From positions 1 to 64,000 of the forward strand of contig NZ_SCVC01000012.1 of the NCBI RefSeq assembly GCF_004297405.1: a stretch of 64,000 bases of DNA, given 5' to 3'. The stretch is from Reyranella sp. (GTDB lineage: Bacteria; Pseudomonadota; Alphaproteobacteria; Reyranellales; Reyranellaceae). The position numbers were made by a program, and so were the translations under genes. This document shows, one piece after another, positions 1 to 64,000 of this stretch (positions are counted from its first letter, which is position 1; every line of letters starts with the position of its first letter). A model generated the notes under the pieces. It was given only the letters and a program-made list of their open reading frames with translations. It was not told the origin of the DNA and did no database searches.

Positions 1-717
1 GGGTCGATCGCCGGATGGATCTGGGCGATCATTGCCCCCCTGCTGATGATCGCCGTCTATTCCTTGGTGTTCAGCACGGCCCTGACTCTGCCGCTGCCCG
101 AAAATCTGGCCAAGAGCCAGGCCGGTTACGCCCTATTCATCTTCGGCGGCCTCATCATCTTCAATTTCTTCTCAGAGATGGCATTTCGTGCACCGATGCT
201 GCTGCACGAGTACACCCATTTCATCAAGCAGACGATCTTTCCCAGCGACATGCTGGCGGTGATCTCGACGCTGCGCGCCACGGCCTATACGCTGATCTCC
301 TTGGGGGTGATGCTGCTGTTCCAATTGGCGGTGATTGGCGAGCTGCCCGTGACGGTGCTGTTGCTGCCGTTCATTTTCATCCCGTTCATCGCGTTCTTGA
401 TCGGCATGTCATGGTTCCTGGCGGCTCTCGGAGCATTCACGCGCGATGCCGGCTATCTGATGATCACGATCGTGCCTCTTTTCATGTTTGCGACGCCGAT
501 TTTCTATCTGCCGTCGATGGTGCCGGCGCCCTACGATTTTTGGATGTATGGCAATGCGCTGGTTTGCTTTGTCGAAATTCTGCGCGACTTGGTGCTGGGG
601 GGCAGATTGCCCAACATGATCCTCTACGGCTGGACATTGTTTATTTCGCTGTTCAGCTTCTATTTCGGCTACTGGTTCTTCGACAGGTATCGGAATGTCA
701 TCGTCGACGTCCTCTGA
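1..717 (+). CDS. ABC-2 type polysaccharide/polyol export permease (partial, 5' end outside window)
   Basis: The reading frame is open from the first base and ends at TGA 715-717, so the start lies upstream. The visible part (about 238 residues) is a string of hydrophobic segments with short charged loops, as in the inner-membrane permease of KpsM/Wzm/TagG-type exporters. These move undecaprenyl- or lipid-linked polysaccharide across the inner membrane. The next gene encodes the matching ATPase and starts inside this one (23-bp overlap), a standard arrangement for this transporter pair. The family is clear from this pairing; the substrate is not. Membership of a capsule-like rather than O-antigen-like system is inferred from the outer-membrane export lipoprotein further downstream. 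Confidence 0.85.
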   Translation, partial: GSIAGWIWAIIAPLLMIAVYSLVFSTALTLPLPENLAKSQAGYALFIFGGLIIFNFFSEMAFRAPMLLHEYTHFIKQTIFPSDMLAVISTLRATAYTLISLGVMLLFQLAVIGELPVTVLLLPFIFIPFIAFLIGMSWFLAALGAFTRDAGYLMITIVPLFMFATPIFYLPSMVPAPYDFWMYGNALVCFVEILRDLVLGGRLPNMILYGWTLFISLFSFYFGYWFFDRYRNVIVDVL

Positions 718-1507
718 GGTCGTCGTCGAGGCGAAAAACCTCGGCAAGGCCTTCCAGCTCTATGCCCATCGCAACGACTGGCTGAAACAGGTCCTGTTCG
801 GCTGGTGGAAAGCCTACTTCAAGCCGTTCTGGGTGCTGCGCGACATCAGCCTCGAGGTGAAGAAGGGCGAGAGCATCGGCATCCTCGGCCGCAACGGCTG
901 CGGCAAGTCCACCCTGCTGCAGGTGGTCTGCGGCATGACGCTGCCCAGTCACGGCGAGCTGCGGGTCAATGGCCGGATCGCGCCGGTGCTGGCGCTGGGC
1001 TCGACCTTCGACATGGAGCTGTCGGGACGCGAGAACGTCCTGATCGGCGGCGCCGTGCTCGGCCTGAAGCGTTCGGAAGTGCTGCGCAAGTTCGACTCGA
1101 TCGCCGAGTTCGCCGGGATCGGCGACTACATGGACCAGCCGGTGAAGCACTACTCGATGGGCATGCGTACGCGCCTTGCCTTCTCGATCTGCGCGCACGT
1201 CGAGGCCGAGATCCTGGTCGTCGACGAGGCGCTGTCGGTCGGCGATGCCGCCTTCCAGCGCAAGTGCCTCGACTGGATCGACAACTTTCGCAAGACCGGC
1301 ACGCTGCTTTTCGTCTCGCATTCGATGGCGGAAGTGCGCCGCCTGTGCACGCGGGCAATCTGGATCGAGGAGGGGCGCATCCGCGAGCAGGGCGACCCCA
1401 ACGACGTGATCCGCAACTATCACCGCGCATTGCTGGTCGAGAAGGACGACGTCAACCGCTTCACGGCGGGTAGGGCCGAAGCCAAGCCCGTGGCGGCAGG
1501 CGAGTAA
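695..1507 (+). CDS. Polysaccharide export ABC transporter ATP-binding protein (KpsT/Wzt family)
   Basis: This 270-residue protein is the nucleotide-binding subunit driving the preceding permease. It has a Walker A motif GRNGCGKST at residues 65-73, a degenerate signature around KHYSMGM that is typical of polysaccharide exporters, and a Walker B followed by DEAL. At this length it lacks the long C-terminal carbohydrate-recognition domain of O9a-type Wzt, so chain-terminus recognition as in Wzt is unlikely. It resembles the shorter KpsT/TagH class. Translation probably couples to the permease because the start lies within the permease reading frame. Confidence 0.9.
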   Translation: MSSSTSSEVVVEAKNLGKAFQLYAHRNDWLKQVLFGWWKAYFKPFWVLRDISLEVKKGESIGILGRNGCGKSTLLQVVCGMTLPSHGELRVNGRIAPVLALGSTFDMELSGRENVLIGGAVLGLKRSEVLRKFDSIAEFAGIGDYMDQPVKHYSMGMRTRLAFSICAHVEAEILVVDEALSVGDAAFQRKCLDWIDNFRKTGTLLFVSHSMAEVRRLCTRAIWIEEGRIREQGDPNDVIRNYHRALLVEKDDVNRFTAGRAEAKPVAAGE

Positions 1508-1513
1508 TGCGCC

Positions 1514-2659
1514 ATGGAGCCGGGCGCCCTGGCGTGGCTCGGATTGGGCTGGTGGTCGATCGGAACGGCCGTGCATTGGGCGAGTGCCGCTCTCGCACGG
1601 GCCCCTAGGCGGACAACGGCCGCGGCGCATCACACGGCGGCCGATTTCACTGTCGTGGCACCGATGGCGGGAGCAGGGGATGCCTCCGAGGCCTATGTGC
1701 AATCGCTCCAGCGGCTCGCCCAGGCTGGTGTCGAAGTTTTGATCTGCGTCGCAACCGCAGACGACGATGCGGTATTGCCGACCAAGGCAATCTGGCCCGA
1801 GGCGCCGATCCTGGTGGGCAGCGGCGACACCTTCAATCCCAAGATGAACAATGTCCGCAAAGGACTCGAAGCCGCCCGTCGCGACGTGGTCGCGCTTTGC
1901 GATGCCGGCATCCTGGTCAGCCCTGACGAACTCTGCCGTGCTGCCGCGCCACTCTCGACCAAGGTCGGCCTCGTGTTGGCGCTGAAGGCCGCTGAGGACC
2001 CCCAAACTCTCGCCGCGGAAATCGAGCGCGCTTACATCGATGGCCATCAAGCGCGCTTCCTGCTGGCTGCCGACCGACTCGGGATCGCCGTCGCCTCGGG
2101 TGGCGTCACGCTGCTGACGAACGACACGCTCCAGCGCATCGGTAACTGGCGCGGGTTCAACCGTTGGATCGCCGACGACTATTCCGTCGTGCGCTCGGTG
2201 CGTGAGCTGGGGCTGTCCACCCAACTTGGCGAAGTCATGCCGCGTCTGCCGCTGGGCGCGCGGCCGTGGTCGGCCGTCTGGCGCCGCCAGGTCCGCTGGG
2301 CACGCACCCGTCTGCGCCTGCCGGTATGGCCTCTGGTGCTCTGGGAGCCCGCGATTGGCTGCACGGTCACCGGCGCGGTAGGGGCTGCGGCATTACTGGC
2401 AAGCGGCGTCACGCCAGGCCTGGTCGTGGTCGCTTTGCTTGCCCATCTGCTGGTCTGGCTTGCTGGGGAAAAGTGGTTCATGGCCGGGCGTCGCCTTTCG
2501 TTCGGCTGGTCGGCTGCGGGAGCAGCTTTGGTTCGTGAGGTCTTGGCGCCAGCGTTGGCAGTGTGTGCGATCGGTGGACGCCGCATCCCCTGGCGCGGCA
2601 CCGATCTTGGCGGCGAGTGGCGCAGCCGTGGAAAAAGCGCTTCAAGGACATCCCTATGA
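1514..2659 (+). CDS. Membrane glycosyltransferase, GT21-like (ceramide glucosyltransferase/HpnI type)
   Basis: The protein has 381 residues with an N-terminal hydrophobic anchor, a GT-A catalytic domain and C-terminal membrane segments. Motifs fit the GT21 layout: an NPKMNNV segment near 108-114, a CDAGI segment with D130, an acidic DDY around 221-223 and an RQVRW motif at 258-262 (the Q/RxxRW acceptor motif). Relatives transfer a sugar to a lipid such as ceramide, diacylglycerol or a hopanoid. Here the third aspartate motif reads DDYSV instead of the commoner ED form, so the family call is better than the substrate call. It starts 6 bp after the ABC ATPase stop and overlaps the STAS gene by ATGA. 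A lipid acceptor would fit the DevBCA-like exporter downstream. Confidence 0.7.
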   Translation: MEPGALAWLGLGWWSIGTAVHWASAALARAPRRTTAAAHHTAADFTVVAPMAGAGDASEAYVQSLQRLAQAGVEVLICVATADDDAVLPTKAIWPEAPILVGSGDTFNPKMNNVRKGLEAARRDVVALCDAGILVSPDELCRAAAPLSTKVGLVLALKAAEDPQTLAAEIERAYIDGHQARFLLAADRLGIAVASGGVTLLTNDTLQRIGNWRGFNRWIADDYSVVRSVRELGLSTQLGEVMPRLPLGARPWSAVWRRQVRWARTRLRLPVWPLVLWEPAIGCTVTGAVGAAALLASGVTPGLVVVALLAHLLVWLAGEKWFMAGRRLSFGWSAAGAALVREVLAPALAVCAIGGRRIPWRGTDLGGEWRSRGKSASRTSL

Positions 2660-3039
2660 GAGATGTGAATACTGGAAAGTCGATATCGACGGTCATGCTG
2701 CCGGCGCGCGTTGATTCGGTGACTGCAGCCTCGGTGGAAACGCTGTTGCTGGCTGAGGTCCGGCCGAATGCACGCATCATCGTCGACGGCAGCGACGTTA
2801 CCTACATGAGCGCAGCGGGGGTGCGAACTCTTGCGACCGTGCTCCATCGCGCGGCAGAAGTAGGAGCCCGAGTCGTGCTGTGTCGCTTCTCGGGGCCGGC
2901 GGCCGATTGTCTGCTCGTCAGCGGCTTCTCGGAGCTGTTCGATGTTGCCGAGAACACCGCAGATGCTGCCAACCGGTTGAATCGCGGGTCTGTGGGCAGT
3001 CCCGCGGAGCGCTTGCACCGGCGTGGCGCCACGGGTTAA
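2656..3039 (+). CDS. Single-domain STAS protein (anti-sigma-factor antagonist-like)
   Basis: The ATG at 2656 overlaps the upstream TGA (ATGA), which fixes this start over an in-frame ATG at 2563. The 127-residue product is one STAS domain: a beta strand IIVDGS, then a YMSAAGVRT segment where S52 occupies the position of the phosphorylatable serine of SpoIIAA/RsbV proteins. The C-terminal tail of about 20 residues is Arg/Gly-rich. STAS proteins bind anti-sigma or transporter partners. No anti-sigma kinase is encoded nearby, so the partner is unknown. Its place between a glycosyltransferase and the export lipoprotein suggests a regulatory or scaffolding role in polymer production, but this is inference. 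Confidence 0.75.
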   Translation: MRDVNTGKSISTVMLPARVDSVTAASVETLLLAEVRPNARIIVDGSDVTYMSAAGVRTLATVLHRAAEVGARVVLCRFSGPAADCLLVSGFSELFDVAENTADAANRLNRGSVGSPAERLHRRGATG

Positions 3040-3124
3040 TTACTGCCCCTGCTGAGGCAGGACCATGCGATGGGACGCGGCGCTGGCGATCAACGCGGCG
3101 ACCGTTCCGGACGGAGACAGGGAT

Positions 3125-4285
3125 TTGACAGTTTGGAGTTGGTTGCGCGCGACTGCGCGCCCTATCGCCATTGTCCTCGGCTTGGGCATCGGTGTTGCAG
3201 GTTGCACGGCGATCCCCGGTGACGGGCCGTGGATGGGGGGAGCCGCTGCCACCAGCACGGAAGCCCTGCCGTTCGATGTGATCGACCTCACGCCGACCAC
3301 GATCGCCAGCTACAATCATTTGGCTCCCTTTGACGTACCTTCGTCAGTGAGCAACGTTTCCTCTGGCGGCCGCATTTCCGTGGCGCCGGGCGATGTGCTC
3401 AAGGTGCGCATTTTCGAGCCCTACGAAGGCAGCATCTTCCCGACCATCCAGCGACCCGGCGCCGATTTCGGTGTCCAGCGGGTGACGGACGACGGCACGA
3501 TCAGCGTGCCCTTCGTCGGCACCGTCCATGTCGCGGGCATGGATCTGAGCCAGATCGAGAAGAAGATCAGCCAGCAGGTCACGGCCTCCGGCAAGGCCCA
3601 GGATCCGCAGGTGATCGTCGAATTCGTGGCCGACCGCACTCATACGGTGATGGTTTCGGGCGACGTCAAGCAGCCGGGTCGCATCTCGATGCTCGATGGC
3701 GTGCGAACCCTTGCCGAGGCAATCAGCCGGGCGGGCGGCCCCGTCGGCGGCAGTTCTCAGCCTGGTTTTGCCACCAGCCCTTCCAATCAAGTCGAAGTCG
3801 TGGTGCGCCGGCAGGGGCAGGTGATCCTCCAGACGCAGTATTCCGACCTGCTGGCCGGCCGCGACATAGCGCTCCAGAAGAACGACGAGATCGTCGTGCG
3901 CCCCAATTCGCGCGTCTACACCGTGCTGGGCGCCGTCATGAAGTCGGGCAACGTCGAGCTCTCGAAACAGAACACCAGCCTGCTCGAAGCGCTGGGCACG
4001 GTCGGCGGTCTGGCCGACCAGCGAGCAAACAAAACGGGCGTTTATGTGTTCAGAATGGGGGATTTGCAGAGAGATCCCACAGCCCGGGCCCGCGTTTTTC
4101 GACTGGACCTCTACCAGCCAGTCTCTATTTTCATTGCGCAGCAGTTCCCGATCCAGGCGCGAGATGTCATCTACGTCACGAACGCCCCACTCTACGAGTA
4201 CGACAAGATCCTGACTTCGATCTATCGCACGTTCTCGATCGTGGGCATCACGAGGGGCACGGTTATCCCATCGACGTCGTTCTGA
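3125..4285 (+). CDS. Polysaccharide export outer-membrane lipoprotein (Wza/KpsD family)
   Basis: The family is shown by a polysaccharide biosynthesis/export domain (SVAPGDVLKVRIFEP onward) followed by soluble ligand-binding beta-grasp (SLBB) repeats (VMVSGDVKQPGRIS; VYTVLGAVMKSGNV). These form the periplasmic/outer-membrane exit channel. From a TTG at 3125 with an upstream GGAGAC stretch, the product (386 residues) opens with a compact basic-hydrophobic signal ending in the lipobox VAGC (C27). The alternative ATG at 3065 would add 20 residues with several acids ahead of the signal, which is unusual; I therefore prefer the TTG, though 3065 cannot be excluded. No chain-length tyrosine kinase (Wzc) is nearby, in keeping with an ABC-dependent pathway. 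Confidence 0.88.
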   Translation: MTVWSWLRATARPIAIVLGLGIGVAGCTAIPGDGPWMGGAAATSTEALPFDVIDLTPTTIASYNHLAPFDVPSSVSNVSSGGRISVAPGDVLKVRIFEPYEGSIFPTIQRPGADFGVQRVTDDGTISVPFVGTVHVAGMDLSQIEKKISQQVTASGKAQDPQVIVEFVADRTHTVMVSGDVKQPGRISMLDGVRTLAEAISRAGGPVGGSSQPGFATSPSNQVEVVVRRQGQVILQTQYSDLLAGRDIALQKNDEIVVRPNSRVYTVLGAVMKSGNVELSKQNTSLLEALGTVGGLADQRANKTGVYVFRMGDLQRDPTARARVFRLDLYQPVSIFIAQQFPIQARDVIYVTNAPLYEYDKILTSIYRTFSIVGITRGTVIPSTSF

Positions 4286-4314
4286 TCCGGGGCGCAATCT
4301 CAGCCGATTTTTGG

Positions 4315-4320
4315 TATAAT
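4315..4320 (+). promoter_or_regulatory. Consensus -10 hexamer directly before the DevB-like gene
   Basis: TATAAT lies at 4315-4320, only five bases before ATG 4326. No Shine-Dalgarno sequence is visible between them and no good TTGACA-like box is found 17 bp upstream. If used, transcription would begin at or within a few bases of the ATG, giving a leaderless message. Confidence 0.4.
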
Positions 4321-4325
4321 TCCGT

Positions 4326-5324
4326 ATGGCGCAGGCAAAAAAATTCACATGGGGTGCGGCAGGACTGGCGGCATTGCTCGTCGTCGGCGCCATTCTCCTA
4401 TGGGTAACGCCCAGTCGGCAGACCATCAGCGCTCAGGACGGGGCCCGGCAGGCGCCGCCGCTGATCTCGCGCGGATACACCGATGCTCCGTCGGGAACGG
4501 CGATCATCGCCGGCGACCCGCAGGGTGGCGGCGTTCTGATCGAGCTCAAGATCGCCGATGGCCAGAAGGTCAAGAAGGACGAGATCATCGCCGTCCTCTC
4601 GAACTACCCCAAGGCTGATATCGCGGTCCGGACGACCGAGGCCGAACTGGCCAAGACCAAGCAGCAGCGTGAAGCCATGGTCAGTGGCTTCCGCACGGCC
4701 GAGATCGCGATGCAGGAAGTCGTCGTGAAGTCCACGGCCGAGGAGCTGAAGCTCAAGAACCTCGAGATGCAGCGCTCCGGCAAGCCGCCGGACCAGAAGC
4801 AGCTTGAGCTGTCCATCTCCCAGCAGAGCCTCGAGCGTGAGCAGGCGAAGCTGCGCGTGCAGAAGGAAACGCTGCAGAGCGACCTGGCCCAGATCGACAC
4901 CGAGATCTCCATCACCGAGACGAAGCTCTCCAACGCCCGCAATACCCGCGAACAGGCGCTGGTCCGCTCGCCGCTCGACGGCGTCGTGATCCAGATCTAC
5001 ACGCGGCAAGGCGAGCGGGTCTCCACCAATGGCATCGCCAAGATCGTGGACCTCTCGCAGCTCCGCGTGCTGGCCGATGTCGACGAACTGCAGATCGGGC
5101 GGATCTCGCCGGGCGGCAAGGTGGAGGTCACGTTCCGTGGCAGCCCGACGGTCTACAAGGGCACGATCTCGCGCGTGGCGCCGACCGTGAAGCGTATGCA
5201 GCGTATCGAGCCGGATGGTGGCTCCTCGACCGACGCGCGTGTCGTACAGGTCGAAATTCAGCTCGATGACCCCTCCAGCATGCCGCAGGTGCTGGGACGC
5301 GAGACACGCGTCACCTTCCTCTAA
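4326..5324 (+). CDS. HlyD-family membrane fusion protein, DevB-like
   Basis: The product has 332 residues: one N-terminal transmembrane helix (about 10-28), a lipoyl-like half motif (GGGVLIELKIADGQKVKKDE), a long helical hairpin rich in E/K/Q (about 95-200), the second lipoyl half (VRSPLDGVVIQIYTRQGE) and a beta-barrel domain. This is the periplasmic adaptor of a tripartite exporter. Its stop overlaps the start of a DevC-like permease by one base, with a DevA-like ATPase following. This B-C-A order matches the DevBCA exporter that delivers heterocyst glycolipids in cyanobacteria. Substrate here is unknown; context suggests a lipid-linked sugar. Confidence 0.82.
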   Translation: MAQAKKFTWGAAGLAALLVVGAILLWVTPSRQTISAQDGARQAPPLISRGYTDAPSGTAIIAGDPQGGGVLIELKIADGQKVKKDEIIAVLSNYPKADIAVRTTEAELAKTKQQREAMVSGFRTAEIAMQEVVVKSTAEELKLKNLEMQRSGKPPDQKQLELSISQQSLEREQAKLRVQKETLQSDLAQIDTEISITETKLSNARNTREQALVRSPLDGVVIQIYTRQGERVSTNGIAKIVDLSQLRVLADVDELQIGRISPGGKVEVTFRGSPTVYKGTISRVAPTVKRMQRIEPDGGSSTDARVVQVEIQLDDPSSMPQVLGRETRVTFL

Positions 5325-6601
5325 TGGCCGTTACGCTGCCTGCCGTTCCGTCGTCGCGGCGACGGCAATGGTTCCAGTGGTGGCCGCAGTTCTCGCTGGC
5401 CCGCCTGAAGGCCGCCGCCCGGACCGCGACGGCAATGCCGCTCGGCGCCCAGCAGCTCAAGCGCCAGCGGACCAGCACGCTTCTGTCGCTCGCCGGCGTG
5501 ACGGCGAGTCTGTTGGTGATCTTCGCCCAGCTCGGCATCGAACGCGCAGTCTACGATTCGGCGATCCGCCTTCATCGCTCGGTGGTGGGGGACCTCGTGC
5601 TGGTCCCTTATGGCTTCAAGTCGTTGCAGCTTCACGGTGAAGTACCGGCCGCCATGACGGATGTCGTCTCGGCCAATTCGTCGGTCGCCACGACCATGCC
5701 GTTCTGGTTCGGCGTCATGTCGATGACCCATGCCGGCATGGCGACGCCGCGCCGCATCGCCTGGTATGCCATCGACGTCGAGCGGCCAGCCATCGATGTG
5801 CCTGGCCTGCGGGAGAACCTCTACCGGCTGCGCGAAGCCCGGCGCATGCTCTACGATCGCGACTCGCGGCCCTATTTCGGCAATCTGGCCGAGTCGGTCG
5901 GGCCCGGTAAGCCGGAGTTCCAGGTGCTGGGACCGCCGGACAATCGCGGTCTCCTGCGCCAGCTTTTCGTGGTCGGAAACTTCGCTCTCGGCCCCAACGT
6001 GCTGAACGACGGCGCGATTCTCATGTCCGAGGATACGATGGCCGAGGTCTTCGGCGCCTGGTGGTCCGACCGGCCGGCCTTCATCGGTATCAAGCTCGTG
6101 AAGGGCGCCGACCCTGACGTCGTGAGGGAGGATATCAACAAGGCGCTCGCCGGCCGTGGCGAAGTCATCACCATCCGCGATTTTGAGAAGCGCGAACGCA
6201 CCTATTGGTCACGCGAGACACCGGTCGGCTACATCACCGATCTCGGTTTCGTCATGGGCGTGATGATCGGCATGGTGTTCATCTACTACGCCCAGTATCA
6301 GATCATTCGCTTCTACCTGCCCGAATACGCGATCCTGAAGAGCCTGGGTTACGACTGGTGGTTCTTCCTGTTCATGATCGGCCAGATCGGCGCGGCCATC
6401 ATCACGCCGGCTTTCCTGGTGGCCTTCACGCTCGGGCGCTTCGTCTACGGCGCGACCGAGGCGGCGATGCATCTCGGCATGACGATGGGGCTGCGCGAGA
6501 TGGTCGTGGCGCTGGTCGCCTGCGTGATCATGACCGTGGTTTCCAGTCTCTTCGCCATCCGCCGCCTGTGGAAGGTCGATCCCATCATGCTGTTCGAGTG
6601 A
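5324..6601 (+). CDS. FtsX-like ABC exporter permease, DevC-like
   Basis: This protein of 425 residues has the MacB/DevC topology: a first transmembrane helix (SLAGVTASLLVIFAQLGIE) followed by a large periplasmic domain with the DevC-typical ALYDS-like segment (AVYDSAIRLHRSVVGDLVL), then three C-terminal helices with an FtsX domain ending at KVDPIMLFE. It forms the membrane part of a tripartite exporter with the adaptor before it and the ATPase after it. The start ATG shares one base with the preceding TAA, so translation is coupled. Confidence 0.82.
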   Translation: MAVTLPAVPSSRRRQWFQWWPQFSLARLKAAARTATAMPLGAQQLKRQRTSTLLSLAGVTASLLVIFAQLGIERAVYDSAIRLHRSVVGDLVLVPYGFKSLQLHGEVPAAMTDVVSANSSVATTMPFWFGVMSMTHAGMATPRRIAWYAIDVERPAIDVPGLRENLYRLREARRMLYDRDSRPYFGNLAESVGPGKPEFQVLGPPDNRGLLRQLFVVGNFALGPNVLNDGAILMSEDTMAEVFGAWWSDRPAFIGIKLVKGADPDVVREDINKALAGRGEVITIRDFEKRERTYWSRETPVGYITDLGFVMGVMIGMVFIYYAQYQIIRFYLPEYAILKSLGYDWWFFLFMIGQIGAAIITPAFLVAFTLGRFVYGATEAAMHLGMTMGLREMVVALVACVIMTVVSSLFAIRRLWKVDPIMLFE

Positions 6602-6603
6602 CC

Positions 6604-7320
6604 ATGACGACGGACACCCACGGTTTCGGGCCGCCAGTCGTCGAGGCGGTCGATGTTCACCACCACTACGGCGAGGGGCCGCAGCGGGTCGATGTGCTGT
6701 TCGACATCAACATGCAGGTCCGCGAGGGCGAGCTGCTGATCGTCACGGGGCCGTCCGGCTCGGGCAAGACGACTTTGCTCACCATCCTCGGCACGATGCG
6801 CAAGCCGTCCGAGGGCAAGCTGCGCCTCTTGGGTACCGACATCGTGGGCCTCGGCGGAGCTGAGCTGGACACGTTGCGCAACCGTGTGCGGTTCCTGTTC
6901 CAGAAGCGCAATCTCCTGTCCTCGTTGACGGCGCTGCAGAACGTGATTGCCGGCGTCTCGACCACGCCGCTGGCCGATCCGAACTGGGATGAAAGGCGCG
7001 CGCGCCACCTGCTCGGGTTGCTGGGGCTCGCCGACAAGGCCGAAGCCTGGCCTGATGAGCTCTCTGGCGGCCAGCAGCAGCGTGTCGCCATCGCCCGCGT
7101 CATGATCGGATTGCCGGACCTCATCATCGCGGACGAGCCGACTTCGGCACTGGATCGCGTGTCCGGCCGCGTCGTGGTCGATCAACTCAAGGATCTCGCT
7201 ATGCGTGCCAAGTGCGCCGTGGTGCTGTCGACGCACGATGAGCGGATCTTCGACGTCGCTTCGCGTCGCCTCCACATCGAGGATGGGCGGTGCTTCGAAG
7301 TGCCGATCCATTACCACTGA
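6604..7320 (+). CDS. ABC exporter ATP-binding protein, DevA/LolD-like
   Basis: The ATG at 6604 follows two bases after the DevC-like stop and gives 238 residues; a longer open frame upstream only reads through that gene in another phase. Walker A is GPSGSGKTT (49-57), the signature is [13 protein letters not shown], and the Walker B region is [12 protein letters not shown] with an H-switch in STHD. Short length and sequence style fit the MacB/LolD/DevA class that powers FtsX-type permeases. Energises the exporter encoded with the two preceding genes. Confidence 0.88.
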
Positions 7321-7333
7321 CGGGCAGCAAGGA

Positions 7334-8581
7334 ATGCTGCTCTTCTTTGTCGACCTGATCGTTCTTCTCTGTCTCCTCGCGCAGTTCGCAATCGCGGGCT
7401 ACTTCCTCTACCTCATCTACTGGCTGAGGGAGTTGCCCCAGGAGCAGGGGGCTGAAGCCTCGTTGCCCGACGACCTGCCGCGTGTCCTGATCCAGATCCC
7501 GGTCTACAACGAACCATTGGTTGTCGATCGTGCCGTTGCCACCGCCGGGGCGCTCGTCTGGCCGCGCGACAGGCTCACCATACAGCTCCTCGACGACAGC
7601 AACGATCTCACTTCGGATATCGCCGTCCATGCCGTGGCTCGTCTGCGCCGGGACGGTATCGACGCCCATCATATCCGTCGTAACGATCGCAGCGGCTTCA
7701 AGGCGGGTGCCCTGGCCGCCGGTCTGGAACTCAACGACGCGCCTTATGTTGCGGTGTTCGACGCCGACTTCGTGCCGCCACCCGATTGGCTCGGGCGCAC
7801 GATGGCCGCGATGCTGGCCAATCCGCGGGCGGCCTTCGTGCAGACCCGCATCGAATGGGGCAATGGCGACAGCAACTGGCTGACCCGCGCCCAGCGGCTC
7901 ATGCAGGATGCGCACTTCGCGGTAGAGCAGGATGTGCGTGCACGGCGTGGTGTGCCCTTCCAGTTCAATGGCACGGGTGGCATCTGGCGCCGTGCGGCCG
8001 TCGAGGAGGCGGGCGGCTGGTCGCACGACACGCTGTCGGAGGATCTCGACCTCGTGCTGCGGACCTACCTCAAGGGCTGGACCGGCGTTTTCCTCATGGA
8101 GCCGCATGTCGTCGGCGAGCTGCCGCAGAAGGTCGACGAGTTCGGCACCCAGCAAAGCCGCTGGTCCAAGGGCTTCGTCCAGGTCGCGCGCAAGCTCCTG
8201 GTGCCGATCTGGAATGCCGCCGATTGGTCAACGGAAGCCAAGTTCACGACCACGGTGGCACTCGGCCAGCAGCTCATCTTTCCGTTGCTGGCCGTCGGTA
8301 TCGTCGGTCTGGTCATCTCGATCCTGGGCCACGGCAAGCTGCTGGGGCTGTTCCGTTTTGGCCTCTGGCTATGGCTGATCGGCATGCTTGTCGTGCTGTT
8401 CGGCATGACCTGGGGGGCCTATCGTCGCCTGCAGCGAGGTGATCTGGTGCGCTACCTGGTCACGGCGGCGAGCGTGCCGGCGCTGATCGTGTACCTTGCC
8501 TTCGTCAATACCGCGTCGATCGTCGGTGCGGGTTTTGGCAAGAAGACCGAGTTCAAACGTACGCCGAAGACGGGCACCTGA
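7334..8581 (+). CDS. Processive family 2 glycosyltransferase, cellulose/mannan-synthase-like (first of tandem pair)
   Basis: Start ATG 7334 follows an AAGG sequence and precedes a hydrophobic helix; product 415 residues. Catalytic motifs of processive GT2 enzymes are present: LLDDS (D87/D88), FDAD (D143/D145), LSED (D237) and QQSRW (Q273, R276, W277). Several membrane helices follow after residue 290. It resembles the CESA-CaSu-like bacterial/plant glucomannan synthase group. It probably builds a beta-linked glycan at the inner membrane from a nucleotide sugar; ManC on the opposite strand suggests GDP-mannose as one candidate donor. The C-terminus ends in a KRTPK motif that recurs in the next gene, marking them as paralogues. 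Confidence 0.85.
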   Translation: MLLFFVDLIVLLCLLAQFAIAGYFLYLIYWLRELPQEQGAEASLPDDLPRVLIQIPVYNEPLVVDRAVATAGALVWPRDRLTIQLLDDSNDLTSDIAVHAVARLRRDGIDAHHIRRNDRSGFKAGALAAGLELNDAPYVAVFDADFVPPPDWLGRTMAAMLANPRAAFVQTRIEWGNGDSNWLTRAQRLMQDAHFAVEQDVRARRGVPFQFNGTGGIWRRAAVEEAGGWSHDTLSEDLDLVLRTYLKGWTGVFLMEPHVVGELPQKVDEFGTQQSRWSKGFVQVARKLLVPIWNAADWSTEAKFTTTVALGQQLIFPLLAVGIVGLVISILGHGKLLGLFRFGLWLWLIGMLVVLFGMTWGAYRRLQRGDLVRYLVTAASVPALIVYLAFVNTASIVGAGFGKKTEFKRTPKTGT

Positions 8582-8588
8582 GCGAGTT

Positions 8589-9890
8589 ATGTCAGTACTC
8601 TTGGCGACCCTGGCCCTCCTGCTCGCCGCGATCTTCGCAGTGTGCTGCGTGCTGCTCGCGTCCTTCATCGGCAGCTTGCTCTACATGGTGGTGCTGCATC
8701 ACCGGCTGAAGGAAGCAGGGTTGCGCCGCGAGGAGACGCTGCTCGCCACGCCATTGCCGCCGGATGCGGAGCTGCCGCATGTCGTGGTGCAGATCCCGTC
8801 GTTCAACGAAGGAGCCGTCGTGCGCCGCGGTGCTGAGTCGGCCGCTGACCTCGACTGGCCACGCGACAAGCTGCACATCCAGCTTCTCGACGACAGCACC
8901 GACGAGACCGCCGAGATGGTGCGCGCCGTGGCGTCCGAGTTGCGCGCCAAGGGCTTCGATGTGGTGGCGCTGCAGCGCACCGATCGTAGCGGCTACAAGG
9001 GCGGGGCCTTGCATGAGGCGATGCAGAAGACGCCCTACGACTACTTCGCGATCTTCGACGTCGATTACATCCCGCCGCCCGATTTTCTGCGTGTCTGCAT
9101 GCGGCCCTTCTTTGCCGAGCCCAAGACGGCTTTCGTGCAGGCCCGCTTCGACTTCCTCAATCCGCACGAGAACGCCCTCACCGAGATGCAGATGGTGACG
9201 CTCGACGCCCATCTCGGCATCGAGCAGGCGACGCGATGCTGGGCCGGCCATCCGCTGCCCTTCAACGGCACCTGTGGGATCTGGCAACGCGCGGCGATCG
9301 AGGCCGGCGGCGGCTGGAAGGGCGATACCGTCACTGAGGATCTCGATCTCACCTACCGCGGCTGGGTGAAGGGCTGGCGGGCGCTGTTCCTGACCAGCGT
9401 CGGTGTGCCGGGCGAATTGCCGGCCGACACCAAAACCTGGCTGCGTCAGCAGCAGCGGTGGCAGGACGGCTTCCGCCATGTCTCCTGGCGCATGTTTCCC
9501 GAGATCCTGAAGAGCCGCACCATCACACCTGCGGCCAAGGGCGCGGCGCTCCTGCACCTCTGTATGTCGCTCAATCAGCCGGTGCTGCTGGTTGGCGTTG
9601 CCGCCGGTCTGCTGGCGGCCCTGCTGGCGCCGTCGCTGATCCCGCTGCTGCTGACGCTGTTCATCATCACCTTCGCCTGGGTGCTGTTCTGCGCCACGAC
9701 CTTCCTGCGCGCCGGCCACAACTTCATTCGCGGCGGCGAAATCCCGCCGGGCGAGTTCGCGATTGTCCTTCTGCGTTTCGTCGGCGGTCAGGCCGCGACG
9801 GTGATCCGCTCGCTCGGCGTCCACGTCAAGAAGCTATTCAGCAAGCCCAAGCCCGTCGTCTTCGACCGCACGCCCAAGCGCGGTACCTGA
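8589..9890 (+). CDS. Processive family 2 glycosyltransferase, cellulose/mannan-synthase-like (second of tandem pair)
   Basis: This second synthase (433 residues) starts seven bases after the first one stops. It has two N-terminal helices, then LLDDS (D101/D102), FDVDY, VTEDLDL and QQQRW, and a C-terminal helix bundle. It is clearly homologous to the preceding protein throughout, including a shared terminal RTPKxGT motif. Two synthases side by side could make one heteropolymer, two polymers, or act as a heterodimer; sequence alone cannot decide. It is the last plus-strand gene of the envelope locus; the next genes converge on it. Confidence 0.85.
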   Translation: MSVLLATLALLLAAIFAVCCVLLASFIGSLLYMVVLHHRLKEAGLRREETLLATPLPPDAELPHVVVQIPSFNEGAVVRRGAESAADLDWPRDKLHIQLLDDSTDETAEMVRAVASELRAKGFDVVALQRTDRSGYKGGALHEAMQKTPYDYFAIFDVDYIPPPDFLRVCMRPFFAEPKTAFVQARFDFLNPHENALTEMQMVTLDAHLGIEQATRCWAGHPLPFNGTCGIWQRAAIEAGGGWKGDTVTEDLDLTYRGWVKGWRALFLTSVGVPGELPADTKTWLRQQQRWQDGFRHVSWRMFPEILKSRTITPAAKGAALLHLCMSLNQPVLLVGVAAGLLAALLAPSLIPLLLTLFIITFAWVLFCATTFLRAGHNFIRGGEIPPGEFAIVLLRFVGGQAATVIRSLGVHVKKLFSKPKPVVFDRTPKRGT

Positions 9891-9897
9891 ACCAGAA

Positions 9898-10860
9898 TCA
9901 GGCGAGGATGCTTTCGCGCAGCAGCGGATGATGTGCGCAGCGCAGGCCACCACCCGTCGCGATGGGACCGTCGAAGGGCTGGGGAATGACCTCGACCTTG
10001 CGCCGTTTCAGTTCGTCGATGACGCGAGCATTTTCAGCATCGACGATGGCATGCCCTTCTTCGAGGACCAGGCAGTTGGTGGCGAGTAGCGTCGCTTCTT
10101 CGACGGAGACCTCGATCTTGTCCCAGTCGCGCAACGACATGGGCAGGCCGTCGATCAGCTTTTGCGGGCAGTAGATCAGCAGGCCCGGCTTGACCAACGC
10201 CATCGCGCAATCGAGGTGCAGCACATTGGAGCGCAGAGCCACGGGGATCACGCGGTACCGGTCGCCCAGCAGCGCTTGCAGCCAGTCGGCGCCGGCCAGA
10301 TCGGAGGCGCAGCCCGAGATGCCAACATAGATTTCGTAGCCATTGAGCAGCGTATCACCGCCCTCGAGGAACGGTCCGTCGACGCAGCCGGGCGAGCCCA
10401 GCGGCACGCTGGACCAACGGGCGCCGCGTTGCTGGACGACCTGCTGAATGATTGGCCGCAGACCATAGCGCTCGCGCTGCCGGCACTTCAGCCGCAACGA
10501 CGCGTCGATGACGTGATGGCCGACGACGATCATACCGTCGCGCGGGAAAAGCTGGGCGCCTTCACCGTTGGGCGCCATGAAGACGCGTTCTTCGCCCTTC
10601 AGTTGCTCGGGACGATGGACGGTGACGCCTTGGTGCGCCACCAACTCGGCCAACGCATCGGCCTGACGCTCGATGAGCTTTGCCCTCTCCGGATCGACGT
10701 CGATCAGGCGCTTGCCGACATAGGCGCGGCTGAAGTCGGCCCCGTCGGGCGTCAACCAGCGCTGCGAAGGCTCATGGAAAACGACGAAATCCTCGGCGGG
10801 CGAAATCCCGATGACGACCTCGCGCAGCTTGCCCCACTCGTGATGAGCGCCGAACAGCAT
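9898..10860 (-). CDS. Amidinotransferase / guanidino-modifying enzyme (glycine amidinotransferase-like)
   Basis: The protein of 320 residues has the pentein fold signatures of the AGAT/inosamine amidinotransferase group: FPRD, EGGD, LHLD (the catalytic His-Asp region) and a C-terminal GGGLRCAHHP with the nucleophile C308. Such enzymes move or hydrolyse an amidino group from arginine-like donors through a Cys-amidino intermediate. It begins only three bases after the ManC stop on the same strand, so the two are probably co-transcribed. In this setting it might place an amidino group on an amine of a surface glycan or lipid, but a small-molecule role such as guanidinoacetate synthesis or dimethylarginine hydrolysis is equally possible. 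Confidence 0.75.
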   Translation of the reverse strand: MLFGAHHEWGKLREVVIGISPAEDFVVFHEPSQRWLTPDGADFSRAYVGKRLIDVDPERAKLIERQADALAELVAHQGVTVHRPEQLKGEERVFMAPNGEGAQLFPRDGMIVVGHHVIDASLRLKCRQRERYGLRPIIQQVVQQRGARWSSVPLGSPGCVDGPFLEGGDTLLNGYEIYVGISGCASDLAGADWLQALLGDRYRVIPVALRSNVLHLDCAMALVKPGLLIYCPQKLIDGLPMSLRDWDKIEVSVEEATLLATNCLVLEEGHAIVDAENARVIDELKRRKVEVIPQPFDGPIATGGGLRCAHHPLLRESILA

Positions 10861-10863
10861 CCG

Positions 10864-12270
10864 TCAGACGCGCGCGTAGATGTCTTCGTAGCGGACGATA
10901 TCGTCTTCCTCGACATAGTCGCCGGTCTGAACCTCGACCACTTCCAGCAGGTCGGGGCCGGGATTGGCGAGGCGGTGGATGCCGCCGATCGGGATGTAGG
11001 TCGATTCGTTCTCGTGCAGCGTCGTGATCTGGCCGTCGAGCGTCACCTCGGCGACACCCTTCACGACCACCCAATGCTCGGCGCGGCGGTTATGGCTCTG
11101 CAGGCTGAGCTTGGCACCGGGATTGACCGTAAGCCGCTTGGCGCGGAAGCGCTCGCCGCGGTCGATGTCCTGGTAGCTGCCCCACGGGCGGTGGATCACC
11201 GCATGCTCGGTGGCGGCGCGGTGGTTGCCGTCCGACATACGCTGCACCACGTCCTTCAGGCGCGGGAGGTTGTCGCGATGGCCAACCAGCACGGCGTCGT
11301 TCATCGCCACGACCACGACATCCTCGACGCCGATCACCGCCGTCAGCGGCCCATCGGAGCGGATGTAGGAGTTGCGCACATGGTCGATCTCGACCGGACC
11401 TTCGGTGACGTTGCCGGCGCTATCGGACTCGCCGACATCGAGCAGCGCGTCCCAGGTGCCGAGATCAGACCAGCGGAACTTGGCCGGCACCACCCAGCAC
11501 TTGTCGGTGCGTTCCATCACGGCATAGTCGATCGACTTAGCCGGCGCCTTGGCGAAGGCCTCGGCGTCGAGGAACACCGTCGAACCGGTCTTTCTGGCTT
11601 TGGCAACGGCCTCTTCGGCCGCGGCGGCCATGGCAGGCTCGAAGCGCACCATTTCCGAGAGCATCAGTTCGGGGGGGAAGAGGAAGTTGCCGCTATTCCA
11701 CAGAAGGCCCTCGGCGATGTAGCGCAGTGCCGTCTGGGCATTGGGCTTTTCGACGAAGGCGGCGACCTTCTGCACTGGGCCGATGCGCTCGCTGCCCGGC
11801 CGGATGTAGCCGTAGTCGGTCTTGGGTTCCGTCGGCGGAATGCCAAAGGTCACGATGCCGCCCTGCTGCACGGCGTTGAGGCCATCGCGGCAGCCCCCCA
11901 GAAACTCTTCCGCGCCGATCACCAGATGGTCCGAGGCCAACGCCAGCACGGCCTTGGCACCGAGGTTGCGGGTGTAGACGGCGGCGGCAGCCATGGCCGG
12001 GCCGGAATCGCGGCGCGACGGCTCGACCAGGATGTCGATCTCGATGCCGACCTCGCTGGCCTGCTTCTCGGCCATGAAACGATAGGCATCGTTGGTCGCG
12101 ATGACTGGCCGACTGAACAGGCCGCGATCGGCGACGCGTACCAGAGTCTGCTGGAAGGTCGATTGCTTGCCCAGCAACGGCACGAACTGCTTGGGCATGC
12201 TCTCGCGCGACAGCGGCCACAGGCGCTTGCCGGAGCCTCCGACCAGGATGACGGGCGTGATCTGAGCCAT
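10864..12270 (-). CDS. manC: Mannose-1-phosphate guanylyltransferase / mannose-6-phosphate isomerase, bifunctional
   Basis: ATG at 12270 starts MAQITPVILVGGSGKRLWPLSRE; in-frame sequence upstream lacks any conserved feature, so this start is preferred (468 residues). The N-terminal nucleotidyltransferase domain carries GGSGKRLWPLSR and PKQF. The C-terminal cupin carries HRPWGSYQ and HNRRAEHW, the type II mannose-6-phosphate isomerase signature. It makes mannose-1-phosphate into GDP-mannose and probably also supplies mannose-6-phosphate from fructose-6-phosphate. GDP-mannose would feed the glycosyltransferases on the plus strand. Confidence 0.92.
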   Translation of the reverse strand: MAQITPVILVGGSGKRLWPLSRESMPKQFVPLLGKQSTFQQTLVRVADRGLFSRPVIATNDAYRFMAEKQASEVGIEIDILVEPSRRDSGPAMAAAAVYTRNLGAKAVLALASDHLVIGAEEFLGGCRDGLNAVQQGGIVTFGIPPTEPKTDYGYIRPGSERIGPVQKVAAFVEKPNAQTALRYIAEGLLWNSGNFLFPPELMLSEMVRFEPAMAAAAEEAVAKARKTGSTVFLDAEAFAKAPAKSIDYAVMERTDKCWVVPAKFRWSDLGTWDALLDVGESDSAGNVTEGPVEIDHVRNSYIRSDGPLTAVIGVEDVVVVAMNDAVLVGHRDNLPRLKDVVQRMSDGNHRAATEHAVIHRPWGSYQDIDRGERFRAKRLTVNPGAKLSLQSHNRRAEHWVVVKGVAEVTLDGQITTLHENESTYIPIGGIHRLANPGPDLLEVVEVQTGDYVEEDDIVRYEDIYARV

Positions 12271-12286
12271 GGCGACTGCTTTCGTT

Positions 12287-13975
12287 TTAACGGGCGGCCG
12301 AGGCCGCATGTTGGGCCGCGATATAACCGAAGGTGAGGGCCGGGCCAATGGTGATGCCCGCACCCGGATAGGTGCCGCCCATGACACTGGTCATGTCGTT
12401 ACCTGCGGCATACAGGCCGCGAATAGGGGCTCCCGTGCCGTCGAGTACGCGGGCATGGCCGTCGACCCTCAACCCCAGGAAAGTGCCGATATCGCCGGGG
12501 ATCATTTTCATGGCGTAGAACGGCGCTTGCACGAGCGGTGCGAGACAGGGATTGGGCCCGTGGGTCGGATCGCCGTTGAAGCGGTGATACGCGTCAGTGC
12601 CCTTGCCGAATTCGGGATCCGTTCCGCGTGCAGCGTGCGTATTGAATTGCTCGACGGTGTCTTGCAGGGCGTCTGCGGAGACTCCGAGCTTACCTGCCAG
12701 TTCCTTCCAGCTTCCCGCACTCAGCAGATAGCTATTACGGAGGTGCGGCCCGAGCGGCAGAGGCGCCGGGCCGATGGCGCCCATGCCGTAGCGCCTGATC
12801 GCGCGATGGTCACAGATCAGCCAGCAGCTCGTTTCGGCGCGACCACGGCAGGCTTCGACCATGGCCGGTACGAAGTCATGATAGGAGGCGGACTCGTTGG
12901 TGAACCGTCGGCCTGTCGCATCGACAGCGATGTAGCCGGGTTTGCCGCGTTCGTAGAAGTGCGGAAAGGGCAGGGTCGATCCATTAGGTTGCGGCACCAG
13001 TGAGACCGGTACCCAGGCCGCGGCATATGCCACATCCTCTGCCATCGTGCCGCCTGCCGACTGGCCGAGCCGAATGCCATCACCTCGATTGCCCGGCGGT
13101 GGCGCCGAGCGGTGCGCATGCCCTTCGCGCACATGGCCGTAGTAACGGCGCTTCAGATCGTCGTCGGCCGGGAAGCCGCCGCAGGCCAGCACGACACCAT
13201 GGCGTGCACGGATCTCCTGCCGCTGGCCGTTGCGCTGCACGATCGCACCGATAACGGCGCCGTCGCGCTGCATCAACTCGATCACCGGACTCTCAAGCCA
13301 GAGATCGATGCCACGCTCCTGGGCGGAAAGTGCCAATCCTGCGATCAGGGCATTGCCGTTGGTGAGGCGTGTGCCGCGCTCGTGGTTGAGGCGATCGACG
13401 GCATAGCGCGCCGTCATGCCCGCCACATGAAGCGCCGAGCGGGCGGAGCGCGTCATGCGGAAGACATGCGGCAGGTCGTTGCGGCCGAGCATCATGCCGC
13501 CGAACGCCATCATGGTGCGCAATGGCGCGCGCAGCTCGGCGAAGCGCTTACCGAGACGGCGTCCATCGAATGGGAGAGGGAGCAGCGATCGGCCGCCCTG
13601 CGCGGCGCCCGCCTTGGTCGGATGGTAATCCGCCCAGATCGGCACTGCCTCGTAGCGGACATAGGTGTTCTTCTCGATGAACTCGACGGCCGGATTGCAG
13701 TTGTCGAGGAAGGCGTTGGCGAGTTCGAGATTGAGCCGGTTGCCTGCTTCCTGCTGGAGGTAGGTAAGAGCTTCTTCTTTCGAGTCGGCGATGCCCAACG
13801 CGCGGCCGTGCCGGTTGCTAGGGATCCAGATTACGCCGGCAGAGTAGGCCGTGGTGCCGCCGAACTGAGGTTCTTTCTCGACCATCAGCACGCTCAGGCC
13901 TGCATGTGAGGCGGTGAGTGCCGCCGAAAAGCCGGCAGCGCCCGAGCCAACGACGAGGAGGTCAGTTTCGATCAT
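12287..13975 (-). CDS. FAD-dependent oxidoreductase, 3-ketosteroid-dehydrogenase / fumarate-reductase flavoprotein family
   Basis: ATG at 13975 overlaps the TGA of the upstream channel gene and begins a Rossmann motif (LLVVGSGAAGFSAA); length 562 residues. A GGTTAYSAG segment after the first domain and GGTYPGAG...TIGPALTFGYIAA near the C-terminus are typical of the FAD_binding_2 group that includes 3-ketosteroid dehydrogenases and urocanate/fumarate reductases. It likely dehydrogenates a steroid- or enoate-like substrate. A longer in-frame extension toward 14560 lies entirely over the channel gene and is not real. The coupling to an ion channel is odd. Confidence 0.82.
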   Translation of the reverse strand: MIETDLLVVGSGAAGFSAALTASHAGLSVLMVEKEPQFGGTTAYSAGVIWIPSNRHGRALGIADSKEEALTYLQQEAGNRLNLELANAFLDNCNPAVEFIEKNTYVRYEAVPIWADYHPTKAGAAQGGRSLLPLPFDGRRLGKRFAELRAPLRTMMAFGGMMLGRNDLPHVFRMTRSARSALHVAGMTARYAVDRLNHERGTRLTNGNALIAGLALSAQERGIDLWLESPVIELMQRDGAVIGAIVQRNGQRQEIRARHGVVLACGGFPADDDLKRRYYGHVREGHAHRSAPPPGNRGDGIRLGQSAGGTMAEDVAYAAAWVPVSLVPQPNGSTLPFPHFYERGKPGYIAVDATGRRFTNESASYHDFVPAMVEACRGRAETSCWLICDHRAIRRYGMGAIGPAPLPLGPHLRNSYLLSAGSWKELAGKLGVSADALQDTVEQFNTHAARGTDPEFGKGTDAYHRFNGDPTHGPNPCLAPLVQAPFYAMKMIPGDIGTFLGLRVDGHARVLDGTGAPIRGLYAAGNDMTSVMGGTYPGAGITIGPALTFGYIAAQHAASAAR

Positions 13976-15156
13976 CGTTTGCCTTCGCGGCCGAGATTCT
14001 CCTCGCGCCGCCGTTTGGCCTCGTTTTCCACCGCTTCGGCCAGCGCCGGGATGTGCGAGGCGATCTCGTAGAAGTCGCTGGCGTAGAGGACCAACAGGGT
14101 CGTCGGCCGCGTCGTCGCGACGGAGGCGGCGCGTGGCTGGCGATTGAGCAGCGCCATTTCGCCGAAGAACGCACCGTCGTCCAACCGCACGGAGCCGCCG
14201 GTCGGCAGTCGCACCTCGACCTCGCCGTTTGAGATGAAGAACATCGAGTCGCCGGGATCGCCTCGGCGCAGCACCGTCACGTGGGCCGGGTAGTAGCGCG
14301 TGCGCAGCTTGCCCACGATCTCCGACAAGGTGACGACGCCGAGCGATGCGAAGATCGGCACCCGCGAAACCTGGTCCCAGACACGCAGGTACTCGCGCCG
14401 CCGTTCCTCCTGGGCAAAGCCAGTCGCGAGCACGCCGGTCATCAACGCGAGCACCGCGATGCCGCTGATCATGAGCAGCGAGCCGATCATGCGACCGCCA
14501 GCGGTGAGTGGTACGACGTCGCCGTAGCCCGTGGTGGTCAGCGTGACGACGGCCCACCACATGGCATTGGGCAGGTTGCCGAAAGCTTCAGGTTGCTTCA
14601 CCCGCTCGAACATGTGCGCGGCGGTGGCGGCGGCCATCAGCAGGATGGCGAAGACGATCAGGACGCTCGCGATCGGCGCACGCTCGTTCGAGATCACGCG
14701 CGCAAGGGTGCCGAAGGCCGGCGCATGCAGGCCTAGCTTCAAGATCCAGAGGATGCAGAAGACCGAAGCCGTATCTGCGCCACTGATGCTGTACCCGCCC
14801 GTCATCATGACGACCGGCATGATCGCCAGCAGGCCGATCAGACCGGGAAGAGAAACAATCCAATGCAGCCGCGCCCTGGTGGGTGACTTGTCGACGTAAG
14901 CGGGTATCTCAGGGGCAACCCAGAGGCGGGCCAGGTACTCCACCAGGAAGATTATCGTGACGATCCAGATCGCCCCGCGCAGATAGACGCGGTGTCCCGA
15001 CGCGAATTCGTCGATCGAGAGCAGAATTACCGCCAGCAGGCCGACAGCCAGGACGGTCAGATGGAAGGTCCGCCAGCGCCGCGCAGCGGGGCTGGGCTCG
15101 GAAGGGCGCAGGACCGAGAAAACCTGCCATCGGAGTTTCTTTGACGCGGCCGTCAC
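13972..15156 (-). CDS. Cyclic-nucleotide-gated K+ channel-like protein (six-TM channel plus cNMP-binding domain)
   Basis: Six hydrophobic segments precede a pore loop with the potassium selectivity filter TLTTTGYGD. A C-terminal cyclic-nucleotide-binding domain follows, with GDPGDSMFFISNGEVEV and FFGEMALLNRQPRAASV, where the Arg in PRAASV is the expected phosphate contact. This is the architecture of MlotiK1-type bacterial channels. The N-terminus is uncertain: GTG 15156 gives 394 residues and avoids running over the HyuA gene on the other strand, so I prefer it to the longer frame to 15543. No strong ribosome binding site is visible. It overlaps the flavoprotein gene by four bases. Confidence 0.85.
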   Translation of the reverse strand: MTAASKKLRWQVFSVLRPSEPSPAARRWRTFHLTVLAVGLLAVILLSIDEFASGHRVYLRGAIWIVTIIFLVEYLARLWVAPEIPAYVDKSPTRARLHWIVSLPGLIGLLAIMPVVMMTGGYSISGADTASVFCILWILKLGLHAPAFGTLARVISNERAPIASVLIVFAILLMAAATAAHMFERVKQPEAFGNLPNAMWWAVVTLTTTGYGDVVPLTAGGRMIGSLLMISGIAVLALMTGVLATGFAQEERRREYLRVWDQVSRVPIFASLGVVTLSEIVGKLRTRYYPAHVTVLRRGDPGDSMFFISNGEVEVRLPTGGSVRLDDGAFFGEMALLNRQPRAASVATTRPTTLLVLYASDFYEIASHIPALAEAVENEAKRRREENLGREGKR

Positions 15157-15250
15157 AGAGCGACCATAGGCGGCTTGGCCTGCCAATTGCAACGAAAGGA
15201 GGCCCGGTCTACGGTCGCGCCCGCGTCGCGGTAAGAGGTATCTGATCAAG

Positions 15251-17329
15251 GTGGCTAACGATTTGCGAATCGCCGTCGATATCGGCGGCACTTTCACGGA
15301 TGTGGTGTTGGAAGAGGGGACCCGGCGGCTCACACGCAAGCTGCTGACGACACCCCAGCGGCCTGAGGAGGCGGTGCTCCAAGGCGTCCGCCTGATCCTG
15401 GGCGATGCCGGCAAGGGTTTCGGCGACATCGCCGTGTTCGTGCACGGCACGACACTCGCGACCAACGCCGTCATCGAACGGCGCGGCGCACGCACGGCAC
15501 TTGTCGCGACGGAAGGCTTCCGCGATGTCCTCGATATCGCCAACGAAAGTCGCTACGACCAGTACGATCTCACCATCGAAAAGCCCAGGCCCCTGGTGCC
15601 CCGTGCGCTGCGCTTCACGGTCCCGGAGCGCATGGACGTGCATGGCAAGGTTCGGCTGCCGCTCGACGAGGCCGCTGTCCGCGAACTCGCCAAGCAGCTC
15701 AGGGCCGAAGGCATCGAAAGCGTTGCCGTCGCTTTCATGCACTCCTACGTCAACCCTGCCCACGAGCGGCGAGTGCGTGACGTCCTGAAGGCGGAGTTGC
15801 CCGATCTCTGGGTGACGCTCTCCAGTGAAGTCTGCCCCGAGGTGCGCGAGTACGAGCGCACGTCGACGGCTGTCGCCAATGCCTATGTGCAGCCGCTGAT
15901 GGATTCCTATCTTGCGCGTATGCAGGCGGCCTTCGTCACTGAAAAATTCAAGGGCACAATCTATCTCGTGACGTCCGGCGGCGGTCTCACCGCCATCGAG
16001 ACGGCGCGACGTTTCCCGGTACGTCTGGTCGAATCAGGCCCGGCCGGTGGCGCAATCTTTGCTGCACAGGTCGCGGCCCGCGCTGGCGAGAAGCGGGCGC
16101 TGAGCTACGACATGGGTGGCACCACGGCCAAGATTTGCCTGATCGACGACTACCAGCCGCACACGGCGCGGCTGTTCGAGGTCGACCGTGCCGCGCGCTT
16201 TCTCAAGGGCTCGGGCCTGCCGGTGCGCATCCCGGTCATCGAGATGGTCGAGATCGGTGCAGGCGGCGGCTCGATTGCGCGACTCGATGCATTGAAGCGG
16301 GTCACTGTGGGGCCGGAGAGCGCGGGCGCGGAACCGGGACCGGCTTGCTATGGTCGCGGTGGTCGGCATCCCGCCGTCACCGACGCCAACGTCGTGCTGG
16401 GTACGATCGATCCTGCGCATTTCGCGGGTGGCTCGATTGCGCTCGATATCGAGGCGGCCCGCGGGGCACTGGAGCGCGACGTGGCCGAAGGCATCGGGCT
16501 TTCGACCGAGATGGGCGCCTATGCCATCTATGAGATGGTGTCGGAAAACATGGCGAGCGCCGCGCGTGTGCATGCGGCCGAGCGTGGTGCGGTCGTCAAC
16601 CAGTATGCCTTAGTAGCGTTTGGTGGTGGTGCGCCGCTGCATGCCGCACGGGTCGCCGAAAAGATCGGTGTCCAACGTGTGATTGTGCCGCCCAATGCCG
16701 GTGTCGGTTCGGCGGTGGGCTTCCTGGCCGCCCCTGTGTCCTACGAGCTGGTACGCAGCCGCTACATGCGCCTCGACACGTTCGAGGCTGCCGCGGCAAC
16801 CGAACTCCTGAGCGAGATGAGCGCCGAGGCAACAGCTCTCGTGGCACCGGGTGCGCGGGGCCTGCCGATGTTCGAACGTCGTGTCGCGTTCATGCGCTAT
16901 GTGGGACAGGGCCATGAGATCATGGTGACCCTGCCGCAGCGGCCGCTCACCGAGGCGGATACGCAGGCGCTGCGCGAGGCCTATGAGAAGGACTATGCCG
17001 TCCTGTTCGAACGGCACATTCCCAACGCTGCCATCGAGGTCCTGAGCTGGTCGGTGCAGGTTTCGACCGAGGCCAAGCGGCCGGAAGTGCAGGGCAAGGC
17101 GGGGACGGCGCCTGTACCCAAGCCCGTAGGCCGACGGCCAGTGTTCGACGGCCGCAGCGGCAAATCGGCCGAGGTGCCGGTGTACCGCCGCGAGAGCCTG
17201 CCGCCGGGGAGCGTATTCCCGGGGCCGGCGATCGTCGCCGAGGACGAGACCTCGACCTTTATTTCCGCGAGTTTTGCCGCGCATATCGATGCGTCCGGCT
17301 GTATCGTCATGGATCGCAAGGACGCGTGA
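15251..17329 (+). CDS. hyuA: Hydantoinase/oxoprolinase subunit A (N-methylhydantoinase type)
   Basis: GTG start at 15251; 692 residues. The ATPase core is visible as DIGGTFTDVV at the N-terminus, VHGTTLATNAVIERRGA and YDMGGTTAK. These belong to the HyuA/5-oxoprolinase A/acetone carboxylase beta superfamily, which hydrolyses ATP to activate an amide or ring carbonyl. It works with HyuB, encoded 10 bp downstream. The substrate cannot be read from sequence; N-methylhydantoin, hydantoin or 5-oxoproline are the usual ones. A TRAP transporter follows in the same orientation and is the likely importer for the substrate. Confidence 0.9.
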   Translation: MANDLRIAVDIGGTFTDVVLEEGTRRLTRKLLTTPQRPEEAVLQGVRLILGDAGKGFGDIAVFVHGTTLATNAVIERRGARTALVATEGFRDVLDIANESRYDQYDLTIEKPRPLVPRALRFTVPERMDVHGKVRLPLDEAAVRELAKQLRAEGIESVAVAFMHSYVNPAHERRVRDVLKAELPDLWVTLSSEVCPEVREYERTSTAVANAYVQPLMDSYLARMQAAFVTEKFKGTIYLVTSGGGLTAIETARRFPVRLVESGPAGGAIFAAQVAARAGEKRALSYDMGGTTAKICLIDDYQPHTARLFEVDRAARFLKGSGLPVRIPVIEMVEIGAGGGSIARLDALKRVTVGPESAGAEPGPACYGRGGRHPAVTDANVVLGTIDPAHFAGGSIALDIEAARGALERDVAEGIGLSTEMGAYAIYEMVSENMASAARVHAAERGAVVNQYALVAFGGGAPLHAARVAEKIGVQRVIVPPNAGVGSAVGFLAAPVSYELVRSRYMRLDTFEAAAATELLSEMSAEATALVAPGARGLPMFERRVAFMRYVGQGHEIMVTLPQRPLTEADTQALREAYEKDYAVLFERHIPNAAIEVLSWSVQVSTEAKRPEVQGKAGTAPVPKPVGRRPVFDGRSGKSAEVPVYRRESLPPGSVFPGPAIVAEDETSTFISASFAAHIDASGCIVMDRKDA

Positions 17330-17339
17330 GGAACCACCG

Positions 17340-19013
17340 ATGAGCCAATCCAACAGCGTCGGCCTGATCGACCTGCAGATCATGTGGAACCGCCTGATCG
17401 CGGTGGTCGAAGAGCAGGCGCAGACTCTCATGCGCACCGCTTTCAGCCCGATCGTGCGCGAATGCGGTGATCTCTCCGCCGGCGTCTTCGATCTGCAGGG
17501 GCGGATGCTTGCCCAGGCCGTCACCGGCACGCCGGGCCATGTGAACTCGATGGCCGAGTCGGTGAAGCATTTCCTGCGCTACTTCCCGATCGAGACCATG
17601 AAGCCGGGTGATGCCTATATCACCAACGATCCCTGGATGGGCACGGGCCACCTGAACGACTTCGTCATCACCACGCCATGCTTTCACAACGGCAAGCTGG
17701 TGGCGCTGTTCTCCTGCACCAGCCATCTCATGGACATCGGCGGCATCGGCTTCGGCCCCGACGCGACCGACGTCTTTATGGAAGGCCTCTACATCCCGAT
17801 GCTGAAGCTCTTCGACCAGGGCAAGGCGAACGAGACGTTGATGGCGATCATCCGTGCCAACACGCGCCAGCCGGTCGATACCGAGGGCGACGTCTACTCA
17901 TTGGCCGGCTGCAATGATGTCGGCGCGCGCCGTCTGGTCGAGATGCTGGACGAGTTCGGCATCGACTCGCTGGACCAACTCGGCGATCACATCATCGCGC
18001 GCTCGCGCGAGGCCGTGCTGGCGGAGATCGCCAAACTGCCCAAAGGCACCTGGCACAACACCATGACGGTCGATGGTTACGACGAGCCGGTGACGCTCAC
18101 GGCCTCGCTCACCGTGTCCGACACGGGCATCCATGTCGACTACACCGGTACGTCGGGTGTGTCGCGGCGTGGCATCAACGTGCCCCATGCCTATACGACG
18201 GCCTACACGGTGTTTGGTCTGGGCTGCGTGGTCTCCACGCACATTCCGAACAATGCGGGTTCGCTCGAACCGCTCACCGTGTCGGCTCCCGAGGGCTCCA
18301 TCCTGAATGCGCCCAAGCCCAGCGCCGTCGCCTCGCGCCATGTCATCGGCCAGATGCTGCCCGACGTGACCTTTGGCTGCCTGCGTCAGGCCGTGCCGGA
18401 GCGTGTACCCGCCGAGGGCACCTCCTGCTTGTGGAACATCAACGTGCGCGGCCGCGTGAAGGGTGGCGAAGGCGGTAACTACGGCTTCGGCATGGCCATC
18501 ACCTCCAACGGTGGAACGGGCGCGCGTCCGGACAAGGACGGGCTCTCCGCCACGGCCTATCCCAGCGGCGTGCGTGGTACGCCCGTCGAGATCGCCGAGA
18601 CGCAGACGCCGCTCATTTTCTGGCGCAAGGAGTTCCGTCCCGATTCCGGCGGTGCCGGCCGCACGCGCGGCGGGCTGGGCCAGATCATGGAAATCGAAAG
18701 CGGCATCGCGGAGCCCTTCGACCTGCTGGCCGCTTTCGACCGCATCGATCATCCGCCGCGCGGCCGTGACGGTGGTGCCGATGGCGAAGCGGGCTTCGTG
18801 GCGCTGAAGGCCGGCGGCAAGCTCAAGGGCAAGGGCTTCCAACTCATCCCGCCGGGCGATCGCCTCGTGATCATGACGCCGGGTGGCGCTGGCATCGGCG
18901 CGCCAACAGAACGTGATCGTGTCCAAGTCGCCAATGATCTTGCCGATGGCTTGATCTCCGAAGAGGCGGCCAACAAGCTCTACGCATATAAGCCGCCACG
19001 TGCGGCAGAATAG
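17340..19013 (+). CDS. hyuB: Hydantoinase/oxoprolinase subunit B
   Basis: ATG 17340 follows a GAGGAACC sequence; 557 residues, the normal length of HyuB. Typical stretches are RECGDLSAGVFD, NDPWMGTGHLND, the HLMDIGG segment and a C-terminal PGGAGIGAP loop. It pairs with HyuA to form the ATP-dependent ring-opening or amide-cleaving enzyme. An unrelated upstream in-frame ATG at 17274 lies inside hyuA and is ignored. The next gene, the TRAP binding protein, begins 31 bp later. Confidence 0.9.
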   Translation: MSQSNSVGLIDLQIMWNRLIAVVEEQAQTLMRTAFSPIVRECGDLSAGVFDLQGRMLAQAVTGTPGHVNSMAESVKHFLRYFPIETMKPGDAYITNDPWMGTGHLNDFVITTPCFHNGKLVALFSCTSHLMDIGGIGFGPDATDVFMEGLYIPMLKLFDQGKANETLMAIIRANTRQPVDTEGDVYSLAGCNDVGARRLVEMLDEFGIDSLDQLGDHIIARSREAVLAEIAKLPKGTWHNTMTVDGYDEPVTLTASLTVSDTGIHVDYTGTSGVSRRGINVPHAYTTAYTVFGLGCVVSTHIPNNAGSLEPLTVSAPEGSILNAPKPSAVASRHVIGQMLPDVTFGCLRQAVPERVPAEGTSCLWNINVRGRVKGGEGGNYGFGMAITSNGGTGARPDKDGLSATAYPSGVRGTPVEIAETQTPLIFWRKEFRPDSGGAGRTRGGLGQIMEIESGIAEPFDLLAAFDRIDHPPRGRDGGADGEAGFVALKAGGKLKGKGFQLIPPGDRLVIMTPGGAGIGAPTERDRVQVANDLADGLISEEAANKLYAYKPPRAAE

Positions 19014-19044
19014 CGAAACGGGGAAAGAGGGAAGGAAGACTTCG

Positions 19045-20049
19045 ATGAAACTGGGACGTAGAACCGCTCTGAAGGTGGGAGCTGGCGCGGCAATGTTCGC
19101 GCCGGCGATCGTGAAGGCGCAGTCGGCCATGAAGCTCGACCTGGCAACGGTCTGGCCGGATGGCAACTACCATACCAAGAACGCCAAGAAGTTCGCTGAG
19201 GAAGTCGGCAAGGCGACCAACGGCGGCGTGGTGATCACCGTCCATTCCGGTGGATCGCTGGGCTACAAGGGGCCGGAACAGCTCAACGCCGTGCGCGACG
19301 GGCTGGTGCCGATGGCCGATATTCTGAACATCCAGCAGGTCGGCGATGCGCCGTTGCTGGGCATCGAGGGCGTGCCCTTCCTGGTCAGCAATGCCGACGA
19401 GTTGAAGGTGCTGCAGAAGTATGCGCGGCCCGAGTTCGACAAGATCGCCACCAAGTTCAACCAGACGATCCTCTACACCGTGCCGTGGCCCACGCAGTAC
19501 ATCCACTGCAACGTCAAGACGGACACGGTCGACGGGCTGAAGGGCCTCAAGATCCGCGTGCCCGATCGCCAGGCCGGCGACATGATCAACCTGCTCGGCA
19601 TGTCGGCGGTGCAGATCCCCTGGGGCGAGACGGTGCCCGCGCTGGCGTCGGGCGCAGTCGTGGGCGTCAGCACTTCCTCGGTGTCGGGTGTCGACGGCAA
19701 GTTCTGGGAGTTCCTGAAGGTCTTCTACAAGACCAATCACGTCTGGAGCAGCCAGATCGTCACCATCAACAACGACACCTGGAAGAAGATCTCGCCCGCC
19801 AATCAGAAGGCGATCACCGATCTCGCGGCGAAGCTGCAGCCGGAGTTCTGGCAGGTCTCGATTGATGCCGACCAGGCCAGCGCCAAGCGGATGATCGAGG
19901 GCGGCATGACCATGATCGAAGTGCCGCCGGCCATGTTGGCCGATATGCGCAAGCGGACCGTCTCGCTCGAGAAGGCCTTCATCGATCGCGCCGGCCCGGT
20001 CTCGGCCGACATCATCGCCAAGTACAAGAAAGAACTGGGCCGCTCGTAG
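19045..20049 (+). CDS. TRAP transporter solute-binding protein, DctP family
   Basis: ATG 19045 has a GGAAGG ribosome binding site; 334 residues. The N-terminus has a twin-arginine-type signal (GRRTALKVGAGAAMFAPAIVKAQ) broken by cleavage before S/A, pointing to export in folded form. The mature part has DctP features: a PDRQAGDM segment containing the conserved carboxylate-binding arginine, a WGETVPALASGAV segment, and the C-terminal MLADMRKRT region. With DctQ and DctM it imports an organic acid, sarcosine-like or hydantoin-like compound. A stem-loop in the 66-bp gap to dctQ may favour higher expression of this subunit. Confidence 0.88.
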   Translation: MKLGRRTALKVGAGAAMFAPAIVKAQSAMKLDLATVWPDGNYHTKNAKKFAEEVGKATNGGVVITVHSGGSLGYKGPEQLNAVRDGLVPMADILNIQQVGDAPLLGIEGVPFLVSNADELKVLQKYARPEFDKIATKFNQTILYTVPWPTQYIHCNVKTDTVDGLKGLKIRVPDRQAGDMINLLGMSAVQIPWGETVPALASGAVVGVSTSSVSGVDGKFWEFLKVFYKTNHVWSSQIVTINNDTWKKISPANQKAITDLAAKLQPEFWQVSIDADQASAKRMIEGGMTMIEVPPAMLADMRKRTVSLEKAFIDRAGPVSADIIAKYKKELGRS

Positions 20050-20061
20050 CGGATCTTCGCT

Positions 20062-20091
20062 GGGAGCGCGTCGGCTGGACGGCGTGCTCCC
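20062..20091 (+). promoter_or_regulatory. Intercistronic stem-loop between TRAP dctP and dctQ
   Basis: GGGAGCGCG (20062-20070) can pair with CGTGCTCCC (20083-20091) with one G-U pair and a 12-base loop. No run of T follows, so it looks like an mRNA-stabilising or attenuating element rather than a strong terminator. Such a hairpin would raise binding-protein output relative to the membrane subunits. Confidence 0.45.
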
Positions 20092-20115
20092 GGCAAATCT
20101 CAAGGGGGAGAGTGG

Positions 20116-20655
20116 ATGAAGGCGGATCCGGCGGGTCGCGTCCTCGACGTGATCGATGGGCTGTCGATGTGGGGGGCCTGGGCATCGGCGCTGTGCATCG
20201 TCTCGATCCTCGGCCTGATCGTGGCAGAGGTTCTGTCGCGCAATTTTTTCAATGTCAGCCTCTACTTCGCCTGGGAATTCAGCGCCTACCTCATGGGCGC
20301 GGCCTTCCTGATGGGCGCAGCCTATGCGCTACGCGCCGGTGCGCAGATCCGGGTCAATGTGCTGCTGGAGAACCTGCCGAAGCCCTTGGCGCGGATGCTG
20401 GACATCTTCGCCACGATCTGCGGCGTGCTGATTGCCGCCTATCTCACCTGGGCGCTGGGTGAACTCACCTGGCTGTCTTACGTCCGCGAGTCGCGCTCGC
20501 CGGAAAAGAGCGAGGTCCTGCGCTGGATCACCCAGTTCCCCCTGGCGCTGGGGTCGCTCCTCTTCACGCTGCAAACGATTGCACGGCTCGGCCGCCTGTT
20601 GCGCGGCGAGCCGGGCGATGATTCCCGTCTCCGTATTGGTCAGGACATCGAATAA
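20116..20655 (+). CDS. TRAP transporter small permease, DctQ family
   Basis: This 179-residue protein has four hydrophobic segments and the FAWEFSAYLMGAAFLMGAAYALR stretch (broken here into its core AWEF and GAAYALR) typical of DctQ. It forms the membrane complex with the DctM-like subunit, whose ATG lies 3 bp after this stop. The start has a GGGGGAG ribosome binding site. Confidence 0.88.
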   Translation: MKADPAGRVLDVIDGLSMWGAWASALCIVSILGLIVAEVLSRNFFNVSLYFAWEFSAYLMGAAFLMGAAYALRAGAQIRVNVLLENLPKPLARMLDIFATICGVLIAAYLTWALGELTWLSYVRESRSPEKSEVLRWITQFPLALGSLLFTLQTIARLGRLLRGEPGDDSRLRIGQDIE

Positions 20656-20658
20656 CGC

Positions 20659-21960
20659 ATGAGTGCCATCCTGACCTGGTTGCTGGTTCTGATGACCGCA
20701 ACCCTCTGCCTCGGCATCTGGATCGGTCCCGCGCTTCTGGCGGTGGGCGTCGGCCTCCTGGAGATGTTCACGAACCGGCCGACGCACAAGCTGATCGGTG
20801 CCTGGACGTTCAACGTTCTCACCTCGTCGGACATCGTCTCGCTGCCGCTGTTCATCCTGATGGGCGAGCTGCTGTTCCGCACCCGGCTGTCGCAGTCGCT
20901 GTTCTCGGGCATCGCGCCCTGGATGAGCTTCCTGCCGGGCCGGCTGTTCCACACGACGGTGATCGGCTGCTCGATGTTTGCCGCCATCTCGGGCTCGTCG
21001 GCAGCGACGACGCAGGTGGTGGGACGCATCACCCTCACTGAGCTTTTGAACCGCGGCTACGACAGAGGGCTGGCGGTCGGCAGCCTGGCGGGAGCGGGGA
21101 CGCTCGGCTTCCTGATCCCACCGTCGATCCCGATGATCATCTATGCCGTGCTTGCCGAGGAATCGCTGCTGCGGTTGTTCACGGCGGGTTTCCTGCCGGG
21201 CTTTGCGCTGGCCGGCTGCTTCATGGGCTATATGGGCCTGCGGGCTCTCCTCAATCCCAAGCTGGTGCCGGGCGACGACCACACCAACTGGACCTGGTCA
21301 GATCGCTTCCGCAGCCTGATCGAGCTGGGGCCCGTCGCCTTCCTGATCCTGACGGTGCTCGGCACCATGTATGCCGGCATCGCCAGCCCGTCCGAGGCCT
21401 CGGCCATCGGCGTGCTGGGCGCTCTGGCGGTGGCTGCCTTCCAGCGCTCCTTGAGCTGGCAGGGGCTGCGCGACGCCCTGCTGGGTTCGGTTCAGACCAC
21501 CTGCATGATCGGCATGATCGTGCTCGGCGCCTTCGTGGTGGGCACGGTCCTGGCCAATCTGCGCGTGCCGCAGTTCGTCTCGGCGGAGATCACCTCGTGG
21601 AACCTGTCGCCCTTCGTGCTGATCATGTTCCTGATGCTCTTCTACATCCTGCTCGGCACGGTGCTGGAAGGCTTCTCGATGATCGTGCTGACCCTGCCGA
21701 TCGTGCTGCCGGTCGTCCTGGCGGCGGGTTTCGACAAGCTGTGGTTCGGCATCTTCCTGATCCTCACCATCGAGATGGCGCAGATCAGTCCGCCGGTCGC
21801 TTTCAATCTGTTCGTCATCCAGAACATCACGGGTGATTCGCAGACCTACGTCGCCTGGAAGGTCATCCCATTCTTCCTGATCATGATGGGCTTCACGGCG
21901 CTGCTGACCATCTTCCCCAGCTTCGTGACCTGGCCGGTCGATTTCATCCTGTCGAGGTAG
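20659..21960 (+). CDS. TRAP transporter large permease, DctM family
   Basis: The protein of 433 residues is highly hydrophobic with about 12 segments and the DctM hallmarks LFILMGELLF, AAISGSSAATTQVVG, GTLGFLIPPSIPMIIYA and the C-terminal EMAQISPPVAFNLFVIQ. It carries the ion-coupled translocation pathway of the TRAP importer. It ends the hyuAB-dctPQM run; a 46-bp gap with an inverted repeat separates it from the glutamine-synthetase-like gene. Confidence 0.92.
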   Translation: MSAILTWLLVLMTATLCLGIWIGPALLAVGVGLLEMFTNRPTHKLIGAWTFNVLTSSDIVSLPLFILMGELLFRTRLSQSLFSGIAPWMSFLPGRLFHTTVIGCSMFAAISGSSAATTQVVGRITLTELLNRGYDRGLAVGSLAGAGTLGFLIPPSIPMIIYAVLAEESLLRLFTAGFLPGFALAGCFMGYMGLRALLNPKLVPGDDHTNWTWSDRFRSLIELGPVAFLILTVLGTMYAGIASPSEASAIGVLGALAVAAFQRSLSWQGLRDALLGSVQTTCMIGMIVLGAFVVGTVLANLRVPQFVSAEITSWNLSPFVLIMFLMLFYILLGTVLEGFSMIVLTLPIVLPVVLAAGFDKLWFGIFLILTIEMAQISPPVAFNLFVIQNITGDSQTYVAWKVIPFFLIMMGFTALLTIFPSFVTWPVDFILSR

Positions 21961-21978
21961 ATCGGCCTCTGCCAAACT

Positions 21979-22000
21979 CCCGAATCTGGAAGTCTTCGGG
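21979..22000 (+). promoter_or_regulatory. Inverted repeat overlapping the ribosome binding site of the GS-like gene
   Basis: CCCGAA (21979-21984) and TTCGGG (21995-22000) are complementary around a 10-base spacer. The right arm merges into the GGGGGA Shine-Dalgarno sequence before ATG 22007. It could be an operator or a weak translational hairpin; six base pairs is little evidence. Confidence 0.3.
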
Positions 22001-22006
22001 GGATGA

Positions 22007-23371
22007 ATGGAACCGCGCCAGGTCAAGACAGCCGCCGATGCGCGGAAGATCGTCAAGCAACGCGGACTGACCCACGTCAAGGTGGGCGTCCACGACATCG
22101 ACGGGGTTCTGCGCGGCAAGTACCTGCACGTCGACAAGTTCAACTCGGCGCTCGACGGCGGCTTCGGCTTTTGTGACGTCGTGCTGGGCTGGGACATCAA
22201 CGATCAGCTCTACGACAACGTCACTTACACCGGTTGGCACACGGCCTATCCCGACGCCATGGTGCGCATCCTGCCCGACACGTGCCGCGAGATCGCGACC
22301 GAGCCGGGCAATCTCATGTTCCTCTGCGAGTTCGTGGACCGGGCCGAGGAAATCTGTCCGCGAGGGGTGCTGCGGCGTGTGCTGGCGCGAGCGGCCAAGC
22401 TCGGCTTCGAGGTCAAGGTGGGCTTCGAGTACGAGTTCTTCGTCTTCGCCGAGACGCCCGAGTCGATCCGCGAGAAGGGCTACAGGAACCTGAAGCCGAT
22501 CTCGCCGGGTTTCTTTGGCTATTCGGTGTTGCGCAACTCCGTGCTGAGCGACTGGTACAAGGACCTCCTCGCGATGTGCGAGGCGATGGACATGGGCATC
22601 GAGGGCCTGCACACGGAGACCGGCGCCGGCGTGCTGGAAGCGGCACTGCGGGTCGACGATGCCCTGGCCGCGACCGACAAGGCTGCGCTCTTCAAGCTCT
22701 TCACCAAGGTGCTGGCGCAGAAGCGCGGTTGGCTCGCCACCTTCATGGCCAAATGGTCGAAGGATTGGCCGGGCTGCGGTGGCCACGTGCACATGTCGCT
22801 ATGGAAGGGCGGCAAGCCGGTGTTCTTCGACGAGAAGGCGCCGTATCGCATGAGCCCGACCATGCGCCATTTCGTGGGAGGGCAGGCGGCGCTGATGCCC
22901 GAGTTGCTGGGCATGGTGGCGTCCAACGTGAACTCCTACCGCCGCCTGATCCCGGGCTTCTGGGCGCCGACCGTGTCGAGCTGGGGCGTGGAGAACCGTA
23001 CGACCTCGCTGCGCGTCATTCCGGGCTCGGCCAAGTCGACGCGCGTCGAATATCGCGTCGCCGCGGCGGACGCAAACCCGTATCTCGCGCTGGCAGCGGC
23101 TGTGGGCGCGGGCCTGTGGGGCATCGAGAACAAGGTCGATCCCGGCGAGCCGATCCAAGGCAACTCCTACGAGAAGAAGCACTCGGCCAAGGCGCAGCTT
23201 CCACGCACCTTGATGGAGGCAGCGGGCCGACTGAAGGCGTCGAAGGCGGCGCGCGATCTGTTCGGCGACGCCTTCGTGGATCATTATTCTGCAACACGTG
23301 AGTGGGAGGAGCGGGAGTTCCGTAAGGCCATCACGGAATGGGAACTCGACCGCTATATGGAAATCATCTGA
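22007..23371 (+). CDS. Glutamine-synthetase-family ligase (gamma-glutamyl-amine synthetase type)
   Basis: The protein of 454 residues has the glutamine synthetase fold: a beta-grasp N-terminus (VKVGVHDIDGVLRGKY), an FEYEFFVF metal segment, the GGHVHMSLW ATP/metal motif, and RVEYRVAAADANPYL. Divergence from GlnA and the catabolic setting point to the PuuA/GMAS/GlnA-III group, which joins glutamate to an amine rather than making glutamine. It overlaps the following alcohol dehydrogenase by one base. With an amine-oxidising flavoprotein two genes on, a role in amine or N-methyl compound catabolism is likely. Confidence 0.82.
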   Translation: MEPRQVKTAADARKIVKQRGLTHVKVGVHDIDGVLRGKYLHVDKFNSALDGGFGFCDVVLGWDINDQLYDNVTYTGWHTAYPDAMVRILPDTCREIATEPGNLMFLCEFVDRAEEICPRGVLRRVLARAAKLGFEVKVGFEYEFFVFAETPESIREKGYRNLKPISPGFFGYSVLRNSVLSDWYKDLLAMCEAMDMGIEGLHTETGAGVLEAALRVDDALAATDKAALFKLFTKVLAQKRGWLATFMAKWSKDWPGCGGHVHMSLWKGGKPVFFDEKAPYRMSPTMRHFVGGQAALMPELLGMVASNVNSYRRLIPGFWAPTVSSWGVENRTTSLRVIPGSAKSTRVEYRVAAADANPYLALAAAVGAGLWGIENKVDPGEPIQGNSYEKKHSAKAQLPRTLMEAAGRLKASKAARDLFGDAFVDHYSATREWEEREFRKAITEWELDRYMEII

Positions 23372-24531
23372 TGTCTCTCGTCGGCAACTGGAACTATCCG
23401 ACCTCGATCCGCTTTGGCGCGGGCCGCATCCGCGAGCTTGCCGACGCCTGCAAGGCCGTGGGACTGCGCCGCCCGCTCCTGGTAACCGATCCCGGTCTCG
23501 CCAAGCTGCCGATGATCGGTGACGCCATGACGGGCCTGCGCAAGGCCGGCCTCGAAGTGGCGCTGTTCAGCGACGTGAAGCCGAATCCCGTAGCCGCCAA
23601 TGTCGAGGCCGGCATCCGGGTGCTGCGCGCTGGCAAGCATGACGGCGTGATCGCCTGGGGCGGTGGCTCGGGTATCGATGCAGCCAAGGCGATTGCCTTC
23701 ATGGCAGGCCAGACACGGCCGCTGTGGGATTTCGAGGATGTCGGCGATTGGTGGACACGCGCCAATCCGGCCGGGATCTATCCCTCTATCGCCGTCCCGA
23801 CGACGGCCGGCACCGGCTCGGAGACCGGCCGCGCGTCGGTGATCACCAACGAGCAGACGCACACCAAGAAGGTGATCTTCCATCCCAAGATGATGCCGCA
23901 GATCGTCATCGCCGATCCCGAACTAACGGTCGGCCTGCCGGCCAAGCTCACGGCCGGCACGGGCATGGATGCCTTCATCCATTGCTTCGAGGCCTATTGC
24001 GCACCGGGCTATCACCCTTATGCGGAAGGCATTGCCGTCGAAGGCATGCGGCTGGTGAAAGAGAATCTGGCGCGTGCGGTGAAGGACGGTCGCGACATCG
24101 AGGCCCGCGGCCACATGCTGGCGGCCTCGCAGATGGGTTCGACGGCCTTCCAGAAGGGATTGGGCGCCATCCATTCGCTGTCGCATCCCGTGGGGGCCGT
24201 GCTCGACACGCATCACGGCCTCACCAACGCTGTGGCCATGCCCTACGTGGTGAAGTTCAATCGCACGGCGATCGAGGAGAAGGTCGTACGGCTCGCGCGC
24301 TGGCTCAATCTGCGCACGCCGACCTTCGACGGCTTCATGCAATGGACCCTCGATCTCCGCCGCGAGATCGGCATTCCTCACACGCTCGCAGAGCTTGGCG
24401 TGAAGGTCGAGCATCTCGACAAGTTCTCTGCCATGGCCGCGGAAGATCCGACGGCGGGCGGCAATCCGATCAAGGCGGGTGTTCCGGAAATGCGCAAGAT
24501 GTACGAAGCTGCCGTGGCGGGTCGGCTCTGA
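23371..24531 (+). CDS. Iron-containing alcohol dehydrogenase
   Basis: Start ATG 23371 uses the last base of the upstream TGA; 386 residues. The NAD-binding motif GGGSGIDAAK and the loop PTTAGTGSE are present. The metal-site segments GMDAFIHCFEAY and GAIHSLSHPVGAVLDTHHG supply the Asp and three His ligands of group III (Fe/Zn) alcohol dehydrogenases. It interconverts an alcohol and aldehyde or semialdehyde, probably an intermediate of the pathway encoded by its two coupled neighbours. A second, distant paralogue is at 53586-54731. Confidence 0.88.
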   Translation: MSLVGNWNYPTSIRFGAGRIRELADACKAVGLRRPLLVTDPGLAKLPMIGDAMTGLRKAGLEVALFSDVKPNPVAANVEAGIRVLRAGKHDGVIAWGGGSGIDAAKAIAFMAGQTRPLWDFEDVGDWWTRANPAGIYPSIAVPTTAGTGSETGRASVITNEQTHTKKVIFHPKMMPQIVIADPELTVGLPAKLTAGTGMDAFIHCFEAYCAPGYHPYAEGIAVEGMRLVKENLARAVKDGRDIEARGHMLAASQMGSTAFQKGLGAIHSLSHPVGAVLDTHHGLTNAVAMPYVVKFNRTAIEEKVVRLARWLNLRTPTFDGFMQWTLDLRREIGIPHTLAELGVKVEHLDKFSAMAAEDPTAGGNPIKAGVPEMRKMYEAAVAGRL

Positions 24532-26984
24532 TGGCTGCCACCTTTCCGACCCAGGCTCGGGTCGTCATCGTCGGCGGCGGCATCATGGGCTGCTCGACGG
24601 CCTACCACCTCGCCAAGCTCGGGTGGAAGGACGTGGTACTGCTGGAGCAGGGGCGGCTGAGCGGCGGTACGACCTGGCATGCGGCGGGGCTCGTCGGCCA
24701 GTTGCGCAGCTACCAGAACCTGACCCGCCTCATCCGCTACAGCACCGAGCTTTACTCGAAGCTCGAAGCTGAAACGGGGCTCGCCACCGGCTGGAAGCAG
24801 TGCGGCTCGCTCTCCGTCGCGCGCACCGAGGAGCGCATGGTGCTGTTGCGGCGTTCCGCTGCGATGGCCAATGCCCAGGGTGTCACCTGCGAGCCGCTGA
24901 CGCCCAAGCAGGCTGGGGAGAAATACCCGATCATGCGCACCGACGACCTCGTCGGCGCCGTGTGGCTGCCGGGCGACGGGAAGGCCAACCCGGCCGACAT
25001 CACCCAGGCGCTGGCCAAGGGTGCGCGCAACGGCGGTGTACGCATCTTCGAGAAGGTGCGGGTCACGGACGTCGACACGAAGGACGGCCGCGTCACCGGT
25101 GTGCAGACGACCGAGGGGCCAATCACGGCCGAGATCGTGGTCAACTGTGCGGGCCAGTGGGCGCGCCAGCTCGGCCGCAAGGTCGGTGTCACCGTGCCGC
25201 TCTATTCCTGTGAGCACATGTACATCGTCACCGAGAAGATGGAGGGCGTGCCGCGCGACCTGCCGGTGATGCGCGATCCCGACGGCTACATCTACTTCAA
25301 GGAAGAGGTCGGCGGTCTCCTGATGGGCGGCTTCGAGCCCGAAGCCAAGCCCTGGAACAAGGATATCATTCCCGACGATTTCGAGTTCGGCATGCTGCCG
25401 GACGACTGGGACCAGTTCCAGATCCTGATGGACAATGCACTGATCCGCGTCCCGGCGCTGGAGAAGACCGGCATCAAGACCTTCATGAACGGGCCGGAGA
25501 GCTTTACGCCGGACCTCAACTACATCCTGGGCGAGGCGCCGCAGGTCCGTGGCTTCTTCGTCGGGGCGGGCTTCAATTCGATGGGCATCGCGAGTTCCGG
25601 CGGCGCCGGCATGGCGCTTGCCGAATGGATCGTGGCCGGCGAACCGACGATGGACCTGTGGCCGGTCGACATCCGCCGCTTCGCGAACTTCCATGGCAAC
25701 GATGCGTGGCTGCGCGAGCGGGTCAGCGAGACCTTGGGCCTGCATTACAAGATGTCCTGGCCGCAGCGCGAGCAGGAGAGTGGCCGGCCGTTCCGCCGTT
25801 CGCCGCTCTACGATCGGCTGAAGGCGCGTGGCGCGTGGTTTGGCAACAAGATGGGCTGGGAGCGGCCCAACTGGTTCGCAGGTATCGGCAAGACGCCGGA
25901 CATGCAATACGGCTGGGCCCGCGGTGCCTGGTTCGATGCGGTTGCGGCCGAGCATCGCGCAACACGCGAGGGCGTGACGGTGGTCGACGAGACCTCGTTC
26001 GGCAAGATCCTGGTGCAAGGACGCGATGCCGAGGCAGCCCTGCAACAGCTTTGCGCCAACGATGTCGCCTTGCCGGTGGGGCACACTGCCTACACGGGCG
26101 CGCTGAACGCGCGGGGCACTTTCGAGAGCGACTTCACCGTGGCGCGACTGGCGCGCGACAAATTCCTGATCATCACCGGCTCGGCCCAGCCGACGCGCGA
26201 CATGGATTGGCTGGGACGCAACCTGTCGGCCGACGCGCATGTCGTGCTGACGGATGTGACATCCGCCTGGACGGTGCTGTCGGTGATGGGGCCGAAGAGC
26301 CGCGCGCTCCTGCAGAAGGTGAGCCGGGCCGATTTCTCCAACGAGGGCTTCCCCTTCGCGGCGATCCGCGAGATCGGCGTCGGCTACGCCACGGTGCTGG
26401 CGGCGCGTCGCACCTACATGGGCGAGCTGGGTTGGGAACTTTATGTGCCGGTCGAGTTTGCCGCGACGGTGTTCGAGACCCTGCATGAGGCAGGTGCCGA
26501 GTTCGGTCTGCGCGATGCCGGCTATTACGCAGTCGAAGGCCTGCGCCTGGAGAAGGGCTATCGCGCCTGGGGGCGCGAGCTGACGCCGGACGACACGCCG
26601 TTCCAGGCGGGTCTCGGCTGGGCCGTGAAGCTCGACAAGCCCGGCGGCTTCATCGGCCAGAAGGCGCTGGTCGAGGCGAAAGGCAAGCCGCTGACGCGGC
26701 GGCTGGTGTCGGTGGTGCTCGAGGATGGCGAGCCGCTGCTCTGGGGTGGCGAGGCCCTTCTGCGTGATGGAGCGCCGGTGGGCGATCTTACCTCGGCCGC
26801 CTATGGCCACACGATCGGCGCTGCGCTCGGGCTGGGCTACGTGAAGCGCACGGACGGTTCGGCAATCGACGCCGCGTGGCTGGAGGCCGGCCGGTTCGAG
26901 ATCGACCTTGCCGGCACGCGGCTCAAAGCCAAGGTCTCGTTGCGGCCGCCCTACGACCCCGCCGGAGCTCGCATCAAAGTCTGA
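24531..26984 (+). CDS. Dimethylglycine/sarcosine dehydrogenase-like FAD enzyme with aminomethyltransferase domain
   Basis: ATG 24531 overlaps the upstream TGA and gives 817 residues, the normal size for this family. Order of domains: FAD-binding DAO domain with GGGIMG at 15-20 and a GGTTWHAAGLVGQL motif where the flavin-linking His is expected in DMGDH-type proteins; a short FAO_M linker (about 370-430); then glycine-cleavage T-protein domain and its C-terminal barrel. Family members oxidatively demethylate dimethylglycine or sarcosine and pass the one-carbon unit to tetrahydrofolate. Its last 34 bp overlap the convergent Na/Pi transporter gene. Confidence 0.88.
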   Translation: MAATFPTQARVVIVGGGIMGCSTAYHLAKLGWKDVVLLEQGRLSGGTTWHAAGLVGQLRSYQNLTRLIRYSTELYSKLEAETGLATGWKQCGSLSVARTEERMVLLRRSAAMANAQGVTCEPLTPKQAGEKYPIMRTDDLVGAVWLPGDGKANPADITQALAKGARNGGVRIFEKVRVTDVDTKDGRVTGVQTTEGPITAEIVVNCAGQWARQLGRKVGVTVPLYSCEHMYIVTEKMEGVPRDLPVMRDPDGYIYFKEEVGGLLMGGFEPEAKPWNKDIIPDDFEFGMLPDDWDQFQILMDNALIRVPALEKTGIKTFMNGPESFTPDLNYILGEAPQVRGFFVGAGFNSMGIASSGGAGMALAEWIVAGEPTMDLWPVDIRRFANFHGNDAWLRERVSETLGLHYKMSWPQREQESGRPFRRSPLYDRLKARGAWFGNKMGWERPNWFAGIGKTPDMQYGWARGAWFDAVAAEHRATREGVTVVDETSFGKILVQGRDAEAALQQLCANDVALPVGHTAYTGALNARGTFESDFTVARLARDKFLIITGSAQPTRDMDWLGRNLSADAHVVLTDVTSAWTVLSVMGPKSRALLQKVSRADFSNEGFPFAAIREIGVGYATVLAARRTYMGELGWELYVPVEFAATVFETLHEAGAEFGLRDAGYYAVEGLRLEKGYRAWGRELTPDDTPFQAGLGWAVKLDKPGGFIGQKALVEAKGKPLTRRLVSVVLEDGEPLLWGGEALLRDGAPVGDLTSAAYGHTIGAALGLGYVKRTDGSAIDAAWLEAGRFEIDLAGTRLKAKVSLRPPYDPAGARIKV

Positions 26985-28633
26985 TCGGAGGGTTTGAGGC
27001 GGGTTTCGGCCAGTTCGCCGGCCGCCTCGAGGATGGGATAGGCCACCGTCGTCAGATGGCCGTTGATGCGCTTCAGGTCGCGGATCACATCCATGTGGAT
27101 CGAGCTGGTCTCGATGGATTCCGGCCGGCCTTCGCGCAAGCGTGCGAAGTGGCTGTCGCCGGCATGCATCTCCGCTTCACGCATGGATGTCTTCTCGGCC
27201 ACCAGGCGGCGGGCCAATGTGATGTCGCGGGTCGTGAAGACGTTCAGGGCCAGTCGCAGGTTTTCAAGAACCCGGGCATGGAAAGCGCGCAGCTCCGCGG
27301 TGCCTTCGGCGGAGAAGGAATAGCGGTTCTTGATCTTCTTGGTGGCGAGTTCCATCAGGTTCTTGTCGATGATGTCGCCGACATGCTCGAGGTTCGTGGT
27401 GAAGGTCAGGATCTCGACGTAGCGACGGCCGTCCTCCTCACCAAGTTCATTGCGTGAGGTCTGGACGAGGTAGAGCTTGATGGCTTCGTAGAGGTGATCG
27501 ACGGCGTCGTCGGCGGCCTCGATCGCCTTCACCGCCCGGGCGTCGTTGTTTTCCAGGGCGTCCATGGTCTGGCGCAGCATGTCGGCAACCTTGTCGCCGA
27601 GATTGAGTGTTTCGCGCATGGCGCAGGCCAGCGCTTCGGCGGGCGTGTCGAGCACGTTGGGGTCGAGATGGCGCGGCCGGCCGGGATCGTCGGCCTGAGG
27701 CCGGGAGGGCACCAGCCGCCGGCAGAGCGCGGCCAGCGGGTCATTCAGCGGCAGGAAGACGATGGCCGCCACCAGGCTGAAGGCGGTGTGGAAATTCACT
27801 AGCAGCCGCGCCGGGGCGGGATCGATGAATGCCAGCCAATGGTGAATCGGCCCGAGGAAGCACAGCAATCCGGCCCCGATCACGACACGCGTGATCAGAT
27901 TGCCGAGAGGCACGCGGCGTGCGTCGACATCGGTCGTCGACTGGTCGAAATAGGGCGCAATCGCGCCGCCGATATTGGCGCCGATGATCAGGGCGAGGCC
28001 GAGCTTGGGTTCGATGATGCCGCTGCTGGCAAACGACATGACCAGCAGCACCGACGACAGACTGGAATGCACGAACCAGGTCGCTGCGGCGGCGAAGACG
28101 ACCGCCAGCACATACTCGTCCTGCAGGCCCGAGAGCACGGCGACGAAGGCTGGCGAAGCACGCAGCGGCGCGGCGGCCGCTTCCAGCAGATGCAGTGACA
28201 GCAACATCAGGCCGAGACCGATCGCGACGCGGCCGAGATGGCGGGCCTTGTCCGAGCTGTTCGACAGGAAGGCGATGACGCCGACGGCGATCATGAACGG
28301 CGACACCCAGCCTAGGTTGAACGACAGGACCTGGGCGGTGAGGGTGGTGCCGACATTGGCGCCCAGCATGACGGCGAGTGCGATCGACAGCGGGATGAGT
28401 CCACGGCTGGCAAACGAGGCCAGCAGCAGCGCCGTCGCCGTGCTCGACTGCAGGATGCCGGTGAGGCCGACGCCGCCGGCAAAGGCGGTGAACCGGTTAC
28501 GGGCGCAGGCGCTGATCGCGCGGCGCAGAGTGGCGCCGAACGCGCGCGTGAGCCCCGTGCGGACCATGCGGACGCCCCAGAGCAGCAGGCAGACGCTGCC
28601 CAGCACATTCAGAACTGTGTCGACACCTTGCAT
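26951..28633 (-). CDS. Na+/phosphate cotransporter family protein with PhoU-like C-terminal domain
   Basis: The protein of 560 residues has an inverted pair of Na/Pi-cotransporter repeats, each with a serine-rich loop: GILQSSTATALL with AVMLGANVGTTLTA, and FVHSSLSSVLLVM with LALIIGANIGGAI. A C-terminal helical region of about 220 residues resembles PhoU (ETLNLGDKVADMLRQTM; LEHVGDIIDKNLMELA). It probably moves phosphate with sodium. Lying next to the phosphonate-degrading genes, which release phosphate, it could manage the phosphate produced, although it faces away from them and may be independent. Confidence 0.88.
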   Translation of the reverse strand: MQGVDTVLNVLGSVCLLLWGVRMVRTGLTRAFGATLRRAISACARNRFTAFAGGVGLTGILQSSTATALLLASFASRGLIPLSIALAVMLGANVGTTLTAQVLSFNLGWVSPFMIAVGVIAFLSNSSDKARHLGRVAIGLGLMLLSLHLLEAAAAPLRASPAFVAVLSGLQDEYVLAVVFAAAATWFVHSSLSSVLLVMSFASSGIIEPKLGLALIIGANIGGAIAPYFDQSTTDVDARRVPLGNLITRVVIGAGLLCFLGPIHHWLAFIDPAPARLLVNFHTAFSLVAAIVFLPLNDPLAALCRRLVPSRPQADDPGRPRHLDPNVLDTPAEALACAMRETLNLGDKVADMLRQTMDALENNDARAVKAIEAADDAVDHLYEAIKLYLVQTSRNELGEEDGRRYVEILTFTTNLEHVGDIIDKNLMELATKKIKNRYSFSAEGTAELRAFHARVLENLRLALNVFTTRDITLARRLVAEKTSMREAEMHAGDSHFARLREGRPESIETSSIHMDVIRDLKRINGHLTTVAYPILEAAGELAETRLKPSDQTLMRAPAGS

Positions 28634-28688
28634 GATCGCCGAACCCTACGCCTCGCTCTCTCGATGTTAAAGTTTTTTGACTTATTTG

Positions 28689-29555
28689 TTACGAGGCGAG
28701 CTTGCTCGCTTCGTCCATGAAGGCCCGGACCAGCGCGACACGGCGGCGTTCCTGAAGGCACACTGCATATTCGGCCACGGCAAGATCACGATCGGCGATG
28801 ACGATGCGGCGAAAGCGGCGGTCTTCGCCAAGTTCGCTCGCGAAGACTGCACCGATGCCGAAGCCGGCGGCCACGGCCTCACGCACGCCTTCGCGTGTCT
28901 GAACCTCGACGATGGACGCCGGCCTGATATCGGCGGCAGCCATCGCCTGTTCAAGCACTTCGCGTGTAATCGAGCCGCGCTCGCGCAGGACCAGTTCCTC
29001 CCCGGCGAGAGCGGCAAGGGGCGTGCGGCCACGTCGGGAGAGCGGATGGCGCGCCGGTACGAAAAGCACCACACGGTCCGTGCGCAGGCGCACTGTATGG
29101 AGCCGCGGATCGGAGATGCTCTTGGCCATCACCGCGACATCGGCCTCGTGGCGCAGCAGGCGCTCCAGCACACCGGCGGAATTATCGATGGAGAGCGCAA
29201 AGGTGAGCCCGCCGGCCCGTTTGCGCAGCGCGCCCATGATCGGCACGACGTGGTGGGCGGAGTCCGCGGCGATGCGCAAATGCCCACGCACCAGCGCCTG
29301 CTCGCCGGCCAGCAACGCCTGGGCTTCGTCCTGTACGGCGAAGAGGCGCGTCGTGATGCCGTGCAGTTGGCGGCCGGTCTCGGTTGGCGTCACGTTGCGG
29401 CTCTTTCGGTCGAACAGGCGCACGCCATAACCCTTTTCGAGCGCGGTCACTTGGCCCGACAGGTTGGGCTGGCTGAGGCCGGAGGCGCGGGCGGCAGCCG
29501 AGAAGGAGCCGGCCTCGGCGACGAGATGGAAGGCGCGAAGCTGGGTGGGTGTCAT
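28689..29555 (-). CDS. LysR-family regulator, probably of the AEP genes
   Basis: Start ATG 29555 gives 288 residues with a classic N-terminal LysR helix-turn-helix (MTPTQLRAFHLVAEAGSFSA; LSQPNLSGQVTALEK) and a substrate-binding domain (LRIAADSAHHVVPIMGAL onward). A longer frame to 29720 runs over phnW and its promoter, so it is rejected. It is divergent from phnW with a 73-bp intergenic region that contains one copy of the 39-bp element described below. The position is typical for an activator of the divergent operon; the effector is likely AEP or a pathway intermediate. Confidence 0.85.
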   Translation of the reverse strand: MTPTQLRAFHLVAEAGSFSAAARASGLSQPNLSGQVTALEKGYGVRLFDRKSRNVTPTETGRQLHGITTRLFAVQDEAQALLAGEQALVRGHLRIAADSAHHVVPIMGALRKRAGGLTFALSIDNSAGVLERLLRHEADVAVMAKSISDPRLHTVRLRTDRVVLFVPARHPLSRRGRTPLAALAGEELVLRERGSITREVLEQAMAAADIRPASIVEVQTREGVREAVAAGFGIGAVFASELGEDRRFRRIVIADRDLAVAEYAVCLQERRRVALVRAFMDEASKLAS

Positions 29556-29567
29556 ATAGAAGAAACC

Positions 29568-29606
29568 GATAGGTAGCATATGGAATATATACTGGACGGA
29601 TAGAAA
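29568..29606 (+). promoter_or_regulatory. Copy 1 of the 39-bp AEP regulon element (phnW promoter region)
   Basis: This stretch between the divergent LysR gene and phnW matches 41782-41820 at 35 of 39 positions. It opens with GATAGGT and contains the unbroken core AATATATACTGG followed by ACGGATAGAAA. TATACT at 29588-29593 would serve as a -10 hexamer, placing a start near 29600, 29 bases before ATG 29629. No TTGACA is present, as expected for an activator-dependent promoter. Confidence 0.75.
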
Positions 29607-29628
29607 GAGCGAGCCGATCATTGAGCTC

Positions 29629-30780
29629 ATGACGACCCCGAAAGCCTCTTCCGAAACCGGCGATCCGCTGCTGCTGACGCCCGGTCCGCTTACCACCTCG
29701 GCCAGTGTGAAGCAGGCCATGGTCCACGACTGGGGCTCACGCGATCAGGGCTTCATCGCCATCAATAAGATGGTGCTGGAGAAGATCGTCGAACTGGCCG
29801 GAGCGCAGGACACCCATGTCACCGTGCCGGTACAGGGATCGGGGACCTTCGCCGTCGAGGCGATGATCACGTCGTTCGTACCGAAGACGGGCAAGCTCCT
29901 GGTCGTCATCAATGGCGCCTATGGCCAGCGTGCCAAGAAGATCGCCGAGATCGCGGGTCGCGGCGTCGCGACCTACGAGACGCCCGAGGATACGCCGCCC
30001 GATCTCGCCAAGCTCGAAGCGATGCTGGTGGCCGACAAGGCGATCACCCACGTCTTCGCAGTCCATTGCGAGACGACCTCGGGCATTCTCAACCCCATCG
30101 TTGAAATTGGAGCGCTTGTCGCCAGGCAGGGCCGCCGCCTGCTCGTTGATTCCATGTCGGCGTTTGGGGCCCTCGAGATCGACGCGCGCCAGGTGCCTTA
30201 CGATGCGCTGGCGGCCTCGTCGAACAAGTGCCTCGAAGGCGTGCCTGGTCTGGGCTTCGTCATCTGCCGCAAGGAGGCGCTGGCCGAGTGCAAGGGCAAT
30301 GCGACGACCCTGGTGCTCGACCTGTTCGACCAGGCTGAGGGTTTCGCCAAGACCGGTCAGTATCGCTTCACACCGCCAATCCACGTCATCGTGGCGCTGG
30401 GCAAGGCGATCGAGGAGCACGCGGCCGAAGGCGGCGTGGCGGGCCGCGGCAAGCGTTATCGCGACAATGCCAAGGTGCTGATCGACGGCATGCGCGCCAT
30501 GGGCTTCCGCACGCTTCTCAGCGACCGGCTGCAGGCGCCGATCATCATCACCTTCCACATGCCGACCGATCCCAAGTTCGTCTTCCAGCGCTTCTATGAC
30601 GGGCTGAAGGACCGCGGCTATGTGATCTATCCGGGCAAGCTCACGGTGGCGGATTCCTTCCGCATGGGCTGCATTGGCCGGCTGTATCCTGAGCACATGA
30701 AGGGCGCTCTCGCGGCCGTACGCGAAGTGCTCGACGAGATGCGCGTTACCAACGGCGGCCCGGCACTGGCGGCCGAGTAG
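29629..30780 (+). CDS. phnW: 2-aminoethylphosphonate--pyruvate transaminase
   Basis: The 383-residue protein has PhnW hallmarks: LLLTPGPLTTS and DWGSRDQGF at the N-terminus, VHCETTSGILNP in the middle and the PLP lysine in SSNKCLEGVPG. It is a fold-type I aminotransferase converting 2-aminoethylphosphonate and pyruvate into phosphonoacetaldehyde and alanine. The two following genes encode PhnA and PhnY, so the aldehyde is oxidised rather than cleaved by phosphonoacetaldehyde hydrolase (PhnX), which is absent. The gene lies directly downstream of the 39-bp element and divergent from the LysR gene. Confidence 0.93.
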   Translation: MTTPKASSETGDPLLLTPGPLTTSASVKQAMVHDWGSRDQGFIAINKMVLEKIVELAGAQDTHVTVPVQGSGTFAVEAMITSFVPKTGKLLVVINGAYGQRAKKIAEIAGRGVATYETPEDTPPDLAKLEAMLVADKAITHVFAVHCETTSGILNPIVEIGALVARQGRRLLVDSMSAFGALEIDARQVPYDALAASSNKCLEGVPGLGFVICRKEALAECKGNATTLVLDLFDQAEGFAKTGQYRFTPPIHVIVALGKAIEEHAAEGGVAGRGKRYRDNAKVLIDGMRAMGFRTLLSDRLQAPIIITFHMPTDPKFVFQRFYDGLKDRGYVIYPGKLTVADSFRMGCIGRLYPEHMKGALAAVREVLDEMRVTNGGPALAAE

Positions 30781-30792
30781 GGAGTTAACAAG

Positions 30793-32058
30793 ATGGCGCC
30801 TGATAGTCTGAACACCACCGGTGGCGAGATCGCCGTCAACGGCCGCCGCTATCGTCTCCCGAAGGAGCCCGTCGTCATAGTCTGCGTCGATGGGTCGGAG
30901 CCGGGCTATATCGAGTGCGCCGTCGAGGCGGGGCAGGCGCCCTGGTTCGCCAAGGTACTCAAAAATGGCGCCAACCTCGCGGGCGACTGCGTGGTGCCGT
31001 CCTTCACCAATCCGAACAACCTCTCGATCGTCACCGGCCGGCCGCCGGAAGTGCACGGCATTTGCGGCAACTACTTCCTCGATCCCGAGACGGGCAAGGA
31101 AGTGATGATGAACGATCCCAAGTTCCTGCGCGTCGAGACGCTGTTTCCGGCTTTCCAGCGCGCCGGCTGCCGCATCGCCGTCGTCACGGCCAAGGACAAG
31201 CTGCGCGGTCTGCTGGGCAAGGGCCTGGAGCTGGGCGCGGGCAAGGCCTGCGCCTTCTCCTCGGAGAAGTCGGACAAGGCCACCCTGGCCGAGAACGGCA
31301 TCGACAAGGTGAACGAGCTGGTCGGCATGGGCGTGCCCGATGTCTACAGCGCCGGCCTCTCGGAGTTCGTGTTCGCGGCGGGCGTGAAGATCATGGAACG
31401 CGATCGGCCGGAGATCATGTATCTCTCGACGACCGACTACATCCAGCACAAGCACGCGCCCGGCACCCCGGTCGCCAATGCCTTCTACGCCATGATGGAC
31501 GGCTACCTGGCCAAGCTCGACGCGATGGGCTGCACCATCGTGGTCACCGCCGACCACGGCATGAACGCCAAGTTCGGCAGCGATGGCCAGCCCGACGTGA
31601 TCTACCTGCAGGACGTGTTCGACGGTTGGCTCGGCAAGGACAAGGCACGCGTGATCCTGCCGATCACCGATCCCTATGTCGTGCATCACGGCGCATTGGG
31701 TTCCTTCGCCGTCGTCTATCTGCCGCAGGGCACGACGGCCGCTGAAGCTGCCGCGAAGCTCAAGGCGATGCCGGGTATCGAGACCGCGCTCACCAAGGAA
31801 GAGGCGGCTGCCCGCTTCGAGTTGCCGGCAGACCGTCTCGGCGACCTGATCGTGGTCTCGACCAAGCACAAGGTGCTGGGAACGTCGGCCGCGCGCCACG
31901 ATCTTTCGGGGCTCACCGAACCGTTGCGCAGCCATGGCGGCATTTCGGAACAGCGCGTGCCGGTGATCTGCAATCGCAAACTGGCCGACGGCGCGGCTGC
32001 CTCAAAGCGCTGGCGCAACTTCGACGCCTTCGATCTCGCCCTCAACCTCGTCGCCTGA
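30793..32058 (+). CDS. phnA: Phosphonoacetate hydrolase
   Basis: The protein of 421 residues is of the alkaline-phosphatase superfamily. CVDGSEP near the start supplies a metal aspartate (D33), VPSFTNPNN contains the nucleophilic threonine position (T72), and [13 protein letters not shown] and VTADHGMN supply the second set of metal ligands. It cleaves phosphonoacetate to acetate and phosphate, with zinc. This C-P hydrolase is unrelated to the zinc-ribbon protein that has also been called PhnA in E. coli. It starts 12 bp after phnW and is 10 bp before phnY. Confidence 0.92.
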
Positions 32059-32068
32059 GAGAGCATCC

Positions 32069-33523
32069 ATGGACACGATCACCCGCGCCGGCGCCGATGT
32101 CCGGCACGAGCATCTGCGCATTGCAGGCCGCAAGGTCGAGACTGGCGCGAGGCTGGAAGTGCGCTTCCCCTGGGACAATCGCCTCGTCGGCACGGTGCCG
32201 CGCGCCACGCCGGAGCTGGTGGCCGAGGCCTTCCAGATCGCGCACGACTACAAGCCTAAGCTGACGCGCTATCAGCGCCAGCAGATCCTGCTCAAAACCG
32301 CCGACCTGCTGGTCGCGCGCAAGGGGGAGCTGTCACGGCTCATCACCCTGGAGTCGGGCCTCTGCCTCAAGGACTCGCTCTACGAGGTCGGCCGCGCCTA
32401 CGACGTCTTTACGTTTGCAGGCCAGCTTTGCATGCTCGACGACGGCCAGACCTTCTCCTGCGATCTCACCCCGCACGGCAAGTCGCGCAAGATCTTCACC
32501 TTGCGCCAGCCGCTCAACGCCATCTCGGCGATCACGCCCTTCAACCATCCGCTGAACATGGTGGCGCACAAACTGGCGCCGGCCTTCGCGACCAACAATT
32601 GCGTGGTGCTGAAGCCGACGGAGCTGACGCCGCTCACGGCGCTGTTCCTCGCCGACACGCTTTACGAGGCGGGCCTGCCGCCCGAAATGCTGTCGGTCAT
32701 CACCGGCAATCCGTCCGACATCGGTGACGCCATGATCGTCGATCCGCGCGCCGATCTCGTCACCTTCACGGGCTCGGTCCGGGTCGGCAAGTACATCGCC
32801 GAGAAGGCCGGCTACAAGCGCATTGTGCTGGAGTTGGGCGGTAACGATCCGCTTATCGTCATGGAGGATGCCGACCTCGACAAGGCCGCGGAACTCGCCG
32901 TCGCCGGCGCCACCAAGAACTCGGGCCAACGCTGCACGGCCGTGAAGCGCATCCTGGTCGTGGACAAGGTGGCCGATGCCTTCGTCGAGCGGGTGCTGGC
33001 CAAGGCGAAGAAACTCAAGGCCGGCGATCCGCTCGATCCGGAGACCGACGTCGGCACAGTCATTCACGAGCGCGCGGCCACGCTGTTCCAGAACAGGGTC
33101 AGCGAAGCGGTGGCCAAGCACGGCGCCAAGCTGCTGCATGGCAATGATCGCCGCGGCGCGCTGTTCCCGCCCACCGTGGTCGATCATGTCGATCCACAGG
33201 CCGAGCTGGTGCGCGAGGAGACGTTCGGGCCTGCGATTCCGATCATCCGCGTCAAGGACATCGCCGACGCCATCCGCGTCTCCAACGGCACGGCCTACGG
33301 CCTCTCCTCGGGCGTCTGCACAGACCGGCTGGACTACATCACCCGCTTCGTCGACGAGCTGCAGGTCGGCACCGTCAATATCTGGGAAGTGCCGGGCTAT
33401 CGCATCGAAATGTCACCGTTCGGTGGCATCAAGGACTCCGGCCTTGGCTACAAGGAAGGTGTCCTGGAGGCGATGAAGAGCTTCACCAACGTGAAGACTT
33501 GGTCCTTGCCCTGGCCGGGCTAG
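32069..33523 (+). CDS. phnY: Phosphonoacetaldehyde dehydrogenase
   Basis: This aldehyde dehydrogenase superfamily protein has 484 residues. Visible catalytic parts are [11 protein letters not shown] (cofactor loop), [15 protein letters not shown], the general base glutamate in VLELGGNDP and the nucleophile cysteine in SGQRCTAVK. Its place right after phnW and phnA makes it PhnY, oxidising phosphonoacetaldehyde to phosphonoacetate with NAD+. Together the three enzymes take AEP to acetate, phosphate and alanine. The operon appears to end here: a 100-bp gap with a large inverted repeat follows. Confidence 0.9.
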
Positions 33524-33575
33524 GGACAGACCAAGTAGGGGTGCCTCGCGCTCTTGGTAGAAGCCTCTGGATTTT

Positions 33576-33617
33576 CTCCTCCAGAAAGAACATATAGAGA
33601 ACAATGTTCTGGAGGAG
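33576..33617 (+). promoter_or_regulatory. Large inverted repeat enclosing the Shine-Dalgarno of the GFA gene
   Basis: CTCCTCCAGAA (33576-33586) is perfectly complementary to TTCTGGAGGAG (33607-33617) across a 20-base spacer. An alternative inner pair, GAACAT (33588-33593) and ATGTTC (33604-33609), shares bases with the right arm. The right arm contains the GGAGGAG ribosome binding site for GTG 33624. It may act as a DNA operator or as an mRNA hairpin that hides the start site. Confidence 0.6.
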
Positions 33618-33623
33618 GAAGCC

Positions 33624-33983
33624 GTGCCCGAGACGAAATCCTATTCAGGAAGCTGCCACTGTGGCGCCGTGACCTATGACGTCGAGCTCGACGTCTCTGG
33701 GGCGATCAAGTGCAACTGTTCGATCTGCAGCCGGCTCGGCGCCGTGCTGGCCTTCGCCCCCAAAAGCAAGCTCACGCTGAAGTCCGGCGAGGACGCCCTC
33801 GTCGATTACCAGTTCGGTAAAAAGCGTCTGCATCATCGCCATTGCCGGAGTTGCGGGATCGAGACCTTTGCCGAAGGCGCGATGCCCGACGGGACACCGA
33901 CGGTCGCCATCAATCTCCGTTGCATCGACGGGATGGACGTGGACAAACTCTCGGCCCGCCCGTTCGACGGGCGAAGCCTTTAG
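33624..33983 (+). CDS. GFA-family zinc protein (glutathione-dependent formaldehyde-activating enzyme-like)
   Basis: GTG start at 33624 behind a strong GGAGGAGG; 119 residues, the usual length. Zinc ligands characteristic of GFA proteins are visible: SCHCGAVTY (CxC), KCNCSICSRLG (CxCxxC) and HCRSCGIETFA. Relatives speed formation of S-hydroxymethylglutathione, though most GFA proteins are of unproven function. A dimethylglycine-dehydrogenase-like enzyme, which can release formaldehyde, lies several genes upstream but is not co-transcribed. Confidence 0.85.
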   Translation: MPETKSYSGSCHCGAVTYDVELDVSGAIKCNCSICSRLGAVLAFAPKSKLTLKSGEDALVDYQFGKKRLHHRHCRSCGIETFAEGAMPDGTPTVAINLRCIDGMDVDKLSARPFDGRSL

Positions 33984-34006
33984 CGTTGCGAGTAGGGGAA
34001 AACATC

Positions 34007-34831
34007 ATGAGTGTCAGTCAGGCAGACAAGGCCAGGAAGTTCCGCGCACTGCACGAGGCGCCCGGCGCTTTCATCATTCCCAATCCATGGGATGCGGGCT
34101 CCGCACGCGTGCTGGCCGGTCTCGGCTTCGAGGCGCTGGCTACGTCGAGTGGCGCCAAGGCGGGTGTGCTCGGCAAGCGCGATGGCAAGGTGACGCGCGA
34201 AGAAGCGCTGGCCAACGCGCGTCTGATCGTGAACGCGACCGACCTGCCGGTTGCTGCCGATCTCGAGAAGGGCTTTGGCGATACGCCGTCAGATGCGGCC
34301 GAGACGATCCGCCAGGCGTCAGGTGTCGGCCTGGTCGGTGGTTCCATCGAGGATGCGACCGGCGACAAGGACAAGCCGCTTTACGATATCGAGACAGCGG
34401 CGACGCGCATCAAGGCGGCCGTCGAGGCGGCGCGCTCGCTGCCCGTGCCGTTCGTGCTGACGGCCCGGGCCGAAGGCTTCCTGCGTGGGCAAGCCGATCT
34501 GAATGATGTCATCAAGCGACTGCAGGCCTACGAGGCCGCAGGGGCGGACGTGCTGTTCGCGCCGGGTCTACCCGACCTCGCGGCGGTGAAGAAGGTTTGC
34601 AGCGCGCTCAAGAAGCCGTTCAACTTCATGGTCGGCATCAAGGGCAAATCCTTCAGCAAGGCCGAGCTCGAGGCCGCTGGTGTGAAGCGCATCAGCCTCG
34701 CCACGTCACTCTACCGCGCCGCCATGACGGGGCTCGTCGATGCGGCGAAGGAAGTGAAGGACAAGGGCACCTTCACCTATCTTGATCATTCGATCCCGAC
34801 ACCGGACCTGAACGCCTTCATGAAGGAGTAG
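34007..34831 (+). CDS. Isocitrate lyase / PEP mutase superfamily protein (first paralogue)
   Basis: ATG 34007 follows AGGGGAAAA and gives 274 residues of a TIM-barrel protein. It shows NPWDAGSARVL near the N-terminus, AADLEKGFGD with the Mg-binding acidic residues and GGSIEDATGDKDKPLYD where the active-site gating loop is expected. The KKCGH motif of isocitrate and methylisocitrate lyases is absent, so it is neither of these. Its subgroup (often labelled carboxyvinyl-carboxyphosphonate phosphorylmutase-like) has no agreed substrate. Nearby AEP genes make an action on a phosphono- or oxalo-acid attractive but unproven. A paralogue is at 39945-40760. Confidence 0.82.
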   Translation: MSVSQADKARKFRALHEAPGAFIIPNPWDAGSARVLAGLGFEALATSSGAKAGVLGKRDGKVTREEALANARLIVNATDLPVAADLEKGFGDTPSDAAETIRQASGVGLVGGSIEDATGDKDKPLYDIETAATRIKAAVEAARSLPVPFVLTARAEGFLRGQADLNDVIKRLQAYEAAGADVLFAPGLPDLAAVKKVCSALKKPFNFMVGIKGKSFSKAELEAAGVKRISLATSLYRAAMTGLVDAAKEVKDKGTFTYLDHSIPTPDLNAFMKE

Positions 34832-34879
34832 GCGTCTCGACGCTCGGCGAAGAGGAGATGAAGCGGATCGCGGCCGAGG

Positions 34880-35257
34880 TCATTTCTCGACCGCGCCACC
34901 GCCTTCGGCCCAGTCCTTGAAGGCGCCGAGGTTGTAGACTTCGTTGAATCCGAAATCCTTCAGCACCTTGCCGCTCAACGCTGAGCGGCCACCCGAGGCG
35001 CAATAGACGATCACGGTCTTGCCCTTGTCGAAGCTCTTGTCGTGATAGGGTGAGTCGGGGTCGGCGCGAAACTCGAGCATGCCGCGCGAGACGTTTACTG
35101 CGCCGGCAACCTTGCCGCTCTTCTCGACCTCGGCCGTATCGCGCACATCGACCACCAGGGTATTGCCCTTGGCGATCATGTCCTTGGCCTCGGCCGGCGT
35201 GATCTTGGGCACCGCGGCATTCGCCGCCTCCATCAACTGCTTGACGCTCGTTGCCAT
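34880..35257 (-). CDS. Rhodanese-like sulfurtransferase, single domain
   Basis: Start ATG 35257 is preceded on its strand by AGGAGG; 125 residues. TLVVDVRDTAEVEKSGKV and the active-site loop YCASGGRSA, with the catalytic cysteine, define a single rhodanese domain. The terminal GAFKDWAEGGGAVEK is also typical. It likely moves sulfane sulfur in the cytoplasm; no signal peptide is present. It is alone on this strand, convergent with the PEP-mutase-like gene and divergent from the Bug receptor gene. Confidence 0.9.
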   Translation of the reverse strand: MATSVKQLMEAANAAVPKITPAEAKDMIAKGNTLVVDVRDTAEVEKSGKVAGAVNVSRGMLEFRADPDSPYHDKSFDKGKTVIVYCASGGRSALSGKVLKDFGFNEVYNLGAFKDWAEGGGAVEK

Positions 35258-35352
35258 GGATATCCTCCTGGTGATCGTTGTCGTGGGAGCTGGTGGGAAT
35301 TCCAGTCCCGCGTGTACAGTGTGACCCAATTGAAAGCTCCGAGGAAACGACC

Positions 35353-36345
35353 ATGTCGTCTTTGTCCCGCCGCCATCTGATGGCGGCTTCCGCGGCTGCG
35401 GTGCTGGTCGCACCGTCGCTCGCCCGGGCGCAGGGCGCAGCGCCGGCCTGGCCTGCCAAGCAGATCCGGATGATCGCGCCCTACCCACCGGGCGGTGGCG
35501 TGGATACGGTCACCCGCGCCTTTTCAGACAAGGTCGGTCCCAAGATCGGGCAGGCCATCGTGGTCGACAACCAACCGGGCGCTGGTGGCGTGCTGGGTGG
35601 CGCGGCGCTCGCCCGTTCACCGAACGATGGCTACACTCTGATGGTGGGTAGCTTGGTCGACTATTCGATCGCGCCATTCTTCCATCAGGGCCTCACCTTC
35701 GACATGGCGAAGGACTTCGTGCCGATCCTCGAGATCGCCAACGGCACGATCGCCGTGCTGGTGACGCCGAGCCTGCCGGTGAAGAACGTGCAGGAGCTGA
35801 TCGCGCTCGCCAAATCCAAGCCCGGCCAGCTCTCCTATGCCTCGTCAGGCTTCGGCGGTCTGATCCATCTCAACTACGAGATGCTGAAGCAGATCACGGG
35901 CGCGGAAATGACTCACGTGCCTTACAAGGGCACGACACAGTTCCAGGCCGACCTCTATGAAGGCCGCGTGCAGGTCTCGATCGACAATGTGCTGGCCCAC
36001 CTGCCGCACATCGCCTCGGGTAAGGTGCGCTGCCTTGCGGTTACGTCGAAGAACCGTTCGCCGCTGCTGCCGGATGCGCCGACCATGGCGGAGGCGGGCG
36101 TGCCGGGTTCTGAATCGGCCACCAACTACACCTTATTCGCCCCGAAGGGCATAGCCCCCGAGATCGTCGCCAGGCTCAATGCTTCCGGAAACGAGGTGGT
36201 CAAGGATCCCGAGTTCCGTGAGCGCATGCTGAAGCTCGGCATTGTCCCCGTTGGCAGCACGCAGCCCGAAGTGCAGGCCAAGCTGACCTCGGAGATGAAG
36301 CGGTGGGGCGACGTCATCCAAAAGGGCAATATCAAGCCAAGCTGA
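35353..36345 (+). CDS. Tripartite tricarboxylate-type (Bug/TctC) periplasmic solute receptor
   Basis: ATG 35353 is selected because it begins a twin-arginine-like signal (SRRHLMAASAAAVLVAP, cleaved after ARA-Q); 330 residues. The mature protein has Bug-family features: IRMIAPYPPGGGVDTVTR, QAIVVDNQPGAGG, GGAALARSPNDGYTLMVG, and THVPYKGTTQFQ. Bug proteins bind carboxylates or amides. No TctA/TctB membrane genes are adjacent, but an MFS carrier begins 10 bp downstream; the receptor may work with a distant TctAB or as a sensor. Confidence 0.9.
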   Translation: MSSLSRRHLMAASAAAVLVAPSLARAQGAAPAWPAKQIRMIAPYPPGGGVDTVTRAFSDKVGPKIGQAIVVDNQPGAGGVLGGAALARSPNDGYTLMVGSLVDYSIAPFFHQGLTFDMAKDFVPILEIANGTIAVLVTPSLPVKNVQELIALAKSKPGQLSYASSGFGGLIHLNYEMLKQITGAEMTHVPYKGTTQFQADLYEGRVQVSIDNVLAHLPHIASGKVRCLAVTSKNRSPLLPDAPTMAEAGVPGSESATNYTLFAPKGIAPEIVARLNASGNEVVKDPEFRERMLKLGIVPVGSTQPEVQAKLTSEMKRWGDVIQKGNIKPS

Positions 36346-36355
36346 GTAGTACCTC

Positions 36356-37570
36356 GTGTTCCATGGTTGGCGGGTCGTTGCGGCCTGCTTTGTCATCGCG
36401 GCCTTCGCCTGGGCGTTGGGCCTGTTCGGCGCCAGCGTCTATCTGCAGGCCGTCACCGCCGCGCATGGCTGGCCGGTGGCCGAAGTGGCGTCGGCCATCA
36501 CGCTCTTCTTCCTCGTAAGCGCCAGCATCCAGCGTCTCGTCGGCCGCAGCATCGATCGCTGGGGGCCGCGGCCGGTGTTGTCGATCGGCGCCGTTTCCAT
36601 GACGCTGGGTGTTGCGCTGATCGGGCAGGTGAGCGCGCCGTGGCAGCTCTATCCCTGCTTCGCGCTGGTCGGCATCGGCTGGTCGACGCTGTCCACCACC
36701 GGCCTCACAGCGACCGTGGCGCCCTGGTTCGAGCGCCATCAGGGGCGTTCCATGACGCTCGCCATCATGGGCGCCAGTCTGGGGGCGATCCTCGGTGTGC
36801 CGTTGCTGTTGTTTGCTCTGGCACGGCTCGGTCTGGGACAAGGATTGATCGCTACGGGCCTCGTTGCCGCGGCGTTGCTGTTGCCGCTGATCTGGCGCGT
36901 GCTGCGCTTTCGTGGCCCGGCCGATCTCGGCGTGGGCCGTGACGGCGAAGCGCGGGCCGTGGGTGCGGTACAGTCCGCCGCCACAACACCCGTCGCCGCT
37001 CTTGGCCGGCCCCGTATCCTGCTGTGGAGCGCCGCGGCGGGCTTTGCGCTCGCCCTGACGGTGCAGATCGGCTTCATCACCCATCACGTTGCCTTGGCCG
37101 AACCTATGCTGGGCACGGCAGGGGCGGGCTTGCTGGTGAGTGCGACCGGTGTGACGGCCTTCGTTGGCCGGCTCGTGCTGGCGCGCATCGTCGACAGGGT
37201 CGATGTCCGGCGGCTGGCCTGCCTCGTCATGGCTGTCCAGACCCTGGCCCTACTTGCCATCGCGCTCTGGCCGACAGCGCCGGTTCTCGTCGCGGCGAGC
37301 CTGGTCTACGGCTACGGCATCGGCCACGTGACGACCCTGGGCCCGGTTGTCGTGCGCCGTGAGTTCGGCGCCGCCGCTTTCGGCGCGACCTATGGTGCGG
37401 CCGCGACCGTGATCCAGCTCGTCTCGGCCTTTGGGCCGGCCCTGCTGGGCTTTCTGCGCGATGGTTTCGGTGGCTACGGGCCAGGGTTGGTGATGGCCTC
37501 GATCATCACGACAATGAGCTGCCTGACGTTGTTCGTTGGCCGCCACTGGGGCAGGCGGCGGAGCCGCTAG
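36356..37570 (+). CDS. Major facilitator superfamily transporter (OFA/monocarboxylate-type)
   Basis: GTG start at 36356, 10 bp after the Bug receptor; 404 residues and about 12 hydrophobic segments. The opening FHGWRVVAACF, the loop VGRSIDRWGPRPVLSIG between helices 2 and 3 (motif A-like), and APWFERHQGRSMTLAIMGASLG resemble the oxalate/formate antiporter and monocarboxylate transporter branch. Substrate unknown, probably an organic anion. The coupling to the receptor and the flavin monooxygenase downstream suggests uptake or efflux of the same compound. Confidence 0.85.
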   Translation: MFHGWRVVAACFVIAAFAWALGLFGASVYLQAVTAAHGWPVAEVASAITLFFLVSASIQRLVGRSIDRWGPRPVLSIGAVSMTLGVALIGQVSAPWQLYPCFALVGIGWSTLSTTGLTATVAPWFERHQGRSMTLAIMGASLGAILGVPLLLFALARLGLGQGLIATGLVAAALLLPLIWRVLRFRGPADLGVGRDGEARAVGAVQSAATTPVAALGRPRILLWSAAAGFALALTVQIGFITHHVALAEPMLGTAGAGLLVSATGVTAFVGRLVLARIVDRVDVRRLACLVMAVQTLALLAIALWPTAPVLVAASLVYGYGIGHVTTLGPVVVRREFGAAAFGATYGAAATVIQLVSAFGPALLGFLRDGFGGYGPGLVMASIITTMSCLTLFVGRHWGRRRSR

Positions 37571-37622
37571 ATCTGCGGAGGGTGGAGTTGCCACGCCCCG
37601 TGCTTTCCGCGATGAAGTTGGC

Positions 37623-39113
37623 ATGGATACAATCGCCGCCCTGATGCCGGCTGACCGCACGGCATCTGAACATTTCGATGTGCTGATCGTCGGCGCGGGC
37701 CTCTCCGGCATTGGCGCCGCCTGGCACTTGCAGAAAGAATGCCCGGGCAAGAGCTACGCCATCGTCGAAGCGCGAGAGGCCAGTGGCGGGACCTGGGATC
37801 TCTTCCGTTATCCCGGCGTCCGTTCCGACTCCGACATGTACACGCTGGGCTATCGTTTCCGGCCGTGGAAGGACGCCAAGGCCATCGCCGACGGGCCGTC
37901 GATCCTGTCCTACATCCGCGAGGTCGCAACCGACCACGGCATCGACCGGAAGATCAAATACCAGCATCGCGTCGTCGGCGCTTCGTGGTCCACGCCCGAC
38001 TCGAAGTGGACAGTCGAACTGGAACGCGGCCCGGATAAGGAACGCGTCTTCATCTCCTGCGGCTTCCTGTGGATGTGCAGTGGTTACTATCGCTACGAGG
38101 CGGGGTACCTGCCGGAGTTTGCGGGTGCCGATCGCTTCAAGGGCCAGATGATCCATCCGCAGCACTGGCCGCAGGATCTCGACTATGCCGGCAAGAAGGT
38201 CGTGGTGATCGGCAGTGGCGCCACGGCGGTTACGGTGGTGCCGGCGATGGCCGAAACGGCCGCGCACGTCACCATGTTGCAGCGTTCGCCGACCTATGTG
38301 GTGGCGCGGCCGGCCGAAGACCCGATCGCCAACAAGCTCAAGCGCAAGCTGCCGCTCAAGCTCGCTTACATGATGACGCGCTGGAAGAACGTCCTGCTCG
38401 GCATGTATTTCTACCAGATGTGCAAGCGCAAGCCGGAGAAGGTGAAGGGCCTGATCCTGGGTGGCGTGCGCCAGATGCTGGGGCCGGACTTTGACGTCGG
38501 CAAGCATTTCACCCCACGCTACAACCCGTGGGATCAGCGTCTATGCCTCGTGCCCGATGCCGACCTGTTCCGCGCCATTCGCAAGAAGCGCGTCTCGGTC
38601 GTCACCGACCAGATCGAGACCTTTACCGAGACGGGCATCAAGCTGAAGTCTGGCGAGCAACTGGACGCCGATATCGTCGTGACGGCGACCGGGCTGGTGC
38701 TGCAGCCGCTCGGCGGCGCGAGCCTCGTCGTCGATGGCAAGCCGGTGAAGCCGTCGGAGACGATGATCTACAAGGGCATGATGTACAGCGACATACCGAA
38801 CCTCGCCTCGGTGTTCGGCTACACCAACGCGTCGTGGACGCTGAAGGCCGATCTCGTCTGCGAGTATGTCTGCCGCCTGCTGAACCATATGGATCGCAAG
38901 GGCTTCAAGCAGTGCACGCCGCGCAACAATGATCCGACCTTGACCGAGGAACCGTGGGTTAACTTCTCCTCGGGCTATATCCAGCGCGCTCTGGCGCATC
39001 AGCCCAAGCAGGGCTCCAAGCGCCCCTGGAAGCTCTACCAGAACTACGCGCTGGATCTGGTGAGCCTGCGCTACGGCTCGGTGCGCGACAAGGCGATGGC
39101 GTTCACGCGCTGA
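37623..39113 (+). CDS. Flavin-containing monooxygenase, Baeyer-Villiger type
   Basis: ATG 37623 begins a 496-residue protein with an FAD motif GAGLSGIG (24-31), an NADPH motif GSGATA (197-202) and the fingerprint F-K-G-xxx-H-xxx-W-P at residues 172-183 that marks type I Baeyer-Villiger monooxygenases and related FMOs. It inserts oxygen into a ketone or oxidises a soft heteroatom at NADPH cost. The hydratase just downstream on the opposite strand and the flavoprotein far upstream at 12287 hint at degradation of cyclic ketones or steroids, but no complete pathway is here. Confidence 0.87.
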   Translation: MDTIAALMPADRTASEHFDVLIVGAGLSGIGAAWHLQKECPGKSYAIVEAREASGGTWDLFRYPGVRSDSDMYTLGYRFRPWKDAKAIADGPSILSYIREVATDHGIDRKIKYQHRVVGASWSTPDSKWTVELERGPDKERVFISCGFLWMCSGYYRYEAGYLPEFAGADRFKGQMIHPQHWPQDLDYAGKKVVVIGSGATAVTVVPAMAETAAHVTMLQRSPTYVVARPAEDPIANKLKRKLPLKLAYMMTRWKNVLLGMYFYQMCKRKPEKVKGLILGGVRQMLGPDFDVGKHFTPRYNPWDQRLCLVPDADLFRAIRKKRVSVVTDQIETFTETGIKLKSGEQLDADIVVTATGLVLQPLGGASLVVDGKPVKPSETMIYKGMMYSDIPNLASVFGYTNASWTLKADLVCEYVCRLLNHMDRKGFKQCTPRNNDPTLTEEPWVNFSSGYIQRALAHQPKQGSKRPWKLYQNYALDLVSLRYGSVRDKAMAFTR

Positions 39114-39131
39114 CGAGCAGGGTGCGCTTTG

Positions 39132-39911
39132 TTAGGTGAAGGCAACCTCGACCGAACCGAAGGGGCCGAAGTCGGCGATATAGGTTTCCCCGGCCTTGGG
39201 TGCGAGCATGCCGGTCAGCGTGCCGGTGCTCACCATCTCGCCGGCCTTCATCCCCACGCCGGTGCGTGAGAGTTCGTTGGCGAGCCAGGTGAGCGGCACC
39301 ATCGGATGGTCGAGCGCGGCCGCCGCCGTGCCCTTGCGGCGGAGCTTACCATTGGAGGCGAGCGTCGCCTCCTGGCCCGCGATGTCGCGCTTGCGCCAGT
39401 CCTCGATCGGCGGTCCGTAGATGATGGTGCCGGAGCCCGCACCGTCGGCCAGGATCGCCGGCAAGGGCGGGAAGGCCGCGTCGTGGATGAAGCGGCACTC
39501 TGCCAACTCTAGGCCGGGATGTAGCGAGACGACGGCCTCGGTGACCTCCTCGACCGAGTAAGGCTTCTCGCGCGGCGGCAGGTCGATGCCAAGCTTTGCC
39601 TGATATTCGACTTCGGGGATCGGGCTCGCGAGCTTGGCGCGCTCCACGGTGAGGGGCGTCGGCTTGATGAAATAGACGCGGCCGTAGATCGGCGAGTCAG
39701 TGCGCAGCGCCTTCTGCATCTCTTCTTTCATGGCGGCGATCTTCCAGCCACGCACCGGCCAGCCGAGCTCCTCGGCGACAAGGCCCGCAATCTTGTAGGC
39801 GGTCGCTTTGTCTGGCGGCACAAGCCCGGTAGCGAGGCCGCTCTGTTGGCGACCATCGCGGCGAAGAGAGGCGAGGAGGCGGGCGACTTCCCGTTGCGCT
39901 TGGATGTCCAT
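39132..39911 (-). CDS. 2-oxo-4-pentenoate hydratase family protein (MhpD/HpaH-like)
   Basis: The protein of 259 residues has the fumarylacetoacetate-hydrolase-like fold: GWKIAAMKEEMQKAL, the EVEYQAKLGIDLPPREKPY segment split around the E-x-E metal motif, ALDHPMVPLTWLANELSRTG and the terminal TGMLAPKAGETYIADFG. These enzymes hydrate 2-hydroxypenta-2,4-dienoates after meta-cleavage of aromatics. No meta-cleavage dioxygenase or aldolase gene is adjacent, so the substrate is open. It is divergent from the second PEP-mutase-like gene with a 33-bp gap. Confidence 0.82.
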   Translation of the reverse strand: MDIQAQREVARLLASLRRDGRQQSGLATGLVPPDKATAYKIAGLVAEELGWPVRGWKIAAMKEEMQKALRTDSPIYGRVYFIKPTPLTVERAKLASPIPEVEYQAKLGIDLPPREKPYSVEEVTEAVVSLHPGLELAECRFIHDAAFPPLPAILADGAGSGTIIYGPPIEDWRKRDIAGQEATLASNGKLRRKGTAAAALDHPMVPLTWLANELSRTGVGMKAGEMVSTGTLTGMLAPKAGETYIADFGPFGSVEVAFT

Positions 39912-39944
39912 CGGTGTTCCTTAGCAGAAAGTGGAGGAGGGGCG

Positions 39945-40760
39945 ATGCGCACGCAGGCGGAAAAGGGCCAGGAGTTTCGCAGGCTGCACGAACAGCCGGG
40001 ACTGTTGCTGCTGCCCAACCCGTGGGATGCCGGTACAGCGAAGCTGCTGCAATCGCTGGGCTTCGAGGCGCTGGCGACGACGAGCCTCGGCATGTCCAAT
40101 GCGTTGGGCCGGGTCGATGGCGACAATGCCGTGAGCCGCGCCGAGCTGCTCGAGAACTGCCGCGTGATCGCTGAGGCCACCGATCTGCCGGTCAATGCCG
40201 ATCTCGAGAACGGCTATGCCGACGATCCGAAGGAAGCGGCGACCATTCTGCGTGACGCCGTGCACGTGGGCATCGTCGGTGGCTCGATCGAGGATTGGAG
40301 CGGCGAGCGCATCTACGATTTCAATCATGCTGTCGAGCGCGTGCAGGCGAGTGTCGAGATGGTGCGCTCGCTCGGCGTACCGTTCACCTTCACGGCGCGG
40401 GCCGACAACCTGATCCGCGGCGTCAGGGATCTCGACGATACGATCCGTCGGCTGAAGGCGTTCGAGGCGGCGGGCGCCGATGTGCTCTATGCGCCCGGCC
40501 TGCGTGACCTCGCGACCATGCGCACTGTGGTGTCCGAGATCGGCAAGCCGTTGAACGTCGTGATGAGTGCGGGCGATCCCGATCTCACGGCAGATCAGAT
40601 CGCCGCGGTCGGCGTGAAGCGCATCAGCGTCGGCGGTGCGCTCTCGCGGCTGGCGCTGGCCGCCTTCATGAAGGGCGCGCGCGACATGAAGGGTGGCAGC
40701 TTCCTCTGGATGCGCGACACCATGCCGACCAGCGACCTCAAGAAGGTGTTCTGCAAGTAG
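39945..40760 (+). CDS. Isocitrate lyase / PEP mutase superfamily protein (second paralogue)
   Basis: ATG 39945 has a GGAGGAGG ribosome binding site; 271 residues. It parallels the protein at 34007 along its length: FRRLHEQPG, NPWDAGTAKLL, NADLENGYADDP and GGSIEDWSGERIYDF in the gating-loop position. Again the KKCGH lyase motif is missing and the loop is shorter than in the first copy, so the two may differ in substrate. It lies between the AEP catabolic and AEP uptake operons but no direct link is shown. Confidence 0.82.
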   Translation: MRTQAEKGQEFRRLHEQPGLLLLPNPWDAGTAKLLQSLGFEALATTSLGMSNALGRVDGDNAVSRAELLENCRVIAEATDLPVNADLENGYADDPKEAATILRDAVHVGIVGGSIEDWSGERIYDFNHAVERVQASVEMVRSLGVPFTFTARADNLIRGVRDLDDTIRRLKAFEAAGADVLYAPGLRDLATMRTVVSEIGKPLNVVMSAGDPDLTADQIAAVGVKRISVGGALSRLALAAFMKGARDMKGGSFLWMRDTMPTSDLKKVFCK

Positions 40761-40770
40761 CCGGGTGTTG

Positions 40771-41229
40771 CTAGGCGGCCTGTCGGTATCGCAATCCACC
40801 CAACGCTGGGATTGTTTCGTCGCCGATCTGGCGCAGCAGTGAGCCGAGATCGTAGTGGAAGCGCTCACTCAGCATCAGGCCGTCCTTGAAGGCGAGGACC
40901 ACGACGAAAGGCTGCACGATCGGCCGGCCGGTCGGCGCGATGCCGAGGAAGGGGCCGACATGTTTGCCGTGCCAGGTTGCCTCGCCGATATAGCCGTCGC
41001 CATCGGTCCAGGCGGAGGTCTGCGTGGGCCCGCGCTTTACCTCGACGTCGAAGGTGGTCCACCATTGGCGATAGTGCGCCGCCGCACCATCGTGGCCATC
41101 CCAGACCTGACCGGTCGCGAGATCTTCGAAACGGCATTCGGGATGCAATGTGGCGAGTGTGCCTGGCAGGTCCTGGGCGTTCTCGGCCAAGAGATGACGG
41201 CGCACGAGGTCGGCGAGTTGGGGGTTCAA
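40771..41229 (-). CDS. SnoaL-like / NTF2-fold protein
   Basis: The start is TTG 41229 with AGGAGAG eight bases upstream; 152 residues. Sequence such as VRRHLLAENAQDLPGTLATLHPECRFED, followed by a WDGHDGAAAHYRQWW stretch and a HGKHVGPFLGIAPTGRPI segment, fits the SnoaL polyketide-cyclase-like branch of NTF2-fold proteins. Members are ester cyclases, hydrolases or have no known activity. It is divergent from the MarR gene over a 50-bp region with an AT-rich near-palindrome, so it is a likely MarR target. Confidence 0.75.
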   Translation of the reverse strand: MNPQLADLVRRHLLAENAQDLPGTLATLHPECRFEDLATGQVWDGHDGAAAHYRQWWTTFDVEVKRGPTQTSAWTDGDGYIGEATWHGKHVGPFLGIAPTGRPIVQPFVVVLAFKDGLMLSERFHYDLGSLLRQIGDETIPALGGLRYRQAA

Positions 41230-41242
41230 GGCGACTCTCCTG

Positions 41243-41269
41243 TTATATTCGAGTGCTGATAATATATAA
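41243..41269. promoter_or_regulatory. AT-rich near-palindrome between SnoaL-like and MarR genes
   Basis: TTATATT (41243-41249) and AATATATAA (41261-41269) form an imperfect dyad in an otherwise GC-rich region, centred between divergent starts at 41229 and 41280. MarR proteins usually bind AT-rich dyads in their own divergent promoter. The AATATATAA may also contain a -10 region for the MarR gene. Confidence 0.5.
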
Positions 41270-41279
41270 GAGGGCTGAT

Positions 41280-41762
41280 ATGAGTCGCAAGACTAGGGCG
41301 ATCGCGCCCATTCCTCGTCCGGGAGAGGGCAAGCGCGGACCGGATGGTTATCTCGGCTATCTCGTGCGCCAAGCCCACGTCGCGGTTCGGGCCGCGATGG
41401 ACAAGGCGCTGGCCGAACTCGAAGTGACGTCACCGCAGTTCGTCGTGCTGACGATGGTTTCGGCCTATCCCGGCCTCTCTGGCGCGGACCTTGCACGGCT
41501 CACGTTTCTCACGCCGCAGACCATCAACCTGATCGTGGGCAACCTCGTGAAGGCGGGCGCGGTCGAGAAGTCGGCCGATCCCGCGCACGGCCGTATCCTG
41601 CGCCTGCAGGTGACGGACGAGGGCGAGGTGCTGCTGAAGCGCTGCAAGGCCCGTGTCCAAGAGGTCGAGGAGCGGATTGCGGGACTGGTCGGGCGCGAGG
41701 AGGAGAAGGTGGTGCGTCGGTGGCTGGCTGCGGTCGGCGCAAAACTGGTGGCGGATCGCTGA
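41280..41762 (+). CDS. MarR-family transcriptional regulator
   Basis: ATG 41280 follows AGAGGG; 160 residues. The winged-helix core is visible as LEVTSPQFVVLTMVSAYPGLSGADLARL, broken into helix 2 (SPQFVVLTMVS) and recognition region (TPQTINLIVGNLVKAGAVEK), then the wing ADPAHGRILRLQVTDEGE. Basic Pro-rich tail at the N-terminus (IPRPGEGKRGP). It probably represses itself and the divergent SnoaL-like gene. Because the AEP importer starts 170 bp downstream, it could also read into or control that operon, but the importer has its own 39-bp element. Confidence 0.88.
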   Translation: MSRKTRAIAPIPRPGEGKRGPDGYLGYLVRQAHVAVRAAMDKALAELEVTSPQFVVLTMVSAYPGLSGADLARLTFLTPQTINLIVGNLVKAGAVEKSADPAHGRILRLQVTDEGEVLLKRCKARVQEVEERIAGLVGREEEKVVRRWLAAVGAKLVADR

Positions 41763-41766
41763 GTGA

Positions 41767-41787
41767 CCTATCGGCAGGACAGATAGG
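41767..41787. promoter_or_regulatory. Dyad CCTATC-N9-GATAGG before the AEP importer
   Basis: CCTATC (41767-41772) and GATAGG (41782-41787) form a perfect dyad with nine bases between. The right arm is the first part of the 39-bp element. In copy 1 only the GATAGG half is obvious (29568-29573). The size fits a dimeric regulator site. Confidence 0.5.
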
Positions 41788-41820
41788 TTTCATCTGAAAT
41801 ATATACTGGACGGATAGAAA
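41782..41820 (+). promoter_or_regulatory. Copy 2 of the 39-bp AEP regulon element (importer promoter region)
   Basis: Matches 29568-29606 at 35 of 39 positions, with an uninterrupted shared core from AATATATACTGG to GGATAGAAA. It lies between the MarR gene stop (41762) and the importer start (41933). TATACT at 41802-41807 is a plausible -10 hexamer. Identity stops abruptly at the right-hand end, as expected for a conserved operator rather than a recent duplication of a longer segment. Confidence 0.75.
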
Positions 41821-41932
41821 CCGTGAACTGATCTTTCCCATATCCGGCGATGCTGCTCTATCGTCGCCGTAACGGAAAGTTCATGATTGCCCTGTAGCGC
41901 AACAAGGGCAGGGTTTGAGACAGGGGACAAAC

Positions 41933-42991
41933 ATGGGGGATGGAATGATCGGGAACAACATCATCAGGCGTGCCGCGCTGGCAGGCGCTGCCGCAGTTGC
42001 CATGGTCGGCCTGGCGGCCGCACCGGCCTTCGCTCAGAAGACCAAGCTCACCGTCTACACCGCGCTGGAGAACGACCAGCTCGATCCCTTCAAGAAGGCT
42101 TTCGAGGCCGACAATCCCGGCATCGAGATCGCCTGGGTGCGCGACTCCACGGGCGTCGTCACCGCCAAGCTGATCGCCGAGAAGGACAATCCCCGTGCCG
42201 ATGTAATCTGGGGCCTTGCCGCGTCGAGCACGGCGCTGTTCGCCACCATGGGAATGATCGAGCCCTATGCGCCGAAGGGCGTCGAGGCGCTGAAGCCGAT
42301 GTTCCGCAGCGGCAAGACGCCCGACACCTGGGTGGGCATGGATGCCTATCTCTCGCTGGTCTGCTTCAACACCGCCGAAGGCAAGAAGGGCAACAAGCCC
42401 GTGCCGGCGAGCTGGGCCGATCTCACCAAGCCCGAGTACAAGGATTCCATCGTGATGCCGAACCCGGCTTCGTCGGGCACCGGCTATCTCACCATCGCGG
42501 CCTGGCTGCAGATCATGGGCGAGGAGGCAGGCTGGAAGTATATGGACGCGCTGCACCAGAACATCGCGCAGTACATCCACTCCGGTTCGGCGCCCTGCGT
42601 GCAGGCGGCCAAGGGCGAGCGCCTGATCGGCATCGGCCTCGACATGCGTGGCGCCTCGGAGAAGACCAAGGGCGCCCCGATCGACCTCATCGTGCCGAAG
42701 GAGGGCCTGGGTTGGGAGCTGGAGGCAACGGCGATCGTCAAGGGTACGAAGAACCTCGATGCCGCTAAGAAGCTCGCCGACTGGGCCGTGACCAAGAAGG
42801 CCAATGAGCTCTATGCCAAGACCTACGCGGTGGTTGCCCTGCCGGACGTGAAGGCAGCACCGGTCAACTATCCGGTCAATGCCGAGCCGGGGATGATCAA
42901 GAACGACATGGAATGGATGGCCAAGAACCGCGAGCGCATCCTGGCGGAATGGACCAAGCGCTACGACGGCAAGTCGGCGCCGAAGAAGTGA
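41933..42991 (+). CDS. phnS: 2-aminoethylphosphonate-type ABC transporter substrate-binding protein
   Basis: ATG 41933 follows AGGGGAC (a TTG at 41915 and ATG 41945 are alternatives); 352 residues with a Sec signal cleaved near AFA-Q (residue 34). Mature features are those of iron/phosphonate-type class F binding proteins: LTVYTALENDQL, WVRDSTGVV, AEKDNPRADVIWG and GTGYLTIAAWLQIMGE. The ATPase and double-length permease directly downstream and the shared promoter element with phnW identify AEP as the probable ligand. A ferric iron role, seen in close relatives, is the main alternative. Confidence 0.82.
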   Translation: MGDGMIGNNIIRRAALAGAAAVAMVGLAAAPAFAQKTKLTVYTALENDQLDPFKKAFEADNPGIEIAWVRDSTGVVTAKLIAEKDNPRADVIWGLAASSTALFATMGMIEPYAPKGVEALKPMFRSGKTPDTWVGMDAYLSLVCFNTAEGKKGNKPVPASWADLTKPEYKDSIVMPNPASSGTGYLTIAAWLQIMGEEAGWKYMDALHQNIAQYIHSGSAPCVQAAKGERLIGIGLDMRGASEKTKGAPIDLIVPKEGLGWELEATAIVKGTKNLDAAKKLADWAVTKKANELYAKTYAVVALPDVKAAPVNYPVNAEPGMIKNDMEWMAKNRERILAEWTKRYDGKSAPKK

Positions 42992-43001
42992 TCCGCACCG
43001 C

Positions 43002-44069
43002 GTGACCTACCTCGAGGTTCGTAGCCTTTCCAAGCGCTACGGCGACTTCACTGCCCTCGGCGATATCACGCTCGATATCGCCGAGGGCGAGTTCGTCTGC
43101 TTCCTGGGGCCCTCCGGCTGCGGCAAGACCACCTTGCTGCGCGCCATCGCCGGGCTCGATCCGCAGAGTTCCGGCACGATCCGCCAGAAGGGGCGGGACG
43201 TGTCGGCGCTGCCGCCGGCGAAGCGCGACTTCGGCATTGTCTTCCAGTCCTACGCGCTCTTTCCCAACCTGACGGTGGCCGACAATGTCGGCTACGGGCT
43301 GGTCAGCCGTCGCGAGAAGAGGGCCGCGATAGCGGCCCGCGTCGTCGAGCTGCTGGCGATGGTCGGGCTGCCCGATGCCGGTCCGAAATATCCCGCCCAG
43401 CTCTCGGGTGGCCAGCAGCAGCGCGTGGCGCTGGCGCGGGCACTGGCGACCTCGCCGGGGCTATTGCTGCTCGACGAGCCGCTGTCGGCGCTCGATGCCC
43501 GCGTACGGCTGCGGCTGCGCCATGAGATCAAGGCACTGCAGCGCCGGCTCGGGGTGACCACCATCATGGTGACGCACGACCAGGAAGAGGCGCTCACCAT
43601 GGCCGACCGCATCGTGGTTATGAACCACGGCGCCATCGAACAGGTCGGCACGCCGCAGGAAATCTACCGCCGCCCGGCCTCGGCCTTTGTTGCCGATTTC
43701 GTGGGCTCGATGAACTTCCTGCAGGGCACCCTAATGGCGCCCGACAAGGTGCAGGTGGCCGGCGTCGATCTGGCCTGTCCGGGTCAGGACGGGCTGACTC
43801 TCGGGCAAAAGGTCAATCTCTGCATCCGGCCCGAGGATGTGCGGGTGCGTGACCTGCCTCAAGGCACTGCCAACCGCCTGACGGTCGAGGTGACTGAGCT
43901 CGATTTCGTCGGCGCGTTCTGCCGCGCCACGCTTAAAGCCCGTGCCACGACCGACGTGGCGATGACGGCCGACTTTTCGAGCAATCTGATCCGCGATCTG
44001 GGCGTCGAGCGCGGCACCCAGCTCGACGTCGCCCTGCCGCCGGACCGTCTCAGGGTCTTCGCCGCGTGA
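43002..44069 (+). CDS. phnT: 2-aminoethylphosphonate-type ABC transporter ATP-binding protein
   Basis: GTG start 43002, 10 bp after the binding protein; 355 residues. Walker A GPSGCGKTT (36-44), signature [13 protein letters not shown], Walker B LLLDEPLSALDARVR, and a C-terminal TOBE-like regulatory domain after residue 240 (VNLCIRPEDVRVRDL). The architecture is that of PotA/FbpC/PhnT importers. It overlaps the permease start by four bases (GTGA), so the subunits are coupled in translation. Confidence 0.87.
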   Translation: MTYLEVRSLSKRYGDFTALGDITLDIAEGEFVCFLGPSGCGKTTLLRAIAGLDPQSSGTIRQKGRDVSALPPAKRDFGIVFQSYALFPNLTVADNVGYGLVSRREKRAAIAARVVELLAMVGLPDAGPKYPAQLSGGQQQRVALARALATSPGLLLLDEPLSALDARVRLRLRHEIKALQRRLGVTTIMVTHDQEEALTMADRIVVMNHGAIEQVGTPQEIYRRPASAFVADFVGSMNFLQGTLMAPDKVQVAGVDLACPGQDGLTLGQKVNLCIRPEDVRVRDLPQGTANRLTVEVTELDFVGAFCRATLKARATTDVAMTADFSSNLIRDLGVERGTQLDVALPPDRLRVFAA

Positions 44070-45754
44070 GCCTCGCGGTGCCGTCGACAAAGGTCGGTCT
44101 CTCGCGCGACGACCTCATCATGCGTGGCGGCGTGGTGCTGCTGGCCGCGCTCCTGCTGGTGATCGTCGGCCTGCCGCTCTGGGCCCTGCTGGCCAAGGGA
44201 TTCGAGGATCGTGACGGCAAGTTCGTCGGACTTGCGAACTATGTTTCCTATTTCTCGACACCGGCGCTTTTCAATTCGGCACTGAACAGCCTGCATGTGG
44301 CGGCGGTCAGCACCGTGATCGTCGTGCCGCTCGCCTTCCTCTACGCCTACGCCTTGACGCGCACAGTGCTGCCCATGCGCTGGCTGTTCCAGGGCATTGC
44401 GCTGATCCCGATCTTTGCCCCGTCGCTGCTGCCCGGCCTGGCCCTGATCTACCTCTTCGGCACGCAGGGCTTCTTCAAGGCGCTCCTGGGTGGCGGCTCG
44501 ATCTACGGCTTCGACGGCATCGTGATCGCGCAGGTCTTCTACTGCTTCCCGCATGCGACCCTGATCCTGGTGACGGCGCTCGCCACCGCGGATGCACGCC
44601 TCTACGAGGCGGCCGATGCGCTGGGCGCCAGCAAACTCCGCGTCTTCTTCACCGTGACCCTGCCGGGCGCAAAGTACGGCCTGATCAGCGCCGCGCTGGT
44701 CGTCTTCACCTTGGTGATCACCGACTTCGGCATCGCCAAGGTGATTGGCGGCAACTTCAACGTGCTGGCGACCGACGTCTACAAACAGGTGATCGGCCAG
44801 CAGAACTTCTCGATGGGCGCCGTGGTCGGCATGGTGCTGCTGGCGCCGGCGGCGCTCGCTTTCGTAGTCGATCGGCTGGTGCAGCGAAAGCAGGTGGCGC
44901 TGCTCACGGCGCGGGCGGTGCCATTGGTGCCCAAGCCCAAGCCAGGGCGGGACTTCGTCTTCACGCTTATCTGTACCCTGGTGTCGATCGGCATCCTGGC
45001 GATCCTCGGGATGGCGATCTGGGGCTCGCTGATCAAATATTGGCCGTACAATCTCAGCCTGACGCTCGACAACTACGACTTCGCCAAGTTCGACGCCAAT
45101 GGCTGGGATTCCTACTGGAACTCGGTGGAGATGGCCGTGGGCGCCGCCCTGTTTGGCACGGCGCTGATGTTCACCGGCGCCTGGCTTACCGAGAAGACGC
45201 GCGGCTTCCATGTCGTGCGCGGCGTCGTGCAGTTGCTGGCCTTCCTGCCGATGGCCGTGCCCGGGCTGGTCCTCGGCCTGGGCTACATCTTCTTCTTCAA
45301 CGCGCCCGGCAATCCGCTGGGCTTCCTCTATGCCACCATGGGTATCCTGGTGGTGAATACGGTGGCGCATTTCTACACGGTGGGGCACCTGACGGCGACG
45401 ACGGCCCTCAAACAGATCGACCCCGAGTTCGAGTCTGTCTCCGCGTCTCTTAAGGTCCCGATCTGGCGCACCTTTAGCAGGGTCACGGCGCCGATCTGCC
45501 TGCCGTCGATCCTCGACATCGCGATCTACCTCTTCGTGAATGCGATGACGACGGTCTCCTCGGTGATCTTCCTCTATTCGCCCGACACCAAGCTCGCTTC
45601 GGTGGCCGCCGTGAACATCGAGGAGGCCGGGACAACCGCTGCCGCCGCCGCGCTCTGTGTGGTGATCGTGCTGACGTCGGCCGCGGTCAAGATCGTTCAT
45701 CTTCTCGCCGACCGATTCCTTCTCGACCGTCTGCAGGCCTGGCGTCGACGCTAA
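44066..45754 (+). CDS. 2-aminoethylphosphonate-type ABC transporter permease, double-length
   Basis: GTG start 44066 within the ATPase stop; 562 residues with about 12 hydrophobic segments, equal to two permease halves in one chain. Each half has an EAA-type loop: YEAADALGASKLRVFFTVTLP in the first (split at EAADALGA) and FESVSASLKVPIWRTFSRVTAP in the second. Double-length permeases are known for ferric-iron FbpB and for the AEP (PhnU/V-like) family. With the context it most likely imports AEP. The operon ends two bases before the stop of the convergent peptidase-hydrolase gene. Confidence 0.85.
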   Translation: MSLAVPSTKVGLSRDDLIMRGGVVLLAALLLVIVGLPLWALLAKGFEDRDGKFVGLANYVSYFSTPALFNSALNSLHVAAVSTVIVVPLAFLYAYALTRTVLPMRWLFQGIALIPIFAPSLLPGLALIYLFGTQGFFKALLGGGSIYGFDGIVIAQVFYCFPHATLILVTALATADARLYEAADALGASKLRVFFTVTLPGAKYGLISAALVVFTLVITDFGIAKVIGGNFNVLATDVYKQVIGQQNFSMGAVVGMVLLAPAALAFVVDRLVQRKQVALLTARAVPLVPKPKPGRDFVFTLICTLVSIGILAILGMAIWGSLIKYWPYNLSLTLDNYDFAKFDANGWDSYWNSVEMAVGAALFGTALMFTGAWLTEKTRGFHVVRGVVQLLAFLPMAVPGLVLGLGYIFFFNAPGNPLGFLYATMGILVVNTVAHFYTVGHLTATTALKQIDPEFESVSASLKVPIWRTFSRVTAPICLPSILDIAIYLFVNAMTTVSSVIFLYSPDTKLASVAAVNIEEAGTTAAAAALCVVIVLTSAAVKIVHLLADRFLLDRLQAWRRR

Positions 45755-45756
45755 CG

Positions 45757-47613
45757 CTAATAGTCGAGATCCTGCTGCGAGAACGGTCGCACGACCTTCT
45801 TGCCAAGGATGGATCGCAGGATGTCGTTCATCGTGCCGGGGTCATTGTCAAAGCCGCCATGCGTCGTGCTTTTCGTCGGTGTCCCCTTCTCTTGGGCGTA
45901 CCAGATCTTCACCTCATTCCCGATGTTCGTTTTGTCGAGAAAGGCCTTCATGCCTAGCAGCTCCATCGGACGCTTCTCCTCGAAAGCATTGGAGACGAGA
46001 TAAAGGAGAGACTTGTTATAGAAGGGCGTTACAGTGTCTTTTTGCTCAGCTTCATCGTCGAGACAGTAAAGGGTCATTTTGCCGATTTTGACCGGCAGCG
46101 ACGTGTCGGTATCGAGCCGTGGTTTGTACTTCTCGCGATAGAAGTTGATCGAACAGGCTGGAGCCATCAGCGAGCAGGACCCGATTGTGAATCCGGTGGG
46201 TAAGATCCGATCCAACGCATCGAGCAAGTGGCCGATCAGGATGGCACCGGTGGAGTGGCCCACCAGGTGAATGGGAAGCGGGTTGTCTGCCAACTGTTGG
46301 GCGAACAGGCGGAGCGCCGCCTCGCCAGCGAAGCCAGGTGCGAAGGGCAGCGACGCATCGGCCTTCATTTCGCGCCATAGCTTTGTTCCGATACCGCCGA
46401 TGGCCTTTTCGATGAGATCGTCTGTCAGATCGAGGAAGCCTCCGGTGCGCTGGGTCACGGCAGCGCCGCGGCCGCTGATGATGTCCCGCAAGGTTGCCAG
46501 CAGACCGGTGTCGTAGAACACGCTGTAGGGATAGAGGCTGTTCGCCATGAACACTTCGGTCATCGCGGCGGCGCGTATGGCCGCATCGGACGGCGCGTTC
46601 AATCCGCCGTGGGCATAGAACACGAGACCTTCGTATTTCTTGGACTGCCCCAGCACCGCAGCCGTTTCCTCGACATCCTTGGCAGTGCTGAAATAGGGCT
46701 CGGTTGAGGAGAAGTGGCCGTTTTCGACGTGGACGAAGTGGCCGGCGATGTCCTGACGCGCCGGAGCGGCGCGTTTCCCACCGGAGAGAGCCGAGGCACT
46801 CGAGGCACGATCGCGTTTGATGCCGAGCCCGAATGCATAAGGAGCTGGCACGGCAAGCTGCAACACCCAAGCATCCTCAATATTGGAGGCCCAGTCCTTG
46901 TATGCCCAGTGCGCCAGCCCTTTCTTGCCCCAGCCCGGGCCCCAGGAGTTCTGAATCCAGAATCCTTCGTCGTCATAGCCCACAATGGCGAAGGCATGGA
47001 GCTGTGCGCCCGTCTGCGGCGCGATACGCCATCCTTTCTCCGGTTTGTCCCAGCCGGTGTGGACGGCGGCAGAGGTATAGATGGCCCCCGTCTCCGAAAT
47101 GGCAGCGTGATAATCGGAGAGGTTGGGCCGTAACCGGTAATAGGCGCCAAGTGTCGTGCTTCTGGCGTTCTTGGCAGCCTCGACCGTGAGTTCGCGCTCT
47201 TCCATCGAAGGCCACAGCTTGGTCTCGCAGGCGCCGTTGTTATAGAAACCGCGCAGGGCGCCGCGCAGGCTCGATCCTTCGTACTTGTCGCCTGGCCATT
47301 CATCGTGGCGCCTGGCCATGGTGTAGAGCATATGCGGGCTGATGATGCGGCGCTGCTTAGGCAATCGTTCGCGCATCTGCAGATTGATGACGGCGGCGAG
47401 TGCGAAGCCCGTGCAAGCACCATCGGGGCCTTGATCAAGGATGTGCAGCGCCCTGGGCGGTGTCATATGCGATGGGAGAGGATTGAGAGTCGGCTCGTAG
47501 ATCCTGTCTCGGATATCCGGAACATCGCGGAGCACGTCGTAGACGCGGCCCCTGATCGGCGTCTTGAGCTTGGTCTTGCGGCGCGGCTTGATGCTCCTGA
47601 CGTTGTCAGACAT
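45757..47613 (-). CDS. Papain-like (C1A) cysteine peptidase fused to an alpha/beta-hydrolase
   Basis: ATG 47613 is preceded on its strand by GGGGGAGG; 618 residues, no signal peptide. The first half has papain catalytic features: oxyanion glutamine Q61 and nucleophile C67 in DQGPDGACTGFA, histidine H206 in LHAFAIVGYDD and asparagine N222 in QNSWGPGWG. After a linker (about 265-320) the second half has a lipase-like core, with a nucleophile elbow GHSTG (S454), an aspartate candidate in LDDE (519-520) and a histidine candidate H585 in TTHGGFDND. Both active sites look intact. The gene is single, on the opposite strand to its neighbours, and looks less GC-rich than them, which suggests acquisition. 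Substrate and role unknown. Confidence 0.8.
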   Translation of the reverse strand: MSDNVRSIKPRRKTKLKTPIRGRVYDVLRDVPDIRDRIYEPTLNPLPSHMTPPRALHILDQGPDGACTGFALAAVINLQMRERLPKQRRIISPHMLYTMARRHDEWPGDKYEGSSLRGALRGFYNNGACETKLWPSMEERELTVEAAKNARSTTLGAYYRLRPNLSDYHAAISETGAIYTSAAVHTGWDKPEKGWRIAPQTGAQLHAFAIVGYDDEGFWIQNSWGPGWGKKGLAHWAYKDWASNIEDAWVLQLAVPAPYAFGLGIKRDRASSASALSGGKRAAPARQDIAGHFVHVENGHFSSTEPYFSTAKDVEETAAVLGQSKKYEGLVFYAHGGLNAPSDAAIRAAAMTEVFMANSLYPYSVFYDTGLLATLRDIISGRGAAVTQRTGGFLDLTDDLIEKAIGGIGTKLWREMKADASLPFAPGFAGEAALRLFAQQLADNPLPIHLVGHSTGAILIGHLLDALDRILPTGFTIGSCSLMAPACSINFYREKYKPRLDTDTSLPVKIGKMTLYCLDDEAEQKDTVTPFYNKSLLYLVSNAFEEKRPMELLGMKAFLDKTNIGNEVKIWYAQEKGTPTKSTTHGGFDNDPGTMNDILRSILGKKVVRPFSQQDLDY

Positions 47614-47702
47614 GTGATCCTCCCCCTTAGACAACATTGAGTGGAGTGCGCGATGAGTTATTCGCGGCGTCAATCTACACCAAACGCGCTAGTATCCGTA
47701 GG

Positions 47703-48869
47703 ATGAAGCAGCTTCGTATTCCCGCCGTTTACATGCGTGGCGGCACCAGCAAGGGCGTGTTCTTCCTCGCCCACGATCTGCCGTCCGATCCCGCGATGCG
47801 CGACCGGCTGCTGCTGCGGATCATCGGCAGCCCGGATCGGTACGGCAAGCATACCGATGGTATGGGCGGGGCCACGTCCAGCACCAGCAAGGTCGTGATC
47901 CTGTCGAAGTCGGATCGTGCCGGCTGCGACGTCGATTATCGCTTCGGGCAGGTGGCGATCGATGCGCCCGTCATCGACTGGTCGGGCAACTGCGGGAACC
48001 TCAGCACCGCCGTCGGCGCGTTTGCGCTGAGTGCCGGACTGGTCGAAGGCCCGGCCGACGGTATGGCCACGGTGCGTATCTGGCAGGTGAACATCGGCAA
48101 GGTGATCGTCAACCATGTGCCGATGCAGGGCGCCGAGGTGCAGGAGCTGGGCGGTTTCGAACTCGACGGCGTGGCCTTTCCGGCGGCGGAGGTGAAGGTC
48201 GAGTTCCTCGATCCGGCCGCCGACGAAGAGGGCGGGAACGAGGCGGGCGGCGCCATGTTCCCGTCGGGGAGGCGTATCGACGTGCTCGACGTTCCGGGTG
48301 TCGGCAAGCTCGAAGCGACGCTGATCAACGCCGGCAATCCGACGATCTTCGTCGACGCGGCTCGGCTCGGCCTGACGGGCACGGAGCTGCAGGGTGACGT
48401 CAACGGCGACAAGGCCCTGTTGCAGCGAGTGGAAGCCGCGCGCGCCCTGGGCGCCGTTGCCATGGGGCTGGTCGCTACGCCCGAGGAGGCGACAGCGAAG
48501 CGGCCACATACGCCCAAGCTCGCCTTCGTGGCCAAGCCGGCATCCTATGTGGCGTCGGACGGCAAGCGTATCGAGGCAGATTCGATCGACCTCCTGGCGC
48601 GCATCTTCTCAATGGGAGTGCTGCACCATGCCATGACTGGCACCGGAGCGGTCGCCATTGCGGCCGCCGCCGCGATCCCCGGCACGATCGTCTCGCGCGT
48701 GGCGCCTGCGGGCGCCGACGGCCGCGTGCACTTCGGCCATCCTTCAGGAGCGCTCAGCGTCGGCGCCGAAGCGCGCGAGGAAGCCGGCCAATGGAAAGTT
48801 GCCAAGGTGATGATGAGCCGGTCGGCCCGACGCCTGATGGAAGGTTGGGTGAGGGTGCCTGCCGAGTGA
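47703..48869 (+). CDS. PrpF-family isomerase (2-methylaconitate cis-trans isomerase-like)
   Basis: ATG 47703 begins the conserved PrpF N-terminus (IPAVYMRGGTSKGVFF); 388 residues. Further typical segments are GMGGATSSTSKVVIL, DWSGNCGNLSTAVGAFAL with the catalytic-type cysteine, and the C-terminal GRVHFGHPSGALSVGA. PrpF proteins isomerise aconitate-type acids, and some act on itaconate- or oxaloacetate-derived acids. No methylcitrate cycle genes are nearby, so the substrate is open. It is followed after 42 bp by an FAD oxidoreductase. Confidence 0.85.
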   Translation: MKQLRIPAVYMRGGTSKGVFFLAHDLPSDPAMRDRLLLRIIGSPDRYGKHTDGMGGATSSTSKVVILSKSDRAGCDVDYRFGQVAIDAPVIDWSGNCGNLSTAVGAFALSAGLVEGPADGMATVRIWQVNIGKVIVNHVPMQGAEVQELGGFELDGVAFPAAEVKVEFLDPAADEEGGNEAGGAMFPSGRRIDVLDVPGVGKLEATLINAGNPTIFVDAARLGLTGTELQGDVNGDKALLQRVEAARALGAVAMGLVATPEEATAKRPHTPKLAFVAKPASYVASDGKRIEADSIDLLARIFSMGVLHHAMTGTGAVAIAAAAAIPGTIVSRVAPAGADGRVHFGHPSGALSVGAEAREEAGQWKVAKVMMSRSARRLMEGWVRVPAE

Positions 48870-48894
48870 GCCGCTGGTATTCCCCCGGTGGGCC

Positions 48895-48910
48895 GTGCAA
48901 TTGATTGCAC
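48895..48910. promoter_or_regulatory. Near-perfect palindrome touching the start of the FAD oxidoreductase gene
   Basis: GTGCAAT (48895-48901) and ATTGCAC (48904-48910) are perfect complements separated by two bases, and the right arm ends one base before ATG 48912. There is no Shine-Dalgarno sequence in the usual place. The size and symmetry suit a dimeric repressor site. Confidence 0.5.
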
Positions 48911-48911
48911 G

Positions 48912-50054
48912 ATGAAGAGTGATGTGATTGTCGTCGGCGGCGGCGTGATGGGATCATCCGTCGCCTATCATCTCAAGTCCGATCCGGCGTTCACGGGGAA
49001 AGTGACCGTGATCGAACGCGACCCGACCTACGCGCGGGCGTCCTCGGCGCTGTCGGCAAGCTCGATCCGCCAGCAGTTCTCGACGCCGCTCAATATTCAT
49101 CTGTCGCGCTACGGCATCGGCTTCCTGCGCCGTGCCGGCGAGCTGCTGGGCGTCGAACTGGGGTTGCGGGAGCCGGGCTATCTCTTCCTGGCCAGCCCCG
49201 CCGGCGAGCCCGTGCTGCGGGCGAACCATGCGATCCAGAGGGGCGAGGATTGTGCGGTCGAGCTGCTGGACCCGTCGGCGCTGGTCGGGCGCTTCCCGTG
49301 GATCTCGACGGACGGGGTGACGCTCGCCTCGCACGGCACGGCCAATGAGGGCTGGTTCGACGGTCCCGCTCTGATGCAGGGGTTTCGTCGCAAGGCCCGC
49401 GAGTTGGGCGTGGTGTATGTCGCCGACGAGGTTGTCGGGTTCTCGGGCAGTAGCGTGACGTTGCGCAACGGCGGCCGGCTGGAGGCCAGGACGATCGTGC
49501 TGGCAGCAGGTCCCTGGTCGGGCGAGGTGGGGGCACGGGCCGGCCTCGCATTGCCGGTAGAGCCACGCCGGCGCTCGGTTTTCGTCTTCGATGTACGTGA
49601 ACCGCCCGGGATAACGCCGCTCACTATCGACCCCTCGGGCACCTGGTTTCGGCCGGAGGGACGTTTCTACATCGGCGGCACGACGCCGGTGGCGGGCAAT
49701 GATCCGCCCGGAGCGCCGCTCGAAGTCCAGCACCAGGAATGGGACGAGATCGTCTGGCCGACGCTCGCGGCCCGCGTGCCGGCCTTCGAGGCGGCCAAGG
49801 TCGTGAACGCCTGGGCGGGCTACTACGAGTACAACACCTTCGATCAGAACGGAATCGTCGGCCGTCATCCGGAAATCGAGAGCCTGATCTTCGCCACGGG
49901 CTTTTCGGGTCACGGCATCCAGCAATCGCCCGCAGTCGGCCGCGCCGTTGCCGAGCTGATTGTGCATGGCAGCTATCGCACGCTGGACCTCAGTCCTTTC
50001 GGTTATGAACGCATATCCGCAGGCCGGCCTATCCGGGAGCTGAACGTAGTGTGA
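48912..50054 (+). CDS. FAD-dependent oxidoreductase, DAO family (amino-acid/amine oxidase type)
   Basis: ATG 48912 starts MKSDVIVVGGGVMGSS; 380 residues. GGGVMG near the N-terminus binds FAD. SSALSASSIRQQFSTPLNI resembles the region after the first helix in FOXRED1/DAO proteins, and the C-terminal ATGFSGHGIQQSPAVGR is the second flavin contact. It should oxidise an amino acid, N-methyl amino acid or imino acid. It shares orientation with the class III aminotransferase and ureohydrolase downstream, suggesting a nitrogen compound breakdown cluster. Confidence 0.85.
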   Translation: MKSDVIVVGGGVMGSSVAYHLKSDPAFTGKVTVIERDPTYARASSALSASSIRQQFSTPLNIHLSRYGIGFLRRAGELLGVELGLREPGYLFLASPAGEPVLRANHAIQRGEDCAVELLDPSALVGRFPWISTDGVTLASHGTANEGWFDGPALMQGFRRKARELGVVYVADEVVGFSGSSVTLRNGGRLEARTIVLAAGPWSGEVGARAGLALPVEPRRRSVFVFDVREPPGITPLTIDPSGTWFRPEGRFYIGGTTPVAGNDPPGAPLEVQHQEWDEIVWPTLAARVPAFEAAKVVNAWAGYYEYNTFDQNGIVGRHPEIESLIFATGFSGHGIQQSPAVGRAVAELIVHGSYRTLDLSPFGYERISAGRPIRELNVV

Positions 50055-50055
50055 T

Positions 50056-50082
50056 ACTCTCTGCCTCAAGTGAGGAGAGAGT
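50056..50082 (+). promoter_or_regulatory. Inverted repeat covering the Shine-Dalgarno of the class III aminotransferase gene
   Basis: ACTCTCT (50056-50062) pairs with AGAGAGT (50076-50082) and CCTCA (50064-50068) with TGAGG (50071-50075), with one bulged G (50063) and a two-base centre. The right arm holds the GAGGAG binding site for GTG 50086. As RNA the innermost pairs would open, leaving about a 10-bp stem. Confidence 0.45.
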
Positions 50083-50085
50083 GCC

Positions 50086-51420
50086 GTGCCCGATCAAGCG
50101 TTGGTGAATTCAGATCTGCAGTCCGCGCTCGCCGAAGCGAAGCAGGCCTACATCGATCGCAACCCCAAGAGCTTCACTCGCCACCAGGAAGCCTGCGAGG
50201 CGATGCCGGGCGGCAACACCCGTACCACGCTGCATAACTCGCCGTTCCCGCTCACCGTCGTGCGCGGCGAAGGCTGCCGGCTGTGGGATGCCGACGGCCA
50301 CGAATACATCGATGTGCTGGGCGAATACACCGCCGGCATCTACGGCCACTCCCATCCGGTGATCCGCGCCGCCATCGATCGCGCGCTGAACCACGGCTGG
50401 AACTACGGCGGCCGCAACGCCAACGAGGGTAAGCTCGCCAAGCTGATCGCAGATCGCATGCCGTCGATCGATCTGGTGCGCTTCACCAACTCCGGTACAG
50501 AAGGCAATGTGATGGCGCTCGCGGGCGCCAAGGTCTTTGCCCAGCGCAAGGGCCGCGCCAAGGCCGCCAAGGTCATGGTGTTCCATGGAGGCTATCACGG
50601 GGGCGTGCTCTACTTCGTGAGTGGCGGCAGCCCGGTGAACGTGCCTTACGAGTACATCGTGGCGCCCTATAACGACATCGAGGGTACCAAGGCGCTGATC
50701 GCCAAGCATGGCGAGGAACTGTTCGCCGTCCTGCTCGAGCCCATGCAGGGCAGCCACGGCTGCCTGCCGGGCGATGTCGCTTTCCTGAAGATGGTGCGCG
50801 AGGAGACGGCTTCCCGCGGCATCACCATGATCTTCGACGAGGTCATGACCTCGCGTCTGTCGCCGGGCGGCTTGCAGGGCCTCTACGGCGTCATTCCCGA
50901 CATGACGACGCTCGGCAAGTATATTGGCGGCGGCATGTCGTTCGGCGCGTTTGGGGGCAAGCGCGAGATCATGGAGCTGTTCGACCCGACCAAGGCCGAC
51001 TCGCTGCCGCACGCCGGCACGTTCAACAACAATGCGCTCACCATGGCGGCCGGTGTCGCGGGCTATGGCGAGGTCTATACGCCGGCGGCGGCCAAGGAGC
51101 TGAACGACCGTGGCGAGCGTATCCGTGAGCGCCTGAATGCCATCTGCGCCAAGAACAAGGTGGCGTTCCAGTTCTCCGGCATCGGCTCGATGATGACGGC
51201 GCATGCCACGGCACGGCCGATCAAGTCGGCGGCCGATATCGCGGCCGGCAGCCAGGATGCCAAGGAGCTGTTCTTCTTCGACATGAGCACGGCCGGTATC
51301 TGGATTGCACGCCGCGGCTTCGTCGCCCTGAACGTCATGATCGGCGACGCCGAAGGTGACCGTTTCGTGGCGGCAGTCGAAGAGTTCGTCTCGGCCCGCA
51401 AGGCTCTTTTGCAGCCGTAA
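50086..51420 (+). CDS. Class III PLP-dependent aminotransferase (glutamate-1-semialdehyde aminomutase-like)
   Basis: GTG 50086; 444 residues. Features: MPGGNTRTTLHNSPFPL and GCRLWDADGHEYIDVLGEYTAGIYGHSHP at the substrate-side N-terminus (conserved parts WDADG and GHSHP), FTNSGTEGNVMAL, FDEVMTSRLSPGG with the PLP aspartate, and TLGKYIGGGMSFGAFGG with the PLP lysine. This is the HemL-like branch, but a role in heme synthesis is doubtful because of the catabolic context. It may transaminate a beta- or omega-amino acid produced by the neighbouring enzymes. Confidence 0.87.
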   Translation: MPDQALVNSDLQSALAEAKQAYIDRNPKSFTRHQEACEAMPGGNTRTTLHNSPFPLTVVRGEGCRLWDADGHEYIDVLGEYTAGIYGHSHPVIRAAIDRALNHGWNYGGRNANEGKLAKLIADRMPSIDLVRFTNSGTEGNVMALAGAKVFAQRKGRAKAAKVMVFHGGYHGGVLYFVSGGSPVNVPYEYIVAPYNDIEGTKALIAKHGEELFAVLLEPMQGSHGCLPGDVAFLKMVREETASRGITMIFDEVMTSRLSPGGLQGLYGVIPDMTTLGKYIGGGMSFGAFGGKREIMELFDPTKADSLPHAGTFNNNALTMAAGVAGYGEVYTPAAAKELNDRGERIRERLNAICAKNKVAFQFSGIGSMMTAHATARPIKSAADIAAGSQDAKELFFFDMSTAGIWIARRGFVALNVMIGDAEGDRFVAAVEEFVSARKALLQP

Positions 51421-51440
51421 GGAGCACCTAAATAGGTGGC

Positions 51441-52415
51441 ATGAACGACACCAGTAACTTCCCCCAGCCGGTCGCCGGTACGGTGGTGCCGCGCTTCGGC
51501 GACGTCGCCACTTTCATGCGCCTGCCGCTGTTCCGCGATCCGGCCGAGGTCGAGATCGGCATGGTGGGCGTGCCTTGGGATGGCGGGACGACCAATCGTC
51601 CCGGCGCCCGCCACGGGCCGCGGCAGATGCGCGACCTCTCCACGATGATGCGGCGCATTCATCACGTGACCGGTGTGGCGCCTTACGAACTGGCGAAGTG
51701 CGGCGATCTGGGCGATGCGCCGGTCAATCCCGCCAGCGTCGACGATTCGCTGGAGCGGATCGAAAAGCACTACGCGAAGATCCATGCCGCCGGCGTCGTG
51801 CCGCTGTCGGCAGGCGGCGATCACCTGATCACGCTGCCGATCATGCGCGGCATTGCGAAGGGTAGCCCGTCGCTCGGCATGGTGCATTTCGACGCCCATA
51901 GCGACACTTGGGACACCTACTTCGGTGGCTACAAGTACACGCACGGCACGCCGTTTCGCCGCGCCGTGGAAGAGGGGCTGCTCGATCCCAAGCGGGTGGT
52001 GCAGATCGGTATCCGCGGCTCGATGTACAAGCGCGACGACAATCAATGGGCCGTCGATCAGGGCATGCGCGTGATCACCATCGAGGAGTATTTCGATCTC
52101 GGTGTCGAGAAGGTGATAGCCGAAGCGCGGCGAGTCGTGGGCACTGGCCCGACCTATGTCAGCTTTGACGTCGACGGCCTCGATCCCGCCTACGCACCCG
52201 GCACCGGCACGCCGGAGATCGGCGGCTACACCCCGCACGAAGCACAGCGCATGCTGCGCGGCTTGCGGGGGCTCGACCTCGTCGGCGGCGATGTCGTCGA
52301 GGTTTCGCCGCCCTTCGACATGAGCGGCAACACCGCCTTGGTCGGTGTCACCATGATGTGGGAAATCCTCTGCCTGCTCGCCGAGTCGGTGGCGAAGCGC
52401 AAGGGGAGGATCTGA
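51441..52415 (+). CDS. Ureohydrolase, agmatinase/guanidino-acid hydrolase family
   Basis: This 324-residue protein has all manganese-binding segments of the arginase fold: SAGGDH, HFDAHSDTWD and SFDVDGLDPAYAPGTGTP. The N-terminal VGVPWDGGTTNRPGARHGPR is typical of agmatinase-like enzymes including guanidinobutyrase and guanidinopropionase. It releases urea from a guanidino compound. The coupled class III aminotransferase would handle the amine left behind, as in 4-guanidinobutyrate breakdown. Confidence 0.88.
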   Translation: MNDTSNFPQPVAGTVVPRFGDVATFMRLPLFRDPAEVEIGMVGVPWDGGTTNRPGARHGPRQMRDLSTMMRRIHHVTGVAPYELAKCGDLGDAPVNPASVDDSLERIEKHYAKIHAAGVVPLSAGGDHLITLPIMRGIAKGSPSLGMVHFDAHSDTWDTYFGGYKYTHGTPFRRAVEEGLLDPKRVVQIGIRGSMYKRDDNQWAVDQGMRVITIEEYFDLGVEKVIAEARRVVGTGPTYVSFDVDGLDPAYAPGTGTPEIGGYTPHEAQRMLRGLRGLDLVGGDVVEVSPPFDMSGNTALVGVTMMWEILCLLAESVAKRKGRI

Positions 52416-52837
52416 CCTCTATCCTGTCATCGTGCGCGGGGGTACTCCACGCGAGGGGACAGGAAAAGTTAAGCTGCCGTTCCAGGCTCTCCACAATCGG
52501 CTCGCTCCGGCAGGCTGGCCATCGTCGAAGGCGCCAGAGGCCGCTTGCATCTTGAGCTCGACCTGAGCACACTTCGCTTGCTGCTCACTCGCTGGCGGCC
52601 GTAAGCGTTCACGTCAATCAACGCGACAACCCGCACCGATAGCTTCCCGCGTCGGTGAGCGGAGGGTCGTGAGTTGTGCTGGACTGACGCTACATCTGTC
52701 GACATTTGCCACTGTTGGCCGTCGTTCTCCGCACTTTGGAGGCGGCGTATCAGTGCGGCTATCGTTAAATGGCGACGCGCCAAAGCGCCTGCATGCTCCG
52801 AACCAGTCCGTCGTCATGCATGAAAGGTCGCTGATCC
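52416..52837. other. 422-bp stretch without a recognisable gene
   Basis: Between the ureohydrolase and the LysE-type exporter I see no coding sequence I can support. Short open frames on both strands have no recognisable motif and no ribosome binding site. Base composition looks less GC-rich than around it. It could hold a promoter for the exporter, an old deletion scar or a small RNA. Confidence 0.4.
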
Positions 52838-53449
52838 ATGGATTTCACAAACCTGCTTGTCTTTGCCGCTGCCTACTTCGCGGTCGTCATTCTCCCAGGC
52901 CCTGCGATCACTGCTTTGGTTGCGCGAGTGTTGGCGCGTGGGACACGCGGTGCGCCAGCCTTCATCGCCGGATGCGCCACCGGCTCGCTCATATGGGTCA
53001 CTGTCGCCGCTGCTGGTCTCGCGGCGATCGCATCGGCTTTCGCCACGCTTTTCCTCGCCATCAAGTATGCCGGTGCCGCCTATCTCCTCTACCTGGCTTG
53101 GAAGTTCTGGACGACTGATGTCCGCCCCATGAAAGCGGCAGATGTCCCTTTGGAAGGACGAGGGCGATTGTTTCTTGCCGGGCTTGCGATAAATCTCGGC
53201 AACCCGAAGGCGATGGCGTTCTTCCTGGCCCTCTTGCCGACGATGGTACGGCTCGATGCCTTGACGCTGCTCGGAGTCGCTGAGCTGGGCGCCATAGTTG
53301 TCGTGATCGTCTCCGTCGTGTTTTCCGCCTATACGATCGCGGCGGCCCGGGCACGCTGCTTTTTCACTTCACCCCGCGCCCTCCGCCGCATGAATCGCGG
53401 CAGTGCCGTCGCCGTCGCCGGCACGGCGGTTATCGTGGCGACCCGCTGA
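52838..53449 (+). CDS. LysE/RhtB-family amino-acid exporter
   Basis: The protein of 203 residues has five to six hydrophobic segments. The N-terminal AAYFAVVILPGPAITALV contains the PGP motif of the family, and LAINLGNPKAMAFFLALLP the second conserved NPK motif. It exports an amino acid or amino-acid analogue. The start at ATG 52838 has a weak GAAAGG site 13 bases upstream. It could relieve accumulation of an amino acid made by the catabolic genes before it, but no regulator is adjacent. Confidence 0.87.
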   Translation: MDFTNLLVFAAAYFAVVILPGPAITALVARVLARGTRGAPAFIAGCATGSLIWVTVAAAGLAAIASAFATLFLAIKYAGAAYLLYLAWKFWTTDVRPMKAADVPLEGRGRLFLAGLAINLGNPKAMAFFLALLPTMVRLDALTLLGVAELGAIVVVIVSVVFSAYTIAAARARCFFTSPRALRRMNRGSAVAVAGTAVIVATR

Positions 53450-53585
53450 AGCGGCGAGGCGATCCACACATCGCGTTTGTCTTCTCTGCCCCGCCTTCGG
53501 CTGGGGAAGTGCCTGCGCCGAGGTGCTTCGGCGGGAAGAGAAGGAGATGTGTAGATTGCCTATTCGCTCGATCCAGGATCCCGGA

Positions 53586-54731
53586 TTATGCCGCCAACTC
53601 CAGTATCTCCTTCACTTCGGCCGGCGTCGGGATCGGCCGCGGGTTGCGGGGGACCCAAGGGGTGCCCATCGCCTGCTTGGCGATGCGGTCGAAGCTTTCG
53701 CGGCCGATCTTCACCTCGGAGAGGCTGCGCGGCATCTCGAGTCCGCGGATGAAAGCATCGAGTACGTCGGCAGCTTCCTTACCGGGATGGCCCATGGCAG
53801 CGGCAACCATCGCCTGCTTCTCGGCATTGGCCGACCGGTTCCAACGCATCACCGATGGCAGCATGATGCAGGACGTATGGCCGTGCGGGATGTCGAACAC
53901 GGCGCCCAGCACGTAGCCGATGCCGTGGCTGGCGCCCATCGGTGTGCCGGCGGCCAGCGGGCCTGTCGAAAGCCAGGCGCCGGTCTGGCAGTCCAGCCGT
54001 GCCTGCTGGTCCGTGGGATCGGCTTTCACGCGCGGCAGGCCGCGGGCGAGCAGTGACAGACCATGCAAGGCCGAGGCATCGCCATAGGCATTGCCTTCCA
54101 GGGAGCAGATGCCCTCGACGCAGTGGTCGAGCGCGCGGATGCCGGTGGAAAGGAACAGCCACATCGGCGTGTGCCGCGTCACTTCGGGATCGAGCACGAC
54201 GGCCATCGGAATGAGGCCGGGATGGCGGAACAGCTCCTTCACCTTCGTGCGTTCGTCTGTGACACCGGAGATGTAGGTGAACTCGCCTGCCGACAGTGTC
54301 GTCGGCACGGAGATCTGGCGCACGGTCGGCGGCTTGAAGTCCGTGCCGGCGCGTATCTGATCCATTGCTTCGGGCGTGCGGATGTCGTTGGCGAGGCAGA
54401 GCTGCACCGCCTTGGCGCCGTCTGTGATCGAGCCGCCACCCAAGGTGACGATCAGGTCTGTGCGGGTCTCGCGGGCCTGTTCGGCGGCGGCGATCACGGC
54501 CGAACGCGGTGAGTGGGCCGGCATGCGGGCGAAGGTGCCGACGCATTTGTTGCCGAGTGCCCGGCGCAGCTTCTCGACCTCGTCGGTCTCGCGATCGAGC
54601 GTCCCGCTCGCCATGAGGAATACGCGTTGCGCACCGTGGCGCGAGACCAGTTCGGATACCGCCTCGGCGGCAGGCCTGCCGAACACGACTTCGTCCAAGC
54701 GACTGAATACGACACGACCGGATGACGGCAT
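53586..54731 (-). CDS. Iron-containing alcohol dehydrogenase / maleylacetate reductase-like
   Basis: ATG 54731 is preceded on its strand by GGAGGAGAG; 381 residues. GGGSITDGAKA is the NAD-binding loop, VPTTLSAGEFT replaces the usual PTTAGTGSE, and the metal ligands are in IRALDHCVEGICS and PMGASHGIGYVLGAVFDIPHGHTS. The VPTTLSGSE-like variant and overall style place it near maleylacetate reductases. It is divergent from the M20 peptidase gene with a 55-bp gap. Confidence 0.83.
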   Translation of the reverse strand: MPSSGRVVFSRLDEVVFGRPAAEAVSELVSRHGAQRVFLMASGTLDRETDEVEKLRRALGNKCVGTFARMPAHSPRSAVIAAAEQARETRTDLIVTLGGGSITDGAKAVQLCLANDIRTPEAMDQIRAGTDFKPPTVRQISVPTTLSAGEFTYISGVTDERTKVKELFRHPGLIPMAVVLDPEVTRHTPMWLFLSTGIRALDHCVEGICSLEGNAYGDASALHGLSLLARGLPRVKADPTDQQARLDCQTGAWLSTGPLAAGTPMGASHGIGYVLGAVFDIPHGHTSCIMLPSVMRWNRSANAEKQAMVAAAMGHPGKEAADVLDAFIRGLEMPRSLSEVKIGRESFDRIAKQAMGTPWVPRNPRPIPTPAEVKEILELAA

Positions 54732-54786
54732 TCTCTCCTCCCGCGCAGGGGTGCTATCGTGGCCGCGAAACACCTCGAGGGAAAGC

Positions 54787-56178
54787 ATGACCGGGACACG
54801 GGATGGCGCCATCGGCCGCGCAGAGAAATACTTCGACGAAGGCGGATTCCTCGAGGAGTTGCAGCGGCGGGTGGCGATCCCGACGACCAGCCAGGAGACC
54901 GACTCCATGCCGGCGCTGCAGGAATATGTCTCCGGCGAGATGACCGATTCGCTGCAGAAGCTCGGCTACGACTGCACGGTCCTGCCCAATCCGCGTGCAG
55001 AATATGGCCCGTTCCTGATTGCCCGCCGGGTCGAGGATCCCGCCAAGCCGACAGTGCTGACCTATGGCCATGGCGACGTGATCCGCGGCCAGGAGGAGCA
55101 ATGGCGCTCGGGCCTGTCGCCATGGAAGATCGTCGTGGAAGGCGACCGACTCTACGGACGCGGCACCGCCGACAACAAGGGCCAGCACACGATCAATATC
55201 GCGGCGCTTGCCTGCGTGCTGCAGGAGCGCGGCTCGCTGGGCTTCAACTCCACGATCCTGATCGAGACGGGGGAGGAGACTGGCTCGCCGGGCCTCGCGG
55301 ATTTCTGCAAGGCCAACAAGGCCGCCCTCAAGGCCGATGCGCTGATTGGCTCGGACGGCCCCCGGCTCGACCACCGCCGGCCGACCGTGTTCGGTGGCAC
55401 GCGCGGCACCATGAACTTCAATCTCAAGCTCAACCTGCGCGAGGGCGGGCATCACTCGGGCAACTGGGGCGGGCTTCTCGCCAATCCGGGTATCATCCTG
55501 GCCCATGCGCTGGCCACCATTACCGACGAGCGCGGCCAAATCAAAGTGCCGGAATGGCGGCCCAAGACTCTCACCAACTCGGTGCGGGCCGCGCTGGCCG
55601 ACGCGCATGTCGATGCAGGCGAGGGCGCGCCGGAGATCAATCCGGAATGGGGCGAGAAATCGCTGACGCCGGTCGAGCGGGTGTTTGGCTGGAACAGCTT
55701 CGAAGTGCTGGCCTTCAAGACCGGCAATCCCGACCGGCCGGTGAATGCGATCCCTCCCAGCGCGATCGCTTATTGCCAGCTCCGCTTCGTCGTCGGCACA
55801 GATCCGCACGACATCGTTCCTGCCCTGCGTCGGCATCTCGAAAAGCACGGCTTCGGCCAAATCGAAGTCGAGCCGGCGCGTGACGTCATCATGAACGCAA
55901 CGCGATTGGACCCTGAGAATCCCTGGGCCAAGTTTGCCGCGTCCTCGATCGAGAAGACGGCAGGCCAGAAGCCCAACATGCTGCCCAATCTCGGCGGTTC
56001 ACTACCCAACGAGGTGTTCACCGACATTCTCGGCATGCCGACCGTCTGGGTGCCTCACTCCTATGCGGCCTGCTCACAGCACGCCCCCAACGAGCACTTG
56101 CTGGCGCCGGTGGCGCGCGATGGATTGCGCCTGATGACGGGACTGTTCTGGGATCTCGGCGCCGCGGGGCGCGTGTGA
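54787..56178 (+). CDS. M20-family metallopeptidase (dipeptidase/deacylase type)
   Basis: ATG 54787 is used because the frame upstream overlaps the divergent dehydrogenase; 463 residues. Zinc-site segments are complete: LTYGHGDV, GRGTADNKGQH, ETGEETGSPG and GSDGP, with a final histidine in SQHAPNEH. A dimerisation domain separates the two catalytic parts (REGGHHSGNWGGLLANP). It cleaves a dipeptide or N-acyl/N-carbamoyl amino acid. It is co-directional with the CMD-fold, MlrC and dioxygenase genes that follow. Confidence 0.88.
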   Translation: MTGTRDGAIGRAEKYFDEGGFLEELQRRVAIPTTSQETDSMPALQEYVSGEMTDSLQKLGYDCTVLPNPRAEYGPFLIARRVEDPAKPTVLTYGHGDVIRGQEEQWRSGLSPWKIVVEGDRLYGRGTADNKGQHTINIAALACVLQERGSLGFNSTILIETGEETGSPGLADFCKANKAALKADALIGSDGPRLDHRRPTVFGGTRGTMNFNLKLNLREGGHHSGNWGGLLANPGIILAHALATITDERGQIKVPEWRPKTLTNSVRAALADAHVDAGEGAPEINPEWGEKSLTPVERVFGWNSFEVLAFKTGNPDRPVNAIPPSAIAYCQLRFVVGTDPHDIVPALRRHLEKHGFGQIEVEPARDVIMNATRLDPENPWAKFAASSIEKTAGQKPNMLPNLGGSLPNEVFTDILGMPTVWVPHSYAACSQHAPNEHLLAPVARDGLRLMTGLFWDLGAAGRV

Positions 56179-56279
56179 GGCTGGAAGATTGCTCCAACAA
56201 CGCCCCGGGCGCTGCGTATTGACGACGCATGCCCGGCCAACCACAGCTATGATCACCGCCTGCGTGATGGGGAGAACAA

Positions 56280-56828
56280 ATGCCGCGTATTCCGTACTAC
56301 GAAGTCGAGAACGCCACCGGCAAGCATGCCGAGTTCCTGGGCAAGCTCGACCCAATGCTGAACATTTACCGCATGCTGGCGAACTCGGAGCAGGGCGCGA
56401 AGGGTTTTCTGCGCATGGGCAATGCGCTGTTGCATCGCTGTGAACTCGATCCGGTCCTGCGCGAGCTGGCGATCATTCGTGTGGGGCGACTTTCGCGCAC
56501 GGCCTACGAAGTGTTCCAGCACGAACGCATCGGCCGCGACGTCGGCGTGACAGAGGACAAGATCGCGGCTCTGCGCGAGGCTACCATCGAGGCAGCGGCC
56601 TTCACCGACAACGAGAAGGCCGTGTTGCGCTACACCGACGATGTGGTGCGTAACGTCCGGGCCTCGGACAAGGCGCTTAAGGCGGTGCAAGCCTTCCTGA
56701 CGCCGGGCGCCGTGGTCGAGCTCACGCTCACCATCGGCTATTACATGATGGTCTGCCGCTTCCTCGAATCGATGGGTGTCGATGGCGAGGAAGGCCAAGC
56801 CGAATGGCTGAAAACGGCAAAGCTCTGA
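56280..56828 (+). CDS. Carboxymuconolactone decarboxylase-family (AhpD-like fold) protein
   Basis: The product has 182 residues of an all-helical CMD fold, with RELAIIRVGRLSRTAYEVFQHE at the conserved helix pair (core RELAIIRVG and YEVFQHE). The CxxC pair of peroxidase-active AhpD is absent, so a thiol peroxidase role is unlikely; members lacking it include lactone decarboxylases and proteins of unknown function. GGGGAGAAC precedes the ATG. It sits in a run of catabolic genes. Confidence 0.85.
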   Translation: MPRIPYYEVENATGKHAEFLGKLDPMLNIYRMLANSEQGAKGFLRMGNALLHRCELDPVLRELAIIRVGRLSRTAYEVFQHERIGRDVGVTEDKIAALREATIEAAAFTDNEKAVLRYTDDVVRNVRASDKALKAVQAFLTPGAVVELTLTIGYYMMVCRFLESMGVDGEEGQAEWLKTAKL

Positions 56829-56855
56829 TACGGATGGAATAGGAGAGTTCGAGAG

Positions 56856-58382
56856 ATGGCGTATCGCGTTCTGGTCGCGCAGTTCATGCACGAGACCAAC
56901 ACCTTCAGCAAACTGCCGACCACGCTCGAGGATTACCGCAAGCGTTGGCTGATCGAAGGCGACGCGATGGTGCCGCGCTTCACGGGCACCAAGAACGAGG
57001 TAGGCGGCTATATCGATGCCGCCAAGAAGTACGGCTGGGAACCAGTGTGGGCTGGTGCCGCCAACGCGACGCCATCGGGCAAGCTCACCAAGGAGACCTG
57101 GGAGCATATCCGCGACATGATCGTGGGCGCGGCGAAGAAGGCGAAAGCAGTGGGCAAGCTCGACGCGGTGTGCCTCTCGCTGCACGGTGCCATGGTGACG
57201 GAGACCGAGGACGATGCCGAAGGCGCGCTGCTTGAAGCGCTGCGCGGCGTGGTTGGTCCCGATGTGCCGCTGGTCGCCACGCTCGACCTGCACGCCAATG
57301 CCACGGTGAAGATGGCCAAGAATGCCAACGCGCTGGTGAGCTATCGCACCTATCCGCATATCGATGGCTATGAGCGCGCGGTGCAGGCGGCAGCGCTGGT
57401 GCAGGAAGCGCTGGAGGGCAAGAAGCAGCCGCGTTGCCTGCTGGTGCAGCCGGCCATGCTGGAAGGCGCGGACCATGGCCGCACGACGCAGCCTGGCCTG
57501 ATGCGCGACCTGCTGGCCAAGGCCGATGCCTTCGAGAAGGAGCCGGGCATCAATGTCGTCAGCATCCAGGCCGGCTTCACCTGGGCCGACATTCCCTATA
57601 CGGGCCCGTCGATCGCGGTGAGCCATGAGCCTGCCGCCGAGGCGCGGGCCAAGGCAGTGGCGGCCGCCATCCTCGACGAGATCTGGAAGCGGCGCGACGA
57701 AAGCTCGTCTGATTATCGGCCGATCTCCGATGCCATTGCGGCGGCACGCGCCGGTGTGGGCAAAGAGGGGCCGCTGGTCGTGGCCGACGGCACCGACAAT
57801 CCGGGCGGTGGCGGCTACAACGACACGACGCCGGTGCTGCAGGCACTGATCGACGCCAAGGTCGAGAACGTCGCCTTCGGCACGATCTTCGATCCGGGCA
57901 CGGTGCAGCAGGCCATCAAGGCGGGCGTCGGCGCGGAGATTGACGTCGTGCTGGGCGGCCACACCGATCCGTCGATGGGTGGACCGGTCAAGGCCAAGGC
58001 CATCGTCAAGATGCTCTCGGACGGTGAGTTCAAGAACGACGGCCCGATGAATGCCGGTGTCGGCACCTCGATGGGCCCCACGGCGGTGCTGCGCGTCGGC
58101 GGCATAGATGTGGTGACGATCTCCAACCGCATCCAGACGATCGACCTGCAGGTGTTCCTGAGCCAGGGCATCGACCCGTGTACCAAGAGCGTGGTGGTGG
58201 TGAAGAGCGTGCAGCATTTCCGCGCCGCCTATGCGCCGATTGCGCGCGAGGTGATCCTGGTCGATTCGGGCGGCATCTGCTCACCCGACATCACGCGGCT
58301 GAAGTTCACCAAGCTGCGCCGGCCGATCTGGCCGTTGGACGGGGTGAACGATCCTTATGCAGGAGCAGGAGCGCGTGCATGA
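56856..58382 (+). CDS. M81-family metallopeptidase (microcystinase C/MlrC-like)
   Basis: The protein of 508 residues begins with the MlrC signature AQFMHETNTFSKLPTT. SLHGAMVTE and LDLHANATVKM supply the predicted zinc ligands, and GGHTDPSMGGPV occurs in the C-terminal half. MlrC cleaves linearised microcystin and its tetrapeptide, but most homologues in soil and water proteobacteria occur without mlrA/mlrB and have unknown amide substrates. mlrA and mlrB are absent here. Its stop overlaps the next gene by four bases. Confidence 0.88.
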   Translation: MAYRVLVAQFMHETNTFSKLPTTLEDYRKRWLIEGDAMVPRFTGTKNEVGGYIDAAKKYGWEPVWAGAANATPSGKLTKETWEHIRDMIVGAAKKAKAVGKLDAVCLSLHGAMVTETEDDAEGALLEALRGVVGPDVPLVATLDLHANATVKMAKNANALVSYRTYPHIDGYERAVQAAALVQEALEGKKQPRCLLVQPAMLEGADHGRTTQPGLMRDLLAKADAFEKEPGINVVSIQAGFTWADIPYTGPSIAVSHEPAAEARAKAVAAAILDEIWKRRDESSSDYRPISDAIAAARAGVGKEGPLVVADGTDNPGGGGYNDTTPVLQALIDAKVENVAFGTIFDPGTVQQAIKAGVGAEIDVVLGGHTDPSMGGPVKAKAIVKMLSDGEFKNDGPMNAGVGTSMGPTAVLRVGGIDVVTISNRIQTIDLQVFLSQGIDPCTKSVVVVKSVQHFRAAYAPIAREVILVDSGGICSPDITRLKFTKLRRPIWPLDGVNDPYAGAGARA

Positions 58383-59395
58383 GTCCCAGGTTCGAGACAA
58401 CGGGTCCGCTGCCGGGCGCGGCGTTCGGCGGCACGGTGCGGTTGCGCGACGGCGGGCAGACGGCCGCGACCGTCGTCGCAGCAGCTGAAGCGGCGCCCGA
58501 CGAGTTGGCGTCGGCGCTGGCCGAGGCCAAGGGGCTGCTGTTGGTGCAGAGCCTCAACGATATCGCCGACGATCCCAATCTGCTCATCCGCTTCAGCCGA
58601 TTGTTCGGGCCGGAGGTCGAGGACTATCGCCACACTCTGACCGACCTTAAGTCGGTGCATGTATCGGTGCCGGAGATCCTGCTGGTGTCGAACATGCCGC
58701 CGGTCAGCAAGGCGCCACCCAAGCGGCCGGAGCCGCCGCTGGCGGCCGACGGGCTGATCCCGGTGCAGTATCCGCACCGTATGGGTTGGCACACCGACCA
58801 GAGCTATCGCCGCCCGCCGCCCGACATCTCGCTGTTCTATGCCGTGACGCCGGCGACACGGGACACCGGTCAGACGCTGTTCGCCAACGGCATCCTGGCC
58901 TACGAGGCGCTGCCCTCTCATCTCAAGGCAAAGGTCGACGGGCTCCAGGGCCTGCATGCCCAGCCCGGCAGTGGTCGCGGACGAGAGGCGGCGCTCGCTG
59001 GTCGGCCGCCGCGCGCTTTCGCGCCTCACGAGCGCTCGCAGCCCCAGCCGGTGGTGCGTACGCATCCGGTGACCGGCGAGCGTGCGCTCTATCTTTGCGA
59101 ATGGGGCCAGATGGACTGGTTCGAGGGGCCCTTCGTCGGCATGGAGCCCGGCCCGCAGGGTGCGGGGGCGGCCCTGCTCGACGAGATCATGGCGCACCTG
59201 ACTGAGCGACGCTTTTGCTATGCCCACGCATGGACGCAGGGCGATGTTCTGATCTGGGACAATCGCTGCCTCATCCATGCCGCGACCTGGTTCGATGGCG
59301 AGAAAGAGGGGCGTCTGATGTGGCGCACGACCGTCCACGGCAATCCCGGCGCCCACTACGCCGGCGAAGCGAAGAGCTGGATTCCGGCGACTTAG
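58379..59395 (+). CDS. TauD/TfdA-family 2-oxoglutarate dioxygenase (first)
   Basis: ATG 58379 forms an ATGA overlap with mlrC, which fixes the start; 338 residues. The iron site is complete, with GWHTDQSY (His and Asp), NRCLIHAATWF (His) and a 2-oxoglutarate arginine in LMWRTTVHG. Relatives hydroxylate taurine, 2,4-D, carnitine precursors or alkyl sulfates. The translational coupling to MlrC suggests the two act on the same compound. Confidence 0.85.
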   Translation: MSPRFETTGPLPGAAFGGTVRLRDGGQTAATVVAAAEAAPDELASALAEAKGLLLVQSLNDIADDPNLLIRFSRLFGPEVEDYRHTLTDLKSVHVSVPEILLVSNMPPVSKAPPKRPEPPLAADGLIPVQYPHRMGWHTDQSYRRPPPDISLFYAVTPATRDTGQTLFANGILAYEALPSHLKAKVDGLQGLHAQPGSGRGREAALAGRPPRAFAPHERSQPQPVVRTHPVTGERALYLCEWGQMDWFEGPFVGMEPGPQGAGAALLDEIMAHLTERRFCYAHAWTQGDVLIWDNRCLIHAATWFDGEKEGRLMWRTTVHGNPGAHYAGEAKSWIPAT

Positions 59396-59524
59396 GGGTG
59401 TTTCGAGCAAGTAGTAGATAGTAGCGCGAGATCGTTATTCGATAGGCGAAGGGATCGCGGCCGGGTTGGGGCGGCAAGCCTATCGACCAGGATGATCCAC
59501 TCGGCCTCCAGGAAGGAGCCCGTC

Positions 59525-60400
59525 ATGACCGTCTCCATCACGCCGCTGACGTCCATATTCGCCGGCGAAGTTGGCGCGATCGACCTGCGCCGGATCCATG
59601 ATCGCGAATCGCTGGAGGCGATCCGCGCCGGTATGGACAGGTACGCCGTGCTGGTATTTCGCGATCAGAATTTCACCAACGAAGAGCAGCTCGACTTCGC
59701 CCAACGTTTCGATGGCACGCTGCACGCCCGTACTTCCTCCTCAGCCATTGGCAAAAACCGGTTCGGCAACGAAGCGCTGGCCGACGTCTCTAATGTCGAT
59801 AAGGACGGCAAGATCCGAGACGCGAACAACCGCATGCGCGCCTCTTCGGTCGCGAACCGCCTGTGGCATACCGATGCGTCGTTCGTCGATCCGCCGGGCC
59901 GCTACTCTATGCTGTCGGCTCGGGTGGTGCCGCCAGTGCGCGCCGATACGGAGTTCGCCGACATGCGTGCCGCCTACGATGCACTCGACGAGGAAACCCG
60001 CGCCTCTATTGAAGAGCTGCGCGTTTTTCATTCCATCGTCTATTCGCGCCACGTCCTCGGCTTCGACTTCGACGAGGACGAGCAGGGCAAACTGAAGGGG
60101 GCCGTCCATCCGCTGGTGCGCACCATCCCGGGCTCCGGCCGCCGCGCACTCTACCTAGCCTCGCACGCCGCTCATATCATCGACTGGCCAGTGCCGGAGG
60201 GCCGGCTGCTTCTGCGTGACCTGATCGACCACGCCACGCAGTCGCAGTTCGTCTATCGCCACGTCTGGCGGCCGCATGATTTCGTGATCTGGGATAATCG
60301 ATGCACCATGCATCGCGCGCGGCCGTTCGACGACAAGACCCATCGCCGCGAGCTTCGGCGCACTACGACGCTCGACCTGCCGCTGCCGGCTTCAGCTTAA
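59525..60400 (+). CDS. TauD/TfdA-family 2-oxoglutarate dioxygenase (second)
   Basis: ATG 59525 follows AGGAGC; 291 residues, the normal TfdA length. LWHTDASFVDPP and NRCTMHRARPFD give the iron ligands, and HRRELRRTTTLD the cosubstrate arginine. It is more similar in length and motif spacing to TfdA than the first copy is. A 129-bp gap separates the two; they look like distant homologues rather than a recent duplication. Confidence 0.87.
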   Translation: MTVSITPLTSIFAGEVGAIDLRRIHDRESLEAIRAGMDRYAVLVFRDQNFTNEEQLDFAQRFDGTLHARTSSSAIGKNRFGNEALADVSNVDKDGKIRDANNRMRASSVANRLWHTDASFVDPPGRYSMLSARVVPPVRADTEFADMRAAYDALDEETRASIEELRVFHSIVYSRHVLGFDFDEDEQGKLKGAVHPLVRTIPGSGRRALYLASHAAHIIDWPVPEGRLLLRDLIDHATQSQFVYRHVWRPHDFVIWDNRCTMHRARPFDDKTHRRELRRTTTLDLPLPASA

Positions 60401-60415
60401 GCTTCCACCTCGTGC

Positions 60416-60440
60416 GGAGCGCCACTGAGCAGGGCGCTCC
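60416..60440. terminator. Possible bidirectional stem-loop terminator
   Basis: GGAGCGCC (60416-60423) is perfectly complementary to GGCGCTCC (60433-60440) with a nine-base loop. It lies between convergent genes ending at 60400 and 60513, where a shared terminator is expected. No T-tract follows, so this is tentative. Confidence 0.45.
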
Positions 60441-60512
60441 CGGTGCGCTCGACACAGGTTGACGAGCGCGCTGGCGACGAACAGGCGGCGAGTCCTTCTA
60501 TCGACCTTTTCC

Positions 60513-61565
60513 TTAGCGCTTCTGGCGGAAGAAGGTCGTCAGCACATAGCGCCGGCCCCGCGTCACCGGACCGACCTTGTGCAGGAGCGAGCAGGAAAAG
60601 ACAGCAGCGGCACCGGCCGGCGGGCTGACGCGCACGCCGGCGTACTCGGGGAACACCAGCTCACCACCCTCGAAATCGTCATTGAGGTTCAACGACACGG
60701 CGAAGGCGCGATCGGCTGTGGTCGGCGCGCCATTGTCGCGATGGGCGCCGAAGAAATGCTCGCCCTCGGCGCTGTAGGAAAGCACGACGTGGGCGTCGAA
60801 GGTGAACTGCCGGTCGAAGGCGAAGACCTTGGTGAGCTCGGGACCGACGCGATAGGCCAACCGGTCCGACACGGCCTTCTGCATCATCGGCTCGACGATC
60901 ATGTAGTCTTCGGTGCGCTTCAGCTCCTCCACGTTGACGTTGCCGTAGCGGCTGGAGACGCCGCTGTCCTTATGGTCGCCCTTGCCCCATAGGCGAATGA
61001 GCTGCGTGCAAAAATCCGGTTCGAAGACGCGGGGCAGGATCAGCACCGGCGCCAGGGCGGTATTGATCAGCAGGCCCGAGCCCGCATTGGCGCGCACCGA
61101 CTCGGCAAGGTCGCCGATGGTCTCGGTGGTGGCGGCAAGCACGCGTGTGTCTAAGGTGCTGGCGACGCGCTGGTTGGGGTCGAGCACGATCGCGCGTTGG
61201 CGCAACCCCATCCCCTGACCGAAGGAAACCGCACCGCCCTGCGCGAGCAAGGCGGGCAGGAATTGCGCCTTTTGGTCGAGCAGGAGGAGGGGATTCTCGG
61301 GTTCGGCGCCGAGCTTCTTCCACAATGAGGTTGCACCCGCAGGCTCGTTGGCGGCGACCACGACCAGCCGTGTAGACGCTGCTGTGCAGGCACTGCGCAG
61401 CAAAGCGAAGGGCTCCACATCGATCAGCTTGAGATCGGCAACAGCGAGCAGCACGACCGGGTCGCCGGTGAACGACCAGATGAATTTGCGCAGCTTGCCG
61501 TCGAGGCCCGGCAGCACGAAATCGGGAAGACGGTCTCCGACGCGCAGCGACAAGACGTTGGTCAT
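60513..61565 (-). CDS. Peroxiredoxin-like domain fused to a prolyl-4-hydroxylase-type 2OG-Fe(II) oxygenase
   Basis: The 350-residue protein has two parts. Residues 1-165 follow the peroxiredoxin/AhpC pattern (VGDRLPDFVLPGLDG at the start, LLLLDQKAQF later), but no cysteine lies where the peroxidatic one should be; the only early cysteine is C60. Residues 170-350 are a P4Hc-type dioxygenase with HRD (H275, D277), H329 and the cosubstrate residue R339. The oxygenase half appears active and the thioredoxin-fold half appears to be a binding module. The gene stands alone on the minus strand. Confidence 0.83.
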   Translation of the reverse strand: MTNVLSLRVGDRLPDFVLPGLDGKLRKFIWSFTGDPVVLLAVADLKLIDVEPFALLRSACTAASTRLVVVAANEPAGATSLWKKLGAEPENPLLLLDQKAQFLPALLAQGGAVSFGQGMGLRQRAIVLDPNQRVASTLDTRVLAATTETIGDLAESVRANAGSGLLINTALAPVLILPRVFEPDFCTQLIRLWGKGDHKDSGVSSRYGNVNVEELKRTEDYMIVEPMMQKAVSDRLAYRVGPELTKVFAFDRQFTFDAHVVLSYSAEGEHFFGAHRDNGAPTTADRAFAVSLNLNDDFEGGELVFPEYAGVRVSPPAGAAAVFSCSLLHKVGPVTRGRRYVLTTFFRQKR

Positions 61566-61637
61566 GGATGGGTCGACAGACTGCAGGAAGGGGCTAGGGA
61601 CCCGAAGCTAATACCTCGAAGTCCCATGAACTCATAG

Positions 61638-61686
61638 TGGGCACTGTAGGGATTGAACCTACGATCCACCCGTATGAAGGGTTGTC
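61638..61686 (-). other. tRNA 3'-half-like sequence (anticodon arm, T-arm, acceptor 3' strand)
   Basis: Read on the minus strand, this contains a seven-base loop TTCATAC closed by a CCC/GGG stem (anticodon CAT), a four-base variable region, a perfect T-arm (GTAGG-TTCAATC-CCTAC at 61662-61646) and AGTGCCC plus A as acceptor strand and discriminator. CCA is not encoded. On the 5' side a recognisable D-arm is missing and the acceptor pairs poorly, so this is not a normal tRNA gene. It looks like a tRNA fragment or pseudo-tRNA, possibly an integration scar. Confidence 0.45.
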
Positions 61687-61784
61687 CGGGTTGCTCGCTG
61701 CCAGTCGCCGTAGGACTGGCAAGAGCCAGCAGGATGACAAGCGATAGGTCGCCCTTTGCAGCATGCCGAAGCGATAGCCCTAGC

Positions 61785-62006
61785 TCATTGCTTCTTGTCC
61801 TCGAGATAGCTGCCGGTGATGTAACCGGCGGCCCCGCCAATGAGGCCTGCGCCGACAACTGCGCCAAACGAGCCGCCAGCCACCATGCCGATGCCGGTGC
61901 CGAGGGCCGCGCCGGTCAGCGCGCCCTTCTGGCTGGTCGACAAGTTGTCCAGCTTCTCACATCCCGCCAGGCTGCCAATGACTAGCAAGAGTACCAGTGC
62001 GCGCAT
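61785..62006 (-). CDS. Small glycine-zipper outer-membrane lipoprotein
   Basis: ATG 62006 gives 73 residues. A short basic-hydrophobic signal ends in the lipobox LAGC (C16). The rest is a glycine zipper (GALTGAALGTGIGM, GGSFGAVVGAGLIGGAAG) ending in acidic-basic residues. OsmB/SlyB-like lipoproteins of this kind are thought to stabilise the outer membrane under stress. The start could also be ATG 62027, but that would put charged residues before the signal. It precedes, on the minus strand, the tRNA-like fragment. Confidence 0.82.
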   Translation of the reverse strand: MRALVLLLVIGSLAGCEKLDNLSTSQKGALTGAALGTGIGMVAGGSFGAVVGAGLIGGAAGYITGSYLEDKKQ

Positions 62007-62078
62007 GGTCTGCTCCCCGTAATGCATGTCCTAGCCTAGCAGTCTGGATTGCTCGGGTGCATGTGGTTCTTGCATTTC

Positions 62079-63257
62079 TCAGCTGGAAAGCGAGGCGCTC
62101 GTATAGCGGGCGATCACTCTTTCCTCATCCGTCGGGACTACCCATGCAGCTATCCGAGACTGGTCACTGCTGATCTGCCCAGCGCCCAGCCCGTTGCTTT
62201 CTTCATTCAGGGCAAGTCCCAGCCAGGCGCAGCCGGCTGCGACTTCCGATCTTGTCGCAGCGTCGTTCTCGCCGATGCCGGCTGTAAAGACGAGGCCGTC
62301 GAGGCCGCCCAACGCGGCCGTCAGCGATCCGATTTCACGTACGATGCGATAGACGAAGAGCGCGATGGCGGCCTTTGCCGAGGGCGTCTCCGACTGGCGC
62401 AACGTGCGCATGTCCGATGACAGGCCCGAGACGCCGAGCAGGCCGGATTTTCGGTACAACAAATCCTCTATGGCCTGGGCATCCATGCCGCGTTCCTGCA
62501 TGAGGTACAGCAGCACGCCCGGATCGAGGGCACCTGTTCGCGTGCCCATCATGAGACCGTCGACGGCTGTAAAGCCCATGGTACTGGCGACGCTACGGCC
62601 TTCATGTACTGCGCATAGGCTCGCGCCATTGCCGAGATGGGCGACGATCAGGCGCGACCGCGCCAACGCCGGCTGAATCTCCTGCAATCGCGAGATGACA
62701 TAATCGTACGACAGGCCGTGAAAGCCGTATCGTCTGACGCCGGCTGCCGTCAGGTCTCGCGGCAACGCAAATTCCTGGGCCAGTGCCGGCTGCGTCCGGT
62801 GAAACGCCGTATCGAAGCAGGCGACTTGGGGAATTTGCGGCGCAGCCTTGGCAATCGCCTCGATCGGCGCGAGGTTGTGCGGCTGATGCAGCGGGGCCAA
62901 TGGCACCAGCTTGGCAAGCTTCGCAAGCACATCGGAATTGATACGAACCGGACTGGAGAAATCCGTTCCTCCATGTACGACGCGATGGCCGACTGCCAAC
63001 ACTGGTCGGCCGGCGAGCAGCTCGCGTGCAAGTCGCACGATCTCGAGCGTTGCGCCGTGATGGTCGAGCTCACCCTTGGGCCAGCTTCGTTCGGCGACCG
63101 ACCTGCCCTCGGAATTGGTGGCTTTGAGATGTGCTGCCGAACCGATCCGTTCGATCTGTCCGCGGAAAAGCAGATTTCCGCCGGTTCCTTCTTCATAGAG
63201 GCCGAACTTGATGCTGGAGGAGCCGGCATTGAGTACGGTTATGCAACCCGACGTCAT
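62079..63257 (-). CDS. ackA: Acetate kinase
   Basis: ATG 63257 begins MTSGCITVLNAGSSSIKF; 392 residues. All ASKHA-kinase motifs are present: NAGSSS, GHRVVHGG, FDTAFH, VAHLGNGAS, MGTRTGALDPG and the adenosine motif FTAGIGEN. It interconverts acetate and acetyl phosphate with ATP. In this window PhnA also yields acetate. The gene lies 7 bp downstream of fabI, an order seen in several alphaproteobacteria where pta, ackA and fabI cluster; pta would be outside the window. Confidence 0.93.
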   Translation of the reverse strand: MTSGCITVLNAGSSSIKFGLYEEGTGGNLLFRGQIERIGSAAHLKATNSEGRSVAERSWPKGELDHHGATLEIVRLARELLAGRPVLAVGHRVVHGGTDFSSPVRINSDVLAKLAKLVPLAPLHQPHNLAPIEAIAKAAPQIPQVACFDTAFHRTQPALAQEFALPRDLTAAGVRRYGFHGLSYDYVISRLQEIQPALARSRLIVAHLGNGASLCAVHEGRSVASTMGFTAVDGLMMGTRTGALDPGVLLYLMQERGMDAQAIEDLLYRKSGLLGVSGLSSDMRTLRQSETPSAKAAIALFVYRIVREIGSLTAALGGLDGLVFTAGIGENDAATRSEVAAGCAWLGLALNEESNGLGAGQISSDQSRIAAWVVPTDEERVIARYTSASLSS

Positions 63258-63264
63258 CAGATCC

Positions 63265-64000
63265 TCAGGCGATGATATGCGTGCCGCCGTCGACATAGAC
63301 GGTGCCGCCGGTGATGCGATGGGCGAAGGGAGTGGCGAGGTAGGCGCAAGCCCAGCCCACATCCATGATGTCGACCAACTCCCCGAGGGGCGCTCTATGG
63401 GCGGCCTCGTTCAGCATGAGCTCGAAGTCCTTCAGGCCAGAGGCGGCGCGGGTTTTGAGAGGGCCGGGGGATATGGCGTGCACGCGGATGCGTTGTGGCC
63501 CGAGCTCGTAGGCGAGGTAACGGCAGGAAGCCTCCAGAGCCGCCTTGACCGGCCCCATGACGTTGTAGTTCGGCACCACGCGATTGGCGCCCAGATAACT
63601 CATGGCAAACATGGTCCCACCGTCAGCCATCAACGGTGCGGCGAGCCGCGCCATGCGGATGAAGGAATGGCAGGAAACATCCATCGCCCTGGTGAAACCC
63701 TCGGCCGAGCAGTCCAGCAACCCGCCGCGCAGATCGTCGAGCGGAGCGAAGGCGATCGAGTGCACCAGGATGTCGAGCTTGCCCCAGCGTGCCCGCACCT
63801 GATCGAACACTGCCTCGAGCTGCCCGGGCGTGGCGACATCGAGGGCGCCGGTAATGGGGGCATTCAGCTCCTGGGCGAGGGGCTCGACATAGGTCCGGGC
63901 CTTGTCGTTCAGCCATGTTACCGCCAGCTCGGCGCCCGCTTCGCGAAAGGCCTTGGCGCAGCCGTAGGCGATCGATTGGTCATTGGCGATACCGACGACC
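63265..64000 (-). CDS. fabI: Enoyl-[acyl-carrier-protein] reductase, FabI type (partial, 5' end outside window)
   Basis: The frame is open to the right-hand edge, so the start lies beyond 64000. Visible: the NADH loop remnant VVGIANDQSIAYGCAKAF, the SIAFAPLDDLRGG segment, and the catalytic YxxMxxxK-like motif in PNYNVMGPVKAALEA with an upstream Tyr in SYLGANR. The C-terminus is HRITGGTVYVDGGTHIIA. Catalyses the last step of fatty-acid elongation. An internal ATG at 63810 is not the true start because the conserved nucleotide-binding region lies before it. Confidence 0.9.
   Translation of the reverse strand, partial: VVGIANDQSIAYGCAKAFREAGAELAVTWLNDKARTYVEPLAQELNAPITGALDVATPGQLEAVFDQVRARWGKLDILVHSIAFAPLDDLRGGLLDCSAEGFTRAMDVSCHSFIRMARLAAPLMADGGTMFAMSYLGANRVVPNYNVMGPVKAALEASCRYLAYELGPQRIRVHAISPGPLKTRAASGLKDFELMLNEAAHRAPLGELVDIMDVGWACAYLATPFAHRITGGTVYVDGGTHIIA

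Follow-up and report, generated by a model that had tools for sequence, protein, structure and literature searches.

In the 64,000-nucleotide stretch of Reyranella DNA analyzed here (the window), near-identical 39-bp elements precede an operon for AEP degradation and an operon for AEP uptake. The best explanation is that each 39-mer forms the central part of a predicted composite LysR-type operator and promoter. Very probably, the AepR-like protein encoded at 28689-29555 recognizes both elements, co-switching phnWAY and aepXVW. A two-operon regulon under this LysR protein was the core of the original prediction, and comparison with relatives supports it.

Results

Two AEP operons and a LysR-type regulator

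AEP is a natural phosphonate. The degradation genes form one run on the plus strand, comprising phnW (29629-30780; 2-AEP--pyruvate transaminase), phnA (30793-32058; phosphonoacetate hydrolase), and phnY (32069-33523; phosphonoacetaldehyde dehydrogenase). All three enzymes of this PhnW-PhnY-PhnA set scored above curated cutoffs (TIGR02326, TIGR03301, and PRK13479 for PhnW; TIGR02335 for PhnA; TIGR03250 for PhnY). Also on the plus strand, genes for an aepX-type (phnS2) AEP-binding protein (41933-42991; TIGR03261), a transporter ATPase (PhnT2; 43002-44069; TIGR03265), and a transporter permease (PhnU2; 44066-45754; TIGR03262), each above cutoff, encode a predicted AepXVW transporter. Eight genes had been counted between the operons; the open reading frames give about ten, including marR (41280-41762) directly before aepX.

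Divergent from phnW, on the minus strand, lysR (28689-29555) encodes a protein with the Pfam domains HTH_1 and LysR_substrate (PF00126 and PF03466), both above gathering scores. The best of 51 matched NCBIfam models was TIGR03339 (phn_lysR), with 276.5 bits against a cutoff of 341.1, and the protein is therefore called AepR-like rather than a TIGR03339 member. Of seven aligned regulator rows, six, including the window protein, have Pro at residue 30, and L108 has Ala; according to passages of PMC12609908, BenM and CbnR use this residue to read the T of T-N11-A.

Match and number of the two copies

Copy 1 (29568-29606, upstream of phnW) and copy 2 (41782-41820, upstream of aepX) lie 12.2 kb apart. 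Base-by-base comparison gave 35 of 39 identical bases (counted in blocks as 8 + 8 + 10 + 9), and the longest run common to both, the 23-mer AATATATACTGGACGGATAGAAA, had two matches and none in 100 shuffles. This agreement, with its 23 uninterrupted bases, and the position of both copies on the plus strand in front of AEP operons were thus as originally described. A random background 39-mer of the same composition would match copy 1 in at least 35 positions with a probability of 3.8e-19, and about 5e-12 such matches are expected genome-wide on both strands. With up to three mismatches, the 39-base pattern was found in the whole 6.46-Mb genome only at these two places, as was the 19-base core. 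An extended-element profile, among whose rows are both window copies, returned the same two sites (E = 2.5e-21 and 1.3e-15). Beyond them, the search up to E of 10 gave one partial match (E = 0.43), and a third regulon member in the genome was rejected on this result.

Predicted operator and promoter anatomy

Alignments of relatives showed conservation over a unit of about 67 bp, longer than the 39-mer. In order, it holds a LysR-type T-N11-A dyad (TATM-N9-KATA); a further pair of half-sites, 32 bp on, with the −35-like TGGACG inside it; and the −10-like GATC[A/T]T, 17 bp after TGGACG. The original claim that likeness ends outside the 39-mer must therefore be narrowed: the left half-site (TATA at 29555-29558 and TATC at 41769-41772, plus strand) and the hexamer (GATCAT and GATCTT) continue the likeness at the same offset. 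The flanks of the two copies are alike mainly at these half-site and −10 positions.

Upstream of phnW, the predicted recognition dyad TATA-N9-GATA (T-N11-A; 29555-29571, plus strand, center 29563) falls in invariant columns of a 36-row alignment, is indicated by a symmetry scan, and overlaps the lysR start codon. The predicted activation half-sites TATA-N7-GATAG (29588-29603, plus strand), located by the same alignment and scan, are centered at 29595, 32 bp from the dyad center. The predicted −35, TGGACG (29593-29598, plus strand), is present in 51/51 aligned phnW promoters and is followed after 17 bp by the predicted −10, GATCAT (29616-29621, plus strand), assigned by column conservation; transcription would start near 29628, at the phnW ATG. 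Upstream of aepX, alignment and symmetry scan place the corresponding predicted dyad, TATC-N9-GATA, at 41769-41785 (center 41777), where it touches no start codon, and the predicted activation half-sites TATA-N7-GATAG at 41802-41817 (center 41809; 36-row alignment). The predicted −35, TGGACG, aligns at 41807-41812 and the predicted −10, GATCTT, lies 17 bp past it at 41830-41835, all on the plus strand, with a putative transcription start near 41842.

The 36 sequences of the operator profile were chosen by the analyst from fetched loci. In the five aepX copies found among relatives (see below), the dyad scored 5.6 of 7 pairs, compared with 4.0 at the best of 47 other centers; this runner-up coincides with the predicted activation site, 32 bp from the dyad. 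Averaged over the full set of 36 aligned rows, the dyad scored 4.0 of 7, compared with up to 3.4 at neighboring centers; sequence by sequence, a dyad exceeded shuffles (p < 0.05) in only three of the 19 intergenic regions. A T-N11-A dyad near the regulator's own divergent promoter, as looked for in LysR-type systems, occupies a fixed position in the 36 rows and the five aepX copies. The general LysR-type model has a recognition site at about −65 and an activation site at about −35 from the transcription start. If phnW transcription starts at 29628, as predicted, the dyad and the activation pair would lie at −65 and −33.

TATACT (29588-29593) was considered as the phnW −10 and rejected, because the recognition dyad would then cover the −35, because the conserved GATC[A/T]T would stay unexplained, and because TGGACG-17-GATCAT survives without lysR.

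The element accompanies lysR across relatives

The search of relatives proposed with the original prediction, carried out in 76 genomes of the order (57 with the regulator and 19 without), showed that the element goes with the lysR gene and not with phnW as such. The window-copy pattern, with up to three mismatches, was present in 47/57 genomes with the regulator versus 1/19 without (G070). The profile matched 56/57 versus 2/19 (G070, and G073 at E = 0.036), and 33 of the 58 profile-positive genomes supplied profile rows, so their matches are by construction. In G054, the one genome with the regulator that the profile missed, a contig end truncates lysR to a fragment.

Among 64 fetched loci, 59 had a profile match (E up to 5), and all 59 matches overlap the lysR start or sit within about 30 bases of it. 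Six low-similarity loci outside the profile (L218, L207, L210, L219, L206, and L217) matched at the lysR start with E values of 8.6e-9 to 0.005, and the element accompanies lysR in other genera too. Matches were weak in L209, L212, and L225 (E 0.02-0.1), and five of the 64 loci with a regulator relative gave no profile match (L211, L216, L220, L221, and L224; L220 is cut at a contig end).

Six genomes carry phnW above cutoff and lack the regulator. Pattern and profile searches found no element in five of them (G008, G009, G010, G039, and G046, in which the contig begins at phnW); the sixth, G070, in which no lysR was found, keeps the right part of the element. TGGACG-17-GATCAT is kept before phnW in 3/3 lysR-less genomes G009, G010, and G039, and GATAG, ATATAT, and the dyad are not. 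These three genomes may be a single lineage and so count as one event, and part of the promoter could have been kept by shared descent alone.

This persistence of −35- and −10-like hexamers at 17-bp spacing is what would be seen if the element were a conserved core promoter only, with the activator acting elsewhere or not at all. We give this reading a small chance of being correct. Conservation reaches about 40 bp upstream of the −35, and a general promoter would be expected at many genes, whereas none of the 76 genomes has more than two profile matches and only two are found in this genome.

The predicted aepX promoter and its possible history

Second copies occur in five of the 76 genomes, and all five are just upstream of aepX, with the half-sites kept and a GATC[ACT]T hexamer at unchanged spacing. 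In Reyranella, the transporter genes are separate from the degradation genes, and only the R. massiliensis group and a further genome, G021, have the element at the transporter, above a Pho-box-like repeat. Most Reyranella have no element at aepX, so AepR coupling of the two operons is not a genus-wide feature. Outside Reyranella, the transporter genes directly follow the degradation genes in six loci (L209, L211, L212, L216, L224, and L225).

In the window, the Pho-box-like repeat and the following CTGTAGC (41867-41900, plus strand) are a possible second aepX promoter. A Pho box was defined as at least two TGTCA-like repeats spaced 11 bp apart ahead of a promoter; the window repeat is degenerate, with 9/11 pattern positions. 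Many relatives show the pattern clearly: of 68 aepX upstream regions, some of which belong to paralogous binding-protein genes, 45 reach 9/11 with the downstream hexamer (scored as GTAGC, GTAAC, or GTAGG), compared with 0.07% of 1360 shuffles. For the Pho-box model, identical sequences among the 45 passing regions were taken once, which left 39 distinct sequences. Tandem GTCAT repeats also occur upstream of the genome's own pstS-like gene. With this degenerate Pho-box-like promoter downstream of the element at aepX, uptake may be responsive to phosphate limitation as well as to AEP.

The nearby repeat, and marR adjoining copy 2, bring in other factors, such as MarR or PhoB, as candidates to bind the element, for which we see a slim chance. 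Among the aepX upstream loci, 27 have a marR relative and 22 of these lack the element; MarR was rejected as the binding protein on this count. The Pho-box-like repeat, about 50 bp downstream of the element, differs from it in sequence, and the association of the element with lysR outside the genus also argues against another factor. Finally, although two near-identical stretches 12.2 kb apart could suggest a dispersed repeat or a recent segmental copy without regulatory meaning, this is made very unlikely, to the point of being negligible, by copy number and conservation: the genome search proposed at the outset found just two copies in 6.46 Mb, other genera have the same element at lysR, and the flanks agree mainly where half-sites and −10 hexamers lie.

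On the AepX tree, two changes are needed for the aepX copy, and a single clade of the five carriers was not rejected (p-AU 0.33); this value comes with the second AepX tree, made without two long-branch rows (G006b and G073). An operon split followed by regulatory repair is, in our estimate, about evenly balanced between true and false. By this account, aepXVW once lay behind the phn genes under one AepR promoter, was separated by other genes in Reyranella, where Pho-box and other promoters drove it, and regained AepR control in the R. massiliensis group (perhaps separately in G021) via a second AepR promoter right after the marR stop codon. If so, uptake moved from phosphate-starvation to AEP-inducible control in some species and not in close relatives.

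Discussion

In the mechanism that we infer from these sequences, a first dimer of the AepR-like regulator would bind the dyad TATM-N9-KATA (centers 29563 and 41777) and a second dimer would bind TATA-N7-GATAG (centers 29595 and 41809), three helical turns (32 bp) from the first, at a site that overlaps the weak −35 TGGACG. With AEP or an AEP metabolite as the putative co-inducer (AEP being assumed from gene context), the regulator would bring RNA polymerase to TGGACG-N17-GATC[A/T]T, so that degradation (phnWAY) and uptake (aepXVW) would be switched on together. Since copy 1 overlaps the lysR start, lysR probably regulates itself through this copy.

With a defined operator, other genomes could be searched by sequence for AEP-induced uptake genes. 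The exchange of AEP-inducible and phosphate-starvation control can be studied in a ready set of close relatives, some with the aepX element and some lacking it, and likewise for the regulator.

A LysR-type regulon is of a known kind; its operator was not found in the literature searched, nor were AepR operators or phosphonate LysR sites, including in searches for Reyranella with phosphonate. As described in passages of PMC9311074, AepR of Pseudomonas putida BIRD-1 is important, but not essential, for AEP induction of phnWX, and the strain, with phnWX, aepXVW, and aepP, has three AepR proteins; those passages give no operator sequence for BIRD-1 AepR. The Reyranella regulator is likewise a LysR-type protein beside AEP genes. 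The authors of that paper speculate that each Pseudomonas AepR serves only its adjacent operon, whereas in the window two separated operons appear to share one regulator. PhnR (phosphonoacetate) and PalR (phosphonoalanine) are also LysR-type and exert substrate-induced control of C-P hydrolase genes, according to sections of PMC10574752, and are phylogenetically distinct from AepR in the account excerpted from PMC8316502. For Stappia, LysR-mediated substrate induction was left as a hypothesis for future study in the portion consulted of an earlier paper.

The predicted operator resembles the classical LysR-type operator as outlined in parts of PMC12609908 and PMC11739112, with a T-N11-A dyad and, about three turns off, a second half-site pair over a −35-like hexamer; it differs in that the activation pair is spaced by N7 instead of N9, with start sites that are predicted here. 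A close parallel in gene content comes from other Alphaproteobacteria in which, from the relevant part of PMC8316502 and loci L209, L211, L212, L216, L224, and L225, a single LysR gene lies upstream of aepXVW-phnWAY. The genes and regulator type are the same, but there the transporter and enzymes form one run behind one lysR-phnW promoter, whereas in the window they are split and linked by the second copy of the element.

Genomic distribution of the element and its probable regulator

The original prediction held that a 39-bp element before the degradation operon phnW-phnA-phnY (copy 1, positions 29568 to 29606) and the transporter operon aepX-aepV-aepW (copy 2, 41782 to 41820), both on the plus strand, links them in a regulon of the LysR-type protein encoded divergently from phnW (28689 to 29555, minus strand). 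The two copies were confirmed at these positions, with 35 of 39 bases identical and a common 23-base run. The possibility of a dispersed repeat was discounted: a search of the whole 6.46-Mb genome with the 39-base pattern, allowing up to 3 mismatches, returned these two places and no other, and the 19-base core at the same tolerance returned the same two places alone. A profile of the extended element, built from 36 related sequences that include both copies, matched them at E values of 2.5e-21 and 1.3e-15; the genome gave just one further match, a partial one (E = 0.43).

The regulator contains LysR HTH and effector domains and is 98% identical to its R. massiliensis 521 counterpart. Its top NCBIfam model was TIGR03339, the AEP-associated LysR subfamily, at 276.5 bits; because this score is under the curated cut-off of 341.1, the protein is called AepR-like. 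NCBIfam cut-offs were passed by phnW, phnA, phnY, and all three transporter genes.

Next, co-occurrence was examined in 76 genomes of the order, including this one, with the regulator called present at E values up to 1e-60 (57 of 76). The pattern derived from the two window copies (up to 3 mismatches) matched 48 genomes. Of these, 47 belong to the 57 that have the regulator, and one, G070, to the 19 that lack it. The profile matched 58 genomes, 33 of which contributed profile rows and so match by construction: 56 of 57 with the regulator and 2 of 19 without it (G070, and G073 at E = 0.036). In the sole regulator-bearing genome missed (G054), lysR is only a fragment, truncated by the end of a contig. 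In six genomes phnW scored over the cut-off and the regulator was absent; the profile search found no element in five of these (G008, G009, G010, G039, and G046, where the contig starts at phnW). In the sixth, G070, the right part of the element precedes phnW and the left part differs (contig C244, 106 to 141, locus L113), 105 bases from a contig end; lysR was not found in that genome, reflecting either recent loss or an assembly edge. In a second collection of 64 loci around regulator relatives, mostly of the same species, 59 had profile matches (E up to 5) and 5 had none (L211, L216, L220, L221, and L224); every match overlapped the lysR start or lay no more than about 30 bases from it. Divergent loci outside the profile (L218, L207, L210, L219, L206, and L217) matched at E values of 8.6e-9 to 0.005. 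The genome survey and the 64-locus matches thus indicate that regulator and element travel together, more weakly with distance.

Anatomy of the predicted operator

In a gapless alignment of the 36 elements, invariant columns fell in a left half-site beyond the original 39-mer (both T bases of TAT), in the mirror of that half-site (AT), and within the ATATA, GGA, and GATAG parts. The −35-like TGGACG was invariant in 51 of 51 aligned phnW promoters, with a block reading GATCAT in most of them 17 bp downstream; all five element copies at aepX have a GATC[ACT]T hexamer at matching spacing, and there the left half-site is independent of any start codon. Symmetry of the putative recognition dyad, TATM-N9-KATA, in these five copies was 5.6 of 7 pairs at the predicted centre, versus 4.0 at the next-best centre scanned, exactly 32 bp away at TATA-N7-GATAG. 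Over all 36 rows symmetry was modest (4.0 of 7, with neighbouring centres up to 3.4), and single-sequence dyads were better than shuffles in just 3 of 19 regions, so the case for the dyad depends on fixed-position conservation. A LysR-type activator site would be expected to have this predicted layout, in which a T-N11-A dyad for recognition is joined by a same-face activation site overlapping the −35. Proline occupies position 30 in 6 of 7 aligned regulator rows, including the window protein; in BenM and CbnR this residue recognises the T (PMC12609908).

Three genomes (G009, G010, and G039) lack lysR, and the Na/Pi transporter gene adjoins phnW. All three keep TGGACG-17 bases-GATCAT before phnW and have lost GATAG, ATATAT, and the dyad, with G039 retaining GAT. 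Judged from sequence, these loci would set apart the needs of RNA polymerase (TGGACG and GATCAT) from those of the regulator (the other half-sites); they are possibly one lineage, and part of the retained promoter may reflect shared descent. No promoter of this type was found before phnW in G008. If transcription starts 7 bases past GATCAT, the phnW start falls at the ATG. AGGA, GGAG, or GAGG at 4 to 14 bases upstream was found at 0 of 50 phnW starts of the order, a rough count since starts were placed by script and an unusually near ATG was chosen in 8. The phnW message may be leaderless.

The transporter promoter

Five of the 63 profile matches in the order were second copies (G000, G013, G018, G021, and G035). 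Each of them stands before aepX, directly past a marR stop codon and no more than about 250 bases from the gene. In the AepX tree a supported clade unites G000, G013, G035, and G018, and G021 is placed elsewhere; a single clade of the five carriers was not rejected (p-AU 0.33). In many relatives without the element (L072, L073, L085, L086, and others), a conserved GTTAAGGTTTTGTGAA-like stretch, preceded by a CTTGCC- or CTTGTC-like hexamer, was seen by eye upstream of aepX at the position of the carriers' AepR-type promoter.

Many relatives have a Pho-box-like repeat pair and then a TGTAGC-like hexamer upstream of aepX (39 distinct sequences were aligned). Nine of 11 pattern positions plus the hexamer occurred in 45 of 68 aepX upstream regions versus 0.07% of 1360 shuffled regions; with the hexamer not required, the figures were 55 of 68 versus 7.6%. 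Tandem repeats of the same kind precede the one pstS-like gene of this genome. At the window aepX the Pho-box-like copy is degenerate (9 of 11) and is preceded by the AepR-type promoter, so AEP uptake in this genome may be under dual control.

Neighbouring genes

A Na/Pi cotransporter-PhoU gene (26951 to 28633) adjoins lysR on the same strand, and 45 of 64 loci have a relative oriented like lysR; its product may export phosphate released from AEP. Pho-like repeats are readable by eye just upstream of it (28634 to 28690, minus strand). Genes for glutamine-synthetase-like, iron alcohol dehydrogenase, and FAD/GcvT-type oxidoreductase proteins (22007 to 26984) are kept beside lysR in many Reyranella and may, speculatively, handle a methylated amine, with N-methylated AEP one candidate. 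Six loci (L177, L178, L179, L184, L189, and L203) carry a second aepX-like binding-protein gene, 48 to 51% identical, between the FAD/GcvT and Na/Pi genes; the profile found no element at it. Two PEP mutase/isocitrate lyase superfamily genes between the AEP operons (34004 to 34831 and 39942 to 40760) passed no NCBIfam cut-off; many relatives have genes like them close to phnWAY.

Operon history and comparison with known systems

Six loci outside Reyranella (L209, L211, L212, L216, L224, and L225) have aepX directly after the phn genes behind a divergent lysR, with aepV and aepW in line where the contig continues. Profile matches there were weak (L209, L212, and L225, E = 0.02 to 0.1) or absent (L211, L216, and L224), so any operator of this type in these loci is tentative. 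This result, and the part of the profile evidence that arises by construction, slightly weaken the case for the two-operon LysR-type regulon with its predicted operator, which we consider very probable from the sequence comparisons.

No AepR operator sequence was found in the literature searched, where most subscription papers fell outside coverage; AepR as an AEP-dependent activator is already known. When AEP is the phosphorus source of P. putida BIRD-1, full aepXVW and phnWX promoter activity requires AEP and PhoBR, as described in PMC9311074. Most Alphaproteobacteria have one lysR upstream of aepXVW-phnWAY, according to PMC8316502. Where a Reyranella contig carries both phnW and aepX, their starts are separated by about 6 to 25 kb. 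A history in which the operon split and was then relinked by a second element has roughly even chances of being correct.
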